Of a stretch of DNA of 64,000 nt, positions 1 through 64,000 are shown piece by piece. The stretch comes from Nilaparvata lugens (lineage: Eukaryota; Arthropoda; Insecta; Hemiptera; Delphacidae). Every line of letters begins with the position of its first letter. Position 1 is the first letter of the stretch. The notes under the pieces were generated by a model. It had not been told where the DNA came from. It searched no databases and worked only from the letters and a program-made list of their open reading frames with translations. The position numbers were made by a program, and so were the translations under genes. The stretch is from NCBI RefSeq assembly GCF_014356525.2, contig NC_052511.1:29953981-30017980 (forward strand), read 5' to 3'.

Positions 1-395
1 TCCAGACATCATCAACCAAGCGTGCATGACCCTACTGGATGAGGAGTCGAAATTCGAAGGAAATTCCAGTGGATGGAGTTTGCTTATCATCGATGGATTG
101 CTCATCAGGATTAGCAGACATATTCCCCTACGTGGATCATCCTACATCAGTCTTTCACCTCTTCTATCAGCGCAAAAGGCAATCATCAATCCTATAAACA
201 TGGACCAGCAATGTTTCAAATGGGCTATCCTCACCAAACATGTACAAGGCAGTCATCCTGAACGAGTCAACGACCAATACCATCAATTGGAGGAGAGATA
301 CAACTTTTCAGGCATTGGATTTCCCACTACCATCAGTCAAATCAATAGATTTGAGAAAGATAATCCGGGGGTATCAGTTAATATTTATGGTGTGG
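1..395 (+). repeat. Inner end of Polinton 1 left TIR
   Basis: Bases 1-395 are almost identical, in reverse complement, to 15046-15440. The match runs without indels at the positions I aligned (26 pairs with 15415, 240 with 15201, 395 with 15046). It stops abruptly after a GGTGTGG motif at 389-395. The rest of this TIR lies left of the window. The repeat covers coding sequence of the DNA polymerase gene, so that gene's 5' portion exists twice in the element. Confidence 0.88.
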
Positions 396-3300
396 ATGAG
401 AAGAACGTTATATTTCCAAGAAGAGTTGGAAATGCAATGAAGGCAGATCACTTTGATCTTCTCCTCCTCTGTGAGAGTAATGATGATGATGATGATGATG
501 AAAACAGCACCCTTGAGGATGACAATGAACATAAATCAAATAGCCACTACTGCTACATTAAAAATTTTGAAAGACTTGTAAGATCCCAACTCACAAAACG
601 TAAAAGTAAAATTATCATCTGCAGACGATGTTTCACCCATTACACCCTCGACAGAGATGGAGAACGCAGGATGGCTGAGCATGAGGAGTATTGTGCTAGC
701 AATAATACAGCAAGAATCATCATGCCACAGGTTGGAAAAGATGGTAAACCTCCAACCTTGAAGTTTGAGAAACATGTGCAAAAGTATAGAGTACCTGTTG
801 TAGCATACGCCGATTTTGAGTGCATCCTGGAGAAACCTGATGGAGACAATGAACAATGGATTGGTAAAGCTACCAAAGTTATCCAGTATCATCAGGCAAT
901 GAGTTACTGCTTATACTTTGTGCGGGACCCTGATTTAGAAGATTCCTGGCTGACAATCACTAACCTAATCCCTCATGAGCCAATTGTCTACAGGGGTCCT
1001 GATGCTGCCAGACATTTCATGAAGACCCTCACCATGTATGCAAAAGAGTTAGATGAGGCAATTGACTGCAGGAATATCAAGTTGCTCCCACTAACCAAAA
1101 GAGAGCAAGCACAACATAATGCAGCCGACTTCTGTGAGGCCTGCAATGAACGGTTCAATGAAGATAAGGTGTATGACCATTGTCATATAACTGGTATCTA
1201 CCGGAATGCATTATGCCGTAAATGAAACCTGCAGCGACAACGACAATCATTCATACCAGTGTTTCTCCACAACTCATCAAACTATGATACACACCTTATT
1301 ATTCCAGAGCTGGGTAGAGATAAGGATCGGCTGTTTGTCATCCCAAACTCATCGAAAAAGTATATATCATTCACCAAACGAATATCTCCAAAAATGCACC
1401 TTCGATTCATCAATACATTCCGGTTTACACCTGATAGTTTAGACAACCTGGTCACTAACCTAGTCAAATCAGCATCGAATCCGGAAGACTTGTCCAAAGT
1501 GCTGCCACATACTGCCAAGGTGTTTGGAAACAAATTGAGCCTTGTCTCAAGGAAAGGAGTGTTTCCATACGACTACTGCGATTCATGGCAGAGACTCGAA
1601 GAAACATTGCTACCACCCAAAGAGGCATTTTTCAGCAAGCTGACTGATAGGAGTGTTAGCAGTGATGATTATGAACATGCTCAAACTGTGTGGAACCAAT
1701 TCAGTTGTAGAACTCTGGGAGAGTACAGTGACCTGTACTTGAAAACAGATGTTCTACTGTTGGCCGATGTCTTTGAGAGCTTCCGTGATGTATGCATGAA
1801 GACTTATGATTTGGATTGTGCGCACTACTTTACATCTCCAGGCTTTTCCTTTGACGTCATGCTGAAATATACTAAAGTTGAGCTTGAGCTCCTTACTGAC
1901 TATGACATGTACATGTTTATCGAGCGAGGTATCAGAGGAGGAATAACAAATTGTATACACCATCATGCAATTGCCAACAACAAGTGCACTGGCGCACCTT
2001 GGGATCCAGAGAAGCCTACATCCTATCTGTTATATACAGATGCCAACAACCTATATGGCTGGGCAATGTGTCAGCCAATTCCATGTCGCCAATTCCAATG
2101 GATGGATAAAGAAGAATTGGAAGCAGTAACAATGGGTATTACAGGTTTAGGGGATAATATGGAGATTGGATACATTCTAGAGGTGGACATTGAATACCCT
2201 TCCAACTTGCACAGCGAGCACAATGATTTCCCATTTCTTGCAGAGAACAAGAAAACTCTTAAATCCAATCATGTACGACTCATGACAACCCTGTATGATC
2301 GGGAACATTATGTATGTCACTACCGCACCCTAAAACAAGCAGTACAGCATGGGTTGAAGATAAAAAAGGCTCATCGAGGTGTGCGGTTTGAGCAGAAAAA
2401 CTTTCTAGCATCATACATCATGCTTAATACAAAGCTAAGACAGCAGTCAAAGAATAAGTTTGAAAAGAACTTTTTCAAACTCATGAACAATGCCGTGTTT
2501 GGCAAGACAATGGAGAATGTGCGAAAAAGAATGAGCATGGAGCTAGTGAATGATGAGAAGCGATTGAAGAAACTGATTGCTCGACCAGTGTACAAAGATC
2601 GTATCATATTTGGCGAGAATATTTGCGCTGTTACGATGCATAAAGAGAAAGTGGAGCTCAATAAACCAATCTATATAGGGTTATCAGTGCTTGACATCAG
2701 CAAAACCCTCATGTATGAATTCCATTATGACATCATGAAGCCCATCTACAAGGACCGTCTTCAACTCTTATATCAAGATACTGATAGTTTGTTCTACCTT
2801 GTCAAGACAGAGGACATGTACAAAGATATCATCAACAATCAGCAGCTTAAAGATACCTTTGACACTTCAGAGTACCCTGCAGACCACCCATGCTACTCAG
2901 ATGCAAACAAAATGGTGCTTGGCAAGTTTAAAGATGAATATGCTGGCCGAGCGCCACTTGAGTATGTAGGCCTACGATCAAAGCTATATGCCTGTAGGTG
3001 TTACAATAGTGATCCGAATCAGTTGACAAGTGGATTGATAAAAAAAGCTAAAGGAGTACGGAGACCAATACTTGGGCGAGAACTCTCAAAATTGCATCCA
3101 GATGCTGAACGTTACATAGTCTTCCAAGACTATCTAGATTGTCTATATGGTGATGAGGATATCTATAGAGAACAAGTGATGTTTGGCACTAGGAAACATC
3201 AAATCATGACTCAAGTCATGAGAAAGAAGGCACTGAGCAAAGCTGATGAGAAGAGGCATATTCTAGATGATGGAATTACAACTCTTGCACATGGACATTA

Positions 3301-3640
3301 CAAGATCCCCACTCCAGCACACAGGGATGAGGAGAAGGATGAGGAGGCAGAGGAGGAGGAGGAGGAGGAGGAGGAGGATTATGATGTGGAGGAAGAGATG
3401 ATTGACTCTCAAGAAATTCTCAAGGTTCAGGCAGCTAGCAGTACTACAACAGCTAAACGGCTGCATTCCTCATCACATGATGAGCTCATTGATAAAGTCA
3501 ATGAGTCAGGAAGCAGTACTATCCCTGCTAAACGGTCATGTCCCTTATCAAATGATGAGCTTGCTGATATGATCAACGACTATAAAATAGATGGTGATGC
3601 ATCCCAGTACAGCATTCTGAAAAAATTGATTGGAGACTGA
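2..3640 (+). pseudogene. POLB: Protein-primed family B DNA polymerase, one in-frame stop
   Basis: Replicates the element by protein priming (established for the Polinton/adenovirus pPolB family). The frame is already open at base 2, so the start is outside; the TIR copy places the start codon about 337 bp before the window, implying about 1,320 residues. Visible motifs: exonuclease I YADFEC near 802-826, polymerase motif A DANNLYGW near 2038-2062, motif B around 2449-2505 (NNAVFGKT), motif C YQDTDS near 2770-2790. The C-terminus is acidic (Glu-rich run 3349-3378) and low-complexity. A TGA at 1223-1225 lies in the same frame as both flanking halves, so this is a point nonsense, not a frameshift. 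The second half reopens without loss of homologous sequence. A TATA box inside the 3' end (3581) appears to serve the next gene. Confidence 0.92.
3581..3617 (+). promoter_or_regulatory. Core promoter for ORF at 3649
   Basis: TATAAAATA starts at 3581 and a GCATTC initiator-like site has its A at 3614, 33 nt downstream. Both lie in the 3' end of the polymerase gene and ahead of the ATG at 3649. Same arrangement as at the other genes of this element. Confidence 0.45.
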
Positions 3641-3648
3641 GTGGTAGG

Positions 3649-4182
3649 ATGATATCATTTCTAGGAATAGATGATGATGTCATTTCATGTGTTAAGGATA
3701 GTATAAAAGGAGGAAACAATGCACATTCTCATCACTCTGCATTCAACATGCATGCTAGCAACATTCAAGTCGTGCTCTGCCTCATGCTGGCTCTTGGAGC
3801 CTATTCACTGGATCCAAAGTATAGGAGTGAAGACTTTCTAGCATCCAGGGAGCATGGACTGGATACATACAACATTTTCCACATCAGGCAATGTCTGATG
3901 TCATCCAGCAAGTTCAACCACAACCTTGCAACAATGTACAATGATGTCAGCAACTGGTACTTAAAAATCGCAGGAGAGCATGAAGTGGGGAAGGAACTGT
4001 GTCACAAAATCCACTGCGCATATGATCTGCGCAACTGTCTCCACCCATCATTCACATCGCTGGATTTCCTTGAAGCAGTTATTACAAAGTCAGTCGAGGT
4101 GTGCTCATCCTACTGTCAACATGGGCTGTCAACAACATCTACATCCAGTACTTCAATCAGCAATGGCGCCAGCAGACCCTGA
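3649..4182 (+). CDS. Uncharacterised Polinton ORF, 177 aa
   Basis: I do not recognise this protein. It starts at an ATG nine bases past the polymerase stop and follows a good TATA/initiator pair. The first third contains a short hydrophobic stretch (VVLCLMLALGAY, about residues 42-53), too weak to call a membrane segment. The middle is rich in Cys and His (CHKIHCAYDLRNCLH), and the tail is Ser/Thr-rich. The overlapping frame continues with coding-like sequence to 4456, so this ORF and the next may be one gene split by a frameshift around 4100-4150. Position between PolB and integrase gives no functional hint. Confidence 0.55.
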   Translation: MISFLGIDDDVISCVKDSIKGGNNAHSHHSAFNMHASNIQVVLCLMLALGAYSLDPKYRSEDFLASREHGLDTYNIFHIRQCLMSSSKFNHNLATMYNDVSNWYLKIAGEHEVGKELCHKIHCAYDLRNCLHPSFTSLDFLEAVITKSVEVCSSYCQHGLSTTSTSSTSISNGASRP

Positions 4183-4456
4183 ATCACCATGTCCTTGCGG
4201 TGATTGCATTTTTGTCATGAGTGCAAGGTGGAGTGTTGAGCCACTATTCAACATTGGAGAAGGATATCATGATCCTTTTGGAACTTTCGAGAATTTTGCT
4301 GATGTGATTTCTTCAACATTCCCAACAGCTACACTTCATCCTTGTCACAATAGACAGATGATGATTCTGAACTTTCCTTATAGCTGTGCATTTTGTGAAA
4401 TGTGTACTAATCTGGGACCATTATATGACTATGTGCTGTTAAACCTTGATGATTGA
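3980..4456 (+). CDS. Uncharacterised overlapping ORF, Cys-rich 3' part
   Basis: This frame is open from an ATG at 3980 to 4456. Only the part after about 4150 looks protein-like: it holds clustered cysteines (CPCGDC, SCAFCEMC) that could bind a metal. The 5' part overlaps the 177-aa ORF in another frame and is probably its shadow. The simplest reading is that 4150-4456 is the frameshifted C-terminal part of the preceding gene. No family recognised. Confidence 0.35.
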   Translation: MKWGRNCVTKSTAHMICATVSTHHSHRWISLKQLLQSQSRCAHPTVNMGCQQHLHPVLQSAMAPADPESPCPCGDCIFVMSARWSVEPLFNIGEGYHDPFGTFENFADVISSTFPTATLHPCHNRQMMILNFPYSCAFCEMCTNLGPLYDYVLLNLDD

Positions 4457-5059
4457 GATGTTATTTATATATATGTCTGATAATATTCTCTGTTTCCAAT
4501 GTGCACTAGAGTATGACTACAATATAATCGTATCAAATTAACTGTCTCTTATTACTCAAACCTCTGAATCATGTAGAAGTAAGAGTACAAGGCATGATAC
4601 ATCTCACATCCTGCACCATCAAAAATTGGCATTGACTCCTATAGTAAATTTCTCTTGGAAACATGTATGGATAGTCATATAGTGCAGGGTGTGAGAAGCA
4701 TCTTGAGACTAGTGCTTGGTTTAAGTTGTTTTTTATATATACTGTGAAAGTATAAGGTGTGAGATGAAGCTAGTTGCATAACGTCTTGAAGTAGCAGAAA
4801 AAATGATTTTTTTTTTTATTTTTGCCTGGAAGAGCTTCATCTCACATCCCACAGTATCAAAGTGTAGAGGTTATGAAAAGAGAAAGTTGAATAGATAGAA
4901 TAATAATTTTTATTATATTGATTAAAATAGAATTATGATTATATAGAATAAAAAAAAAATAATATAAAATATATTATATAAAATATGAATATATAGGCAA
5001 TATATAATATGAAATAGGCAATATATAAATATGAATATATGGGCAATGAGGATGTCCAT
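4457..5059. other. AT-rich non-coding spacer
   Basis: No ORF of note. The right half (4880-5045) is almost pure A/T with ATATAT tracts and a repeated GGCAATATATAA-type motif. The left half carries inverted repeats listed separately. It lies just before a truncated integrase and a short minus-strand coding tail, so part of the original sequence here may have been deleted. Confidence 0.7.
4590..4854. repeat. Two inverted repeats in the spacer
   Basis: GTGTGAGATGAAGCT (near 4757-4771) pairs with AGCTTCATCTCACAT (near 4833-4847), and flanking ACTGTG/CACAGT extends the stem. A second, looser pair is ATCTCACATCCTGCAC (near 4601) with GTGCAGGGTGTGAGA (near 4682). The four blocks share the core TCTCACATCC or its complement. 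A transcript from here could fold into hairpins; function unknown. Confidence 0.5.
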
Positions 5060-5228
5060 CTATTCTTCAGGCTCTCGCTCCTCCCGCAACCAGCAAAGAA
5101 TCTTCATTGCAAATGCCCTGTTTACTCTTAACCTCTGCTGCCTTGCAGCCTGCATGAGGTGTAGAGCCAATTCTCGAGAGAGCAATGGGTGATTTTGCAA
5201 TCTCTCTTGGAATCTTTCGTCCCAGCCT
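5060..5228 (-). pseudogene. C-terminal tail of an unknown minus-strand gene
   Basis: On the minus strand this encodes about 56 residues ending EEREPEE and a stop at 5060. The composition is helical and Arg/Leu/Glu-rich (RELALHLMQAARQQRLRVNRA) and looks like real protein. Upstream (higher coordinates) the frame runs into the integrase gene on the other strand, so only the last part of this gene remains. The likely cause is a deletion near 5228 that removed its N-terminus and the N-terminal part of integrase. Family not recognised. Confidence 0.35.
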
Positions 5229-5822
5229 AAAGCATCTATAGTTGAACGTTTCAATAGATCGCTCAAACATCTTATGTGGACAAAGTTCACTGAACAAGGA
5301 ACCTATTTGTGGACAGGCATTCTAACCTCACTCTTGAAAGAGTACAATGAACGGGTCCATCAAACAACAGGTATGCGGCCAGTTGACGTTAAGAGCAAGA
5401 AGCATGAGAGGCTGTTGCTTTCCAGGCTCAGCAAACAAAGGCAAGAGTATAAGGAAAAGTTGGTCAGCAAACCTCAAAACAAGTTTTATCCAGGTCCCAG
5501 TCAGAGTATTGAGCCTGGTGATAAAGTGAGAATCAGCAAGTATAAAAATACGTTTGACAAGGGATATCTAGCCAATTGGACAAATGAACTGTTCACAGTA
5601 AGACGTGTGCGACCTACAGTGCCTGTAACCTATGAATTGGAGGACTATAGAGGTGAACCCATTGAAGGAGGATTCTATTCTGAAGAAATTGTAAAGACAA
5701 AAGTGCCCAGTGTTTTCGAAATTGAAAAAGTGTTGAGGAAAAGAGGAAATAAACTGTTGGTACGCTGGAAAGGATATAGCTCCAGTCACGACTCATAGAT
5801 TGATAAGAACGATCTTGTGTAA
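5226..5822 (+). pseudogene. INT: Polinton integrase, C-terminal part with chromodomain
   Basis: Integrases of this family join element ends to the target and create 6-bp duplications. What remains begins at the last catalytic motif: KASIVERFNRSL near 5229-5264 carries the expected Glu of the DDE triad. It continues through YNERVHQTTGM.P, an SH3-like DNA-binding domain (GDKVRISKYK, near 5518-5547) and a chromodomain (VFEIEKVL...LLVRWKGYSSSHDS). The zinc-binding domain and the first two catalytic Asp are missing. A TAG at 5796-5798 interrupts the chromodomain where the family normally has a Trp; the frame then stays open to 5822. The gene is doubly broken, by N-terminal deletion and by nonsense. 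Confidence 0.88.
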
Positions 5823-5823
5823 G

Positions 5824-6549
5824 ATGAAACAGGTTGTGCAACAGAAAAACCAGTTTAGAGTTATCGATTTTGACAAAGTGATTAGGGGGTGTGGCTTGGT
5901 GGAAATGGATACAAAGAAAAAGCGTCATGGACCATTGTTCCCCAATCATATGAGATGTATTATATGTGGACCTTCTGGTTGTGGCAAAACCAACCTACTA
6001 TTAAACATGCTTTTCGATGAGAAAGGAATTCACTTTTCAAACATCTACCTTTTTTCAAAGACTACATTCCAGTCCAAGTATGAGCTGCTCTGCACAATCA
6101 TGCAAGGACTTGCAGGAAATGGAATAAAGTATGTCGAGTGTGATACAAGTGAAGAAATACCCAACCCGCATGAGCTGCCACCCAACTCAATAATTATTTT
6201 CGACGATGTGATTTGTGAGCAGCAGGATGCCATCAGGAAGTACTTTAGTGCAGGCCGACACAGTGACGTTGATGTGTTTTATCTAGCGCAGACCTATAGC
6301 CGCATTCCAAAACAGCTGATTCGTGACAATGCAAACTTTCTAGTCATGTTTCAGCAGGATGAGCTAAACATGAAACACTTGTACCGAGATCATGTTGGCG
6401 CTGACATGACCTTTGATCAGTTCAAGGATATGTGTAACAAGGTTTGGTCAGTGGGGGGTGCACACTCATTCCTAGTGATTGATCGGACATTGGACAGAAA
6501 TGGAGGGCGCTACAGGAATGGACTTGATACGTATTTAGTTGATGCATAG
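5824..6549 (+). CDS. ATP: A32/FtsK-HerA-type genome-packaging ATPase
   Basis: Predicted to pump the element's DNA into capsids (established role of the A32-like family). From the ATG at 5824 it is 241 residues, a usual length, and intact. Walker A is GPSGCGKT at residues 49-56, and Walker B IIIFDDV at 123-129. They are followed by AGRHSDVDVFYLAQTYSRIPK, typical of the region after Walker B. I chose ATG 5824 because the open frame upstream has only a TTG. The start lies two bases beyond the end of the integrase frame. One of the few unbroken Polinton 1 enzymes. Confidence 0.92.
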   Translation: MKQVVQQKNQFRVIDFDKVIRGCGLVEMDTKKKRHGPLFPNHMRCIICGPSGCGKTNLLLNMLFDEKGIHFSNIYLFSKTTFQSKYELLCTIMQGLAGNGIKYVECDTSEEIPNPHELPPNSIIIFDDVICEQQDAIRKYFSAGRHSDVDVFYLAQTYSRIPKQLIRDNANFLVMFQQDELNMKHLYRDHVGADMTFDQFKDMCNKVWSVGGAHSFLVIDRTLDRNGGRYRNGLDTYLVDA

Positions 6550-6589
6550 TGTTAGTTGAGCTTCAGTATATGTTAGTACACTGAGCAAG

Positions 6590-7879
6590 ATGGACGTCTC
6601 CAGCAATAGACACCGTCAAAAGACTGTAGAAGAGATTGCACCAACCATCAAGGCAATTGCAAAGTTGCGACGTAACATCAAAAGGAAACACAAGGAACTG
6701 ACTCTTGGAAGGCAAGTGGCAGAGGAGCAGCATGCAAAACACTTTAAACCACTAACTGAACCACTTGACAATATAGTTGAAGTTCTCAATCAGCAATTGG
6801 CAGCACCACCACCACCACCACCACCACCACCACCACCACCACCACCACCACCACCACCACAGCCAGCAGCAGCAGCAGCACAACCACTACATGGGCAATC
6901 TCCGGAGCCACGCCCACATCGCAGACGTTTTGCAGTTCCTGTAGGTCATCATGCACCACATACACCGCCACCTACACCATTGCTGTCCCGACCCCTGAAA
7001 CAAGCGGTAAGACGTCTGCCCAAAATTGGTGAGGAGTCTCCTTTGACCTTTGAAGGAATTGGAGAAGCTTTGCAGTTGAGCCCAGTTCCAAGTACCTCGA
7101 GTACTGCACGTAAATTGTGGCCATCTGCAAGTGCTAATGATGTTGATGAAAGTGATGTGATGGATGTGGATGAGGAGGAGGAGGAGGGTGCTACTGCTCA
7201 GGAAGCATTACTAACCAGCAGTCAAAAGAGGATTTGACAAGCAATGATCGAGGTTGGATTGACTGGAACACCGGTGGGACGTTATCTTCATAGAGCTATG
7301 AGTGGTGATAGTAGCTCTGACAAAACATATGGACCAGAAGTTGTTGGTAATGACTACTATTTGGGTAACAAACTGTTAACCTTTGGAAGTGATGGAAGAA
7401 AGATTGTTCTGACTGACCCTAACAATCCTTCAAACGTGACTAGATTTGATGCAACGCGTGGACTTTGTGAACTCATTTTCAAAAAGAAACCCATTACTCC
7501 ATTGGCTAGTGATGAGGTGGCATACACTCGGATATTACACATTACAAACTTGTATAAGGAAAATCATGTTCCAGATGGTAAGAGTAAAAACTCGAATGAT
7601 ACAAAGTATAAAAACGTGATCCATAAACTGCTCAATAATGCTAAACCCAAGTATAGCAAGGTCAGTGGCAGAGGACTCGTGGCGCCATTCAATATGGTGG
7701 CAAACAGCCATACCAAGATTGAGTACGTCTACTACAATGATCCCAACGAACTTGTGGACAGGCTGAAACTATTGGATCAGTCTAAGGCAGTTGGCAACAC
7801 TGGACATGAGAATGAAATCAATTCAATTTTAGAAGAGTTGGTAGAAGGTGGCTACATAGTTGCTAATCCTGCATACTAG
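6590..7879 (+). pseudogene. Polinton virion-associated protein (PY-like), one in-frame stop
   Basis: Two open segments (6590-7237 and 7244-7879) lie in the same frame, separated by a TGA at 7235-7237. The N-terminal part has a basic helical stretch (RRNIKRKHKELTLGRQ), a polyproline run from a CAC array and an acidic patch. The C-terminal part has the block YYLGNKLLTF followed by GLCELIFKKKP, which recurs in insect Polintons as a conserved protein of unknown role, perhaps a minor capsid component. The mini-Polinton has one homologue containing both parts (61877-60960), which supports a single ancestral gene. Assignment to virion structure rests on its place among capsid genes. Confidence 0.75.
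6804..6860 (+). repeat. CAC trinucleotide array (polyproline)
   Basis: About 19 tandem CAC/ACC triplets encode a run of prolines and are followed by a short Ala-rich run from GCA triplets. It is absent from the homologue in the mini-Polinton, so it looks like a recent slippage expansion. Confidence 0.9.
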
Positions 7880-7885
7880 TTTGAC

Positions 7886-7922
7886 TATATAAGAGACATT
7901 GCTTTGCTTGTGTATAGCAGTC
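7886..7922 (+). promoter_or_regulatory. Core promoter for ORF at 7928
   Basis: TATATAAG begins at 7886 and GCAGTC has its A at 7919, 33 nt apart. The ATG at 7928 is only 9 nt beyond the predicted start site. Confidence 0.55.
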
Positions 7923-7927
7923 AAGTC

Positions 7928-8377
7928 ATGGATTCCATAGGAAACATTAATGCTTGCTACAAGCATTTGATCAATTTGGGAAATCCACGTGCTGACAGGG
8001 ATGCTGTCAACTTTTCAAAATGCAGAGAACTGATTTCAATGTGGCTGCCAAAGACAAGGGACAATACCACATCACAGGTATTTACAAGTCTCAACAATTC
8101 AATACTTACTGATATGATGGATCCAATTAAGCCTACTGATGGAGTGAACAATCAATATCTTGAGAAGAGGCTGATTGAGTTTGCTGGTAAAATGTTTACA
8201 ATGTATTTAGACATTGTGTTAGATCCGGAAAATGCTAAATCTATGAAGGGATTGCCACCTGATGAAATGAAGAAACATTTCATAGATCTTATGGGATTAC
8301 CGGAACCCCCTCCTACAACACCACCTGAAACATCATTGCCACCAGCACAAACATCGTCCACAGCAAAAAAAGTATAA
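7928..8377 (+). CDS. Uncharacterised small Polinton ORF, 149 aa
   Basis: I chose ATG 7928 over the upstream TTG because it follows a TATA/initiator pair. The body is helical and without recognised motifs; the C-terminal 30 residues are Pro/Thr-rich (PEPPPTTPPETS), as in linker or scaffold segments. It sits between the PY-like gene and the PLA2 gene, in the virion-gene block, so a structural or scaffolding role is possible but unproved. The stop overlaps a TATAAAA that may serve the next gene. Confidence 0.6.
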   Translation: MDSIGNINACYKHLINLGNPRADRDAVNFSKCRELISMWLPKTRDNTTSQVFTSLNNSILTDMMDPIKPTDGVNNQYLEKRLIEFAGKMFTMYLDIVLDPENAKSMKGLPPDEMKKHFIDLMGLPEPPPTTPPETSLPPAQTSSTAKKV

Positions 8378-8409
8378 AACCAGCTGCTAAAACCGTTAAG
8401 AAACATTAG

Positions 8410-8979
8410 ATGACTGGATGTAGGAGAGAGAGGAGGTACCAGGGAAGAGGGGTACTGTCATCAATTGCAAAAGTTGCAGGTTCAATAGTTAAAAAGAGTG
8501 CTGGAAAATTGGTGAACAAGGCAATTGACATTCTGCCTATTGAACTACACATCCCCGGTTACCAGTACTGTGGACCAGGTACAAAGCTAGAGAAGCGGTT
8601 GGCACGAGGCGATCCCGGTATAAATAGTCTTGATCGAGCCTGTAAGGAGCACGACATTGCTTACTCGAGGAGCAGTGATACATCAAGCAGAGCAGTAGCA
8701 GACAACATTTTGGCAGATCGAGCTTGGAGTGTGGTAAAATCTGCAGATGCAGGAGCACTTGAGAAGGCTGCAGCACTAGCAGTGACCAACATCATGAAGG
8801 CTAAAGCAAAGTTTGGTGGAGGAGTACACCACAGATGTAAGACAACAAAGACTCGTGGTCGAAAACGAGTGAAGAGATGTTCTGGTAAGAAGGGTAAAGG
8901 ACTCTACCTGAGACAACAGCGCAGGACACAGGGAAATGGAGCACGTCGCCGTCAATGTGGCGGCAAGAGAAGACTATAG
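8410..8979 (+). CDS. Parvovirus-type phospholipase A2 domain protein
   Basis: The domain has the calcium loop YCGPGT at residues 53-58 and the active-site helix LDRACKEHDIAY at 74-85, with the His-Asp pair at 81-82. This is the arrangement of PLA2 domains in parvovirus VP1 proteins, where the enzyme opens endosomal membranes; the same role here is inference. The N-terminus has a GRGVLSSI motif. After residue about 130 the chain becomes very basic (Arg/Lys-rich with KGKGLYLRQQRR), suggesting nucleic-acid binding or a nuclear signal. The 190-codon ORF is intact and overlaps the protease start by 25 nt. A homologue with the same residues lies in the mini-Polinton (60834-60061). Confidence 0.88.
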   Translation: MTGCRRERRYQGRGVLSSIAKVAGSIVKKSAGKLVNKAIDILPIELHIPGYQYCGPGTKLEKRLARGDPGINSLDRACKEHDIAYSRSSDTSSRAVADNILADRAWSVVKSADAGALEKAAALAVTNIMKAKAKFGGGVHHRCKTTKTRGRKRVKRCSGKKGKGLYLRQQRRTQGNGARRRQCGGKRRL

Positions 8980-9362
8980 TTGCCCTACCTGATCGAGCCC
9001 TCACCGATGCTGATCTCTACAAGTATGCATGTCGACTGAAGCTAAAGCATTTTCGAGGAGTGTTTATGAGAGATGCTCTACCATTGAATGGGCCCTGGAG
9101 GAGAGAATGCGGCATTATCAACCTGGACACCAGCACTGGAGCTGGCACACATTGGGTGTGCTATGTGAAGAAGGATGATGTGTCTCACTACTTTGACGGA
9201 TTTGGCAACCTGAGACCACCACAGGAGTTTATCGACTATATGCACAAAGGACTGGAGCCAGCATCGAGGATTGAGTACAACTATGATCAGAAGCAGGAAG
9301 ATCTTTACTTGCACATCTGTGGACATTTGTGTTTACAATTTTTGATTGATGAAAATAAATAA
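8955..9362 (+). CDS. PRO: Adenain-like cysteine protease (C5 type)
   Basis: Polinton proteases mature virion proteins. In this 135-residue ORF the catalytic His is in GTHWVCYV (His66), the acidic residue in YFDGFGN (Asp81) and the nucleophile in CGHLCLQFL (Cys126). Order, spacing and length fit the adenovirus protease family. The start ATG at 8955 overlaps the 3' end of the PLA2 gene in another frame. The stop lies inside an AATAAATAA, so the poly(A) signal and termination codon coincide. No disabling mutation seen. Confidence 0.9.
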   Translation: MWRQEKTIVALPDRALTDADLYKYACRLKLKHFRGVFMRDALPLNGPWRRECGIINLDTSTGAGTHWVCYVKKDDVSHYFDGFGNLRPPQEFIDYMHKGLEPASRIEYNYDQKQEDLYLHICGHLCLQFLIDENK

Positions 9363-9408
9363 ATGATTCACTATCTCTCTTGTACATTATTTTCATCCCT
9401 ATACTTAC

Positions 9409-9444
9409 TATAAATGTCTAGTGTAAGCTGATTGCTACTCATTG
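9409..9444 (+). promoter_or_regulatory. Core promoter for minor capsid gene
   Basis: CTATAAATG (T at 9409) and TCATTG (A at 9441) are 32 nt apart, ending about 30 nt before the ATG at 9473. Confidence 0.55.
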
Positions 9445-9472
9445 TGCAACTGTATGTTGAGCAGGCAACAAC

Positions 9473-10384
9473 ATGATGCTATGTTTTGGAGGTAGGACAT
9501 CAATACTAAAGAGCGACTTTTATCCACCACTTGATGTGAGCAGCGGTGAATGGGAAATTGGTCTGATTAGCTTTACAAGTTGCAACTCAATACCTAATAT
9601 TGAGGAAGGTTTCAATAATGTACTACATTTTTATGCAAGTAATAGAATTCATAAGAAGGGTGATACTAGTGCAGAGATAACACATGATGAGCTTCGGAGT
9701 ATGGCTAAAGCAAGATTTGAAGAGTATTGGAGCGAGGTGCTTAAACATCGGAAGCATAAACCTGGCGAGTCTGATGACTATGATGATGATGATGATGGTA
9801 CAGTATTGCCTAAAAGGACTAAAAGGAGAATGCCAGCTACTACTGCTGACAAGGAGGATTTGGTTCTGCATCAGGTATCATTACCAACAGGTAGCTTTGA
9901 ATTTTCTACAATTACTGACTTGCTTGCACAAAGGCTGTTGGAAAATGATGTTGATTTCCAGGTGACTGTAGATCCATCAACCTTAAAGTGTATAGTTTTC
10001 AGCAGTGCCAAGTTGGATTTACGACCACAAGATTCAATAGGGAAACTGTTGGGTTTTACCAATACCCAGTTCATAGAGCCCAACACATCTACTAGAAGTG
10101 ATAATACTGTACAAATCAGTCGGCCTAATGTGATACGCATCACCTGTAACATTGTGACTGGATCTTACTCTAATGGAATTACAGATCACGTGATCTATGA
10201 GTTTTACCCAAACGTTGATCCAGGGTATAAAATGGTGGTGACTGTGCAGAATGTAATCTATTTACCTGTAGACATCAAGCAGATTGGTAGCATTACACTG
10301 CAAGTAGTCGATGAGTACGGTCGTCTTATAAATAATAGAGGCGAGGAAATAAATATTGCTTTACATTTGAGACAATGCAAGTGA
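9473..10384 (+). CDS. Penton-like minor capsid protein
   Basis: Conserved Polinton/adintovirus minor capsid protein, the vertex (penton) homologue with a single jelly roll in this family. Recognisable blocks: an N-terminal EWEIGLISFTSCNSIPNIEE; a middle GSFEFSTITDLL; a C-terminal part with VIRITCNIVTGSY, the block HVIYEFYPNVDPGYK, and near the end GEEINIALHL. An acidic/basic low-complexity insert (a DDDDDD run followed by KRTKRR) lies around residues 100-120. It is 303 residues, intact, and ends one base before the next ORF, so the two are tightly packed. Confidence 0.85.
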   Translation: MMLCFGGRTSILKSDFYPPLDVSSGEWEIGLISFTSCNSIPNIEEGFNNVLHFYASNRIHKKGDTSAEITHDELRSMAKARFEEYWSEVLKHRKHKPGESDDYDDDDDGTVLPKRTKRRMPATTADKEDLVLHQVSLPTGSFEFSTITDLLAQRLLENDVDFQVTVDPSTLKCIVFSSAKLDLRPQDSIGKLLGFTNTQFIEPNTSTRSDNTVQISRPNVIRITCNIVTGSYSNGITDHVIYEFYPNVDPGYKMVVTVQNVIYLPVDIKQIGSITLQVVDEYGRLINNRGEEINIALHLRQCK

Positions 10385-10385
10385 G

Positions 10386-10601
10386 ATGGTGCTGTTATTT
10401 GGAAAGCTGAATCAAGGGCTGGATAAGGCTGCTGCAGTACACCCTCATCCTCCTCCTCCTTCTCCTACAGAGATACATTCTAAACCTATAAAAGTAGATA
10501 ATAGAGTGAAGGATGTCATTCAGCATTCAACGTTGACAAGGTTAACATCTAGGAGCATTGAGTATTTGCAAGTACGAGGCTGTCAGATACGAGTAGAATA
10601 G
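10386..10601 (+). CDS. Small Polinton ORF, 71 aa
   Basis: Starts MVLLFGKL directly after the minor capsid gene and ends with LTSRSIEYLQVRGCQI. The mini-Polinton has a homologue (59901-59590) with the same start and an equivalent SINYLKGRGCEV end but a long Glu-rich middle in place of the proline-rich one here. Conservation of both ends argues that it is a real gene. Function unknown. Promoter elements for the major capsid gene lie inside it. Confidence 0.6.
   Translation: MVLLFGKLNQGLDKAAAVHPHPPPPSPTEIHSKPIKVDNRVKDVIQHSTLTRLTSRSIEYLQVRGCQIRVE
10487..10521 (+). promoter_or_regulatory. Core promoter for major capsid gene
   Basis: TATAAAA (T at 10487) and TCATTC (A at 10518) are 31 nt apart, embedded in the preceding small ORF, about 90 nt before the capsid ATG. 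Confidence 0.5.
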
Positions 10602-10605
10602 GAAG

Positions 10606-11811
10606 ATGGGAGTTTTGGATGTGACACAGAATGGACCGTCATCGGACAACAGTATCATTGGGTTTGAGTACCATTCTCATGCACCCTATACTGTAAGCTA
10701 TAATGCCAACGATGAGATACGGATTCCAATTCAACAGCAAGATGTTTACACACTGCCATCGGAGAGCTATCTACATTTGGAGTATACTGTGACTGGAGCT
10801 GCCAATGCTGCTGTGGCCGGAACTCCATATGTCTCTGGATTCTTCGGCAATGTGTTTTCAGAGATACACTATGAAATCAATGGTGTGGAGGTGGATGGTA
10901 TACGCAATCCTGGAGTTACCAGCCTAATGAAGAATGCTGTTACATTTGAACGTGATGAGTGGACCAAGATGGAAGGAGCTGGCTACAAGTTTAGCCCAAC
11001 TCATGGATTCACCGATTTTGCTGCCAATGGAGGTGACACTACAATCATGGATGTGCCTTTGAGATACCTGCTAGGCTTTGCCGAAGACTATAGACAGATT
11101 TTGCTCAATGTGAAACAAGAGCTGGTGTTGAGGGTCAGCCCCAACTTCCACGACTGTGTGAATGTTGCTGCTGCTAATGTAGCAATCACAAAGCTTTTAT
11201 GGAGAATGCTGTATGTGGAAGTGGCAGATGATGTGAAACTGTGTCTGCTACAGATTGTACAGAATGACACACCCATCAGTATATCATTTCGACATTGGGA
11301 GTTGTATACCCATCCAACGTTACCTCAGACAAGAAAGCATACATGGACTGTCAAGTCAACATCAGAGCATGAAAAGCCACGATACATTGTGGTTGGGCTA
11401 CAGACTGCAAGACGAGGTGTGGCAGCAGCCAACAGTTCTCGCTTTGACAAGTGTAATATGAAGGATGTTCGAGTGTTTTAAAACAGCAGATACTACCCAT
11501 ATGAGAGCATTGATGGTGATGATAATCGCATCTACAACATGTATGCAGCTTTCAATGGAGTCTACAACCATGGTAATGCTCGTGCAAGCAACCCTCTGTT
11601 TGAAAAGAATGCCATTGGTGATGGAAAAATAATGCTGTTTGCTTTTGATTGCTCCCGCCAAAATGAGTCACTCAAAACTGGAAGTATCGATGTGAGGATT
11701 GAGTTTGAAGCATCTGAAAACATTCCAGGTAATACAACTGCCTACTGTTTGATGATTCATGAAATGACTAAAGAGTATCGACCAATGTCAGGCCTTGTAC
11801 TGTCGGCATAA
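10606..11811 (+). pseudogene. MCP: Major capsid protein (double jelly roll), one in-frame stop
   Basis: Main shell protein of Polinton-type virions. The N-terminal segment contains the blocks YTVSYNANDEIRIPI, LHLEYTV and, farther on, FFGNVFSEIHYEINGVEVD with GIRNPGVTS, characteristic of insect Polinton capsid proteins. The C-terminal segment has NPLFEKNAIGDGKIMLFAF and ends in PGNTTAYCLMIHE. A TAA at 11479-11481 separates segments that share one frame, so the gene is broken by point nonsense only. Full span about 401 codons, a usual length. Confidence 0.88.
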
Positions 11812-11816
11812 AAAGA

Positions 11817-11851
11817 TATATAGTCAGTGCACAGTGATAAATTGCTCAGTT
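11817..11851 (+). promoter_or_regulatory. Core promoter for ORF at 11864
   Basis: TATATAGT (T at 11817) and TCAGTT (A at 11848) are 31 nt apart, 16 nt before the chosen ATG. Confidence 0.55.
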
Positions 11852-11863
11852 GAGCTCAAGACA

Positions 11864-12792
11864 ATGAATGAGCCAGTCATGACAGGATACAGAGGACTCT
11901 TTATTGAAGAGGGGGAGCTGTCTTCACATGAAGGGGAGGACGTGGTGGGCTGTGTTATTGGTGAGCGACCGCTGATGAAAGATGCCTCTACGAGTACAAC
12001 TGGACTCAATGATGATGACTCCTACATTACAGCAGAAAGTGGTGTAGATGACTGGCCATCGAGTAGAGCGGAAAACATTTTTGGACCACTACCACTGTAC
12101 CTGATAAACTTTCAAGGTTTTGAAGGTTTGGACAACAAGTTTATTGTGAAGGAGATGGCTATCCTGGAGCAAGATGATGAGAATCATGTGACTACTCATC
12201 AATACTTTTTCAAGCCCCCTACTCTGAGTCTATGCTCAAGACTAGCAGGCAAATCATCGCCAACAACTGTATACATCAAGCTAAACATGGACTCAGGTGG
12301 TCAGACTGTGGGAGAGAACATCTTCCCTATTCGGATTTGATGGAAATTGTGCGTGGAACAGTTGAAAGGTGGTTGGATCAGAACCAGCAGCGTCCAATTA
12401 AAATCTTTGTCCATGGATATAAGCAGATTACTCTACTGGATACAATTCTACAACTGAACAATGTGGAGTACCTGGACCTATCATCAGCATATTTCTTTCC
12501 TGCTACGCCTGATTTGGAGTTGCTGATCAAGAAGATTGATGGCATATACTGCCCAGAACATCATCTACTCAACTTTATCGACATGGTGCAGAACAAGCTA
12601 TCATCTTCAACATTTGGAGATCAGTCAGCCAACAACGTCAACAACGCTGATGGATTGTCAAATACACAACTATTTCGCTCATTGAAAATTGTTATTGCTC
12701 TACATGGATGGATTAACAAAACTTTGTTAGAAGATAGAACCTTTTGTCGCAATTTTTTCAATGCTGTTAATACTCATTTGCATTATCAATAA
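11864..12792 (+). pseudogene. Conserved Polinton ORF of unknown function, frameshifted
   Basis: The N-terminal frame (11864 to about 12250) has the block LINFQGFEGLDNKFIVKE followed by YFFKPP; homologous coding then resumes in another frame (about 12240-12792) with KHGLRWSDCGREHLPYSDL and KIFVHGYKQITLL. I know this combination as a recurrent arthropod Polinton ORF without assigned function. The frame change near 12235-12270 breaks the gene. The stop codon lies within an AATAAA. The last 40 residues (around LHGWINKTLLEDRTF) are echoed in both TIR arms of the mini-Polinton (GLMELYNIVNSTHDWIMKTM). Confidence 0.7.
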
Positions 12793-12851
12793 AAAGAAAT
12801 ATTGTAATCAACTCTATGCTCTATCATTTATCTTCCACACTCCTCTTTGAT

Positions 12852-13086
12852 ACTTGTACAATATTGTGCAATTATATGACGTCATGCAGACCTGATGAAC
12901 AGTTTTCATAGTATCCATTGGTATATAACAGTCAACTGTCAATCAACTGTCAACTGTCAATTGTCAACTGTCAATCAACTGTCAATTGTCAACAGTCAAC
13001 TAACAACTGTCAACTGTCAATTGTTAGTTGACTGTTTACTTGTACAATATTGTACAATCATATGACGTCATGCAGACCTGATGAAA
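12852..13086. repeat. TCAACTG minisatellite between CRE-containing direct repeats
   Basis: A segment of about 48 bp (CTTGTACAATATTGT...TGACGTCA...CAGACCTGATGAA) occurs at 12853-12900 and again near 13039-13085. Between them, about 12930-13030, units of CAACTGT(CAAT) are repeated in tandem, with some inverted units (ACAGTTGA), so the array can fold. Each flank holds a palindromic TGACGTCA (12877-12884 and 13063-13070), the binding octamer of CREB/ATF factors. The same octamer occurs in the TIR at 16909-16916. Confidence 0.75.
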
Positions 13087-13123
13087 CAGGAAATGGGCTA
13101 CCCCCACCACTCAGCAAGCATAG

Positions 13124-13160
13124 TATAAAAGATGATGCTGACAACAAAATGCACTCAGTC
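13124..13160 (+). promoter_or_regulatory. Core promoter for ORF at 13166
   Basis: TATAAAA (T at 13124) and TCAGTC (A at 13157) are 33 nt apart. TCAGTC matches the arthropod initiator consensus exactly, and the ATG follows at 13166. Confidence 0.6.
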
Positions 13161-13165
13161 TTGCA

Positions 13166-14047
13166 ATGTTGTCAGACAGTGAACGTGAACGTTATCTGCT
13201 TAATGCAGTGAGTGAGCTTGAAGCTGAACTGAATTATCATGGTATAATGACATTGAGCGACTTTTTCAAGGAGAGTGGTCATTTAGAGTTTTGTGCAGAT
13301 CGTGAATCTCATAGTTGTGCATGCATACGACTCAGGTAGAAGCATCAGGCTGTTGTTGATGCAGTCAAGGATAGAAACGTTTTCTTTGTATGCGATGATC
13401 TTCACAACCCATTGAGAAATACTCATGTGACCTCCACCGATGTGAAATGTTTCCTGCTGAAAGTTTTCACGCAAACTATGGAGAGTATCAAGGATAATAT
13501 CAACAAGAGGGCAATGCGTCATTGCCCACCAGGACTTGCAATGAAATTCACTGTCATGTTTGATGACACTTGCATACTGCTAAAATCTTTCTTCAAGTTG
13601 GATAATGGTAGAATGGCTGCTATTGTTAATCTTGAGAAGGTAGCCAACTGGAGGGAAAAGGATGTGAAGATTGTGTTGAGTGTTCTCAATCAGGACCAAT
13701 ACTACAAGTGTGATTTTATTTGTGGACAGCAATCTAAATGTCTACTGGGACTGGGTCAAAAGGAGATCAAATTTGCAGGATTTACAAAAATTGAGAGTAC
13801 AGGACATGTGAAACGATTCAGGCTGGAGGATGGAACATCTGGTGATTCAGCTTTTGAGATTAGCATCTACAAGGCTGTACGCATACCTATGCCACTGCCA
13901 TCTACTGGGGGATATGACGAAGTTGATGGACCATGCATTGTTCGTGAAAGGAATAAGCCATCAGTTGAGCGTTTTGTCACCAACAATGATTATAGCCGAG
14001 GAGAAAGACTTCTTCAGCTGTATATTCTGTTCAATACTGAAGATTGA
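13166..14047 (+). pseudogene. Uncharacterised Polinton gene, one in-frame stop
   Basis: The frame opens at ATG 13166, is cut by TAG at 13337-13339, and stays open in the same frame to 14047 (about 290 codons in all). No known domain recognised. A central block (MAAIVNLEKVANWREKDVKI) has a counterpart (VAIVNLDKV.NW.NEDVKIELIF) in short ORFs in both TIR arms of the mini-Polinton, so the family is conserved among related elements. It is the last gene before the right TIR, has its own TATA/initiator, and is followed by an AATAAA near 14064. Confidence 0.6.
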
Positions 14048-14277
14048 TTATAAATGTTTGTCAATAAATACTGTGTATGTGTGTGTAATGAACCATTTGT
14101 TATTATTGATTATCCTACTTCCTCATATAGGTGAGAAATTAGGTTGCTATGCTTTCAATGAAGACAGTTTCAACGACCCCACTCCTCCCCTGTCATGATA
14201 TGTTTACAGTTTTTTGTCTTCTGCCTAATATCTATTGGCATGTTGTAACAGGTTGACCAAGATGCAAAATATCAAAA

Positions 14278-14427
14278 GATATCCATTGAGGTGTAATGGT
14301 ATACAACTCTGTATACTTAGCTCAACAATTGGGACCCTACATCAATCTATACCCCCCTGAAGGTTCGAACCTGGGACCTACAGCATGGAAAGCAACACCG
14401 CTAACCACTACACCACAATGGATATCT
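14278..14427 (-). repeat. tRNA-like inverted-repeat element
   Basis: AGATATCCATTG(A/T)GGTGTA(A/G)TGG occurs at both ends in opposite orientation (14278-14300 and 14405-14427). Read on the minus strand, the right part has a pol III A box (TGGTGTAGTGG) and, farther on, a B box (GGTTCGAACC near 14363-14372), as in a tRNA or tRNA-derived SINE. The opposing end carries only an A-box-like copy. It looks like a partial, palindromic tRNA-derived element inserted between the last gene and the TIR. Confidence 0.55.
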
Positions 14428-14629
14428 GTTTATTTGATGTTTTTTGAATCCTTGTTAAGCAGCTTACTCTGTATGACATGGTAAAGGATAATGAAAACTC
14501 AATAGGAAATTGTTCAATTCTTTTTTATATGTACGTGTATGTGCTACAGTGAAGTGGAAATGAATTGAAAACGTTGCAATACTTTTTTTTCAAAATTTAT
14601 TACAAGTAAACAATACATTTTTTCTGGAA

Positions 14630-14815
14630 TTTGTTACATCGAGATAAATCTTATAAGACAATACATTTCTGAATTCTTAAGCATAATGTTACAAGTATAC
14701 AGCAATACAATTTTTAGAATTTCAAGCATCAAATTGTTACATCAAGATAACTCTTATAAAACAATACATTTCTGTATTCTTAAGCATAATGCTACAAGTA
14801 TACTGCAATACTTTT
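14630..14815. repeat. Tandem duplication of about 105 bp
   Basis: TTGTTACATC(G/A)AGATAA...TCTTATAA.ACAATACATTTCTG.ATTCTTAAGCATAATG.TACAAGTATAC appears twice in direct orientation (from about 14631 and about 14737). AT-rich, no coding potential. It ends where the inverted polymerase fragment begins. Confidence 0.7.
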
Positions 14816-14821
14816 TATACA

Positions 14822-14952
14822 GGTCTGCAGGGTACTCTGAAGTGTCAAAGGTATCTTTAAGCTGCTGATTGTTGATGATATCTTTGTACATGTCCTCTGT
14901 CTTGACAAGGTAGAACAAACTATCAGTATCTTGATATGAGAGTTGAAGACGG
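14822..14952 (-). pseudogene. Inverted fragment of POLB (motif C region)
   Basis: Reverse complement of 2755-2885, nearly identical, covering the YQDTDS catalytic region. The homology is sharply bounded on both sides. It is not a functional gene but a piece of the same element's polymerase in the opposite orientation, next to a copy of TIR sequence. Confidence 0.85.
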
Positions 14953-14955
14953 ACT

Positions 14956-15038
14956 GTTTGGGTATATATGGGAGCTCCTAGCCATAAGAGCTATCATTGT
15001 GTTGCTGACCTAGTTGGAGACGAGTTGCTGTTTTTTGT
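14956..15038. repeat. Inverted copy of an outer TIR segment
   Basis: Reverse complement of about 16598-16680, sharing GGGAGCTCCTAGCCATAAGAGCTATCATTG. It joins the motif C fragment to the N-terminal polymerase copy, so three non-contiguous element segments are spliced together here. Confidence 0.8.
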
Positions 15039-15045
15039 GTGTGTG

Positions 15046-15778
15046 CCACACCATAAATATTAACTGATACCCCCGGATTATCTTTCTCAAATCTATCGAT
15101 TTGACTGATGGTAGTGGGAAATCCAATGCCTGAAAAGTTGTATCTCTCCTCCAATTGATTGTATCAGTCGTTGACTCGTTCAGGATGACTGCCTTGTACA
15201 TGTTTGGCGAGGATAGCCCATTTGAAACATTGCTGGTCCATGTTTATAGGATTGATGATTGCCTTTTGCGCTGATAGAAGAGGTGAAAGACTGATGTAGG
15301 ATGATCCACGTAGGGGAATATGTCTGATAATCCTGATGAGCAATTCATCGATGATAAGCAAACTCCATCCACTGGAATTTCCTTCAAATTTCGACTCCTC
15401 ATCCAGTAGGGTCATGCACGCTTGGTTGATGATGTCTGGAAGATTGATGATACTGAAGATGGTGTAGTTTGGAGTTTTGAAGGCGACATTCTGAAACTCT
15501 TCTTGTTTGAGGATGTTCTTATCAAGGGTGCTGCGGAAATATGTTGCCTCCAATACTAGATTGAACTTCATTGCTCCATGTGTCTGGTGCTGCTGACTGA
15601 TGATGTGAACAATTTTATCCTTCAGACCGCTCAGAAAAGTGTGGAAATCTTTGACAGGCTCATCCTTGTATGCATTATTGTAGTATAGAGTCTTGAGCCG
15701 AGATTTAAATGCCTCTTCCAGAACAACAAACTCGTCCACTGAGTTTGCTGTTTGTTGACATCGTGCAGCTTTGTTCAT
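15046..15778 (-). pseudogene. TIR copy of POLB 5' end
   Basis: Encodes the N-terminus of the same polymerase from an ATG at 15778 (preceded in frame by a TTG) and loses homology at 15046. The frame is disturbed around 15165-15200, since the downstream part (15201-15010) reads in another frame. The upstream sequence (15787-15842) includes a TATATATATATAG run and shows what the missing upstream region of the left-hand gene should look like. It has no catalytic domain and cannot act as a polymerase. Confidence 0.85.
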
Positions 15779-16199
15779 CTGGAACAATGCAATACAATAT
15801 TGTATACCTATGGTATGCAGTCTTCAACTCTATATATATATACCTTCATCACTATCAACAGATGTGGGGGGATGAAGGCTGTGAATCAGTATTGGTATCA
15901 ATATCTAGGATTGAGGGTCGGATGTGTGGGTGTGTGTCGGGGATGGAGGTTCATAGATGTTTATTAAATGTTCTAGGGGATGATAGTAGGGAGCTGTATG
16001 GTGGGGAGTGTGAATGGGGTCTAGGATCTACTTCGTGATAGGGGGAAGGTAGGATGGGTGCTCCTGATCATTAGAACCATTGCCGCTCATGAAAACGACA
16101 TACATGCCGTTAGTATGGGTGGTTCTCTAATATTGTATGGGTGGTTATCTCTAGTATGGGAGGGTTGGATTTTACAATGTCCATTCAACAAGAATAGTT

Positions 16200-16565
16200 T
16201 TAAGAAAAAAATGAATAGTATACAAACTGAATGATCATCATGATGTTTGAGGAGACATCTTAAAGTCCCCACACAAAGTATTCATCAAAATGGATCTTTT
16301 AAAATTCTCTATCTCAAACTGAATGATCATCATGATGTGTGTGTGAGGAGACATCTTGAAGTCACCCACTCACACACAATATATTTATCAATATGGATCT
16401 TTTGAAATAATAATAAACAATATAGAATTCATCAAAATTGGTCTTTCAAAATTCTCTCAAACTGAATCATCATCATGATGTGTGTGTGTGTGAGGAGACA
16501 TCCCCACATAAAGTATTTTCATCAAAATGGGTCTTTTAAAATAATAATAAACAATATAGATTGTA
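16200..16565. repeat. Subterminal tandem repeats of about 110-125 bp
   Basis: Three imperfect units share CTGAATGATCATCATGATG, GAGGAGACATCTT and ATCAAAATGG.TCTTT. The same unit occurs twice at 63010-63210 and at least once near 57905-57990 in the mini-Polinton, which shows that the two elements belong to one family. Confidence 0.8.
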
Positions 16566-16933
16566 CTTACTTTAACTGCACTGTAGCACACACTGAAAAC
16601 AGCAACTTGTCTCCAACTAGGTCAGCAACACAATGATAGCTCTTATGGCTAGGAGCTCCCATATATATACCCAAACAGTCTCCCACCACTCCCAAAGGTC
16701 GTGAAATTAACTCTAATTTATTTTTATTTAATTTTGATTTTTTATTATTTATCGTTTTTTTTTTGTTTTTTTTTAATTTTTTTTTTAATTTTTTTTTAAT
16801 TTTTTTTTAATTTTTTTATTTTTTTTTTTATTTTATTTATTTATTTATTTTTTTTTTTGGATGACCTTGAGGTTAGGTTAGGTTAAAAACTTGGGTTAGG
16901 TTAGGTTATGACGTCATGGGTGACCTTGAGGTT

Positions 16934-16973
16934 AAGGAGGACTCTGGGACACTTGTGTCCCAGAGTCCTCCTT
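16934..16973. repeat. Near-terminal 40-nt palindrome (element 1)
   Basis: Two perfect 19-nt arms (AAGGAGGACTCTGGGACAC) flank a 2-nt centre, 11 nt from the terminus at 16984. The mini-Polinton has the equivalent palindrome at 57684-57723 with GGCACAC in place of GGGACAC. Confidence 0.9.
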
Positions 16974-16984
16974 TTTATACTACT

Positions 16985-17149
16985 TCTCTCTATTTAGTTG
17001 TCTCTCTTGTCATTTCTGGAATCCCCTTTCTCTAGCACTAGGTAGTTTTATCAAGCATCCCTTTTATTAAGTTATATTGTGTGTGCTTGTAAATTCTAAA
17101 TTCCAAATTAACTTTCTAAATTCATAGCACGACACAAGATTCTCAATTA
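16985..17149. other. Flanking DNA right of Polinton 1
   Basis: Begins with TCTCTC, the putative 6-bp target duplication. Otherwise AT-rich sequence with no gene or repeat that I recognise. Confidence 0.5.
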
Positions 17150-17647
17150 TCAGCCTCCATACACAATTTAAACAACAAATTTCAAGTGGAAAAGATAGAG
17201 CACGAAAATCTCTGCAATTGATGTCCTGTAACATTTTCACCTGAAATTGAAAATAAGCTTGAAATTCGAAAAAATGTGATTATGGCTATATGGCTAGCCA
17301 ATTATCAGGCTTCAGATACAATTTAAACAAAAAAAAATGAGTGAAAAGATTTAGCATGAAAATCTCTACAATTAATGTTCAGTAACATTTTCACCTAAAA
17401 TTGAAAATAAGCTCCATGTTCGAGAAAATAAGATTATTAAATTGCATACTGTTGGCAAGTGTTGGTTCTATTAAATCATTCACTACGAATAGATAGCAGA
17501 CCTCGTGTGTCTCCAGCGTTATTGTCCTATCACCAGCTGTCTCATATCTTTGAATAATAGACTTGAGATGCGCGAGAACACTAGCGTCAGGTGATCAATT
17601 TTCATAACGGCCAGGAAAGTTGTGTGAGTACGCAACACCAGATTTTT
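17150..17647 (-). repeat. Dispersed repeat family R, truncated minus copy
   Basis: Reverse complement of the 5' half of the repeats at 21054, 24513 and 29150, beginning (minus strand) AAAAATCTGGTGTG at 17647. The section AATTATCAGGCTTCAGATACAATTTAAAC...GAAAATAAGCT is present twice in tandem (about 17150-17290 and 17300-17440). It has no (CA)n segment or 3' tail. It abuts a decayed reverse transcriptase. Confidence 0.8.
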
Positions 17648-18240
17648 CTGTATGTCAATGATGTGTCACACATTATAGGCCTATTCCAGAGTGGAGTTTT
17701 AATGTATGCCGATGATGCAATCATCATACATTTTCAGCTCTCAGGATGCGAAAATGTGCTAGAGATAGAATCTTTCTTGAACATTGATGCCATAACCCAG
17801 TACATTTCACAACTGAAATTAGAAATTAATAAATCCAAATCTTATTATCCACTATTCAGACATGGAATTAATTCCAGGATAACACAACATGCAGGTGAAT
17901 AATATAAATGTTGACCAGCCTCATCTCGTGAAATTCCTAGGGGTTGCTCTGGGCCAGTATCTTCCATGGGATTACTATTCTGTTCAGCTCCGTGGGAGGA
18001 TCGCATCTTGCGATTTTCGCACTTTGACAAATCAAAAGATTGAATGTTTCCAAATTGACAGTCTATCACTGACTCATTATGTCACACATCCGTTATGCTA
18101 TTATCGTGTGGGTTCCTGCCAGAATTTGGAGAGACTGTTTAAGATCCAGAAAGAAGCTGTTATTGCAATTGAAATAATTATGTCAATGTAGTCCTGTAGA
18201 AACCTTTTTGAAGAACTGGATATACTAACCGTTCCCTCTA
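17648..18240 (+). pseudogene. Decayed LINE reverse transcriptase fragment
   Basis: Two overlapping frames give FLYVNDVS, then LMYADDAIIIHF (the YADD catalytic box, near 17705-17715), LKLEINKSKSYY, FLGVALGQYLPW and LFKIQKEAV, in the order found in non-LTR reverse transcriptases from motif C to the thumb. Frames change near 17890 and stops intervene. The upstream motifs have been replaced by family R repeat sequence. Clearly non-functional; clade uncertain. Confidence 0.75.
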
Positions 18241-18602
18241 TACCTATGAGGTTATCATGTACGTTATGAGAGAGACTATGGCTAATAATACAAATACAAG
18301 AAGTTGAGGAGACCATGCTTTACTATACTACAGTACAGCTCCTTTTGAAAAAAACTCAACATGTATGGTCCTTGAAATTAATTAAAAACTCTCTACTCGT
18401 TTGAAGCATTACCAAGATCTCAATGTTTTTGGGAAAGAGTTGAAAAGCTTTTTGATGGTTGGAGTATTCTCTACCACAGAAGAGATCGAGTGTAGAGAGG
18501 GTTTCTCCTTTTTCCTATTCTAAACTGAACTAGAAGAATATTATTTGATAAATTGAAATTACGCAGATTAATATGTTCTGTTGAATTATTATAACCTTGG
18601 AG
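18241..18602. other. No recognised feature
   Basis: AT-rich; possibly the 3' remainder of the decayed LINE. No ORF or repeat seen. Confidence 0.4.
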
Positions 18603-18935
18603 TCTTCCGTGGTCTAGTGGATAGAGTGCTTGCGTAGCAGCAAAGAAATCCCGGGTTCAATCCCTCTCATAACCAAAAGTTTTTTTAACCACGTGTTATC
18701 GGTTGTCACGTTAAACTGTCGGTCCCGGCTGAAGTATAACAGTCGTAAGGCCCATTGACGGCTTAAATGATATATTCAGGCTGTGGGACCTTCCCGCAAG
18801 GGGCTCCCCACCAACAAAAGCCATACGAATCTACTTGTACCCTTCAAAGTCCCTGAAATCAGTAATACTGTATCTCAATTTTGTACAATCTTATTTCACA
18901 CTTTATATTGTAAAATGCAATAAAAGCCTGCTACT
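18603..18935 (+). repeat. tRNA-derived SINE
   Basis: The head has a pol III A box TGGTCTAGTGG at 18610-18620 and a B box GGTTCAATCC at 18654-18663, with tRNA-like spacing. A body of about 200 bp follows, with GGTCCCGGCTGAAG, TCGTAAGGCCCATTGACGG and GGACCTTCCCGCAAGGGGCTCCCCACC, then an AT-rich end with AATAAA. It is GC-richer than its surroundings. No clear target duplication seen. Confidence 0.8.
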
Positions 18936-21053
18936 AATGAAAACTTTTCACCAATGAAGGAAGCCTTGTACCTTGTCCAACAAATAATAAATTGTCATTA
19001 GAAGCAATCCTCTGCTTTAATGGTGAAGAACATCTTTTCCCCAATCCAAACACTTTGGTCCCTCTCTGGAACAATTCCAAACGACTGAAATCGCTGCAAA
19101 AGATTACCGTTCAGCTCAAAAAGGTCACGTGACACTCTTTCGCCAAGTGCAATTGTCGCGAAATATGGCGTCGTTCTACCGGAACAGGAAAACTGTAAAT
19201 TCCACGGAATTGCATATTTCCAGATGCACTCTTTCAATTGCTTTCCCTCATGTTTGGTGCGTGAGCTATCGAGTATTAACGGTGATTTGTGCGTCGTGTT
19301 TCATGATATGAGGATGTAGATGTGATCTATTGAGCCAGTTGCACACACATATCGATTTTTGCCGTCCTTATAAATACGATTGGATTGAACATAACTATCT
19401 TGACAAACATATCATGATCTGAAACACACAATGTGTTTACCGAGTTCCATTCAATCTGGTAGAATTTGTAAGGACGGCAATACTCGTATGTCCAAACATC
19501 GATTTATGTATTACTAGACTAATTCATAAAATGTTATTAATCACTTGCATTGGTTTCAAACAAATTCTATAATTGATGAATTATAGAAAGTTCGTACCAA
19601 ACAATGTGAAGTTATTGATAGATATGTTCTATTATTATATGAAATTTTTATAGTCTACTGCACGAAAATAGTCTGATGGAAATTGGAACAGACTGGTTCA
19701 ATGTTTCCAAGTGAGAGTTGATCAACGTTGTCCATAGATGACTATAAATTATGATTAATTTATACTTTTATAAAAGACCTGACGAATAGGCAACGTCTAT
19801 GACTGTGAGGAGGTACCGATTCAATTCCCATTCGAAAATTTTCGTGCAGTTTACTATAGTAACCTTTCTATCTTATTTTATGACAGGACTGGTTTCGAGT
19901 ATTCATTCCATTATCATGTGATTACCCAAGATCCGTTGGTCTTGTTATCAAATTAATTGTATTCATTTTTATCTTATAAGACATTCTTATTTTATTATAA
20001 AATAAAATACAAATAGTACAATAATAATATAGTCAACCGCACAAAAATAGTCGGAACAGATCGAAATTGGAACAGATGAGTCCCTCATTAGACCTTTAGA
20101 CGTCGCTCATTTGACTGGTGTATTATAAAAAAACATTAATTGAATTCTCATTATCTATTGTAAGCTGTGAACAACGTTGATTAACTATTATTCGGCAACG
20201 TTGCATTTACTCTTATCGGACTATATTCGTGTGTGGTTGAATATATAGTGATTCTATTTATTATGATACTATTTAATAGTAGGCTACGACTAGCCATATA
20301 GAAATTGATGAAAAATATTGTTGCATGATATGAGTCACTCTAAAATTTCAATTCAACGATGCTACTCTTTGATTGCTCTCCTTGTATTACATCATACAAA
20401 AAAGCGTTTCTTCATGAATTTAAATCAAACTGAAAATTAAATTGAATTTAGCTGCAGTCTTCACTACAGGAAACAAGTTGTTTCTTCGAACAAAAGTCAT
20501 GCGCGCTTAAATAAGTTGAAGCTGTCTCCTACAGAGTTTGGGGGAATGAGAAGGATTGAAGAAAGTTTTCAGCAGGGTGGAAAAGGATAATAAAACGGGG
20601 AGAAAAGGATAGGAGTAAAATTGCAATGCGTCTGCTGGAAGCAGCATTGAGAATGTGTGCACTGTGATGAAGCGTGAGCTACATTCCACTGTATTCTTGA
20701 GTTTGAAGTTTTGGAAGAGACGACTACCGCGTTCGCGTTGACGCAACTCAGTTCTGCGTTCTGCGTCTCTGCGGCGGCCAAATTCACATAGAAATCCAGC
20801 CAGCAATATTCCTTCTTCCAACACAACTTACGCCATATTACTACAGTAGGCTTGCTACTAACATGCATGCTCGCAATTCTGCTATGCCGTCTTATTATTC
20901 TTCTGCTGCCTCTCAACCGACAAAACTTTCTTCATAGAATCAAGCGCCTTTCACAAGCAAAGACTACCAGCTACCACACTGCTTCACAGAGAGGAAAAAT
21001 CAAATAAATTTTGCTATAGAAATATAGGGATAAAGAATGGGAGAGTAAGAGGA
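18936..21053. other. Non-coding DNA with minor repeats
   Basis: No supported gene. A motif around TAGTCTACTGCACGAAAATAGTC (about 19650) recurs in diverged form near 20031 (TAGTCAACCGCACAAAAATAGTC). A foldback at 19355-19500 is listed separately. Confidence 0.5.
19355..19500. repeat. Foldback (MITE-like) element
   Basis: ATCGATTTTTGCCGTCCTTATAAAT...GATTGAA on the left is mirrored by TTCAATCTGG...AATTTGTAAGGACGGCAATACTCG...ATCGAT on the right. The arms are about 45-50 bp with mismatches and the loop is about 50 bp. No coding sequence. A small inverted-repeat transposon remnant is likely. Confidence 0.5.
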
Positions 21054-21699
21054 AAAATCTGGTGTGGCGCACTCACACAACTTTCCTTGCCATTATGAAA
21101 ATTGATCAACTGACGCTAATGTTCCCGCGCAACTCAAGTCTACTATTCAATGATCTAAGCCAGCTGGTGACAGGACAATAACGCTGCAGACACACGAAGT
21201 CTACTATCTCTTCATAGTGAATGATTCAATAGAATCAACAGTAGCCAACAGTTTGCAATTTAATAATCTTATTTTCTCGAACATGGAGCTTATTTTCAAT
21301 TTTAGGTGAAAATGTTACTGAACATTAATTGTAGAGATTTTCATGCTAAATCTTTTCACTCATTTTTTTTTGTTTAAATTGTATCTGAAGCCTGATAATT
21401 GGTAATCTAGAATCAAACTTTGCATAGATGGGGCGCAGCTCCTGAAATTTTTACAGATATGGGACTTGTGGTAGTTGATAGAGCTTATCAATGACTATTT
21501 CAGGTATGAATTTGATCAAAATCGTTGGAGCCGTTTTTGAAAAAATTGCGAAAAACCCTTTTCTTGACAACATTTTCGCCATTTTAGCCGCCATCTTGAA
21601 TTGCATTTGATTGAAATTGTTCGTGTCGGATCCTTATAGTGTAAAGACCTTTAGTTCCAAATTTCAAGTTATTCCGCCCTTAATTGACGCACATACACT

Positions 21700-21730
<31 letters not shown>

Positions 21731-21908
21731 CACACACATACACCACACACACACACACACACACATACAGACCAATACCCAAAAACAGTTTTTTGGACTT
21801 AGGGGACCTTGAAACGTGTAGAAATTTAGAAATTGTGGTACCTTAATTTTTTTCGGAAAGCAATACTTTCCTTACCTACCACCTATGGTATAGGACAAGG
21901 AAAGTAAA
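21054..21908 (+). repeat. Dispersed repeat family R, full copy
   Basis: Begins AAAAATCTGGTGTGGCGCACTCACACAACTTTCCTTG and ends AATACTTTCCTTACC...GGACAAGGAAAGTAA. ACTTTCCTTG near the start and CAAGGAAAGT at the end are inverted. A (CA)n array with CCACAC interruptions lies at 21703-21768. Other copies at 24513 and 29150 are in the same orientation, and a partial copy at 17647 is inverted. No protein seen; probably a non-autonomous transposon. Confidence 0.8.
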
Positions 21909-24512
21909 AGTTTGGAGCTTTCCAATGTTTTATATAGGCTAGAATATAAGAGGGAAGGAGTTGGGGGAGAGAAGGAACAATTCTGTGGTAGCTGATACTC
22001 TATATTATTAGTTTTTAGGCTAGATACATTGTGAGAGGGGAATGATTTGGAAGATGGAGGAAAAAGATTTGGATCCAGCCAGTTGTGAATGGGGAGTGGT
22101 AGAGTGGGAGGGATGATGGATAACACATGAGAAATTGGAGAGGGATTAGGTTATGGACTGGAGTAGGAGAAATGAACGACTACAAAAATATCAACTATTG
22201 ATGAAGAATTACGGAGGATGAATAAGATGAATTTAGAAAATAGATTAATAGATAGATGATTAAGAGATAGATAACCTTGTATTTGCACTTTACAACATTA
22301 AAAGTGGGCGAAGGTGAATAATGAAAAGTAAGTGAAAGATAATTATTATCATTGAAAGGTTTGTATTATTACCGGATGACTGGTTATGGAGTGATTCAGG
22401 ATCGGGAAGGAAGGACATTTTTGAAGAAAAAGTAAAGGGAGAAGAAAACTTATGGATAAAACAATGGAAACATTAGGATGGAAAGGAAAACGAAGAAATA
22501 CGTTTGCAAAGAGAATACTGGATAGATATAATAAGAGTCAAAAGGAGGCTCAATAAGACAAGGAAAGAAGAGGAAGGAGGATGAACGGATATTTTGAGGA
22601 GAAAAATAGATGTGTAAGGAGAGGAGAAATGGAGACTGAAACGAAGCTGGAGAAGATGAGGATGAAGTAAATGAAGGGCAGGAGATGGGAGAGCTCGTAG
22701 AGGTCGTAGAAGTCGTTGGAGGGAATATAGTGAGTAAGATCATAGGAATAAGAGGAAACCAGAGGGAGAGTTTCGGTTAATGAAGAGGGAAGGGGAATGA
22801 AGATTAGGAGTAAAGGAAAAAGAAGAGGGAAGAGAAGAACTTGAAAATAAATGGATGAGTACAAAACTCACAATAAATTCATAGCCCAATCTCAAACCTC
22901 AAGACTGCCAGTCGACTCAAATTGATTGCAAAGGCCGCTGCACCATGAGTAAAAGTTACAGATTCTTGAACGTTCATTGAAAGGAAATGTTGAACTCAAA
23001 CTAATAAACTGTAGCAGCTATTGGAAAAGTTTGCATGTATTTCATATGTGGTTTTGATAAAGAATGCCCAAGCTTTTGAGTTTGATAATTTTATTTGGTA
23101 AACAAACCAACAATCAAATTTATGAGAAACATTTTCTGATATCTTCATACAAGCAAATGTAGTGTGGAAGATTGAAAGTTCGAAACAAATTAATGAAATT
23201 GATAAGCAGGCTGAGGTCACTGAGGATCAATATCAATATCAAAGTAGTAACAAAGATTCATTTAATATTTTTGTTCAAGTAGGTTGCAAATAGTAATAAG
23301 CAGTGAATCTATAAAATGTACAATTACTATTATTGCCTGAATAATTGCCCAGTTGCCTAAATAATATTATTATTGGCTGAATGTATTCTTCTCAGTTTTG
23401 AAGAGAAAATATTTAGCTTGAGTATAGACATACACTCAATAGTGATCATTGAGTATAAAAATTTTCAAGTATATACATTAATATTGAGCATGAACATCAA
23501 TTGTGTATGAACATTTATTGATGATCAGTAATAATGAAGCATTACATTGCCTCATCTATATCTATAATGAAGGAAATAATAGGATTGATTATACATGTAG
23601 GGGATAGTAAATTCACGAATTACGCACCATCACGTCTGAGCTACTAAACTGATTAACATTGAATTTTGAATATTGATTCTTAATTTACCGTGAATGGTTA
23701 AGGCCTATTTTCAATTCTTCAAGATTCCAGAACGCTAAGTTTTCAGTTTTTCAAGTTTTCAATCACACCCTTGCAGAGCTCGGGTTACCTAATAGTATAA
23801 TAAATCTGACTTGACTTCTGTTACAGGAATGCTTGAGAAATAGATTAAAAATGAAAATTAGGATTTAAAAAGACGTGCTTGCTTCGGAATACTGTCTTGA
23901 AGGGAATAATACAGCCCGCAGAAGCAAGCTGATGAAACAAAGTTCTATAATAAATATTTCTCACAAGTTTTGCATAAGAGAAATATTTACTTTCGGTTAA
24001 CAGAAATCTCGAAGAAGCTCCACCTGGTAGGACTTCTTAAACATACTCTTTATAATTGGTAGGGATCCTTATCCCATTTTAATGTGATATATTAATTATT
24101 TTAATATAGCATTCAGTAGAAGTAAAGCAGATAGTTTCCAGTATAAACAAGATTGTTTATGATATATTTTATAATAGAAATGAACTTGTCCACCAAGCTT
24201 CATCAAAATATTTTGAAAACGTTTCAGCTTCTGTGAACAAGATACTAACTTATTTCAAAATTTATGTAGCTGGAGAACCTGCTTCATGATTATTCATAAT
24301 ATTGTTTTATCAACAATTGAAATGAATTACCGTTCCAACTCTCTTATAAGCTAAAAGCTTGTAGCCCGTGATTTGCGCCGAAGAAAATATTGTGTTGTGG
24401 AAATATGTAATCTCCTTATGTCCAGGTAACATGGAAACAGAATAATTTTCAACTATTTTGAAAAATTGCATGAATAATCCTCATTAGGGTTGAAAATCTT
24501 TGCGAAAGAATA
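21909..24512. other. Purine-biased non-coding region
   Basis: About 21940-22860 is strongly A/G-rich on the plus strand (AGAGGAAGGAGG-type runs) and so gives spurious Ser/Pro/Leu-rich minus frames. The rest is plain AT-rich DNA. No gene or repeat supported. Confidence 0.5.
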
Positions 24513-25498
24513 AAAAATCTGGTGTGGTACACTCACACAACTGTCCTTGCTCATATTTGAAACTGCGATCAGACTTCTGTATATGTGTATATATAATTGT
24601 TTTCAGAGTACTTTTTCCTTTGTGTAAATTGTGAAAATCGATGATTTTTTTAGTCCTCATTTTTTAAAGTCGTCAAAAAAGCTGTTCTACAGAAAAAATA
24701 TCTCGACTATGTGTTCTTTTTATGAACTGCGCTACCTACCTACCTCATGCACGAGAAGGAGGTTGCTAAGTCCATTTATCAAGGATGGGGTGGACCCCCC
24801 ATTAGTTTCCCAGAAAGGAGATTCATGCCACTTGATAGAGCTGATAAATAACTATACAGGGTTTGAATTTGAAAAAATCGGTCAAGTTGTTTTTGAGAAA
24901 ATCGTGAAAACATGGTTTATTAGTAATTATCCGCCATTTTTCTCAAGAATATTACGGAGCTCCTGCAATTTTCTCAGAAATGAGACTCATGTCAGTTGAT
25001 AGGGCTTATAAATAGCTATCCATGTTAGGAATTTGAAGAAAATCGTTAGAGCCGTTTTAGAGAAAACCGTGAATAACATGGTGTTTTAGTGATTATCCGC
25101 CATTTTTCTCAAGAATATTACGGAGCTCCTGAAATTTTTCCAGAAATGAGACTCATCTCAGTACAGTAGATGGAGCTTATAAATAGCTATTCATGACATA
25201 AATTTGAAGAAAATCGTTAAAGCCGTTTTCGAGAAAACCGTGAAAAACATAGTTTTTTAGTAACTATCCGCCATTTTCTCCGCCATTTTGAATTCAATTT
25301 TATTGAATTTCTCATTGTCGGATCCTCATGGTATAAGGACCTTAAGTTTGAAATTTCAAGTCAATCGATTGATTAGGAATGGAGTTATCGTGTTCACAGA
25401 CATACACACATACACGCACACACACACACACACACCACACACACACACACACACACACCACACACACACACCACACACACACACACAACACACACACA

Positions 25499-25587
<89 letters not shown>

Positions 25588-25718
25588 CCAACACCCAAAA
25601 ATCATGTTTTTGGACTCAGGGTACCTTGAAACGTATAGAAAACTTGAAATTAGTGTACCTTAATTTTTTTTGGAAAGCAATGCTCTCCTTACCTATGGTA
25701 ATAGTGCAAGGAAAGGAA
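24513..25718 (+). repeat. Dispersed repeat family R, variant with internal triplication
   Basis: Same first 40 bp and same 3' tail as the other copies. The inner part holds three direct units of about 165 bp (about 24800-24955, 24956-25130, 25131-25280), each containing GAGCTCCTG.AATTTT(T/C), TTATAAATAGCTAT, AAAATCGTTA.AGCCGTTTT and TATCCGCCATTTT. A (CA)n array (25416-25586) with CCACAC interruptions is the longest microsatellite in the window. Confidence 0.75.
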
Positions 25719-25732
25719 AAAGAGTGGTCTCC

Positions 25733-25800
25733 AGCCCGCAACCTTTCATTCTTGAATCGCGCATGCTACCAATTCCGCCACGGTTTCACTTGAAGAAAAT
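25733..25800 (-). repeat. tRNA-like sequence, SINE relic
   Basis: On the minus strand it reads CGTGGCGGAATTGGTAGCATG...GATTCAAGAATGAAAGGTTGCGGG..GGAGACC, with A-box-like and B-box-like blocks. A related copy lies at 27785-27862 on the plus strand. It follows the end of a family R repeat. The B box is degenerate (GGGCTGGAGACC), so a live tRNA is unlikely. Confidence 0.4.
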
Positions 25801-27736
25801 TCTGCTTTGGTGGGGGTTTATTGTTACGTGAATTTTGAATGAAAAATGGAATAAATTTCTTTTAATCATTCAATAAGGATCAATTGATTAATTAAAATGA
25901 GAAGAAGATTATATCATCCTCGGTAAATTCAAGATATCTATGAGAAATTGCAATTTAATCATTTGATTACTTCATAAGTAGTAGTGAAAAAGCGTCAATT
26001 GTGTATTTCCTATCTCGTACATGTACAGGAACCGGCATTTTAATCTGACGATTGTGTAGTTACTGTTATGTTGGCGCCACTGTCATTGAAAAGGCGGGAA
26101 TGTTGTATATCGACAGGTCTATTCTTGCCATTTCAGTGTCATCAATTTCCATCTCCTTGCATTATAATTATATCTATGATGAAGTCTCATAAAAGAAAGA
26201 ATTCCAGTAGCCAGTATGTCGTGGTCAAGTGGACATCGAGCGATTGTGATTAAAGTTTATTTTTAAAATAATGACTCAGTTATTTTAACACAGCGTTTAT
26301 TTCGCAGACATTTCAATAATTTAAATCGACACGCGCCTGCTCCCAGAAGGAATACGATCTTGTTCTGGGTAAAGAATTATAGGAACACGTCTTCTGCTTT
26401 GAAAACGAAACCAACAGGACGAAAACGGACTGTGAGATCGCCTGATAACATTATTAACGCGGTAAGAGTAGATGTTAGGCTGTTACACGGTCTCATGACG
26501 TTCAGCAGCGAAACTTGTTGTTGCGCTGGCCATTTCTGATCGAAGTGAACTAGGAAATCTTCATTCCGACCTAAAATTCCAACCGTATAAGATAATGTTA
26601 GTGCAACAACTGTTAGTGCAAATGATTGGGAACATTGCATAGCCGCTTGCGAGATTCTCGAAAATGTCTACCAGGATGCTGTTATTCTTTCAAGAGGCAC
26701 ATTTTCATTTTTCGGGATTTTAAATAAACAAAATTACCGTTATGGGGCAGCCAATAATCCACAGAACCAAAGGAGGTCATTCAACGAGAAATTGAAGCGA
26801 TTCCACAAGTGATGATTGAGCAATGGCAAATTTTAGAATTAGGTTAAGTAAATGTGAAAAGTAATCATTTGGATGACATAATAAAAAAACTTTGTGAGTA
26901 ATCTATGCAATTCACAGTAAATTGGAAAATTTTATCTTCAATTAGATATATTACATTTTTTAATTGTACGAGACACACTCCAGTTATTAACCCTCAAAAA
27001 TCGTCAGGTTTTTATGCCGGACCCGTTAAAGCCAACACCTTCCTTTATAATAATATTATGAGTTATAAGCTGTTGGTAATATTATATAGTTGGTGAAATC
27101 ATATTAAAAAGCTTGAATTTCGAAATTAAGAGAGAGATAAGATTGCAGTATCATCAATGTTATTGAACAAGAGTCGACACTGCACTTGAACTGTCAATCG
27201 ACCATACCTTTATAAAGGTGAATCTTCTTTTTATTTGCTGCTTGAGATAATAATATTATTTTCCACGTTCAACATAATTGAAAAATAATATTAAAAATGT
27301 CAAACATTCACTCATTCATCAATTTATTAGTACTACACACAGATCATATTTCAAATGATCATAATTTATTCGTTTATCCATTTATTCAATCATTCAACTT
27401 AATACAATATAGGTATTACTAACAGTCTATTCATTATGATAGTTATTTTAGGTTTTAACTTAACATCATAATTAATCAATAGGTACTTGGATCTCCAATT
27501 TATGAGTCTTTTGTTTGGATAAGGACTTACAAAATTACAATATCAATTAATTATAATTTTCAAAACTTATATCACAAAAAATCTCATGCTGTTCCAATAT
27601 AAAAGGAAGATAATTTTTCTAAGTGATATTTGTTCGAAAATAAAGGATAGAAATTAGTTAATCTAAGTAGCTATTGGAATAAAATATTAATTCAGTAATT
27701 GGTAGCAAACGCGATTCATTAATATATAATAATTCC

Positions 27737-27741
<5 letters not shown>

Positions 27742-27774
<33 letters not shown>
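27742..27774. repeat. (AT)n microsatellite
   Basis: About 16 uninterrupted AT units. Confidence 0.95.
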
Positions 27775-27776
<2 letters not shown>

Positions 27777-27784
27777 TAAATTCA

Positions 27785-27862
27785 TGAAAGCATACAACGT
27801 GATTGGTATCAATCGCGATTCATGAATGGAAGGTTGCAGGTTCGAGACCAAACTCATTTTCT
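27785..27862 (+). repeat. tRNA-like sequence, second copy
   Basis: TTGGTATCAATCGCGATTCATGAATGGAAGGTTGCAGGTTCGAGACC carries a good B box (GGTTCGAGACC). It matches the minus-strand block at 25733-25800. A third fragment (TTGGTAGCAAACGCGATTCATTAAT) lies at 27697-27721. Probably a degraded tRNA-derived SINE family. Confidence 0.45.
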
Positions 27863-29149
27863 TAAAATTTTCTGAGAATTTTCAATTAAAATGAAGATTA
27901 TCCACGCTATTTATACACATTTATATCTTTGGCATCAATTTATTAGATTTTCCAAATTCTTGATTAATTATTCATCAACACCTCTAAATACGATAATAAA
28001 AAAATATGAGGTTTGCTCAGGTAGAGCCATAATTGGAACGGAGGGGTTCGGAGCAAACCGTTGACAGTTTAATTGAGAAAACGTCTTTTCCCGAGAAGAA
28101 AAAGCGGAGAAAAACGGTCGGTGACGTCGGGAAAACGTGGAAAACTCTTTGTGATCGACGGACGACAAGAGCTGATTAATGGCTCGGCCATGTTATGGGA
28201 TCAATAGCTGTAGCAGCGGAGAGAAGACAATGTGACACAGATATATGAAGGCGGTCCCTTCAGCCCCAACTTGACGGCTTGAAAAATGCGATTCTTATTA
28301 TATCATGAAACAAGGAAAGTGACAAGATTATGAATATGGTGGATGTGGGACATGAATCAATATGTTGCAGGACAAATTAATACTGCTGTTAAATAATATT
28401 GTTGCGTGGATTATTGGAGTTGATGAATTATTATGCTAAATAAAACTCTATGAAGAACCCTCACATTCCAAAACTGTGCTTAAATAATAGTGGAAATACT
28501 CTGTTAAAAGTGTTCATTGGTAGTAAATTGATCCATGTTCCATGTAAACATTCGTAATATAGTTTTCTTTGTTTGAATTTGGTGAATGGTTGATACAGAA
28601 CAATATTTTTCAATAATTGGAAATATAGAATTATTTTATACACGCGTCCTTATCAAATATGTTCTTCTTGAGCATTTGTTTGATATGGAGAAGTGAAATG
28701 AATGAAGATTGTAGGGCCAAGTTATTGAAACGTTATTATTGTTAAACAAAAAATGTCTAGTATCAGATATCTAGTATCATACATTCACTTGAATAATAGA
28801 GTAGAATAAATGTTGAGGTTTCAATCAAATGTTAATTGGAGGAAATTACTTTCAAACACTTGGTGCGGTTAGCTCTGAGAAAATAGTTTTTGATCGCGAA
28901 TAATATTGTAATTAAATACTATCCATTAATAGGACTAATCCGACGATAATTTAATAAGATTTTTCATTTTCTGAATGAAGATACAGGAATGGTAGCAGAG
29001 GAATTCTTCTTCTTCAAAATGTAAGAGTAATTATTCATATAGGCCTATTCATGGATAAAGGTTTCAGCTGTTACCACTTGGTGTAGAAAATCTACTTGTG
29101 TTGATTCAGTGTGAACGACCAAATCAACAAAGGAATCACAAACTTAAAA

Positions 29150-30072
29150 TAAAAATCTGGTGTGGCGCACTCACACAACTTTCCTTGCCGTTATGAAAAT
29201 TGATCACCTGACGCTAGTGTACACGCGCATCTCAAGTCTACTATTCAAAGATCTGCCAGCTGGTGACATGACAATAGCGCTGGAGACACACGAAGTCTGC
29301 TATCTCTTCATAGTGGATGATTTAATAGAATCAACAGTTGCCAACAGTTTGCATTATTGAATAAACACATTTTCTCGAATTTCGAACCTATTTTCAATTT
29401 TTGGTGGAAATGTCACTGAACATTAATTGTAGATATTTTTATGCTCAATCTTTTCCACTTGAAATTTTTTGTTCAAATTGTATCTGAAGCCTGATAATTG
29501 GGAATCCAAAATCACACTTTGCATTGATGGGGCGGAGCTCCTGAAATTTTTACAGATATGGGACTTGTGGCAGTTGATAGAGCTCATCAATGACTATTAT
29601 AGGTATAAATTTGATCAAAATCGTTAGAGCCGTTTTCGAGAAAATCGCGAAGAACCCTGTTTTGAACAACATTTTCGCCATTTTAGCCGCCATCTTGAAT
29701 CGGATTTGTTCGAAATTGTTCGTGTCGGATCCTTATAGGGGAAGGACCTCAAGTTCAAATTTCAAGTCATTCCGTCAAATGGGAGATGAGATATCGTGTA
29801 CACAGACGCACATACACTCATACACACACACACACACACATACAGACCAATACCAAAAAACCACTTTTTTGGACTCAGGGGACCTTGAAACGTATAGAAA
29901 ACATGAAATTTGGGTACCTTAAATTTTTTTGGAAAGCAATACTTTCCTTACCTATGGTAATAGGACAAGGAAAGTAATGAACCGTATAGAAAACATGAAA
30001 TAAGTGTACCTTAATTTTTTTTGGAAAGCAATACTTTCCTTACCTATGGTAATAGGGCAAGGAAAGTAAAAA
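29150..30072 (+). repeat. Dispersed repeat family R, copy with duplicated tail
   Basis: Full-length relative of 21054-21908, ending near 29977 with ACAAGGAAAGTAA. The last 90 bp (CGTATAGAAAACATGAAAT...CAAGGAAAGTAAA) are repeated directly at about 29982-30072. A short (CA)n lies at 29821-29841. Confidence 0.8.
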
Positions 30073-33000
30073 GAATCTTGGGAGAGATGTAAGGAGAAAT
30101 CTTACTAGAATGAATGATAAAGGAGAAGTATTAGTGTTACTATAAAGTGGTTTGGAACTGATAAGACAACTAGACATAAAACGCAGGAAGATTGTATTCT
30201 GAAACGCGCGGGAACTTTGGAATAATATCGGAAACAACTGTGTAAGTGATGGGTGACCAGAAATGGCGGGTTTATTATAAAGAATGGGAAACCCAAGTAG
30301 ATACCATTATAATCTAGAATTCCACACGCCTGTTTCTTAGAAATAGGAATGAGAAATGCTTCTGTTGGTGAAATAGTGGAATGAGATGGAAGAAGAGGGT
30401 AGAGACTGGATTGGTGGAGAGATAAATATATTTGGAATAGAAGAATGAAGCGAGTCTGAGGGTAGAGCGCGGAGATATGGAAAGACAAAACTACAGTAGA
30501 CCAAGATTTATACATTTAGTAGCATTTTATAAGCAACGTTTTCCCTGTTCTCACCATCCCTCATCCCTCACACCAATCCCTTTCCCTTTTTTCTCCGTGA
30601 TCTTGCCTTGGCTGCTTTTGAAAAACTTATTTCATACCTTCATAAATAATATTCCGAGATCCTCTTCTTCCCCCAGTTTTCCTTTTTTTTTGAAGCTTAT
30701 ACCCGAACCTTATTCTCGGTTCCTACAAGGCGGACGTAGTTCATTATTTTTATTACATTTTAAATGTCCAGTCCCCAGCTACGAGATTAAAACTCGCCTG
30801 AAAATCCAATGTTTTGTTCTCACAAGGGCACTAACGATTTAGGCCTTCGAACGGAACAGGTAATCCCTTGGAAAAGTGATGTTATATGTCTACTATGCGC
30901 TAATGAATGTTTTGTAGAATGCTGAACAAGATTTCAACCAGTTTCCATACCTCACTTCCCATCAATCAATGAATTAACACTATTATAAGGATAGATATAT
31001 GTACGATTTGAAATGTTGGTGAGATCTCACAGTTAGTTGCATTTCCTGATCTAACAATGCGAATGAGAGAATGAAGAGCTTTACAGGTGGGTCCTCAAAC
31101 ACTAGATGAGTAATATTATCAATACATTGAATGAGTCTTCTAACAGAAAGAATGAATAAGGTTATTGGGTAAATCCTTCAATAGAAAGGAACAAAAAAAT
31201 CCTTCGATAGAAGGAAAGAAAGGGCTTTGAGGATCTTCATTTTTGTCTCCATATAACAGCCGGAAATACGTCTACAGGAGATGATTCATCCATCTTGACC
31301 ATACTTTTTTCTAAATGAATAAGTGTGAATGAATGGAATTTCAAATTGGGAGAATCACCGCACTTATCACAGTGAAAGACTTCATCCTAGTTGAAATAAA
31401 TGTCAACAGGAGTCTATGAATATTCAATAAGAGGAGATCATCTTTGATGAACCCTTGTCATGGAAAAAGATTGCTAGATTGAAAAAATAGCTATTTTTTC
31501 TCTATGCCTCCATGTTGTCAACATCTTACAATATTATAATTCGTTTGAAAGATTTGGTAAGCATCTACGAGAGCATCTCGTAGATGGGAGATTCGAAACA
31601 TGAATAATCTGATCAGGAGAAGAGCAAAATCATCAGCAAGTGTTGAAAACAAGATACAAGTCCAACTATGCTTTAGCTATGAAACTTTGCTGTTGTCATG
31701 TAATTATGAAAAGAAAACTAAGAGAATGATGAAAATGAGGTGTAGAAACAATTTGACCAAACTACTAACTAGAAACCAGAGGTGACCAAACCCCAAGCAC
31801 ATCTAGAAACAATTCAGATTTCAGCGAAAATGTCATCACTATGGTCATTTTAACTGCTGACCTTTTTTGGGACCCCCCTCTCAAAAGATATGATTTTGAG
31901 TTTCCCCAAGAATTTCAATTCAAGGTCGCAGTCTGCGTACAAATCCCAACACATCACAAAAGAGAATAACATACAAAACAGTTATTGTTTGAAAAGTTCA
32001 ATGTTGTGCACTTCACAACTCTTCATCAAAACACAACAGAAGATAGAGTAAATCTTGAGCTCTTGAGCAGCAGACAACGGAAACAAAAGAGTTAGTTGAT
32101 TACCTCGTAAGTGAACTCATCTTTTGTTGTTCACCGTGTGAATAAAACGCAAAACAAAAGTGAACTTTCAAAAGAAAACGCATTACAGAGCGTGGCTCAC
32201 CAAAAATACAACTTGCAAGTTTATCTGCTGAAGTACCTCCTCACAACCACTGCACACGAAAGAATTACTCCGTATTTATGAGCAGATCATACAACAGAAG
32301 TTGGGCTAACGCTAACCCACAGGACAACATGGGCCAAGTTTACGGCAGCTTCCACTTTTGTTCGTTTAATGAACTTCTTTCTTTTTTTTCTTGAACTTCT
32401 TTACCATTTTCTTCCCTCAAATCTTTTTACTAGCGATGCTATCGACTTGGAAGTTTTTCGCCGTCTATTCGTCAGAGGGCGCTGGGAAGAGTTTTCACAT
32501 CGTAAATTAACAAAAGTCGAAAGATCTCAGACTCAGTTTTCGCCTTAATAATGTAGTCCACACCCTCGCGAAGCAGTTCTCCCTCACACACTCTCTTACT
32601 CTCTCATTTTGTACCTTTACATCTTCCTCTCTCACTGTGTTCCTATCTCCTCTCATTTACTCTCGTGTTCAAGACCGGTGTTGGCAATGTTAATGTGTAT
32701 TGTTATTGAGTTATGCCAAAGGATAATAAATTATTCAAGTTGTCTGACAAGCAGCTTGCAACTGACAATCTTGACGTTGCTTTTTGGACTCTGACTTGGC
32801 TGGATGTCAGTACAGAAGGGTTTTTTCTCTCAGCAGCTGCAATGTTTGAATGATGGAGAATTGTTTCTAAGATTCTCAGGCTATTGCTCCTAGAACTCAC
32901 AGATCACATATCCAGCTGTTCAAAGGACAAGAAAAGAAATCACATCATGAAGTTAAACTATTGATTGTTTGAATGTTGTAAAATAACAAATAAATTGAAT

Positions 33001-36000
33001 GTAATCCATGCCTATCCGTTTGGTATTTCCCACTCATGAGAGGTTATTGATATATTGTGTCTCAATATACCAGAGAGAAATTCCAGTATTTTTCGAGATA
33101 TCAGAGAAACCTTATTATAGTATCACAGGCATTCTCTTATGACATAGATTCAGGATTTTTTGATTCAGGAGTCTACTTAAAATAGAACTGCACGCTATAT
33201 ACTCATTATCATCTCTCAATTTTACCCGCGCAGGGTGTTATAAACAACCCAGTGTTCTGAATCTCATGTTTTTGATTTGATGGTTAGCTAATCAGCACTT
33301 TGTCTCAATATCTTCAAGCAATAATATATTGAATAGGAGGATTAAGCACTACTTGTGATTTTTTATGATTTGCTTGATTATACAGCTATGTAAAACTTAT
33401 CAGGGGTTATCACCCCATGCTAGCTCAAATCTAAATATGATGGTAATTTACACATCAGGCATTAATGTACTGCAGATGTAGCGAATCCTTCAATTTATTA
33501 TTCTCATTTAGTTTGTAGAAATAATTTATATATTATATTGATTTATTACTATAATTATTAACGAAAAGTTTTCTCGTGAGAGTTTTAAAATCATGCATAC
33601 AACTATACGAAGACTTATAGAAGTAAAATTTATGAGGTAATATATTTTCATTTATATTGACAGTCATACCTTAATTGAATAAACAATAATAAGAATAGTC
33701 TATAAAATCTGTAAGGGTCTAAAGATTGCTTGTTCTGTACAGTTAGTCCTGGAAGCCAAATCATATACACTTCGCAACTGTGCGGAGTTGAAGAAGGTTG
33801 AAGTTATTTGGTACATCCAAATGACAGAGAAGGATAGCAATGGTAATCAAATACTTATTTAAAAACGTGAATCTGACAATAGGTCTGAATAGAATGTTTC
33901 CCCCGAGGCTGATGGATGATCAAATGACAAAGTCTGCTTCTGTTCAGCAGATGTATCGCTGAACAACAAAGCTACAAGACAAATCAAAATATATATGGAC
34001 AGTATACAAAATAGTCTCATACATACATAATAATGACAGAATAGAATAAAAATGCATTACTTGTTAGACCTTCTCTCTTTCAAGGGCCTTTTGCATTGAC
34101 TCTAAGCAGTTTTGGTCTAACTCTTATGCGCAGAGTTAGAATGAAACTTTCATTCAACGCATAAACTGTTAGACCAAACAGTGCTTCGTTCAGAGCCACC
34201 CACATTTTTCCTGTAGGGAAAAAGTAAATATCGTTAATCATCATTTATTTCAACTTTGAGTTATAAAAACATACAAAATGTTCTACATTTTGTAAATGAA
34301 AGAAAATAAGTATAGGTCGGTATACATTCAGTGCTTTGTCGTTTGAAAATTCATACTGAACAATTAAGTCGAAACATTGCCTTTTCCATTATTTGTTCTT
34401 CCAGATTCTATTTAGAGCTCGATACTGTCATACATGTTGAGAAAAAATGGTTCCTATCATCCAACATCATAATATAATACCAGCTAGTTGATTCTGTAAT
34501 ATTAATTTATAAATTCATTAATATTACTTAATACTGTATGGACAGAATCACCATGGAAAAAAGATAGCATTGTTTATACATTCGATTGATTATTACGTCT
34601 ATATCTGTAATACTGGAAACCTCAAGAGGAAGATGATGAATGAAACCTTTACAATTGAATCCTACTAAGAAAAACCAATTTTTTGAAACCTCTAAATTAA
34701 ATGATGTCATAAGAGATGAGTATTGATACAGAGTAGTGGATATGAGTCCTTTAGTTAGAAGTATCAAATGAGGCTGGTGGACTAGTTCATAGGACTTTGC
34801 AATTATAAGCAACAATACATTAGAAAAATGACTTTCTAGTATAATTATAAATGACTTTCTCCCCCAATATCACAATATCCTTCTTTCATGTACTTCATTA
34901 AAATAAAATAATAATCCAGTGTTGTGAATCATTAGATGGATTTCATTTCGAAATTGAACAGATGAGGACAAATACAATAGTATTGTTTTATTGCTGTATC
35001 CTACATTATGAGACAAATAACAAAAATGAACAACAATTTTTATAATCAATCAAACTGAAACCCGTTCGGACTCGAGAGAAACATGATGAGAAAACAGGAC
35101 AAATCGGGTGTTCAATACAATTTCGCAGAAAGGATATGAACAATATGAGCGCGCGACAAAAATCGTCGTAGCTGTTTATTGTCGAAATGAAGCGACGACG
35201 CAGCGCTGTTCGTCTGGTGATATTGGCGTCTCCAAGTGTAAATAGTCACGTAGCGTGAATAAAGAAGGTCTTATCTGTGCGAAAGCAGCTACTGCAGTTT
35301 TGTCTTGTGCTCGCTAGAGGGCGATCTACTTACAGGGAATCTGCCGCACCAAGAAGCAATACTCTAACACGATTGATAGGACGGAATAAAAAGCGACAAG
35401 AGACGACTACCCAACCGACAATGGGAGAACGGCGAGGCGTAAAAATAGGAGAACAGAAGAAACAATAAATAAAAATACAATCCATACCGTACCCGCGATT
35501 ACGCATTGCAAGAGGGAGGAAGGAAACCAGCCCACGAGAATAGAAAACTGGTCCCCCAGATGATGCTGCTTCCCGCAAGGCGAGAGGGACTAGGAGGAAA
35601 AATAAAAATCCAGGAGGAAAAAATCGCTGAGAGAAAATTTCACCAGCAGATCGCTTCTACGGCTCGCAGATTTCTATCGATGCAGCTGTTTTTTTCGTCT
35701 TATTCCTGCCGATAGCCACTGGAACTTTAACGCTAAAAGCAGTACGTGTCCTGCACAATAATATTTCGGCCGAATCAATGTGAAAGCTTATTCTAGTTCC
35801 AATCTCACCCATACACATGATATATTACATGCATTCCCATGTCAATATATTTATTCTTATTACGCAAATAGCAGTCATATTAATAAATTTGGGGATGAAG
35901 AAATTGAATTTTCAGAACACAACTAACAATTGATAGAGATAGACATTATCAAAAAGATGATAAATGAATTGCTTTCTTTTAAACGAAGATGACGATTCAT

Positions 36001-36354
36001 GAAAACGTGCTCTCATTCAGACCATAAAAAACATAACCCTAGATTACAACCGTGTTTTGATATGCCTGTTTTAATACCTATACGTAAATTTTACGTACAA
36101 GTCTTACTTTTTTTTCTTTGGGCTAGTAAACTTCTATAAAGGAAATTCCTGCTAAAAATAATCTCTTTGATATATTTATCGAATATATTTATGCTCAAAA
36201 CATGGTTCCAGGGTAGAATTGGGTTTAGATTTATAAATTTTTATAGTTCTGATCTTGACTGTGAAGCCAAAAAACCTTCTGTCAATATTATAAGAGGCAA
36301 TATTCAGTGGATGAAATGAGACACAATAATATTGATCATTAATATAATTTTCAC
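30073..36354. other. Long non-coding stretch
   Basis: No gene I can support in 6.3 kb. About 30073-30480 is purine-rich, like the stretch after the first family R copy. A foldback lies at 34111-34182. Blocks at 32280-32700 and 35040-35740 are richer in CG and in CT-rich runs and could be regulatory or exon-like, but no open frame or known motif supports a gene. Confidence 0.45.
34111..34182. repeat. Imperfect foldback of about 20-bp arms
   Basis: TTTGGTCTAACTCTTATGCG on the left pairs with CGCATAAACTGTTAGACCAAA on the right around a 30-bp loop, which itself contains TGAAACTTTCA. MITE-sized, no duplication recognised. Confidence 0.45.
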
Positions 36355-36774
36355 ATATAATATTGATTTTCACACTTAGTTTTCCACACAAAATGGTCTT
36401 TACCATCTAAAGTTTCAACCGTCGGTTGTACAATAAGAGAGTGCTGGACTTCCAAATTAGCAGTTTCATCAACATTATTATTCATTTTTAGTGGACCCCT
36501 ATTTCTACTCAACACCCCCCTATCACTGGATGTTTTCGATGTTGCAGGATGAGAAGATTTCTTCCTTTCCTTACAATTTGATAATTTCGAAGTAGAATGG
36601 CTCAGTGATTTCCATTTCCTTCCTTTTCTTATTAGTCAATGATTTCGTTGTAGAAGGCTCTGGTGTAATGTCTATTCCCATTCTTTTCTCCTCGTTTTGA
36701 ATAGCTCTATCTTCGATATTCAAATCTCCAATATCATTCAATATGAATGAATCGAGCAAATTCTGCCGACTCAA
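36355..36774 (-). pseudogene. Coding-like minus-strand segment of unknown origin
   Basis: Two minus frames that meet near 36575 together read as low-complexity but protein-like sequence rich in Lys, Ser and Glu (KSLTNKKRKEMEITEP, then KTSSDRGVLSRNRGPLK and VETLDGKDHF). It ends at the point where LINE-J coding starts on the other strand, so it may be an older element or host exon into which LINE-J inserted, or LINE-J's own 5' region read backwards. No family recognised. Confidence 0.25.
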
Positions 36775-37566
36775 CGCCGGTCAAGGTAAGAGTGGATAAT
36801 CCTAATGACAATACTTCTGTGAATAGAGATGTGCTGGACCTTGTTACTGTAAAACGTATGTTGAATGCTCTAAAAACTGAAATTCTATCTGGTGTGTTAG
36901 AGGGGCAACGCAAACTGGAGAGTGAATTGAGCAACTTTCGAAAATCCTGCGATAAGAAACTTGATGCATTTTCTGAACTGTTATCCAAACAAGAAGCCAT
37001 CATTACATCACAACGGGGAGAGATCGATGCGTTGAAGAAGGAAAACACAATTTTGACTAAAAAGTGTAATTCTCTTTCGATGCGTATGGACGATAGTGAA
37101 CAATATAGTAGATTGAATACGGTTGAGATATACGGGGTTCCAGAAACCAATGATGAAAACGTGGAGAGTATTGTGAAAAACATTGGGAAAGCTATGGGTT
37201 TGGACTTATCAGATAATTGTATAAATATATGTCATAGGTTGCCTAAGAGAAATAACCGCCCTACATCAGGTATAATATGTAAGTTTGTGAAGAGAACTGA
37301 TACATTCAAGTTTCTTGAAGCACGAAAAGGATTGAAGGAACTTTCCATTCGTCAATTGGGCTTCGATTCGAATTCGCCGATTTACGTGAACCAATCTCTG
37401 ACTGCGTAGGAAATTATTTGGACTGGCTAGAAAACATAAACAGGATGGGTTGGTGAAGCATCTGTGGATAGATAGAGCCTGTCGTGTCAAAGCTAGGAAA
37501 GTGGATGGCGGTGAGGTGTTTGTTCTGAGAGAAGAGAATGACTTATTGCATTTGGTCAATAACTGA
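36747..37566 (+). pseudogene. LINE-J ORF1: coiled coil plus FP25K-like domain, frameshifted
   Basis: RNA-binding ORF1-type protein. From ATG 36747, residues about 30-115 form a Glu/Lys/Leu-rich coiled coil (EGQRKLESELSNFRK, QRGEIDALKKENTI). A domain like the C-terminal half of baculovirus FP25K and many insect LINE ORF1 proteins follows: TVEIYGVPET, NICHRLPKRNN, GIICKFVKRTDTFKFLEARK, PIYVNQSLT. The frame stops at 37409. A shift of one base near there restores a tail (KLFGLARKHKQ, then VFVLREENDLLHLVNN) to a stop at 37564-37566. Confidence 0.75.
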
Positions 37567-38684
37567 TTTACTTAGTACTCTATCGCATTGCATGCATTGA
37601 CTGTCGTTTTTATTTGAACCGGAGTAAATCGAAGTTGAACTGTTTTTGTTTATATTTATTGGTATTCTTCTGCTATTTTTTCTTTTGTTATTGTTAGTTT
37701 TTTATGTTGCAACAATTGATGGCTCTCCACTGTTTGTGAGATGAATGTCAGATTGAGACAGGGTGAATGGGAATTAGAAACGATTGTACGATAGTATTAT
37801 CAATAGCTATGTTAGATAATTAACTTGGGGTTGTTGGGGATGTCAATGTGTGTGGCAGATTGTAAATGATATTTGAAATTGAGATTGAGTATGGGATATT
37901 ATTTATTATGATAATAATGATCTTATATAATGATAAGAGTATGAAAGATGAAGCGTGAGTCGATTAAGTTAGTTGGAAACTTGTAATTATCAAGCCAGCT
38001 TATTACAGTGAATATCTATTGCTTTGACTGCGACTCTGCTGTTTGGCTGTTCGGTATCAATATTGTTGTTATTGATGGATGTGATCTCGGGCTCAGTAAT
38101 GATTTTGACACTATTATTTTGCTTGACTGAACTGAAGGTTCGCTCTCACTTATCTTTGCTCTCTCACTTATCTCTCGATTTGATAGCTGCATACTTCATT
38201 ATATACGGTATTTATAGTTTTCCTTAGATTATATTATTCTATAGTTTTCGCGTACCTACAGCGATATTTTCTTCTCTTTCTCGTAAAAATCATTGATTTT
38301 GAATGACTGTCATCAGTTTGTTTGTTTTTATTTTATTATTTTTTTTATGATATTTTGTATGAATGTGAGTGTGTTGAGCTGCTCGATTGTTGCAATACTA
38401 TGGTATCTGGCACTGTCCTATTGAATAATGAAATTTGTTTATCACTCTGTTTCCACTAAGTCTTATGTTAAGAAGTTAATGTTATATTGCAGTATTCTCA
38501 AAATTGAACAAACATTATATTATCAATAGGAGTATAATATTATGTTGGGCGTGAGCTTGGAAGTTTTTTTTAAGATTTTGTTTAGGAGTTAATAATTTTA
38601 TTCTTATTAGTTTTCTTTTTGGTTGATTGTAATCAGTCACAGACTTTGTTTTTCTCTTTTATTTTCTATTGATTGTGTCTCATT
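37567..38684. other. Spacer between LINE-J ORF1 and ORF2
   Basis: About 1.1 kb of T-rich sequence without supported ORFs. Unusually long for Jockey-type elements, so it may contain an unrecognised insertion or be a long intercistronic region. Confidence 0.4.
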
Positions 38685-39299
38685 ATGAATCAGGAGGTTT
38701 CCGTGTATTATCAAAATGTTCGAGGACTGCGAACAATGGTGGATTCTTTTTATTTATCTATAGTGAATTGTAGTTATGATATTATAATGCTTTCTGAGAC
38801 CTGGTTGCATGAAGGTTTGAGGGATAATGAGCTATTTGGCCAAGAGTACTCTGTATATAGGAAAGACAGACCTGATCGGAGGGGTGGTGGAGTCTTGATA
38901 GCAGTTAACAGAAGACTCAGGTCTGAACTTTGTACAAATTTGTCTTCTTATGACGGTGAGATTATATGGGTCAGAGTGTATTTTGGGGGTGTTGCTTATT
39001 TGTTCAATGTAGTTTATTTCGCTCCACCTGTTACTTCTCTTCATTATGCTTCCTATTTTGACTTTCTGGAAATACACCAGGGAGAAATAACTGGCAATGT
39101 TATGATTGCTGGAGACTTCAATCTTCCGGAGGTTCTTTCACACAAATATGACTTTGCTAATGGTAGTGTTAAGGCTCGTCAGTTGGGTAATTTTATGTCC
39201 TTTTTTGATCTTGATTCTTATAATGATGTTGTCAATATGAATGGTCGTACATTGGACTTAATACTGTCTAGCTATCTAGTCAGTGTGTCTCATGGTGAT
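38685..39299 (+). pseudogene. LINE-J ORF2, APE-like endonuclease part
   Basis: From ATG 38685 (an upstream in-frame TTG is ignored) the chain shows the exonuclease-endonuclease-phosphatase order: VYYQNVRGL, IIMLSETWL with the metal-binding Glu, RRGGGVLIAV, MIAGDFNLP and, near the break, GRTLDLILS. The frame ends because a 300-bp LINE tail is inserted after GGTGAT at 39294-39299. Coding resumes at 39606 with the residues expected next (DDILVEEDVFHPALE). Confidence 0.8.
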
Positions 39300-39599
39300 T
39301 GATTGATTGATTGAGTACTTTATTTATGTAGATTACAATATATACTGGCTTATACACTTATATATAATGGCTTACAATACAGCAAAATTATAGATGAAAT
39401 TACATAATATAGACTAAGAAAATAATTATTGAAAATTGTATATGATATGAAAAAGTAATTTGTAATATAATAACTATAGATAATTATATTGTTATGCATC
39501 TACATAAATTGGCGGAGCTTTGGACATATCAATGTCCATTCTTCGGAAAGAATATTGAAAATATCCTCCCTACTAACTCTCTACCAATGTGATGACCAA
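39300..39599 (-). mobile_element. 5'-truncated LINE 3' end inside LINE-J
   Basis: Flanked by GGTGAT (39294-39299 and 39600-39605). On the minus strand it ends in AATAAAGTACTCAATCAATCAATCA, that is a poly(A)-like signal plus a TCAA tetranucleotide tail, as in several LINE clades. No complete ORF in 300 bp. Removing it restores LINE-J coding across the join. Confidence 0.8.
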
Positions 39600-39605
39600 G
39601 GTGAT

Positions 39606-40953
39606 GACATACTTGTAGAGGAGGATGTATTTCATCCAGCGCTGGAGATAGGTTTCTCTTGTTTTCAGAGCCAATGCAAACTGGAAATGTAGTCAATGAT
39701 GAATATTTTTATGATTATCTACATGCTGATTATCCCAGTCTTTATTGTGATCTAAGGGACGCGAACTGGCAGAATTTATATAACTCAACGAACATAAATG
39801 AGGTTATTGATATTTTTTATAGCATATTTGTATCTGCTATTGATAAATTCGTGCCTAGGAAGAAAGTTAAAAAGAGGGAGAGCCAATACCCTCCTTGGTT
39901 TACAGCTAATATCATTCGTCTGATTAAGAGGGAAAACAGATGTGCTAGAAAGAGAAAGTACTCTCGATTTCATGATGATGAATTTAGAAAGTTGAGGTCA
40001 GATTTGAAGTTGATAATCACGAATGCATATAGTGACTATATCAATAGGTGCCAATTGCAAATGGATGGAAACATAAAAGGTTTCTGGAAATTTGTGAATT
40101 TCAAAAGGACAACCTGTTTCTCTGAAAAGGTAATGAAATGGGGGGATGCCACATATACAGGAATGAATGTACCCAATGAATTTGCTGATTTCTTTTCATC
40201 AGTTTACAGAGATGCTGATTCTGCAGGCATTGGAATTGATGATACTGCTACTGATAATTTGCATTACCCCTCTGTTAGTCTTGAAGATGTACTAAATGCA
40301 ATAAATAAATTGAGTCCATCGGGATCTGGGGGCCCTGATGGAGTACCAGCATTCATTATTAAGGGCTGCTCTAACATACTTGCTGAACCTTTAAAATTCC
40401 TTTTAAACCTCTCCCTTGAATCAAATATTTTTCCTGATAAGTGGAAGGTATCTAGAATTGTTCCAATCTTCAAGTCTGGTAATAGACATCTTGTCAATAA
40501 TTATCGTCCTATTTGTATATTGAACTGTTTTGTCAAAGTATTCGAAATGATTCTCTACAATCACATATTTAGTCATGTTCGGAATAGAATAAGTGACTTT
40601 CAGCATGGATTTGTTCAAGGTAAACCACCACCAACTTGGTTGAATTTACTCAGAGAGTCTCGTCGATTTTAGATGTTGGTGGTAGGGTTGATGTCGTTTA
40701 CACTGACCTGTCAAAGGCATTCAACTCCGTGAATCATTCCATGTTGTTGAAGAAACTATCCCTGTTTGGCTTTAGTATGTCCCTACTCTCCTTTTTCGAG
40801 ACTTACCTTGTTGGGAGAAGGCAGTATGTACAGATGCAGAATTACCGGTCACACTGTTTTGTGATTACTTCTAGGGTTCCTCAGGGATCGAGCTTGGGAC
40901 CATTGCTTTTTCTGTTATTCATTAATGATTTGCCTAATGTCATAAAACACTCT
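39606..40953 (+). pseudogene. LINE-J ORF2, reverse transcriptase N-terminal half
   Basis: Three frames succeed one another: the endonuclease end to about 39690, the linker and fingers 39659-40672, then 40636-40953. Visible blocks: PPWFTANIIRLIKREN, SPSGSGGPDGVPAFIIK, IVPIFKSGNRHLVNNYRPI (motif 1), FQHGFVQG, VYTDLSKAFNSVNH (motif A, catalytic Asp), VPQGSSLGPLLFLLFINDLP (motif B region). Frameshifts near 39655-39690 and 40620-40640. The frame is cut at 40953 by the left LTR; the next residues (SYVLLYADDV) lie at 57193 onward. Confidence 0.85.
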
Positions 40954-42924
40954 TGTGCCTGACCTTTTTGAAGATGATAAAGAAGATAATTTTGAATAAA
41001 ATTTAGAATTTAGAAATAGGCAGACACATCTAGAAAATACCTGAGTCTATACCTAATTCATGCAGGTGAACGGGCTAGAGTCAAGAAAACTTCAATTAAT
41101 CTTGCCATGCCTGATTTGATAGGTTTCTACTATAGAATAACACAACAATTTGAAATAATAGAAAAATACAAACAGCTTCAATAAACATTGGCAACTAAAA
41201 TCGAACAACAGAAACAACAATTTCATGTAACTTTGTTGACATTCTTCATCTGATTTGGGGGCGCATTACTATCCTTCGTTTAGATAGCAATACGTCACAA
41301 AACCAAACAATATCAGTCATAAAATAACAAATTAATTTCAACATGAAATTACTCAAGAAAGAAAAGCCCGTTGAACCCAAATTTCGTCGATAGTAACCCA
41401 TATAACCCATTTCATAATAATTTTGAATCCCCACTTTTGATTGACATTCTCGAATGAACCTTTGTTCCACTACACTGCACTTTCGTTGGTCTGTACGTTG
41501 TTTTATCGTCGGGGTTACAGTACCTTGTTTTTGGCGGTGAACTTTTACCGGTTGAATTTGGCTTGACGGCGACGTCCTCTTACGTCCCTAGACCTGTCGT
41601 CTGAACGGGTGTCTTGAAGTGGTGTTAAATAAAATTGCGGAACCAAAGTGGTGGTAGTACATGAAGTTGGTTTAGGGACACACATGAACCGCTGTAAATA
41701 AATGTATTACAGCATTAATTTCTAACTCTTCCTACAATTCATCAAAAGCTAAAACAGGAGTTATCTATTGATTACAATTAACTAAATTCTCTCATTCTAT
41801 TTGAATCCTCATTTTATATAGATTTTTATCTTTAAACTACTGATTCTTTGTATCAGAATTAATGGATCTTTCTCCACAAATAATTCAAAAGTTCTGTTAT
41901 AATTTAATAAATAAGCGTTTAGTTAAAAGCCTTAACGCCATGAGAAAACACAGTCAGAAAAATATAAAATTGAGTCTTAAACTCAATATGAACATAATCT
42001 TAAAAATTTCATTCCAATTTAAAGGCTATCTTCCTGACTTTCAGCAATACTCTTCGATAATATATCTCCAGAAACAATAACTCAAATGTAACGTAACTGA
42101 AAACTTTCTATACTTCTTTAGAAAAAAAATTTATAATTATCTTCCATCACTAATAAAATCAAAAGGATTATTCTCAATCAATATTATTAACTTGAAAGAT
42201 AACAGGCTTTGTTAATACAATACTCTTATGGAAGTTTCAATCAATTAAATTCCCTAAATTATATTTCAACCTTATTTTACATACCTTAGCAGTTATTTGA
42301 AGAAACAATTATTCATACATGATGAAGAAACACAATCAAACTTTTCAGGACATGGCACTACTAGAAAATTTAAACTTTAATAAAAATAAAACTAGCTCCT
42401 ACATTAACTAATGATATAAACTTGTAAACCTGCCCAAAAAGGGGGAACATACTGACTACATCTTTACTCTCGTAGTGCTCCTAGCAAAGTGTCCTCCAAA
42501 ACGTAATCTGGTCTCTCAGCTGGGGAATCCCCCCACTACTGTATTTAGAAACAGGTCTCCTATTGGGCGAAGGGAATCGATTTGACCAATCATCGCATGG
42601 CTTCTAGAGCCTTTGGACCAAATAGTAACTGCAAAATTGGTAGTTTGTTATAATTTCAATGCTTGCTGTTTTCCAACTTATCGCACTCTATGTTGCGACA
42701 GGAAGGCTAAGTTTTAGAGATAATTCCATAATCTACATTCCTCGACGACTCGGAGCCACAATTTTTAAATATCTATCATGGGAAACTCAAAGTCATGGTC
42801 GTTCATAATAGAGAGAGAAAATAATTTATTTTGCTAACTCACAATAATGGCTCTAGTCTATTGCGTATTAAATGTACTATTATAACTTGGGAAAAGGCCT
42901 GAATTAGAAATAGTGCTCGGCACA
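40954..42924 (-). repeat. LTR, left copy (3' LTR of the minus-strand element)
   Basis: About 1,971 bp, TGTGCC...GGCACA, matched along its length by 55213-57192. No long ORF. AT-rich, with a GC-richer part (about 41500-41640) containing GACGGCGACGTCCTCTTACG. Confidence 0.88.
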
Positions 42925-42936
42925 CTCCCCCTCCTT
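42925..42936 (-). other. Polypurine tract
   Basis: On the minus strand AAGGAGGGGGAG lies directly next to the LTR start, the expected site of plus-strand priming in LTR retrotransposons. It sets the orientation of the element. Confidence 0.65.
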
Positions 42937-45900
42937 ACGGTGTGAAACACACAAAAAAAATCTAATCAGGATATGTTACCATAGAGGCATTCTGTATGAT
43001 TTGGAGAGTCGAATTTCTGGATTGATAGTAGGATCCAATTTGGAGGGGGCCCTCTTCAAAAGGAATCTCTTTAATCATTCCGAAATCCAGCAAAATGTAT
43101 AACTAATTGAGATTTGTGGCAAGAGTCTTTAAAACTGTGGCAAGAGTCAGGACAAAACAATATGGGCGTGTCCACTTTTTAAGTAGGTACTAAAGATGGA
43201 CCGAGTATAATAATCTTGAATACTCCAATCACTTCATTGAGTCCCTGGTTATTTTCTTGGCAAACTCTAACAAGGGAAAACATTTAAAAGACATCATAGT
43301 TTTGATTGGTTCTATGTTACTATGCTGTTGTAAAATATGAAGTATGTTGATTATAATAGTAAAGGATGAAACTTTTTCACTCTGATGAATGTATTGAAAT
43401 CTAACTATCATTACTATAGAGTTGAGGGTGCAACATATTTTTAACAATATAAAGCAATTCAGTAGGCAATACTATTCTACATAGACTATGATTCAAAGAT
43501 AATAATGGTTGGAACTGCAACACTAGCGAGTCATCGGAGAGCAATGACACATGCTTGATGTACATTCCGTAGCTATGAAACTTTTCTATCCATTATTGTA
43601 TTCCAGCAGGAAATCTCTATCACTGAATTGTATTAAGGTGAACTAAAACGGAATCAGTTGAACTGAATAAACCTATGATAAGATTATAATTGTATTAATC
43701 ATGGAAGGTAAACTAATAAAGAATAGGGATATCAACAAAATAATATGAAATATAAAGCGAATAGAATATAGAATATGAGGCCTTAGACATTATTCTTATT
43801 ATTTTATGAATGAGAATATATTTTATCTATGTGTACTAACTCCTAACTATGTGAATGTATAATTCTTAACTATGAATGGATGAGTATTAAGCTATTGAAA
43901 ATGGTGAGCCACAAATGGCAATCACGTGCTCTCCTAAAAATTTAAAAATTGTAGATTTCTGTTATTTGTTGCAACACGTGCTCTGAACATATTGTATTTA
44001 AGAATATGAATGCTCGAAGAGCTAGAATAATGAAAAGAACCGTTTATCCAAACTATTGAGAATGCATTTGAATAGCCTACCTAGACAGACGCTGGGGCAT
44101 TATTCTTTTCAAAATAGTTTGAAACAAAATCATTCTTTCCTAGAAATTTGCCAACAGCATTCCTAACATCAGTCACAGACACGTTTACAATAGAAACCAC
44201 ATGGCCCACTGTGTTTTGTGTCAACCCTTGTATATATCTATAGCATAAGTTGATGGCAGGTAAATGAAGATTGTGAATAGCAATATAGATATATAGTTAG
44301 GAGAGAAGTAAATATAGATATGTAGTTTTCAATGTAACCATGTGGTCAGCATATGCTATAATTTTACCACATGGTCAGCATATGAATATTATTGAAGCAA
44401 TTATTTGATGATCAGTTTTTTGAATGGTGATCACATAAAACGATAAACATGATATATGAGTGAATGTATTTATAAATTAGGTCATGAAGTAGATTAGGCT
44501 GTATGTATAAAGTATTCAACAAATATAATGTTGTACAATAAATTATAATTTAATAATTATTATAAGCTAATTAAGTTTGTTGAATCCGAATTCATAGGCT
44601 AAGGACAAATTTGTGAATAGAATAAATTAGGTATATTTGAATTCAATTTGTAAGCAGAATATTAGCTGATGAGTTTGAGGGTAGGCGGAGCTAGAGGGCG
44701 AAGGGTGATGAGGGGTGGAAAATCGTGGTTCTAGTATATAAACAGGCAGACCATGTCTTGCGAGTTAGTTGCTGGGAGTTGCTGTGAGTTTCTGTGAGTC
44801 TTAGTCTCTTGGATTTTGGACAGTGTTCAGTGTAGGAGTGAGTTTTTGGTTTCAGACTTCAATTATCCTATAGGGAATTGACTGAGCCAGGTAAAGATTG
44901 TATTTAGAATTTTCAATTTTTCTCATTTCAAATCCACACCACCCCACCCTAAAAAGCCCAAATGAGTATATCAAATTTTATGGCATTATAGTAAAGAGCA
45001 AACTTAATTATTACTTCTCTTTAAATTCATATCTAAAGACACAATCTTAATTAATTTCTTGAAGCTTACAGTTGAAATTCACTTCTAAGCACAAATAATA
45101 GTTTTCTAAAGCAAGGCTCCCCTAATCATATTCATTCTTGAAAATTTTCTTATTTTTGACTATAATCATATTTTTAACTAGAGTTGTTCAATATTTTGAT
45201 TTAATTACTTATATTTCAAGTGACCTGATAAAAGTAATAAGAACTGTTTGTTAAATTTTGTTGTATAAAATTAAACTTGAACTGTAGTACTTTCGAAAAC
45301 TCCCTGATCTTGTATATTTTGAACCATTACTATACGTAAATCAATTTTATAAATTCTCTTAAATTCAAAGTTTACTAATAAATTCATAATTAACCTTTGT
45401 TTTGCCTTTCACTTTATACATTTCCTTACACACGACCCTGATCTATCTATCTTTATCTTTTTCTTCAATACTATTATTAGTTCAGTGAGTGAAATATAAG
45501 TATCCACACAGTGAGTGAAATTATAGTAAAGTAACTATTTTATCAATTCATAGTAATTGATTGGCGCCGGGAAGAATACCGTATAGAGTGAGGGAGTTCG
45601 AAACCCACTCTAAACAAAGACCGTCAGTGGGAAAGAGTTCAATGGGTATAGTATAGAATATTATGATAAATCGTCTTATGCTAAATAACTTATTATTATT
45701 AGAGACTTCACATACATACATTGCTACATAGGATATTATGACTGTTGATAACTTCAAAAATTGATAATCACCGATTTGCCAAACAATCAATTATCTACTA
45801 CCGTGAGAAAACTGTACAATCATTTCATTTACCGCGAGTATGCAGCCGATTAATGAAATAAAATTAAACCCAATTCACCTACCTAAATATATTTAAGATT

Positions 45901-47333
45901 ACGAAGTTAATAACATAATTTAATGACTAATCTAGTTGTGCAAGTTATTTACATTCCGGAATTTCTTCTATATACATTATATTGTCACATAACAAAATCT
46001 TTGACTAATAAACCCTTCATGAACCCGTAATGAATCCTTCTAACAAATACGGTAAATATCTTTAACATAACTCTTTTTCTCTTTCCTCCTTCTCATTCAT
46101 TAGGAATCATCTTGTTGAGTGTATAGAGACAAGGCTATAGAGTGGCGCCATACTCAAAAACTTATCCAATTATAACTCATGACAAAAAATCTTGTCTTCA
46201 ATAGACTGATCTGTTTCCATTTTTTTTCTGATCTGTTTCGGATATTTCTCAACATGACTCAAGCGTGATTTTGCATTATAATATTCCAGTAGGAAACCTT
46301 TATGACAGAACGCTAGTCAAAACAAAACTATGATCGAGTGCCAGGCTATTATTTATCGCAAACTCAAAGTACATGACATTTTCTCTAAACACTGGAAGCA
46401 TAATTCTCAAGGCATGATTTAATAATATGAAAATTCAGCTGGAACAATTATCTTAGCATTGGACTGCTACCGCTTGACTTCTGATTATCAACGTTATTGA
46501 ATTTACCAATACACTAACACATTAATAGGCTACTAATACACTATTACTGATTCTCAAGTTCACTGACATTTTCAACCTTACTGGAGCCTCACATGATTAT
46601 TTCTCAACAATAAACTTCATATCCAACTAGTTTCAATTACTCTACTAGATCTCAAAACATCCCAACTTATTCACATGGAAAACTTGATTGCAATTTTACT
46701 ATTCATCATTAAAAAATTTATCATTTCATTAAAGATTTTCCTATTTTTATTTTATTTATTAATTCTTTTTGACTACTTATCTCTAAAGGGTCTTACTACT
46801 GTTAATTACCTCAACTTAATTTTCCCAACAAAAATTCTATTTCCTTTTTGACACGAATTTTCCTACATATTTCTACCTTATATCCCCATTTAAATTTTAA
46901 ATCAACCTTTCAACTCTCAACTACAGAATAATTTAAACTCATTTTTAACTCAAGAGATTTTCCCTTTTCATTTCAAATTCAACTAGAAGAATTTCACTGT
47001 TAATTTTATTTCAATTCAACCCGTTCAGTACTGTTCCATTATTTATTTCTAATTTCACTGATAACCATTTTAACATTACCTAGGTACTCGAAAAAGTTTC
47101 TCTGTTATTTTATTTGTATACCTTAACTAATCACTTTAAATATTCATTGTCTAAAACTTTCAATTCTCGTTACCATACTAAATTTATAAGCAACTTTCAT
47201 CTCAATAATACCTTCTTTTTTTCTATTATTACTTGTGATTTTGCGGCTGTCTTTCCTACCAAACATTAACAAACCTTTTGACTGGGCTTCCCTAAACTGC
47301 ATTACGCTGATTGTTTTCCTTACAATCACTACG
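42937..47333. other. LTR element interior, non-coding
   Basis: 4.4 kb of AT-rich sequence without supported ORFs. Within 44330-44390 the motif CCA(C/T)(A/G)TGGTCAGCATATG is repeated. Around 44730-44890 there is TATATAAACAGGCAG and a series of GAGTT(A/G)(G/C)T blocks resembling a promoter and leader. A TGGCGCC motif at 45562 is described separately. Confidence 0.45.
45562..45580 (+). other. Candidate tRNA primer-binding site
   Basis: TGGCGCCGGGAAGAATACC begins with TGGCGCC, the usual start of primer-binding sites complementary to tRNA 3' ends. The upstream kilobase holds a TATATAAA and could be a solo or truncated LTR of another, plus-strand retrotransposon. No partner LTR found. Confidence 0.25.
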
Positions 47334-47366
47334 AAGACTCACTAAATAATAATTTAATAATAATTT

Positions 47367-47394
47367 CTCTGGATGTTGGACGACACATCCAGAG
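47367..47394 (-). other. 3'-terminal stem-loop of LINE-H
   Basis: CTCTGGATGT and ACATCCAGAG form a perfect 10-bp stem around an 8-nt loop. On the minus strand it is followed directly by the AAATTATTATTAAATTATTATT tail. A hairpin at this spot is a plausible recognition site for the element's reverse transcriptase, as known for 3' ends of several LINEs. Confidence 0.6.
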
Positions 47395-47671
47395 GAGTTT
47401 ATTCATAAATTCATACATTACATATTTTTTTCATATATTTTCAATAATATAACAATATTCAGTGTTTACAAAAATGATACCTCACTATATAATATATGTG
47501 TCGAGGTTATCATCAAATTAATACTAATTTATGCTACAACAGATAATACAAAAATTCCAAAAATCTAAAACTATATCTATTACCCTAAGCATCACCTAGT
47601 ACAAAGATACTAAACCGAGGTACTATTTTCTACATATAAATTACCTTATTTAAAAAGAATACTGCTTAAAT

Positions 47672-50600
47672 CTAAATCCTACTTACTATTAGTTCCTCAC
47701 TACTTTGTATCCCAATACTGAATAACCAATGTCTAATTTTTCTTTTGAACCTATTGAAATTTTCCTCTCCTTTGATTTCTAATGGTATTCTATTAGATAT
47801 TTTAGGCCCTAAATATCCTAGTGATCTTTGCCCAAACGCTGTATTCATTCTTGGTACTTCTTGATTGTAACGTTCTCTTATTCTAGTATTATGGCTATGA
47901 TTTATGATATGGTTCCTATTTTGATATTTTTCATATACCCTAATAACAATAATATATACAATTGCCTAACGCTGAGTACTCTATTTTCTATAAATAATTC
48001 TACAGTTGAAAACTGGATTTCCCTGTTTCCCATTATTTTCAAAATGCGTTTTTGAGTTTTAAATAATGGATCTATAAAACTGAAGTTAGCTGCACCCCAA
48101 ACTAACAGACCGTACCTTAAAAGAGATTCAACTAATGTTAAGTATACAGTTTTTAACATTTCTTTGTCTATGATACGCCTTAATTGATAGAATTTGTATA
48201 TAAGCTTCCTTATTTTGGCAGTTGTATATGTTATGTGTTTGTTCCATTTCAATGAATCATCTACTATTATTCCTAAATACTTTATATTGTCTGAGCGTTC
48301 TATTAGTGGGCAATTACAATTATTGTTACAATTTCTATCACAATTATGGAGCCTCATTGTTGTCATGTGTGGTTTTGTGCTATTTGTTAAAGAAAAAGTT
48401 AAAAATTCTGTTTTTTCTGAATTCAATGACAATAAGTTATTTCTTAACCAACTAGTGATTTTTGTGAGTTCTATCTCTGCTGTTTGGAACACTTCTTCCC
48501 AGTTTTTTCCTTGAAAAAGGAGTGCTGTATCGTCAGCAAAGGCTATAACTCTACCTTGAATTTGAATGGAGCACAACTCATTTGCAAAGATCGAATACAA
48601 AATTGGTCCTAAAACTGTTCCTTGAGGTATTCCAAACTTCATGGAGCCCTCTGCACTCATATGGTTCTCAACCTTTGTTTTTTGCTGTCGATTGCTGAGG
48701 TAGGATCTGAACCATTCAAGTGGCACTCCTCTTATACCTATTGCCTCAAGCTTTTTTATTAATAAGTCATGGGAAACAGAGTCGAAGGCCTTTGCTAAAT
48801 CTAAAAATACTGCTAGACATTTATTCTTTTCCTCTAAATTGCTAGTTACAAATTTTGATAATTCTAGTACAGCTAATTCTGTACTTATACCTTTGCGGAA
48901 GCCAAATTGGTTAGGAGAAAGAATATTATTAATTTCTAAAAAGCTTATTAATCTTGATTTAACTAGTTTTTCTAAAATTTTTGATACATTGCTAATCAGT
49001 GAAATAGGTCTATAATTACTAATAATTAGTTTATCGCCTGCTTTATGTATAGGTCTGACACAGATTTGCTTCATTGCTCTTGGAAAAGTACCATATAACA
49101 AGCTCAGATTAAAAATATGAGTTAAAGGCTTAGAAATTAAATCTTTTATTCCTTTCAAGGTCCTGTTATCTAATCCATCTAGGCCTGGTGCACTATTGAT
49201 GTGTAAAGAATCAATTGTGTTTATTATTTCCTTTTCATCTATGGGGAAAAGAAACATATTACTCTGTACATGCAATTCTGGTACATTATCTGCTATAATT
49301 TCGTTAATATTTTTATTCAGACTCTCAGATATTTTGTTAGCCATACTCTCTCCAATATTAACAAAGAAATTATTCACATGACTCAATAGTTCTCTAGGAT
49401 TATCTTTCAGTGTGACTATGTCACCATTAATTTTCAAAGCATTCAGTTGTATATCCTTTTTCTGATCTGAATCTGTAGCATCCTTGATTATTTTCCATGT
49501 CTTTCTTACATCATTGTTTGCTTCATTTAGTTGCATCTTGAAATAATTTTCTTTTGTAGTTTGGATGAGTGACGTCAGTGTATTTCTGTATCTTCGGTAG
49601 TAGTTAGCGAGTTCTCCGTTCTCTGGGTCCAGTTTCCTTCTTCTATTTAGAGAATCCCTTGTTCTTATAGCTGAGATAAGTCCTCGTGTTATCCACGGTT
49701 TTATGCTCTTGATCCTCTTCTTTTGTCTGTAATGATGTGTATTGCTCTCCATATGTTTTTGTAGAATTTCTAGGAACTTTTCGTAAGCTGAGTCTGTGTT
49801 ATTTGACTCAAAAACCTCCGTCCATTGTTCCACTCGCAGTCCTCTCCTCAAGCCGTTCAAGTTGACAGATTTACAGTTAGATGAGAGTTGACAGTTAGTT
49901 GAGCTCTGTTCATCCCCATTTGTTCTGTCTAACTGATGTTCTTCCAGTCCAAGAATTGTACTGAAGTGGTCTGTGATACTCGAGTGATACACGATTGGAT
50001 GGATTTTACTTTTACAGTTGGTCAACATATGATCCAAACAAGAAGACGTTCCCGCTGTTACTCTGGTAGCCTTTTTAATGCAGTTCTTCAAACCGTGTTC
50101 ACTCAATAAGTCGTGATAATCATCAAGTTGATAATGCTGATGTGGCTGTAGCGTATTAATGTTGAAGTCTCCTGCGCAAATAATAAGTTGACCTCTCAGT
50201 CTACCAAGCACTGTTTCAAAGTCCTCTAAAAACTCTGTTATGCTGGCGTAGGAAGGTGATCTGTACACTGCTAATATATTATATCTCTCCTTTGATGTTT
50301 GAAGTCGTAGATGAAGAACGTTGGCCTGTCTGATATTTAGTTCTACCGATTGTACATTGAGATTTTCCTTTGCATATACAATTACTCCATCATTTTGAGT
50401 ACGATTATTCAAAGAGTGAAAAATATTGTAGTCCTTCAGTTGCTTCTGTGTATAATCTCTTTTGATCCAGCATTCTGTTAGTATTATTATATCGAAATCA
50501 TGGGACATATCCTGTAGTTGAATCATCAGGTCATCGAAGTTCTTCCTAATACTTCTGATATTGAGAGAAAATACAGTTATATTAGAGTGTTGAAGAGCAA

Positions 50601-50700
50601 CGTGGAGTTGTTGTTTATCCTCAATCACACTGTCCTCTATCTCATCCACGGAATCAAGTTCATTTGCCACATCCAGCACGTTATTATTACTCATCATCAT
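47672..50700 (-). CDS. LINE-H ORF3: APE endonuclease plus reverse transcriptase
   Basis: Nicks target DNA and reverse transcribes the element RNA. Endonuclease blocks: VFSLNIRSIRKN, IIILTECWI, LIICAGDFNIN (about residue 177), SSITDHFSTI (about 238). Reverse transcriptase blocks: IRPIHKAGDKLIISNYRPISL, FLDLAKAFDSVSHD (motif A, about 635), IPQGTVLGPILYS, AFADDTALLF (catalytic FADD, about 720), then SEKTEFLTF. A Cys-rich insert (CDRNCNNNCNCP) lies before IKYLGI. The long frame stops at 47902 (932 aa). A one-base shift near 47950-47985 connects to a further conserved tail (YGYLGPKISNRIPLEIKG-like) that stops at 47672-47674, so this copy is slightly broken. Clade: Jockey/CR1-like. Confidence 0.9.
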
Positions 50701-52624
50701 ACTTATTCATACGCACCCCTCCATGCTTGTTCTCCTCTATTTTCCTCTGCCATCTCATTATATATTTATCATCAAAGCTTAATGTGTTTTTTATAAGCAA
50801 TGATATGAGATCATTCTCCGCTGTTGTTAGATAGTTGAAACTATGAGTGTGCCTACTGAGTGCTACAATCACATGACTTTCACTGTTATAGATCTCTAGA
50901 TCCTTTGAATTTGTCCTCACTAGAATAACATTTCTATAAGTAAGACCTTGTGCTTCGTGTATCGTGTGAATTTTTATTGTTTTATCAATCCTGTCACCTA
51001 GTAACTCTTGAATAATTTTTTTCTCATTCTGCGTGTATGTTAATACAAGTGTTTCTGGATCAAGCTGTGGAAGACCGCCGTTAAAGATGGTCTTCCTAAT
51101 TGAGCGAAGAGTTCCACTAGTTGTTTCAATTTTACCATAGAATTTGGATAGTGCGCAGCATACATCGATCGGACATCTTCTAGTTAAAGTCACTTTCCGT
51201 GTGGGCTCACAAAAAACTGAAGGATGAGACCATCTAACTTTCAGTCCACTCCTTTCGATGTAAGGAATCTGTTTAGAATCACCAAGTAGGAAAACTTCGG
51301 AGCATCCTGATAATTTCGCAATGAAACCAATGTAGCCAGCATGCATCAGTACAGCCTCATCTATAAAGACACGATGATATTTCTTGCCCACTCCATTTAT
51401 AATGAAAGATGAAACGTTTCTGTAATCTGATCTTATTATCTTTCTACAGTAATCCTTACCGTACTTATGAATGACAGCCTCTCTGATGTCTTTGATTCCT
51501 GCTCTTGTTTGACTGAGAACTAAATCTATTCCTGGTTTATGCTGGTTCAGTATTTCAAACGTCTTTCCACACCCTGGCACACCATCTATCCACGTAATAT
51601 TAGGAAGACTTGAAGCAGAAATGTCAATTGATGATATTTTCTGATACAGCTCACCGTTTAACATGAGTTGTGTATCTCTACTAACAAGAATGTATTTTTC
51701 TTTTGTTAAGAATCTTTTATTACTCTCGTTGAATTCCACGTAGGTTCCTTCGTTATCCAAGCAGAAGCCCATTCTATAACTTTTTCTAGTTGGCCATAGA
51801 AATGTTCTTAGATTATTATCATAAATATTCATCTCTTTACGCTTTATCTCTATTAGGTACGAATAAGAGCTCAATAAGTTTTTTTTTGTAATGTTAGTCA
51901 GAATTTCATAGTAAATAATAGAATTTATCTGATCATGTTGACTCAGAAGATTTCTGAGCTCCAGCATACTATTTATAAATTCATGTTTGGGTGGTTTTTC
52001 AGGTAAGTATCCCGTTGGACATGGTTTCTCATTGTTTTTCTCTTCTGGAATATTTAAAAATGTAAGATTATTTATACCCTTGTAGTAAAACACATATTTA
52101 ATATGTTTTGTTGCCAAGACAGTACTTAAGAGATCAATACAAGATACATCAGCCATGGTTCCAAAAAAATCAATTCCAACTGTCAGAGCTTGTTTATCTG
52201 AAGCCCATTCATCGATCATAGATAGTAATATTTCTAGATTGGAAAGCAAGTTACTATTATCTGTCAATAAAAACAAATTGAGTATTTTCAATGTCTCGTC
52301 GAATTTCACCGACGCATCAATTTGCTTTGTTTGTGAAAATATAGTAGTTAGACTATTGAAGTAATCAATGCTCATACATTTCCTATTTACTATGGTAGCA
52401 ATGCCCTTGGAAATATTTACTTTTCCGTTTTTTACGCTGGCGAAGGAAATATTCAGGTCAGTGTAACCTCCAAAATTAAATACGAGTGATGTCCTACTTT
52501 TTGATCTTTGTTGAACTCTACATGTATAATTCAAATTACCTAAAATTTCATTAATATCCATCACAATATTTCCAGTCTGATTTATTATTTTTTGAGAACA
52601 ATATATATTTTTAAACAATCCCAT
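50687..52624 (-). CDS. LINE-H ORF2: virus-type superfamily 1 RNA helicase
   Basis: All SF1 motifs of the alphavirus-like viral helicase family are present. Numbered from an upstream in-frame TTG at 52639: I GVPGCGKT (353-360), Ia LVLSQTRAG (373-381), II FIDEAV (425-430), III LLGDSKQIPYI (451-461), IV TLTRRCP (484-490), V THTIHEAQG-type block IHTIHEAQGLTYRNV (557-571) and VI VALSRHTHS (592-600). QIPYI, RRCP and VALSRHT closely recall helicases of plant virga-like and insect nege-like viruses. The first 340 residues match nothing I know. I place the start at ATG 52624, which overlaps the ORF1 stop by 14 nt; the stop overlaps the ORF3 ATG by 14 nt. The gene is open throughout with no missing catalytic residue, so it was probably functional when inserted. 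Likely role: unwinding element RNA or RNA-DNA duplexes (inference). Confidence 0.93.
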   Translation of the reverse strand: MGLFKNIYCSQKIINQTGNIVMDINEILGNLNYTCRVQQRSKSRTSLVFNFGGYTDLNISFASVKNGKVNISKGIATIVNRKCMSIDYFNSLTTIFSQTKQIDASVKFDETLKILNLFLLTDNSNLLSNLEILLSMIDEWASDKQALTVGIDFFGTMADVSCIDLLSTVLATKHIKYVFYYKGINNLTFLNIPEEKNNEKPCPTGYLPEKPPKHEFINSMLELRNLLSQHDQINSIIYYEILTNITKKNLLSSYSYLIEIKRKEMNIYDNNLRTFLWPTRKSYRMGFCLDNEGTYVEFNESNKRFLTKEKYILVSRDTQLMLNGELYQKISSIDISASSLPNITWIDGVPGCGKTFEILNQHKPGIDLVLSQTRAGIKDIREAVIHKYGKDYCRKIIRSDYRNVSSFIINGVGKKYHRVFIDEAVLMHAGYIGFIAKLSGCSEVFLLGDSKQIPYIERSGLKVRWSHPSVFCEPTRKVTLTRRCPIDVCCALSKFYGKIETTSGTLRSIRKTIFNGGLPQLDPETLVLTYTQNEKKIIQELLGDRIDKTIKIHTIHEAQGLTYRNVILVRTNSKDLEIYNSESHVIVALSRHTHSFNYLTTAENDLISLLIKNTLSFDDKYIMRWQRKIEENKHGGVRMNKYDDE

Positions 52625-53795
52625 AATTAGTCTTTTCAATCAATTGCTGCAATGATTTCTGGTGGCTAGGACATTGTGGATCGTGAACTTTATGATTTGA
52701 TGGCTTTTTGTTCTTCTTACAATTGCTACATATTGCTTCCTTGGCGGTATTTGGACAATCTTTAGTACTATGATCTTCAGCACAGTGACCGCAGACTTCA
52801 CTTTCTTTTTTGCAATACTTTGAAACGTGACCAAAGCACTGGCACTTGAAGCACCGTTGAACCGAAATAAAGTCATTTAACCTGCAAGAAGTCATGTCGA
52901 CAAAGACTCGTTTCCTATTTATTAGAATTCTTCTTATCTCGGGCTCACATTCAATGATCCAATGAACTACTTCCTTGTTCTTTGGTCCAACCTTGTAGAG
53001 AGGCTTACATCCGTTTAAAAATGATTCTTTTCCTAGTTCAGAGATAGCAAAGTTTTTGTTGAAAATACTCTCGGCTAGTTCCTCTTTGCTTAAATCACTA
53101 GGGACATCGTAAATTATTAAACGTGGCTTCCTATTCTGTGGTTCAACTATTTTCAAATTTTTCATATTTCCAGTCTTCAACGCCTCATTTTCAATGATTT
53201 TCTTCTTGTCCTCTTCCGAATTCAGAAAAATCATGAGGCCACCTCCTCTAACATTCACGGTCTTTTTAACTCTAATATCGTCTTTGTTTTTGATATTCTC
53301 CCGCAATACATTTTTAATAATTCTACTGTTTTCCACTTCGTTCAGGACTGGTTTGACTGGCTGCAACATAACTATATGCTCCTGTGGTTGTAGTTTCCTA
53401 ACATTGTTCCCTGCAACTTTATTGTCCTTCAATTTTCCTGGCAACTGCACCATATCAGCATAGCTTAACATAGGCCTACTTTCACTTTGTTTCATAGTGT
53501 CTACCGCCTTATTTATATTTTTAAGGGACTCCTGAATACCCTTATTAGTGTTTCCGAGCCCTGCCGCTAGCTGTGAAATTGTCACTGACCTTGTTTCTAG
53601 TTTGACGATTGTTTCCGACAATTCATTAGTTATTGAAATAAATCTGTCGAAATCAGCCCTCAGAACTTTTCTTTTTTCAAATTCCGCTTCCGCCCATAGA
53701 TTAAGTTCGTGCTTTATCTGCTTTAAAAGTTCATAATCCTTTGAAAATTCATTGCTGATTACCTTTGATGTAGATTGCTCTGCTGGTTTCTCCAT
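52611..53795 (-). CDS. LINE-H ORF1: Gag-like zinc-knuckle protein
   Basis: Binds element RNA. 394 residues from ATG 53795, intact. The N-terminal third is helical. A central RRM-like region includes VNVRGGGLMIFLNSEEDKKK and RLIIYDVPSDLSKEE, then VHWIIECEPEIRRIL. C-terminal zinc knuckles lie at about residues 315-375 (RCFKCQCFGHVSKYC, then VCGHCAEDHSTKDC, then a CSNCKKNKK...H...C block). This is the layout of Gag-like ORF1 proteins in Jockey/R1-type LINEs. The stop TAA (52613-52611) lies downstream of the helicase ATG in another frame. Confidence 0.9.
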   Translation of the reverse strand: MEKPAEQSTSKVISNEFSKDYELLKQIKHELNLWAEAEFEKRKVLRADFDRFISITNELSETIVKLETRSVTISQLAAGLGNTNKGIQESLKNINKAVDTMKQSESRPMLSYADMVQLPGKLKDNKVAGNNVRKLQPQEHIVMLQPVKPVLNEVENSRIIKNVLRENIKNKDDIRVKKTVNVRGGGLMIFLNSEEDKKKIIENEALKTGNMKNLKIVEPQNRKPRLIIYDVPSDLSKEELAESIFNKNFAISELGKESFLNGCKPLYKVGPKNKEVVHWIIECEPEIRRILINRKRVFVDMTSCRLNDFISVQRCFKCQCFGHVSKYCKKESEVCGHCAEDHSTKDCPNTAKEAICSNCKKNKKPSNHKVHDPQCPSHQKSLQQLIEKTNYGIV

Positions 53796-54242
53796 TGTAG
53801 GGGACTCCTGGACCTGTCCTGAAGATGATGATTGCTCCTGCTCTTCTCCCTAGAGAAATCTAGAAATACTTCTAGATTTCGGTTTACGTTATTCTACTGA
53901 CGAGCTCCATAACTCTCGAATGAACCAGACCGTTTACTAGATACAAAAGAAATCTTAGCTCACACCATCTTCGGTGCCTTTCGCTAAAATTATACAATTC
54001 CACCGTACAAATTTGCAAGGTTAGTCATAGCTAAACTCCTTGATTTGTTACATGGACAGCTTTCGGGCAGTGCTCCATTCTCTCTGGACACGGACCTACA
54101 CTTTCGCCGATTACCTAAATTCAACAACAACACACATAGGCAGGACATCCCCGTGTCCTCCTCTAAATCTTGAGTCTCAACTAAACAAAAAAATTCCCCA
54201 CAGCCTACAGGAAACGTCACCAACACAACGGATCTTTACACT
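53796..54242 (-). promoter_or_regulatory. LINE-H 5' UTR
   Basis: About 447 bp between the candidate target duplication and the ORF1 start, beginning AGTGTAAAGATCCGTTG on the minus strand. It presumably holds an internal promoter. A short inverted repeat TCTAGAAATACTTCTAGA lies at about 53859-53876. Confidence 0.5.
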
Positions 54243-55212
54243 ATCACTACGCATGCCTACCACAAAAATCACACCTAAAAAAAAATATTTCCAATAATAA
54301 AACTGATTCACCTTTTTGAGAATAAACATTACTGATAAAGGGACTTAACAACCTCATCTGAATCAACTTATTTTCATACAAATTCCCAAGGATTTGATTA
54401 TCGTTTCAACTTTAATCTACAATACCCAATTATTTAGTTTAAACATCTCAAGGCCAAAACTACTCATCAACTTTTCAAAACTACACATATCAACAATAAC
54501 TAATAAAACAGTTTCCTATTTATTCTCTGATTACCTTCGATCTACCTAAACTTATCAAAAAAAATTTCCTATTTTCCTTGAACATTCTCCCATAATAATT
54601 TCCGAATTTTCCTAATTTACTTGGGTTGACCTTTAAAATCTCAATATTCACTTTCACTACTACTATACTATGATGATACTCAAGTACCCGATGCGTGAGA
54701 CCAGAAAACGTACGTTGACATCACAATAATTTCTATCATCATTCACGGAATTACAGAATGCAAAAAATTTATTCAGCACTTAGAATCAGTTGTTTTTCAC
54801 CTATGCTAGTTACTTCTACTAATTTTTATTCTACCATTAAAACTTTAATTTGTCAATAATCAATTTCAATATAAAGTTTTAGAATACTTTCAACTAGAGC
54901 TTCCATGATACCTAACTTTATCTTTAAGCACTTCAAAAGATTATCATTTTAATGGTTTAACATAACTGAATAACTTTCCTGTTTCATCTACAATTATTTA
55001 AACTTCAGAAAAATTGGAGTAGCAACAATAAATTATTCATTCAACTCCAAACTCAAAATATTGACAGTTAACACGTTCACAGAATGAATTATGAGGTATC
55101 GACTCAGAAAAATTAATCTTAACTAATTAGAATGAGTTAGAAAATTTAATTTTGTTTTTTAAATTTGAATTTCAGAGATATAAAATGCTCTGTAGCAGAG
55201 TCGGCGCAGTTG
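54243..55212. other. LTR element interior next to the 5' LTR
   Basis: Non-coding AT-rich sequence starting with the candidate LINE-H duplication. Beside the LTR (55190-55212) lies TGTAGCAGAGTCGGCGCAGTTG. Its complement is where a primer-binding site would be expected, but it does not start with TGG. It resembles the 5' end of initiator tRNA-Met (AGCAGAGTGGCGCAG). Confidence 0.4.
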
Positions 55213-57192
55213 TGTGCCTGACCTTTTTGAAGATGATAAAAGAGATAATTTTGAATAAAATTTAGAATTTAGAAATAGGCAGACACATCTAGAAAATACC
55301 TGAGTCTATACCTAATTCATGCAGGTGAACGGGCTAGAGTCAAGAAAACTTCAATTAATCTTGCCATGCCTGATTTAATAGGTTTCTACTATAGAATAAC
55401 ACAACAATTTGAAATAATAGAAAAATACAAACAGCTTCAATAAACATTGTCAACTAAAATCGAACAACAGAAACAACAATAAATTTCATGTAACTTTGTT
55501 GACATTCTTCATCTGATTTGGGGGCGCATTACTATCCTTCGTTTAGATAGCAATACGTCACAAAACCAAACAATATCCGTTATAAAATAACAAATTAATT
55601 TCAACATGAAATTACTCAAGAAAGAAAAGCCCGTTGAACCCAAATTTCGTCGATAGTAACCCATATAACCCATTTCATAATAATTTTGAATCCCCACTTT
55701 TGATTGACATTCTCGAATGAACCTTTGTTTCACTACACTGCACTTTCATTGGTCTGTACGTTGCTTTATCGTCGGGGTTACAGTACCTTGTTTTTGGCGG
55801 TGAACTTTTACCGGTTGAATTTGGCTTGACGGCGACGTCCTCTTACGTCCCTAGACCTGTCGTCTGAACGGGTGTCTTGAAGTGGTGTTAAATAAAATTG
55901 CGGAACCAAAGTGGTGGTAGTACATGAAGTTGGTTTGGGGACACACATGAACCGCTGTAAATAAATGTATTACAGCATCAATTTCTAACTCTTCCTACAA
56001 TTCATCAAAAGCTAAAACAGAAGTTATCTATTGATTACAATTAATTGAATTCTCTCATTCTATTTGAATCCTCATTTTATATAGATTTTTATCTTTAAAC
56101 TACTGATTCTCTGTATCAGAATTAATGAATTTTTCTCCACAAATAATTCAAAAATTCTGTTATAATTTAATAAATTAGCGTTCAGTTAAAAGCCTTAACG
56201 CCATGAGAAAACACAGTCAGAAAAATATAAAATTGAGTCTTAAACTCAATATGAACATAATCTTAAAAATGTCATTCCAATTTAAAGGCTATCTTCCTGA
56301 CTTTCAGCAATACTCTACGATAATATATCTCCAGAAACAATAACTCAAATGTAACGTAACTGAAAACTTTCTATACTTCTTTAGAAAAAAAAATTATAAT
56401 TATCTTCCATCACTAATAAAATCAAAAGGATTATTCTCAATCAATATTATTAACATGAAAGATAACAGGCTTTGTTAATACAATACTCTTATGGAAGTTT
56501 CAATCAATTAAATTCCCTAAATTATATTTTAACCTTATTTTACGTACCTTAGCGGTTATTTGAAGAAACAATTATTCGTACATGATGAAGAAACACAATT
56601 AAACTTTTCAGGACATGGCACCACTAGAAAATTTAAACTTTAATAAAAATAAAACTAGCTCCTACATTAACTAATGATATAAACTTGTAAACCTGCCCAA
56701 AAAGGGGGAAACATACTGACTACATCTTTACTCTCGTAGTGCTCCTAGCAAAGTGTCCTCCGAAACGTAATCTGGTCTCTCGGCTGGGGAATCCCCCCAC
56801 TACTGTATTTAGAAACAGGTCTCCTATTGGGCGAAGGGAATTAATTTGACCAATCATCGCGTGGCTTCTAGAGCCTTTGGACCAAATAGTAACTGCAAAA
56901 TTGGTAGTTTGTTATAATTTCAATGCTTGCTGTTTTCCAACTTATCGCACTCTATGTTGCGACAGGAAGGCTAAGTTTTAGAGATAATTCCATAATCTAC
57001 ATTCCTCGACGACTCAGAGCCACAGTTTTTAAATATCTATCATGGAAAACTCGAAGTCATGGTCGTACATAATAGAGAGAGAAAATAATTTATTTCGCTA
57101 ACTCACTTACAATAATGGCTCTAGTCTATTGCTTATTAAATGTACTATTATAACTTGGGAAAAGGCCTGAATTGAAAATAGTGCTTGGCACA
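55213..57192 (-). repeat. LTR, right copy (5' LTR of the minus-strand element)
   Basis: About 1,980 bp, the direct-repeat partner of 40954-42924 with scattered substitutions and small indels (for example CAATAAATTTCATG against CAATTTCATG). Same TGTGCC...GGCACA ends. Confidence 0.88.
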
Positions 57193-57672
57193 CTCTTATG
57201 TTCTATTATATGCTGATGATGTGAAGCTGTTCAGGAGAATAAGTGATATTGTTGATTGTGAGCTCTTGCAGAGTGATGTGGATGGTCTGTGTGGGTGGTG
57301 CGTGGATAACGGATTGGATGTGAATGTGGGAAAATGCAGTGTCATGAGGATTACCCGTCAGAGGAACATTACATTGAACAACGCTCTGTATCATATTAAT
57401 GGCATAATTATCAAAGAAGTAGAAAATTTCAAAGACTTGGGAGTTGTTTTCGATCACAAGCTCAATTTCTCTCTGCATGTTGAAAGGATTGTGAATAGGG
57501 CATATCAGCAGCTTGGTGTCATCATCAGAACATGCTCACATTTCAACAGCATACAGACTCTTTGCTATCTCTTCAACACACTTATTCGTAGCATTCTGAA
57601 GTATGGTTGTGTGGTTTGGAACCCATACCAGAATTCACTGATACATCCTTTGGAGTGTGTTCAAAACAGATT
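57193..57672 (+). pseudogene. LINE-J ORF2, reverse transcriptase motif C to thumb
   Basis: Continues the reading frame cut at 40953: SYVLLYADDVKLFRR with the YADD box, LDVNVGKCSVMRITR, FKDLGVVFDHKLNF, SILKYGCVVWNPYQ and ECVQNR. It ends in the CAGATT target of the mini-Polinton (57667-57672); the next coding residues are at 63492. Confidence 0.85.
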
Positions 57673-57683
57673 AGTAGTATAAA

Positions 57684-57723
57684 AAGGAGGACTCTGGCAC
57701 ACAAGTGTGCCGGAGTCCTCCTT
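57684..57723. repeat. Near-terminal 40-nt palindrome (element 2)
   Basis: AAGGAGGACTCTGGCACAC and its near-perfect complement (one mismatch in the arms) around the centre, 11 nt inside the left terminus. At the right end only one arm remains (63438-63456), followed by a different 34-bp sequence up to the terminus. Confidence 0.85.
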
Positions 57724-57976
57724 CACCTCAAGGTCACCCAAGTTGACCAAACCTAACCTCAAGGTCATGAAGTTGGCCAAACCTAGCATCAAAGTCACCA
57801 AAGAAAAATAAAATTAAAACAAGAAATTTAAAAAAAAATTAAAAAAAAAAACTGTGTTCTACAGTGCAGTGCAGTTTTTAGTGAATAGCAAAGTAAGTAC
57901 AATCTATATTGTTTATTATTATTGTTGGTTATTATTTTAAAAGATCCATTTTGATGAATATTTTGTGTGGGGGACT

Positions 57977-58207
57977 TCAAGTAAGATGTCTCCTCATCAT
58001 TATCCAGCATACAAATTCACACCAATATTTTTGGGATGAACAATCATCAAAGATCAATTCAATCTTGACATCCTCATTTAGCCAATTATGGACTTTATCC
58101 AAATTCACAATAGCTACTTCACTATCATTGAGACTGTAGATAGTATCCAAAGGTACTCGTTGGCTATCGCCAAACAGAACATAACCTTTAAAGTATGACA
58201 TTGTCAA
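57977..58207 (-). CDS. TIR ORF, left copy, 76 aa
   Basis: Encodes a 76-residue protein starting MTMSYFKG, with VPLDTIYSL and VAIVNLDKV.NW.NEDVKIELIFDD. Related to the central block of the Polinton 1 gene at 13166-14047 but much shorter. The right TIR has an almost identical copy. Unknown function; it may be a truncated remnant. Confidence 0.5.
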   Translation of the reverse strand: MTMSYFKGYVLFGDSQRVPLDTIYSLNDSEVAIVNLDKVHNWLNEDVKIELIFDDCSSQKYWCEFVCWIMMRRHLT

Positions 58208-58303
58208 CAGTTAGCAATTGATGTTCAAGAGACAAACGCCTCCACTCATATATAGTCTATAATGATGGTGGTGGGGATAAAAAGTGAATGATAAAACAGT
58301 AAA

Positions 58304-58450
58304 TCAAATCAAATGTTTATTTATTGACATGAAAAGGTTACACCAAAAATATCCATCTTCCAGCATTGTCTTCATAATCCAATCATGGGTTGAGTTCACA
58401 ATATTGTAGAGCTCCATCAATCCAGTGGGGAATGCAATTGGTCTGGGAGA
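58304..58450 (-). pseudogene. 3' remnant of conserved Polinton ORF, left arm
   Basis: Encodes GLMELYNIVNSTHDWIMKTM and MSINKHLI before a stop, resembling the end of the Polinton 1 gene at 11864-12792 (KIVIALHGWINKTLLEDR). The stop is followed by AATAAATAAA, as in that gene. Confidence 0.5.
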
Positions 58451-58454
58451 TGAC

Positions 58455-58622
58455 TCATTTGCCGGGCCGGCTCCTTGTCTCGCCGCGACTGCCGGTCGCC
58501 CCACCGCCACCAATTGCCCCACCGCCACCAGTCGTCCAACTGCTGCCGCCGGTCACCCCACCATCGGTTACCATCCCGCCGCCAACAGTCGTCCTGCTGC
58601 GGCTGGCAATCATCCCACCGGC
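58455..58622. repeat. GC-rich minisatellite, left arm
   Basis: Repeats built from CCGCC(A/G)...GTCGTCC(A/C)(A/C)C and CCCCACCGCCACCA units. Strikingly GC-rich against the AT-rich surroundings. Mirrored at about 62377-62544. Confidence 0.75.
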
Positions 58623-58660
58623 TGAGGTCAGGATGGCTTCAATTTGGCAGTGGCTCTTCA

Positions 58661-59055
58661 TATAGGTGAGAGATTGCCTTGCTGTGCTTTCAACAAGGGA
58701 TGTTTTGGCAACCCTACTCCACATCCCCCTGTCACGTGACTCTGACTCGGGATGGTCACGCGGGACCTGTCACTCTGCATGGTAATGGAGACCTCTATCA
58801 CACCAGATTAATGTGTCCTTGGTGGACCTGCTGGTTCAGGATGTCCATGGGAGGCTCTGGATCAGTATGGCCGTGCTGCTCTGGATCAGGGTGGCATTGA
58901 AGATGGATATTTCCAGCGACTCCCACTTCCCCTCCTCCATGTTGTGTTTGGACATTTAGCATGGGCATTCTCAATGACCCTAGCCCCTCCTGGCATATGG
59001 ACCATGCTCACCAGTGTTCAGCATGTCTGTGGCGGGACGGCAGGGTCATCCACTC
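58661..59055. other. TIR sequence without gene (left arm)
   Basis: Related to Polinton 1 sequence at about 14128-14200 (GGTGAGA.ATT...TGCT.TGCTTTCAA...CCCTGTCA). The part 58745-59055 has no clear counterpart in the right arm, so it may be an insertion or a deletion difference. Confidence 0.4.
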
Positions 59056-59059
59056 AGTG

Positions 59060-59232
59060 GTCAGTCAGTCACTTCAATTACTGATCAGTCACTGTTCAGT
59101 CACTGTTCAGTCACTGTTTAACTGTTCAGTCACTGTTCAGTAACTGTTCAGTCACTGTTCAGTCACTGTTTAACTGTTCAGTCACTGTTCAGTAACTGTT
59201 CAGTCACTGTTCAGTCACTGTTCAGTCAGTGG
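59060..59232. repeat. CACTGTTCAGT minisatellite, left arm
   Basis: About fifteen tandem units of the 11-bp CACTGTTCAGT with occasional variants (TAACTGTTCAG, TTTAACTGTTCAG). The complementary array is in the right arm. Confidence 0.9.
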
Positions 59233-59235
59233 CAC

Positions 59236-59589
59236 TCAGAATGTACTTATAGCTAAACTATATCTAAGGAGATGGTAGGTTATAAGTAAACAGTTTGGAA
59301 TACAATTAGCTCTTTATTGATCAATTCAACATCCATTTCATTGAAAAGTTTACTACAAGCAGATATATCTCTGTTCCAAAATCAAAGTTGTTTATCATAT
59401 TGAGTGTGCAGAAAAGTGATGTATCCATGATGTTTCTCCTTGGCCCATGTCAAGCAGGTGATGTCCCAGGTAGTAGACTCCTCTTCCCACACCAGTCCTT
59501 GGCAAGTCCTCTATGTTGATGTCTGATAGTCTTTGGATGATATTCAGTGATACCTCTAGAACACTGTTTCAGATAGAGACAATACCCTG
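59236..59589. other. Inner non-coding segment of mini-Polinton
   Basis: No ORF or repeat recognised between the left TIR and the first gene. Confidence 0.4.
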
Positions 59590-59901
59590 TCATTGTTGTT
59601 GAATCACCTCACAACCTCTTCCCTTCAGGTAATTGATGCTCCTTCGAGTCAAAAGTATAGGTGTCGTAGTATTTCTCACCACTTCATCATCCTCCTCCTC
59701 CTCTTTCTCTTCCTCCTCCTCCTCTTCCTCTTCCTCCTCCTTATCCTCTTCCTCTTCCACCTCTACCTCATTGTTCTCCTCCATATCAGTTCCCTCTTCC
59801 TCATCTTCTACATGATCCTCATCCTTCATCAGATCAAATGGGGAGATTGATGGTAAATTTGTCTCACCATAGTCACCCCACTTCGAGAATAGGAGTACCA
59901 T
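59590..59901 (-). CDS. Small acidic Polinton ORF, 103 aa
   Basis: Homologue of the 71-aa ORF of Polinton 1: same MVLLF start (ATG at 59901, chosen for that reason) and similar C-terminus (LLTRRSINYLKGRGCEV). The middle is a long Glu-rich run from GAG/GAA triplets, in place of the proline-rich segment of the relative. Open throughout. Function unknown. Confidence 0.6.
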   Translation of the reverse strand: MVLLFSKWGDYGETNLPSISPFDLMKDEDHVEDEEEGTDMEENNEVEVEEEEDKEEEEEEEEEEEKEEEEDDEVVRNTTTPILLTRRSINYLKGRGCEVIQQQ

Positions 59902-60060
59902 CTTCTCTAACGTTCCAGATACACAGTTGATCCACAAAATGTCTGTTCTCCACAGATGATTCCAACACAATGAATCTAATCTGCTATGTATCCAATATAA
60001 TTATATCCATAATTGTACAGCATTATGATTTTGATTGTACCTCAATATATTACCTAGTGT

Positions 60061-61877
60061 CTAAGGTGTTGCTGTTCTCTGCTTTCTCCAGTAAAGACCT
60101 CTACCGACCATTGATCTCTGCTGTCTCAAGTAAAGACCTGTACCAACCTTTGGTTTCTGATGTCTCAAGTGAAGACCTCCTTTGATTGATTTTTTCTTTG
60201 ATGGTTGAATCTTTTGTTTCTTCTCCTTCTCAGCCACCCTGCTGACTTCCTTCAGTGATCTTTTCATACCTCCCCCAAATTTTGCCTTAGTCTTCATGAT
60301 GTTGGTGACTGCTAGTGCTGCAGCTTTTTCCAACACCCCTGCATCTTCAGATCTCACTCTGTCCCAGGCTCTCTCTGCCAAGATGCTGTCTGCTACTGCT
60401 CTGCTTGCTGTATCACCACTCTTGGAATAGGCAATATCATGCTCCTTGCAAGCCTGATCAAGTTTGTTGATTCCTGGATCACCTTGTGCTAATTGCTTCT
60501 GAAGTTTTGTTCCTGGTCCACAGTATTGATAGCCAGGGATATGAAGTTTAACTGGTAGAATGTCGATTGCCGTAATAACTATTGTACCAGCAGCACCCTT
60601 GATAGCTGACAGAACACCTCTTCCTCTATAGATCTTCTGACTTTTCTCCTTAGAAAAATCATGCCTTGAAGCAATGGATCCTCTCCCAGTCACTTGTCTC
60701 TCAGAATGTCTTTGACTGCCATCTCTGCTATCATCCAAAAGGTGTTTGATTGTATTCTTATACTTGGCTTTGTTGTAGTTAACAATCTCACCTCTTGGAT
60801 CATTGTTCTGTCTGTGCACACTGGTCCAGTTCAATATTTCCCCATAGGCTTATCTGTCAGCAGATTCAACTAATGCACAATTCGGATTCTTCTTGAAAAT
60901 CAACTCACAAAGTCCCTATGTAGCTGTGAAGGTCTTTTCTTCCTGATCTACAGGGTCAGTTAGCACAATACATCAATTTCATCACCATTCTCTCCAAAAG
61001 TTAAATACTTATTTCCCAGGTAGTAAGCTTTGTCTCTCACTCTTGGCCCAAAAGTGTCATCAAAATCGTCATTGTCCTTGCTCAATGATCCTCTAATGTA
61101 ATCAGCTACTTGTTTTCCAGCTAGATCAGTTTGATCAAGGATATTCTGAACTGTTGTACTGTGACTTTCATTCAATAATTGTTCAACATTCTTATCATCA
61201 TCCTGTCCATCTCCAGACAGCTCCTCATCACTGCTATCATCATATCCTCTACTCATATTATACTCCTCACCCTCATCCTCTTCAAATGCCTGCTTTCCTG
61301 CTTTCCATAGTTGTCGTACAACTCCTGAGGTGCCTGCTATTGGACGTGAAACTTCTCCAGTTCCATATGATTCAAATGTTAGTAACTCTTCATCAATGCT
61401 GGAGAGTTGCAGCTTATGTTTTGCTTTACTTGCACCAGTAAGTCCACGCCTTGTATATGTGGCACGTTTAACAAATGGTGTTGTTGGTGGAGTAGGATAT
61501 ATGTGGTGTGTTGATGCTGCTGAGAAAGGACAATGTTCTGATGATAAAAACTCTGGCTTGGATTGTCTCTGCCTACCCTTCACATGCCTGGAGTGCATTT
61601 TTATTCCAGGCTTCAGATACCTGGGACGCTTCTTGGATGCTCTTGATGGAGGTAGTTGTGGTTGTTGAACTGGCATCTGTTGGAGAGTTTTGACTAGGTT
61701 GGCTAGTGGCTCAGCTAGAGGTTTGAAGTGTTCCACATGTTTCTCTTCTGCAATCCGTCTACCCAGCATGATTTCCTTATGCCTCCTTTTGATTTCATGC
61801 TTCAACCTAGCAATCTACAATATGGTAGGAGCAACCTTCTCCAATGTCGGCTTATGGTTCCTTTGTTTGATATACAT
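60061..61877 (-). pseudogene. Fused PY-like and PLA2-domain remnants
   Basis: From ATG 61877 the PY-like gene begins, meets a TAG at 61817-61815, then stays open to 60960 with HEIKRRHKEIMLGRR, an acidic middle and YYLGNKYLTFGENG. After further stops (60960-60840, with GLCELIFKKN still readable) coding resumes and runs directly into a PLA2 segment (60834-60061) with GRGVLSAIKG, YCGPGTKL and LDQACKEHDIAYS, including the His-Asp pair. A repeated Gly-Leu-Tyr-Leu-Arg-Gln-type motif and a basic tail end the protein. The gene between them in Polinton 1 (7928-8377) is deleted. Confidence 0.8.
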
Positions 61878-61898
61878 ACTGGTCAGTGTTCATCAGTA

Positions 61899-61934
61899 TA
61901 CTGAGGTCTGAGAGTTTGAGCTCAGCTATTTATA
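61899..61934 (-). promoter_or_regulatory. Core promoter of the mini-Polinton PY-like gene
   Basis: On the minus strand TATAAATAG (T at 61934) and TCAGTATA (A at 61902) are 32 nt apart. Polinton 1 has the same TCAGTATA before its PY-like gene (A at 6565), there with a weak TATA. Confidence 0.6.
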
Positions 61935-61967
61935 CATTTTGGACCCATCCCAAGTGCCGAGTGCCAC

Positions 61968-62226
61968 TGACTAAACAGTGACTGAACAGTTCCTGAACAG
62001 TGGCTGAACAGTGACTGAAAAGTGACTGAACAGTTACTGAACAGTGACTGAACAGTTAAACAGTTACTGAACAGTGACTGAACAGTGACTGAACAGTGAC
62101 TGAGCAGTTACTGAACAGTGACTGAACAGTGGCTGAACAGTGACTCAGTGACTGAACAGTGAATGAACAGTGACTGAACAGTGACTGAACAGTGACTGGA
62201 CAGTGACTGAACAGTTACTGAACAGT
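61968..62226. repeat. CAGTGACTGAA minisatellite, right arm
   Basis: About twenty units of ACTGAACAGTG, longer than the left-arm array, so the arms have diverged by unit number. Confidence 0.9.
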
Positions 62227-62376
62227 GAGCCAGAGTCACGTGACAGGGGGATGTGGAGTGTGGTTGCCGAAACAGCCCTTGTTAAAAGCACAGCAAGGCA
62301 ATCACTCACCTATATTATGAAGAGCCACTGCCAAATTAAAGCCGTCCTGACCTCAGTCGGCGGGATGATTGCCAGC

Positions 62377-62544
62377 TGCAGCGGGACGACTGTTGGCGGT
62401 GGGATGGTCACTGACAGTGGGGCGACCGGCGGCAGCGGTCGGACGACTGGCGGTGGCGGGGCAATCGGCGGCGGCAGTCGGACGACTGGCGGCGGTGGGG
62501 CTACCGGCGGCCGCGGTGAGACAAGGAGCCGGCCCAGCAAATGA
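62377..62544. repeat. GC-rich minisatellite, right arm
   Basis: Inverted partner of 58455-58622: GGCGG(T/C)GGGG, GTCGGACGACTGGCGG units. Confidence 0.75.
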
Positions 62545-62548
62545 GTCA

Positions 62549-62695
62549 TCTCCCAGACCAATTGCAGTCCCCACTGGATTGATGGAGCTCCACAATATTG
62601 TGAGCTCAACCCATGATTGGATCATGAAGACAATGCTGGAAGATAGATATTTTTGTCGTAACCTTTTCATGTCAATAAATAAACATTTGATTTGA
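62549..62695 (+). pseudogene. 3' remnant of conserved Polinton ORF, right arm
   Basis: Near-identical inverted copy of 58304-58450, ending MSINKHLI. Confidence 0.5.
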
Positions 62696-62791
62696 TTTAC
62701 TGTTTTATCATTCACTTTTTACCCCCACCACCATCATTATAGACTATATATGAGTGGAGACGTTTGTCTCTTGAACATCAATCGCTAACTG

Positions 62792-63022
62792 TTGACAATG
62801 TCATACTTTAAAGGTTTTGTTCTGTTTGGTGATAGCCAACGAGTACCTTTGGATACTATCTACAGTCTCAAGTATAGTGAAGTAGCTATTGTAAATTTGG
62901 ATAAAGTCTATAATTGGCGAAATGAGGATGTCAAGATTGAATTGATCTTTGATGATCGTTCATCCCAAAAGTATTGGTGTGAATTTGTATGCTGGATAAT
63001 GATGAGGAGACATCTTACTTAA
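62792..63022 (+). CDS. TIR ORF, right copy, 76 aa
   Basis: 76 residues, near-identical to the left-arm ORF at 57977-58207 with a few substitutions and no stop in either copy. Retention of an open frame in both arms could mean selection or recent homogenisation of the arms. Confidence 0.5.
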   Translation: MTMSYFKGFVLFGDSQRVPLDTIYSLKYSEVAIVNLDKVYNWRNEDVKIELIFDDRSSQKYWCEFVCWIMMRRHLT

Positions 63023-63210
63023 AGTCCCCCACACAAAATATTCATCAAAATGGGTCTTTTAAAATTCTAAATAATATTTATTCTGTCTCTCTCTCTCCCT
63101 CTCTCTCTCAACCTGAATGATCATCATGATGTGTGAGGAGACATCTTAAAGTCCCCCACACAAAGTATTCATCAAAATGGATCTTTTAAAATAATAACCT
63201 ACAATAATAA
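63010..63210. repeat. Subterminal tandem repeats, right arm
   Basis: Two units with GAGGAGACATCTTA..TAAAGTCCCCCACACAAA, separated by a CT-rich stretch (63080-63111). Same unit as at 16200-16565. Confidence 0.8.
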
Positions 63211-63390
63211 TAAACAATATAGATTGTACTTACTTTGCTATTCACTAAAAACTGCACTGCACTGTAGCACACCGTTTTTTTTAATTTTTTTTTTTTTTTT
63301 TTTTAATTTTTTTTTCTTTGGTGACTTTGATGCTAGGTTTGGCCAACTTCATGACATTGAGGTTAATTTTGGTCAACTTGGGTGACCTTG

Positions 63391-63415
63391 AGGTTAGGTT
63401 AGGTTAGGTTAGGTT
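63391..63415 (+). repeat. TTAGG telomere-like run
   Basis: Four consecutive TTAGG units plus GTT. Shorter runs occur at 16871-16884 and 16894-16907 in the Polinton 1 TIR. TTAGG is the insect telomere repeat. Confidence 0.7.
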
Positions 63416-63491
63416 GACTTGGGTGACCTTGAGGTGAAGGAGGACTCTGGCACACAAGTTTGGGGGGGATAAATCTGCGTTTTATACTACG

Positions 63492-63870
63492 CAGATTCCT
63501 TAGATATTTACATTTTAAAAAGTTCAACAATACATGCCCCTTCGACTTTCCCACATCACAACTCAGAATGATGTCCGGTGTGGAATCATTAAAATTGAGA
63601 CGTGATTTTAATAAGCTTTTGTTCGTTTTTAATGTATTCAATGGCAGAATCAGCTCAATGTTTCTGCTTTCCCAGTTGAATGTGTATTTTTCTGCAGTGC
63701 CTCGCCGTTTCAGTTGTTGGTTATTTATACCTTATTGCAACACTTTAAATCATCAGAACTCTCCCATATATAGATCATCATTCATTTCCAATTGCTTCTC
63801 AGGTCATCTTGACCTGTCATTCGGTTACAGTCGCTTCCGTAGGGATTGTAGGCGACTTCTGCGAGTATGA
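63492..63870 (+). pseudogene. LINE-J ORF2 C-terminus
   Basis: Continues LINE-J after the second CAGATT: FLRYLHFKKFN, LKLRRDFNKLLFVFNVFNGR, the C-terminal region after the thumb of Jockey/CR1-type reverse transcriptases, to a stop at 63868-63870. Confidence 0.8.
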
Positions 63871-64000
63871 CTGTCGAGTGTTTTAATGTGTCTCTTGTCT
63901 GTTGAGTTGATGTTTTATGTTTTTTTTTCTAAATCCACTTTTGTACTAGTCCTCAAGGGTATGATTAGTACTGATTCGGTTTTTTTTGTTCATTTCTTTT
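63871..64000 (+). other. LINE-J 3' UTR (to window end)
   Basis: T-rich sequence after the stop; the 3' terminus is outside the window. Confidence 0.5.

Follow-up and report, generated by a model that had tools for sequence, protein, structure and literature searches.

A virus-type helicase as a separate cistron between ORF1 and the endonuclease-reverse transcriptase in LINEs of Nilaparvata lugens

Virus-derived helicases are known from insect LINEs, in which they have been termed accessory in print. In TRAS elements, a helicase is carried at the C-terminus (Lazareva et al., 2015; PMC4686597), and a helicase of the TRAS-type LINEs complemented the transport of a suppressor-deficient plant virus, a result that its authors, in the available parts of that paper, regarded as not unequivocal and that was later termed weak as a suppressor-like effect (Morozov et al., 2017; PMC5563155). 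The later paper reported 'dozens of sequences' of helicase-bearing, Jockey-type LINEs from Nilaparvata lugens, in which the helicase has an ORF of its own, called 'ORF1', lying close to or overlapping the endonuclease-reverse transcriptase (EN-RT) ORF, with a 2-nt overlap in the example given. A similar arrangement was described there in Homalodisca, and Gerris and Ceuthophilus were also listed as having ORF1s with a helicase; on the basis of a helicase tree, it was proposed that these helicases arose independently of TRAS. The available parts of that paper describe no gag-like ORF upstream of the helicase (PMC5563155). For the LINE SART1, whose two cistrons have an overlapping stop and start, termination-reinitiation between the cistrons has been reported (PMC5972666).

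Here we describe a LINE copy in a stretch of 64,000 nt of the N. lugens genome (the window), in which a complete helicase frame lies between a zinc-knuckle ORF1 and an EN-RT ORF3 (Table 1). Like the LINEs published in 2017, it comes from the same insect, has a separate helicase ORF just upstream of or overlapping the EN-RT and carries the full motif set, and the two probably belong to the same group. They differ in that the helicase occupies the first ORF in the published description, whereas here a distinct ORF1 precedes it (39/46 loci), and this three-cistron order would correct the view that places the helicase in ORF1. TRAS elements, too, are insect LINEs that carry a complete SF1 helicase of virga type; there, however, it is fused C-terminally to ORF2 in the R1 clade (PMC4686597), whereas here it has a separate frame upstream of the EN-RT. 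The overlapping stops and starts resemble those of SART1, which has two cistrons rather than three; coupling here would follow by analogy, the overlaps being what is known of it. The sequence-only reading of this locus had presented the helicase as a separate cistron of a three-ORF element, which was borne out, but a separate helicase ORF beside the EN-RT was not new, having been published in 2017 (PMC5563155). No three-ORF LINE with a middle helicase appeared in the titles and abstracts of the literature searched (figures, most subscription papers and Repbase lay outside this scope), and neither an upstream gag-like ORF1, and hence three cistrons, nor a conserved pre-core region was found there. 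The helicase-bearing LINE is thus a known kind, to which we add the upstream ORF1, the common overlaps and the occurrence in several groups.

Table 1. Features of the helicase-bearing LINE copy, in window coordinates.
Feature	Position	Strand	Basis or remark
LINE copy, 5'-truncated, 3' end ~47345	47345..53850	-	copy-boundary comparison
ORF1 as left in the window copy, 394 aa	52611..53795	-	three CCHC knuckles
ORF1 stop / helicase start overlap, 14 nt	52611..52624	-	equal length in family 2
Helicase ORF	50687..52624	-	ATG at 52624, 645 aa + stop; 50687-52639 if begun at in-frame TTG
Region preceding the core	51605..52555	-	residues 29-345 from TTG
Helicase core, Viral_helicase1	50825..51589	-	residues 351-605 numbered from TTG
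Helicase stop / ORF3 start overlap, 8 nt ATGAGTAA	50687..50694	-	from third ORF3 ATG
ORF3, endonuclease + reverse transcriptase (FADD), 932 aa, ends prematurely	47902..50700	-	Pfam domains
Open stretch in another frame with the rest of the ORF3 C-terminus	47672..47965	-	blastp homology
3' end structure: stem-loop 47367-47394 (10-bp stem), then two 11-nt A/T repeats	47345..47394	-	fold and copy boundaries

Helicase residues are numbered here from the in-frame upstream TTG unless stated otherwise; numbering from the ATG is lower by 5. The translated ORF contains all six motif strings, I to VI, and the Pfam Viral_helicase1 profile covers residues 351-605 (E=5.5e-39; 134.8 bits against a cut-off of 21), in line with the complete virus-type SF1 helicase that had been read at 50687..52624. 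The Walker A lysine, the DE of motif II and the arginine of motif VI were invariant across the 19 aligned helicase proteins (19/19). In both sequence and predicted fold, the best matches were tobamovirus or virga-like (ToMV) rather than cellular, an assignment made by best matches and not by a tree. The likeness to the ToMV helicase (PDB 3vkw) extends over the core sequence and the predicted fold and includes the part directly before the core, residues 209-345 falling inside the structural match. Unlike the helicase of ToMV and virga-like viruses, that of the LINE is not part of a replicase polyprotein and has an extra N-terminal part of ~185 residues (24-208). As judged from its sequence and modelled fold, the helicase is of the viral SF1 type and nearer to viral than to cellular SF1 helicases. 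The sequence-only reading had proposed an alphavirus-like affinity and had set a cellular one beforehand as grounds for rejecting it; profile search, best matches and predicted fold led to ToMV and virga-like proteins, and a cellular affinity was not seen. Remoter helicases (P0016, P0017 and P0018) have 32-35% identity and a different, longer N-terminus.

The twelve Cys/His columns of the three ORF1 knuckles were invariant in 9/9 aligned proteins; the Pfam zf-CCHC_4 profile matched only at E=0.61, in three of the nine. The predicted fold of ORF1, of low confidence, comprises a helical N-terminus and two RRM-like folds. Its intact form is 430 aa in 4/5 intact frames of family 1 (the family of the window copy, see below), and it matches the N. 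lugens protein P0140 at 100% by search, with one residue differing in the alignment. ORF3 combines an APE-type endonuclease and an RT in one ORF, and Pfam gave no RNase H match in it. The domains given for the best 120 of 308 ORF3 relatives were PF00078, PF14529 and PF03372, with PF28493 in two, and PF00075, which we take to be RNase H, was absent from them. The closest solved RT structures were those of R2 and L1, which does not decide the LINE clade.

Searching the N. lugens genome itself with the helicase gave 70 rows for the best 68 of 1297 candidates. At least 42 rows belonged to family 1, at 73-100% identity (two being second pieces of copies already counted), and at least 28 to a second family with 50-52% identity to the window helicase, 26 of them without a stop. 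The set of loci compared numbered 46, with 30 from family 1 (the window copy included as L001) and 16 from family 2. ORF1, helicase and RT followed one another on one strand in 39 of the 46, the window's included; the exceptions were six loci without ORF1 and one without RT in the stretch examined. The helicase between ORF1 and RT is thus not a one-off; a lack of other copies in this order would, according to the sequence-only reading, have refuted it. Under a strict start match, the helicase frame was intact in 5/30 family-1 loci, the window's among them, and in 13/16 of family 2. Copies of family 2 are near-identical and ~6.8 kb long: among the 13 loci with both end motifs, ten measure 6774-6821 nt, two are longer and one is shorter. 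Their 5' end is common to 14/15 orientable copies, and the tails listed are mostly TTTGAA-type repeats of varying length, with some short or absent. At one family-2 locus (L044:3671-5764), the ORF1 start is in frame with the helicase in a 697-aa open frame, apparently via an internal deletion, forming a natural ORF1-helicase fusion.

A helicase profile search of the genome was considered for the best 150 of 807 candidates, every one above the cut-off, and these were paired with 102 ORF1 places out of 1818 candidates. ORF1 lay no more than 2.5 kb upstream at at least 57 of the 150 helicase places, and among these best 150 of 807 none had an ORF1 on the wrong side or strand. For the gaps listed (46 and two of the 57 places), the distance from ORF1 to the core was 1025-1064 nt in the 46, and 940 and 1782 nt in the two. 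A group with a 649-aa helicase frame had ORF1 upstream in at least nine of 15 cases, each at 1049 nt, and one with a 681-aa frame in both of two; for a single 777-aa frame, there was no ORF1 upstream among the matches listed. Frame length and the identity of ORF1 to P0145 are the sole grounds for distinguishing the 649- and 681-aa groups; that identity is 39% and 42%, respectively, as against 44% and 46-47% in most copies of families 1 and 2. They appear to be two further groups with an upstream ORF1, known so far through helicase and ORF1.

The 14-nt overlap of ORF1 with the helicase occurs in both families (TATGGGATTGTTTAA and TATGGAAGTGCTTAA), and the family-1 sequence, with at most two changes, was found at 25 loci. 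The overlap of the helicase with ORF3 is 14 nt if measured from the first ORF3 ATG and 8 nt if measured from the third, the start codon that is common to family 2; the 8-nt ATGAGTAA is identical in the six family-2 loci listed. In protein P0001, the upstream extension added by the gene caller matches the C-terminus of ORF1 in another frame at 19/21 positions, which none of 20,000 shuffles equalled. With CCHC knuckles on one side, Pfam EN and RT domains on the other and overlaps of 14 nt and of 14 or 8 nt at the junctions, the flanking ORFs that had been read on the same strand, with overlapping ends, were confirmed. By analogy with SART1, these overlaps are compatible with termination-reinitiation.

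The 3' end of the window copy was placed at ~47345 because 39 other places in the genome match the 400-base 3' query only to position 344-363 (best 40 of 1347 candidates). The 5' break at ~53850 falls in ORF1, at the point where homology with 14 other copies stops. An earlier ORF1 ATG and a common upstream sequence are present in 14/15 family-1 loci covering this region and are missing from the window copy. ORF3 stops at 47902 though its C-terminal homology continues to 47672 in another frame; this remainder gave 37 blastp rows against the 120 ORF3 relatives, and the eight rows listed show 29-43% identity over C-termini. The copy boundaries place the stem-loop inside the element, and the 151-nt 3' fold has z=-3.24, with 1/200 shuffles equally good. 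Hallmarks of a LINE are present: EN and RT in one ORF, a repetitive tail at the 3' end and copies truncated at the 5' end. Neither the window copy nor the measured family-2 loci showed a convincing target-site duplication. Because its ORF1 is truncated and its ORF3 frameshifted, this recent, damaged copy is probably not autonomous.

We compared one copy pair per protein between family 1 and family 2, with pS saturated (0.79). The helicase had a between-family pN of 0.33 as a whole, 0.29 in its core and 0.39 over residues 19-203 (from the ATG), as compared with 0.31 for ORF1 and 0.27 for ORF3. These values are similar, and the constraint on the helicase is thus about as strong as that on the standard LINE proteins, but weaker on its N-terminal part. 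To judge from these substitutions, the helicase is under purifying selection between the families, and the comparison of selection across copies that the sequence-only reading had suggested thus places the constraint on the helicase close to that on ORF1 and RT. Within-family pN/pS (0.66 and 0.58) rests on few changes and does not show recent selection.

We hypothesize, with a modest degree of confidence, that this is a three-cistron LINE whose middle, virus-type helicase is likely made by termination-reinitiation and is predicted to unwind element RNA or RNA-DNA hybrids in reverse transcription. An RNA virus of the virga/nege-like type would have been the source from which the helicase was captured, in agreement with the proposal made in the 2017 paper. 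Ribosomes finishing ORF1 would restart at the helicase ATG and those finishing the helicase at the ORF3 ATG, as in SART1, and the protein might then join the ORF1/RT particle, where its ATP-driven activity would clear structure from the template RNA or help to strip RNA from the cDNA. Such a role in unwinding or RNA removal fits, without being proven, because ORF3 has no RNase H by Pfam. Many LINEs that lack RNase H are mobile despite having no helicase, and the helicase therefore need not act in reverse transcription.

The main alternative, which we consider possible if somewhat unlikely, is that the helicase is a silencing suppressor: through the binding or unwinding of double-stranded or small RNA it would shield the element from siRNA or piRNA, with no direct part in reverse transcription. 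This was proposed in both earlier papers (Lazareva et al., 2015, PMC4686597; Morozov et al., 2017, PMC5563155), whose available parts also cite tobamovirus helicase domains with such activity, and the suppressor-like effect of a TRAS-type helicase in plants favours it (PMC4686597), as does the fact that a separate cistron could work in trans. However, the published test was indirect, made in plants and of another lineage, and the catalytic core is about as constrained between families as the RT (pN 0.29 and 0.27), more than simple RNA binding seems to require. A stronger form of the reverse-transcription reading, in which a viral replicase helicase has been turned into an obligatory third protein, made from one RNA by two successive stop-restarts, and drives TPRT unwinding in place of RNase H, strikes us as rather unlikely.

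It is improbable that the helicase is kept for antiviral defence of the host, for instance by contributing to the synthesis of viral cDNA on which RNA interference draws, rather than for the element. The available parts of two papers suggest this (Morozov et al., 2019, PMC6338049; PMC5563155), but the gene is carried by mobile elements that were copied recently, and its conservation in two families, together with that of ORF1 and RT, is what a function for the element predicts. We regard it as very improbable that the helicase is a cellular enzyme, Upf1-, Pif1- or UvrD-like, that merely resembles viral ones: below the cut-off, the ORF matches AAA_19, UvrD_C_2 and UvrD_C, and the PF01443 (Viral_helicase1) profile also has matches in 9/14 cellular control genomes, so that membership of this family is by itself not proof of viral identity. 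A functionless viral cDNA that landed by chance in a single LINE copy has next to no probability, given the at least 42 and 28 rows of the two families, the gene order in 39/46 loci and the purifying selection between families, and as a one-off event it is refuted by the number of copies. The role of the helicase is testable, since two abundant families of a pest insect, and apparently two further groups, carry it as a separate cistron under selection between ORF1 and RT, with overlaps in common and near-identical intact copies.

The window holds further features. Positions 1-14047, with a piece at 15164-15787, are Polinton/adintovirus-like and encode a double-jelly-roll capsid-like domain (9.1e-47), a phospholipase A2-like domain and an A32-type ATPase; by eye, 1259-3640 reads as a DNA polymerase and the piece at 15164-15787 resembles the ORF at 26-1225. 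Fragments of a second, different kind of LINE lie at 36747-40672 (+), with an ORF1-like frame that has a weak Baculo_FP match and with EN and RT pieces in separate frames, and at 57185-57682 a further LINE is represented by a short RT-like piece that scores below the Pfam cut-off. A tandem array at 24806-25277 has 2.8 copies of a 171-nt unit. A large imperfect palindrome spans 57698-63462, with several inverted arms, of which the longest measures 612 nt (93%), and its inner part contains another phospholipase A2-like ORF at 60064-60834 (-).
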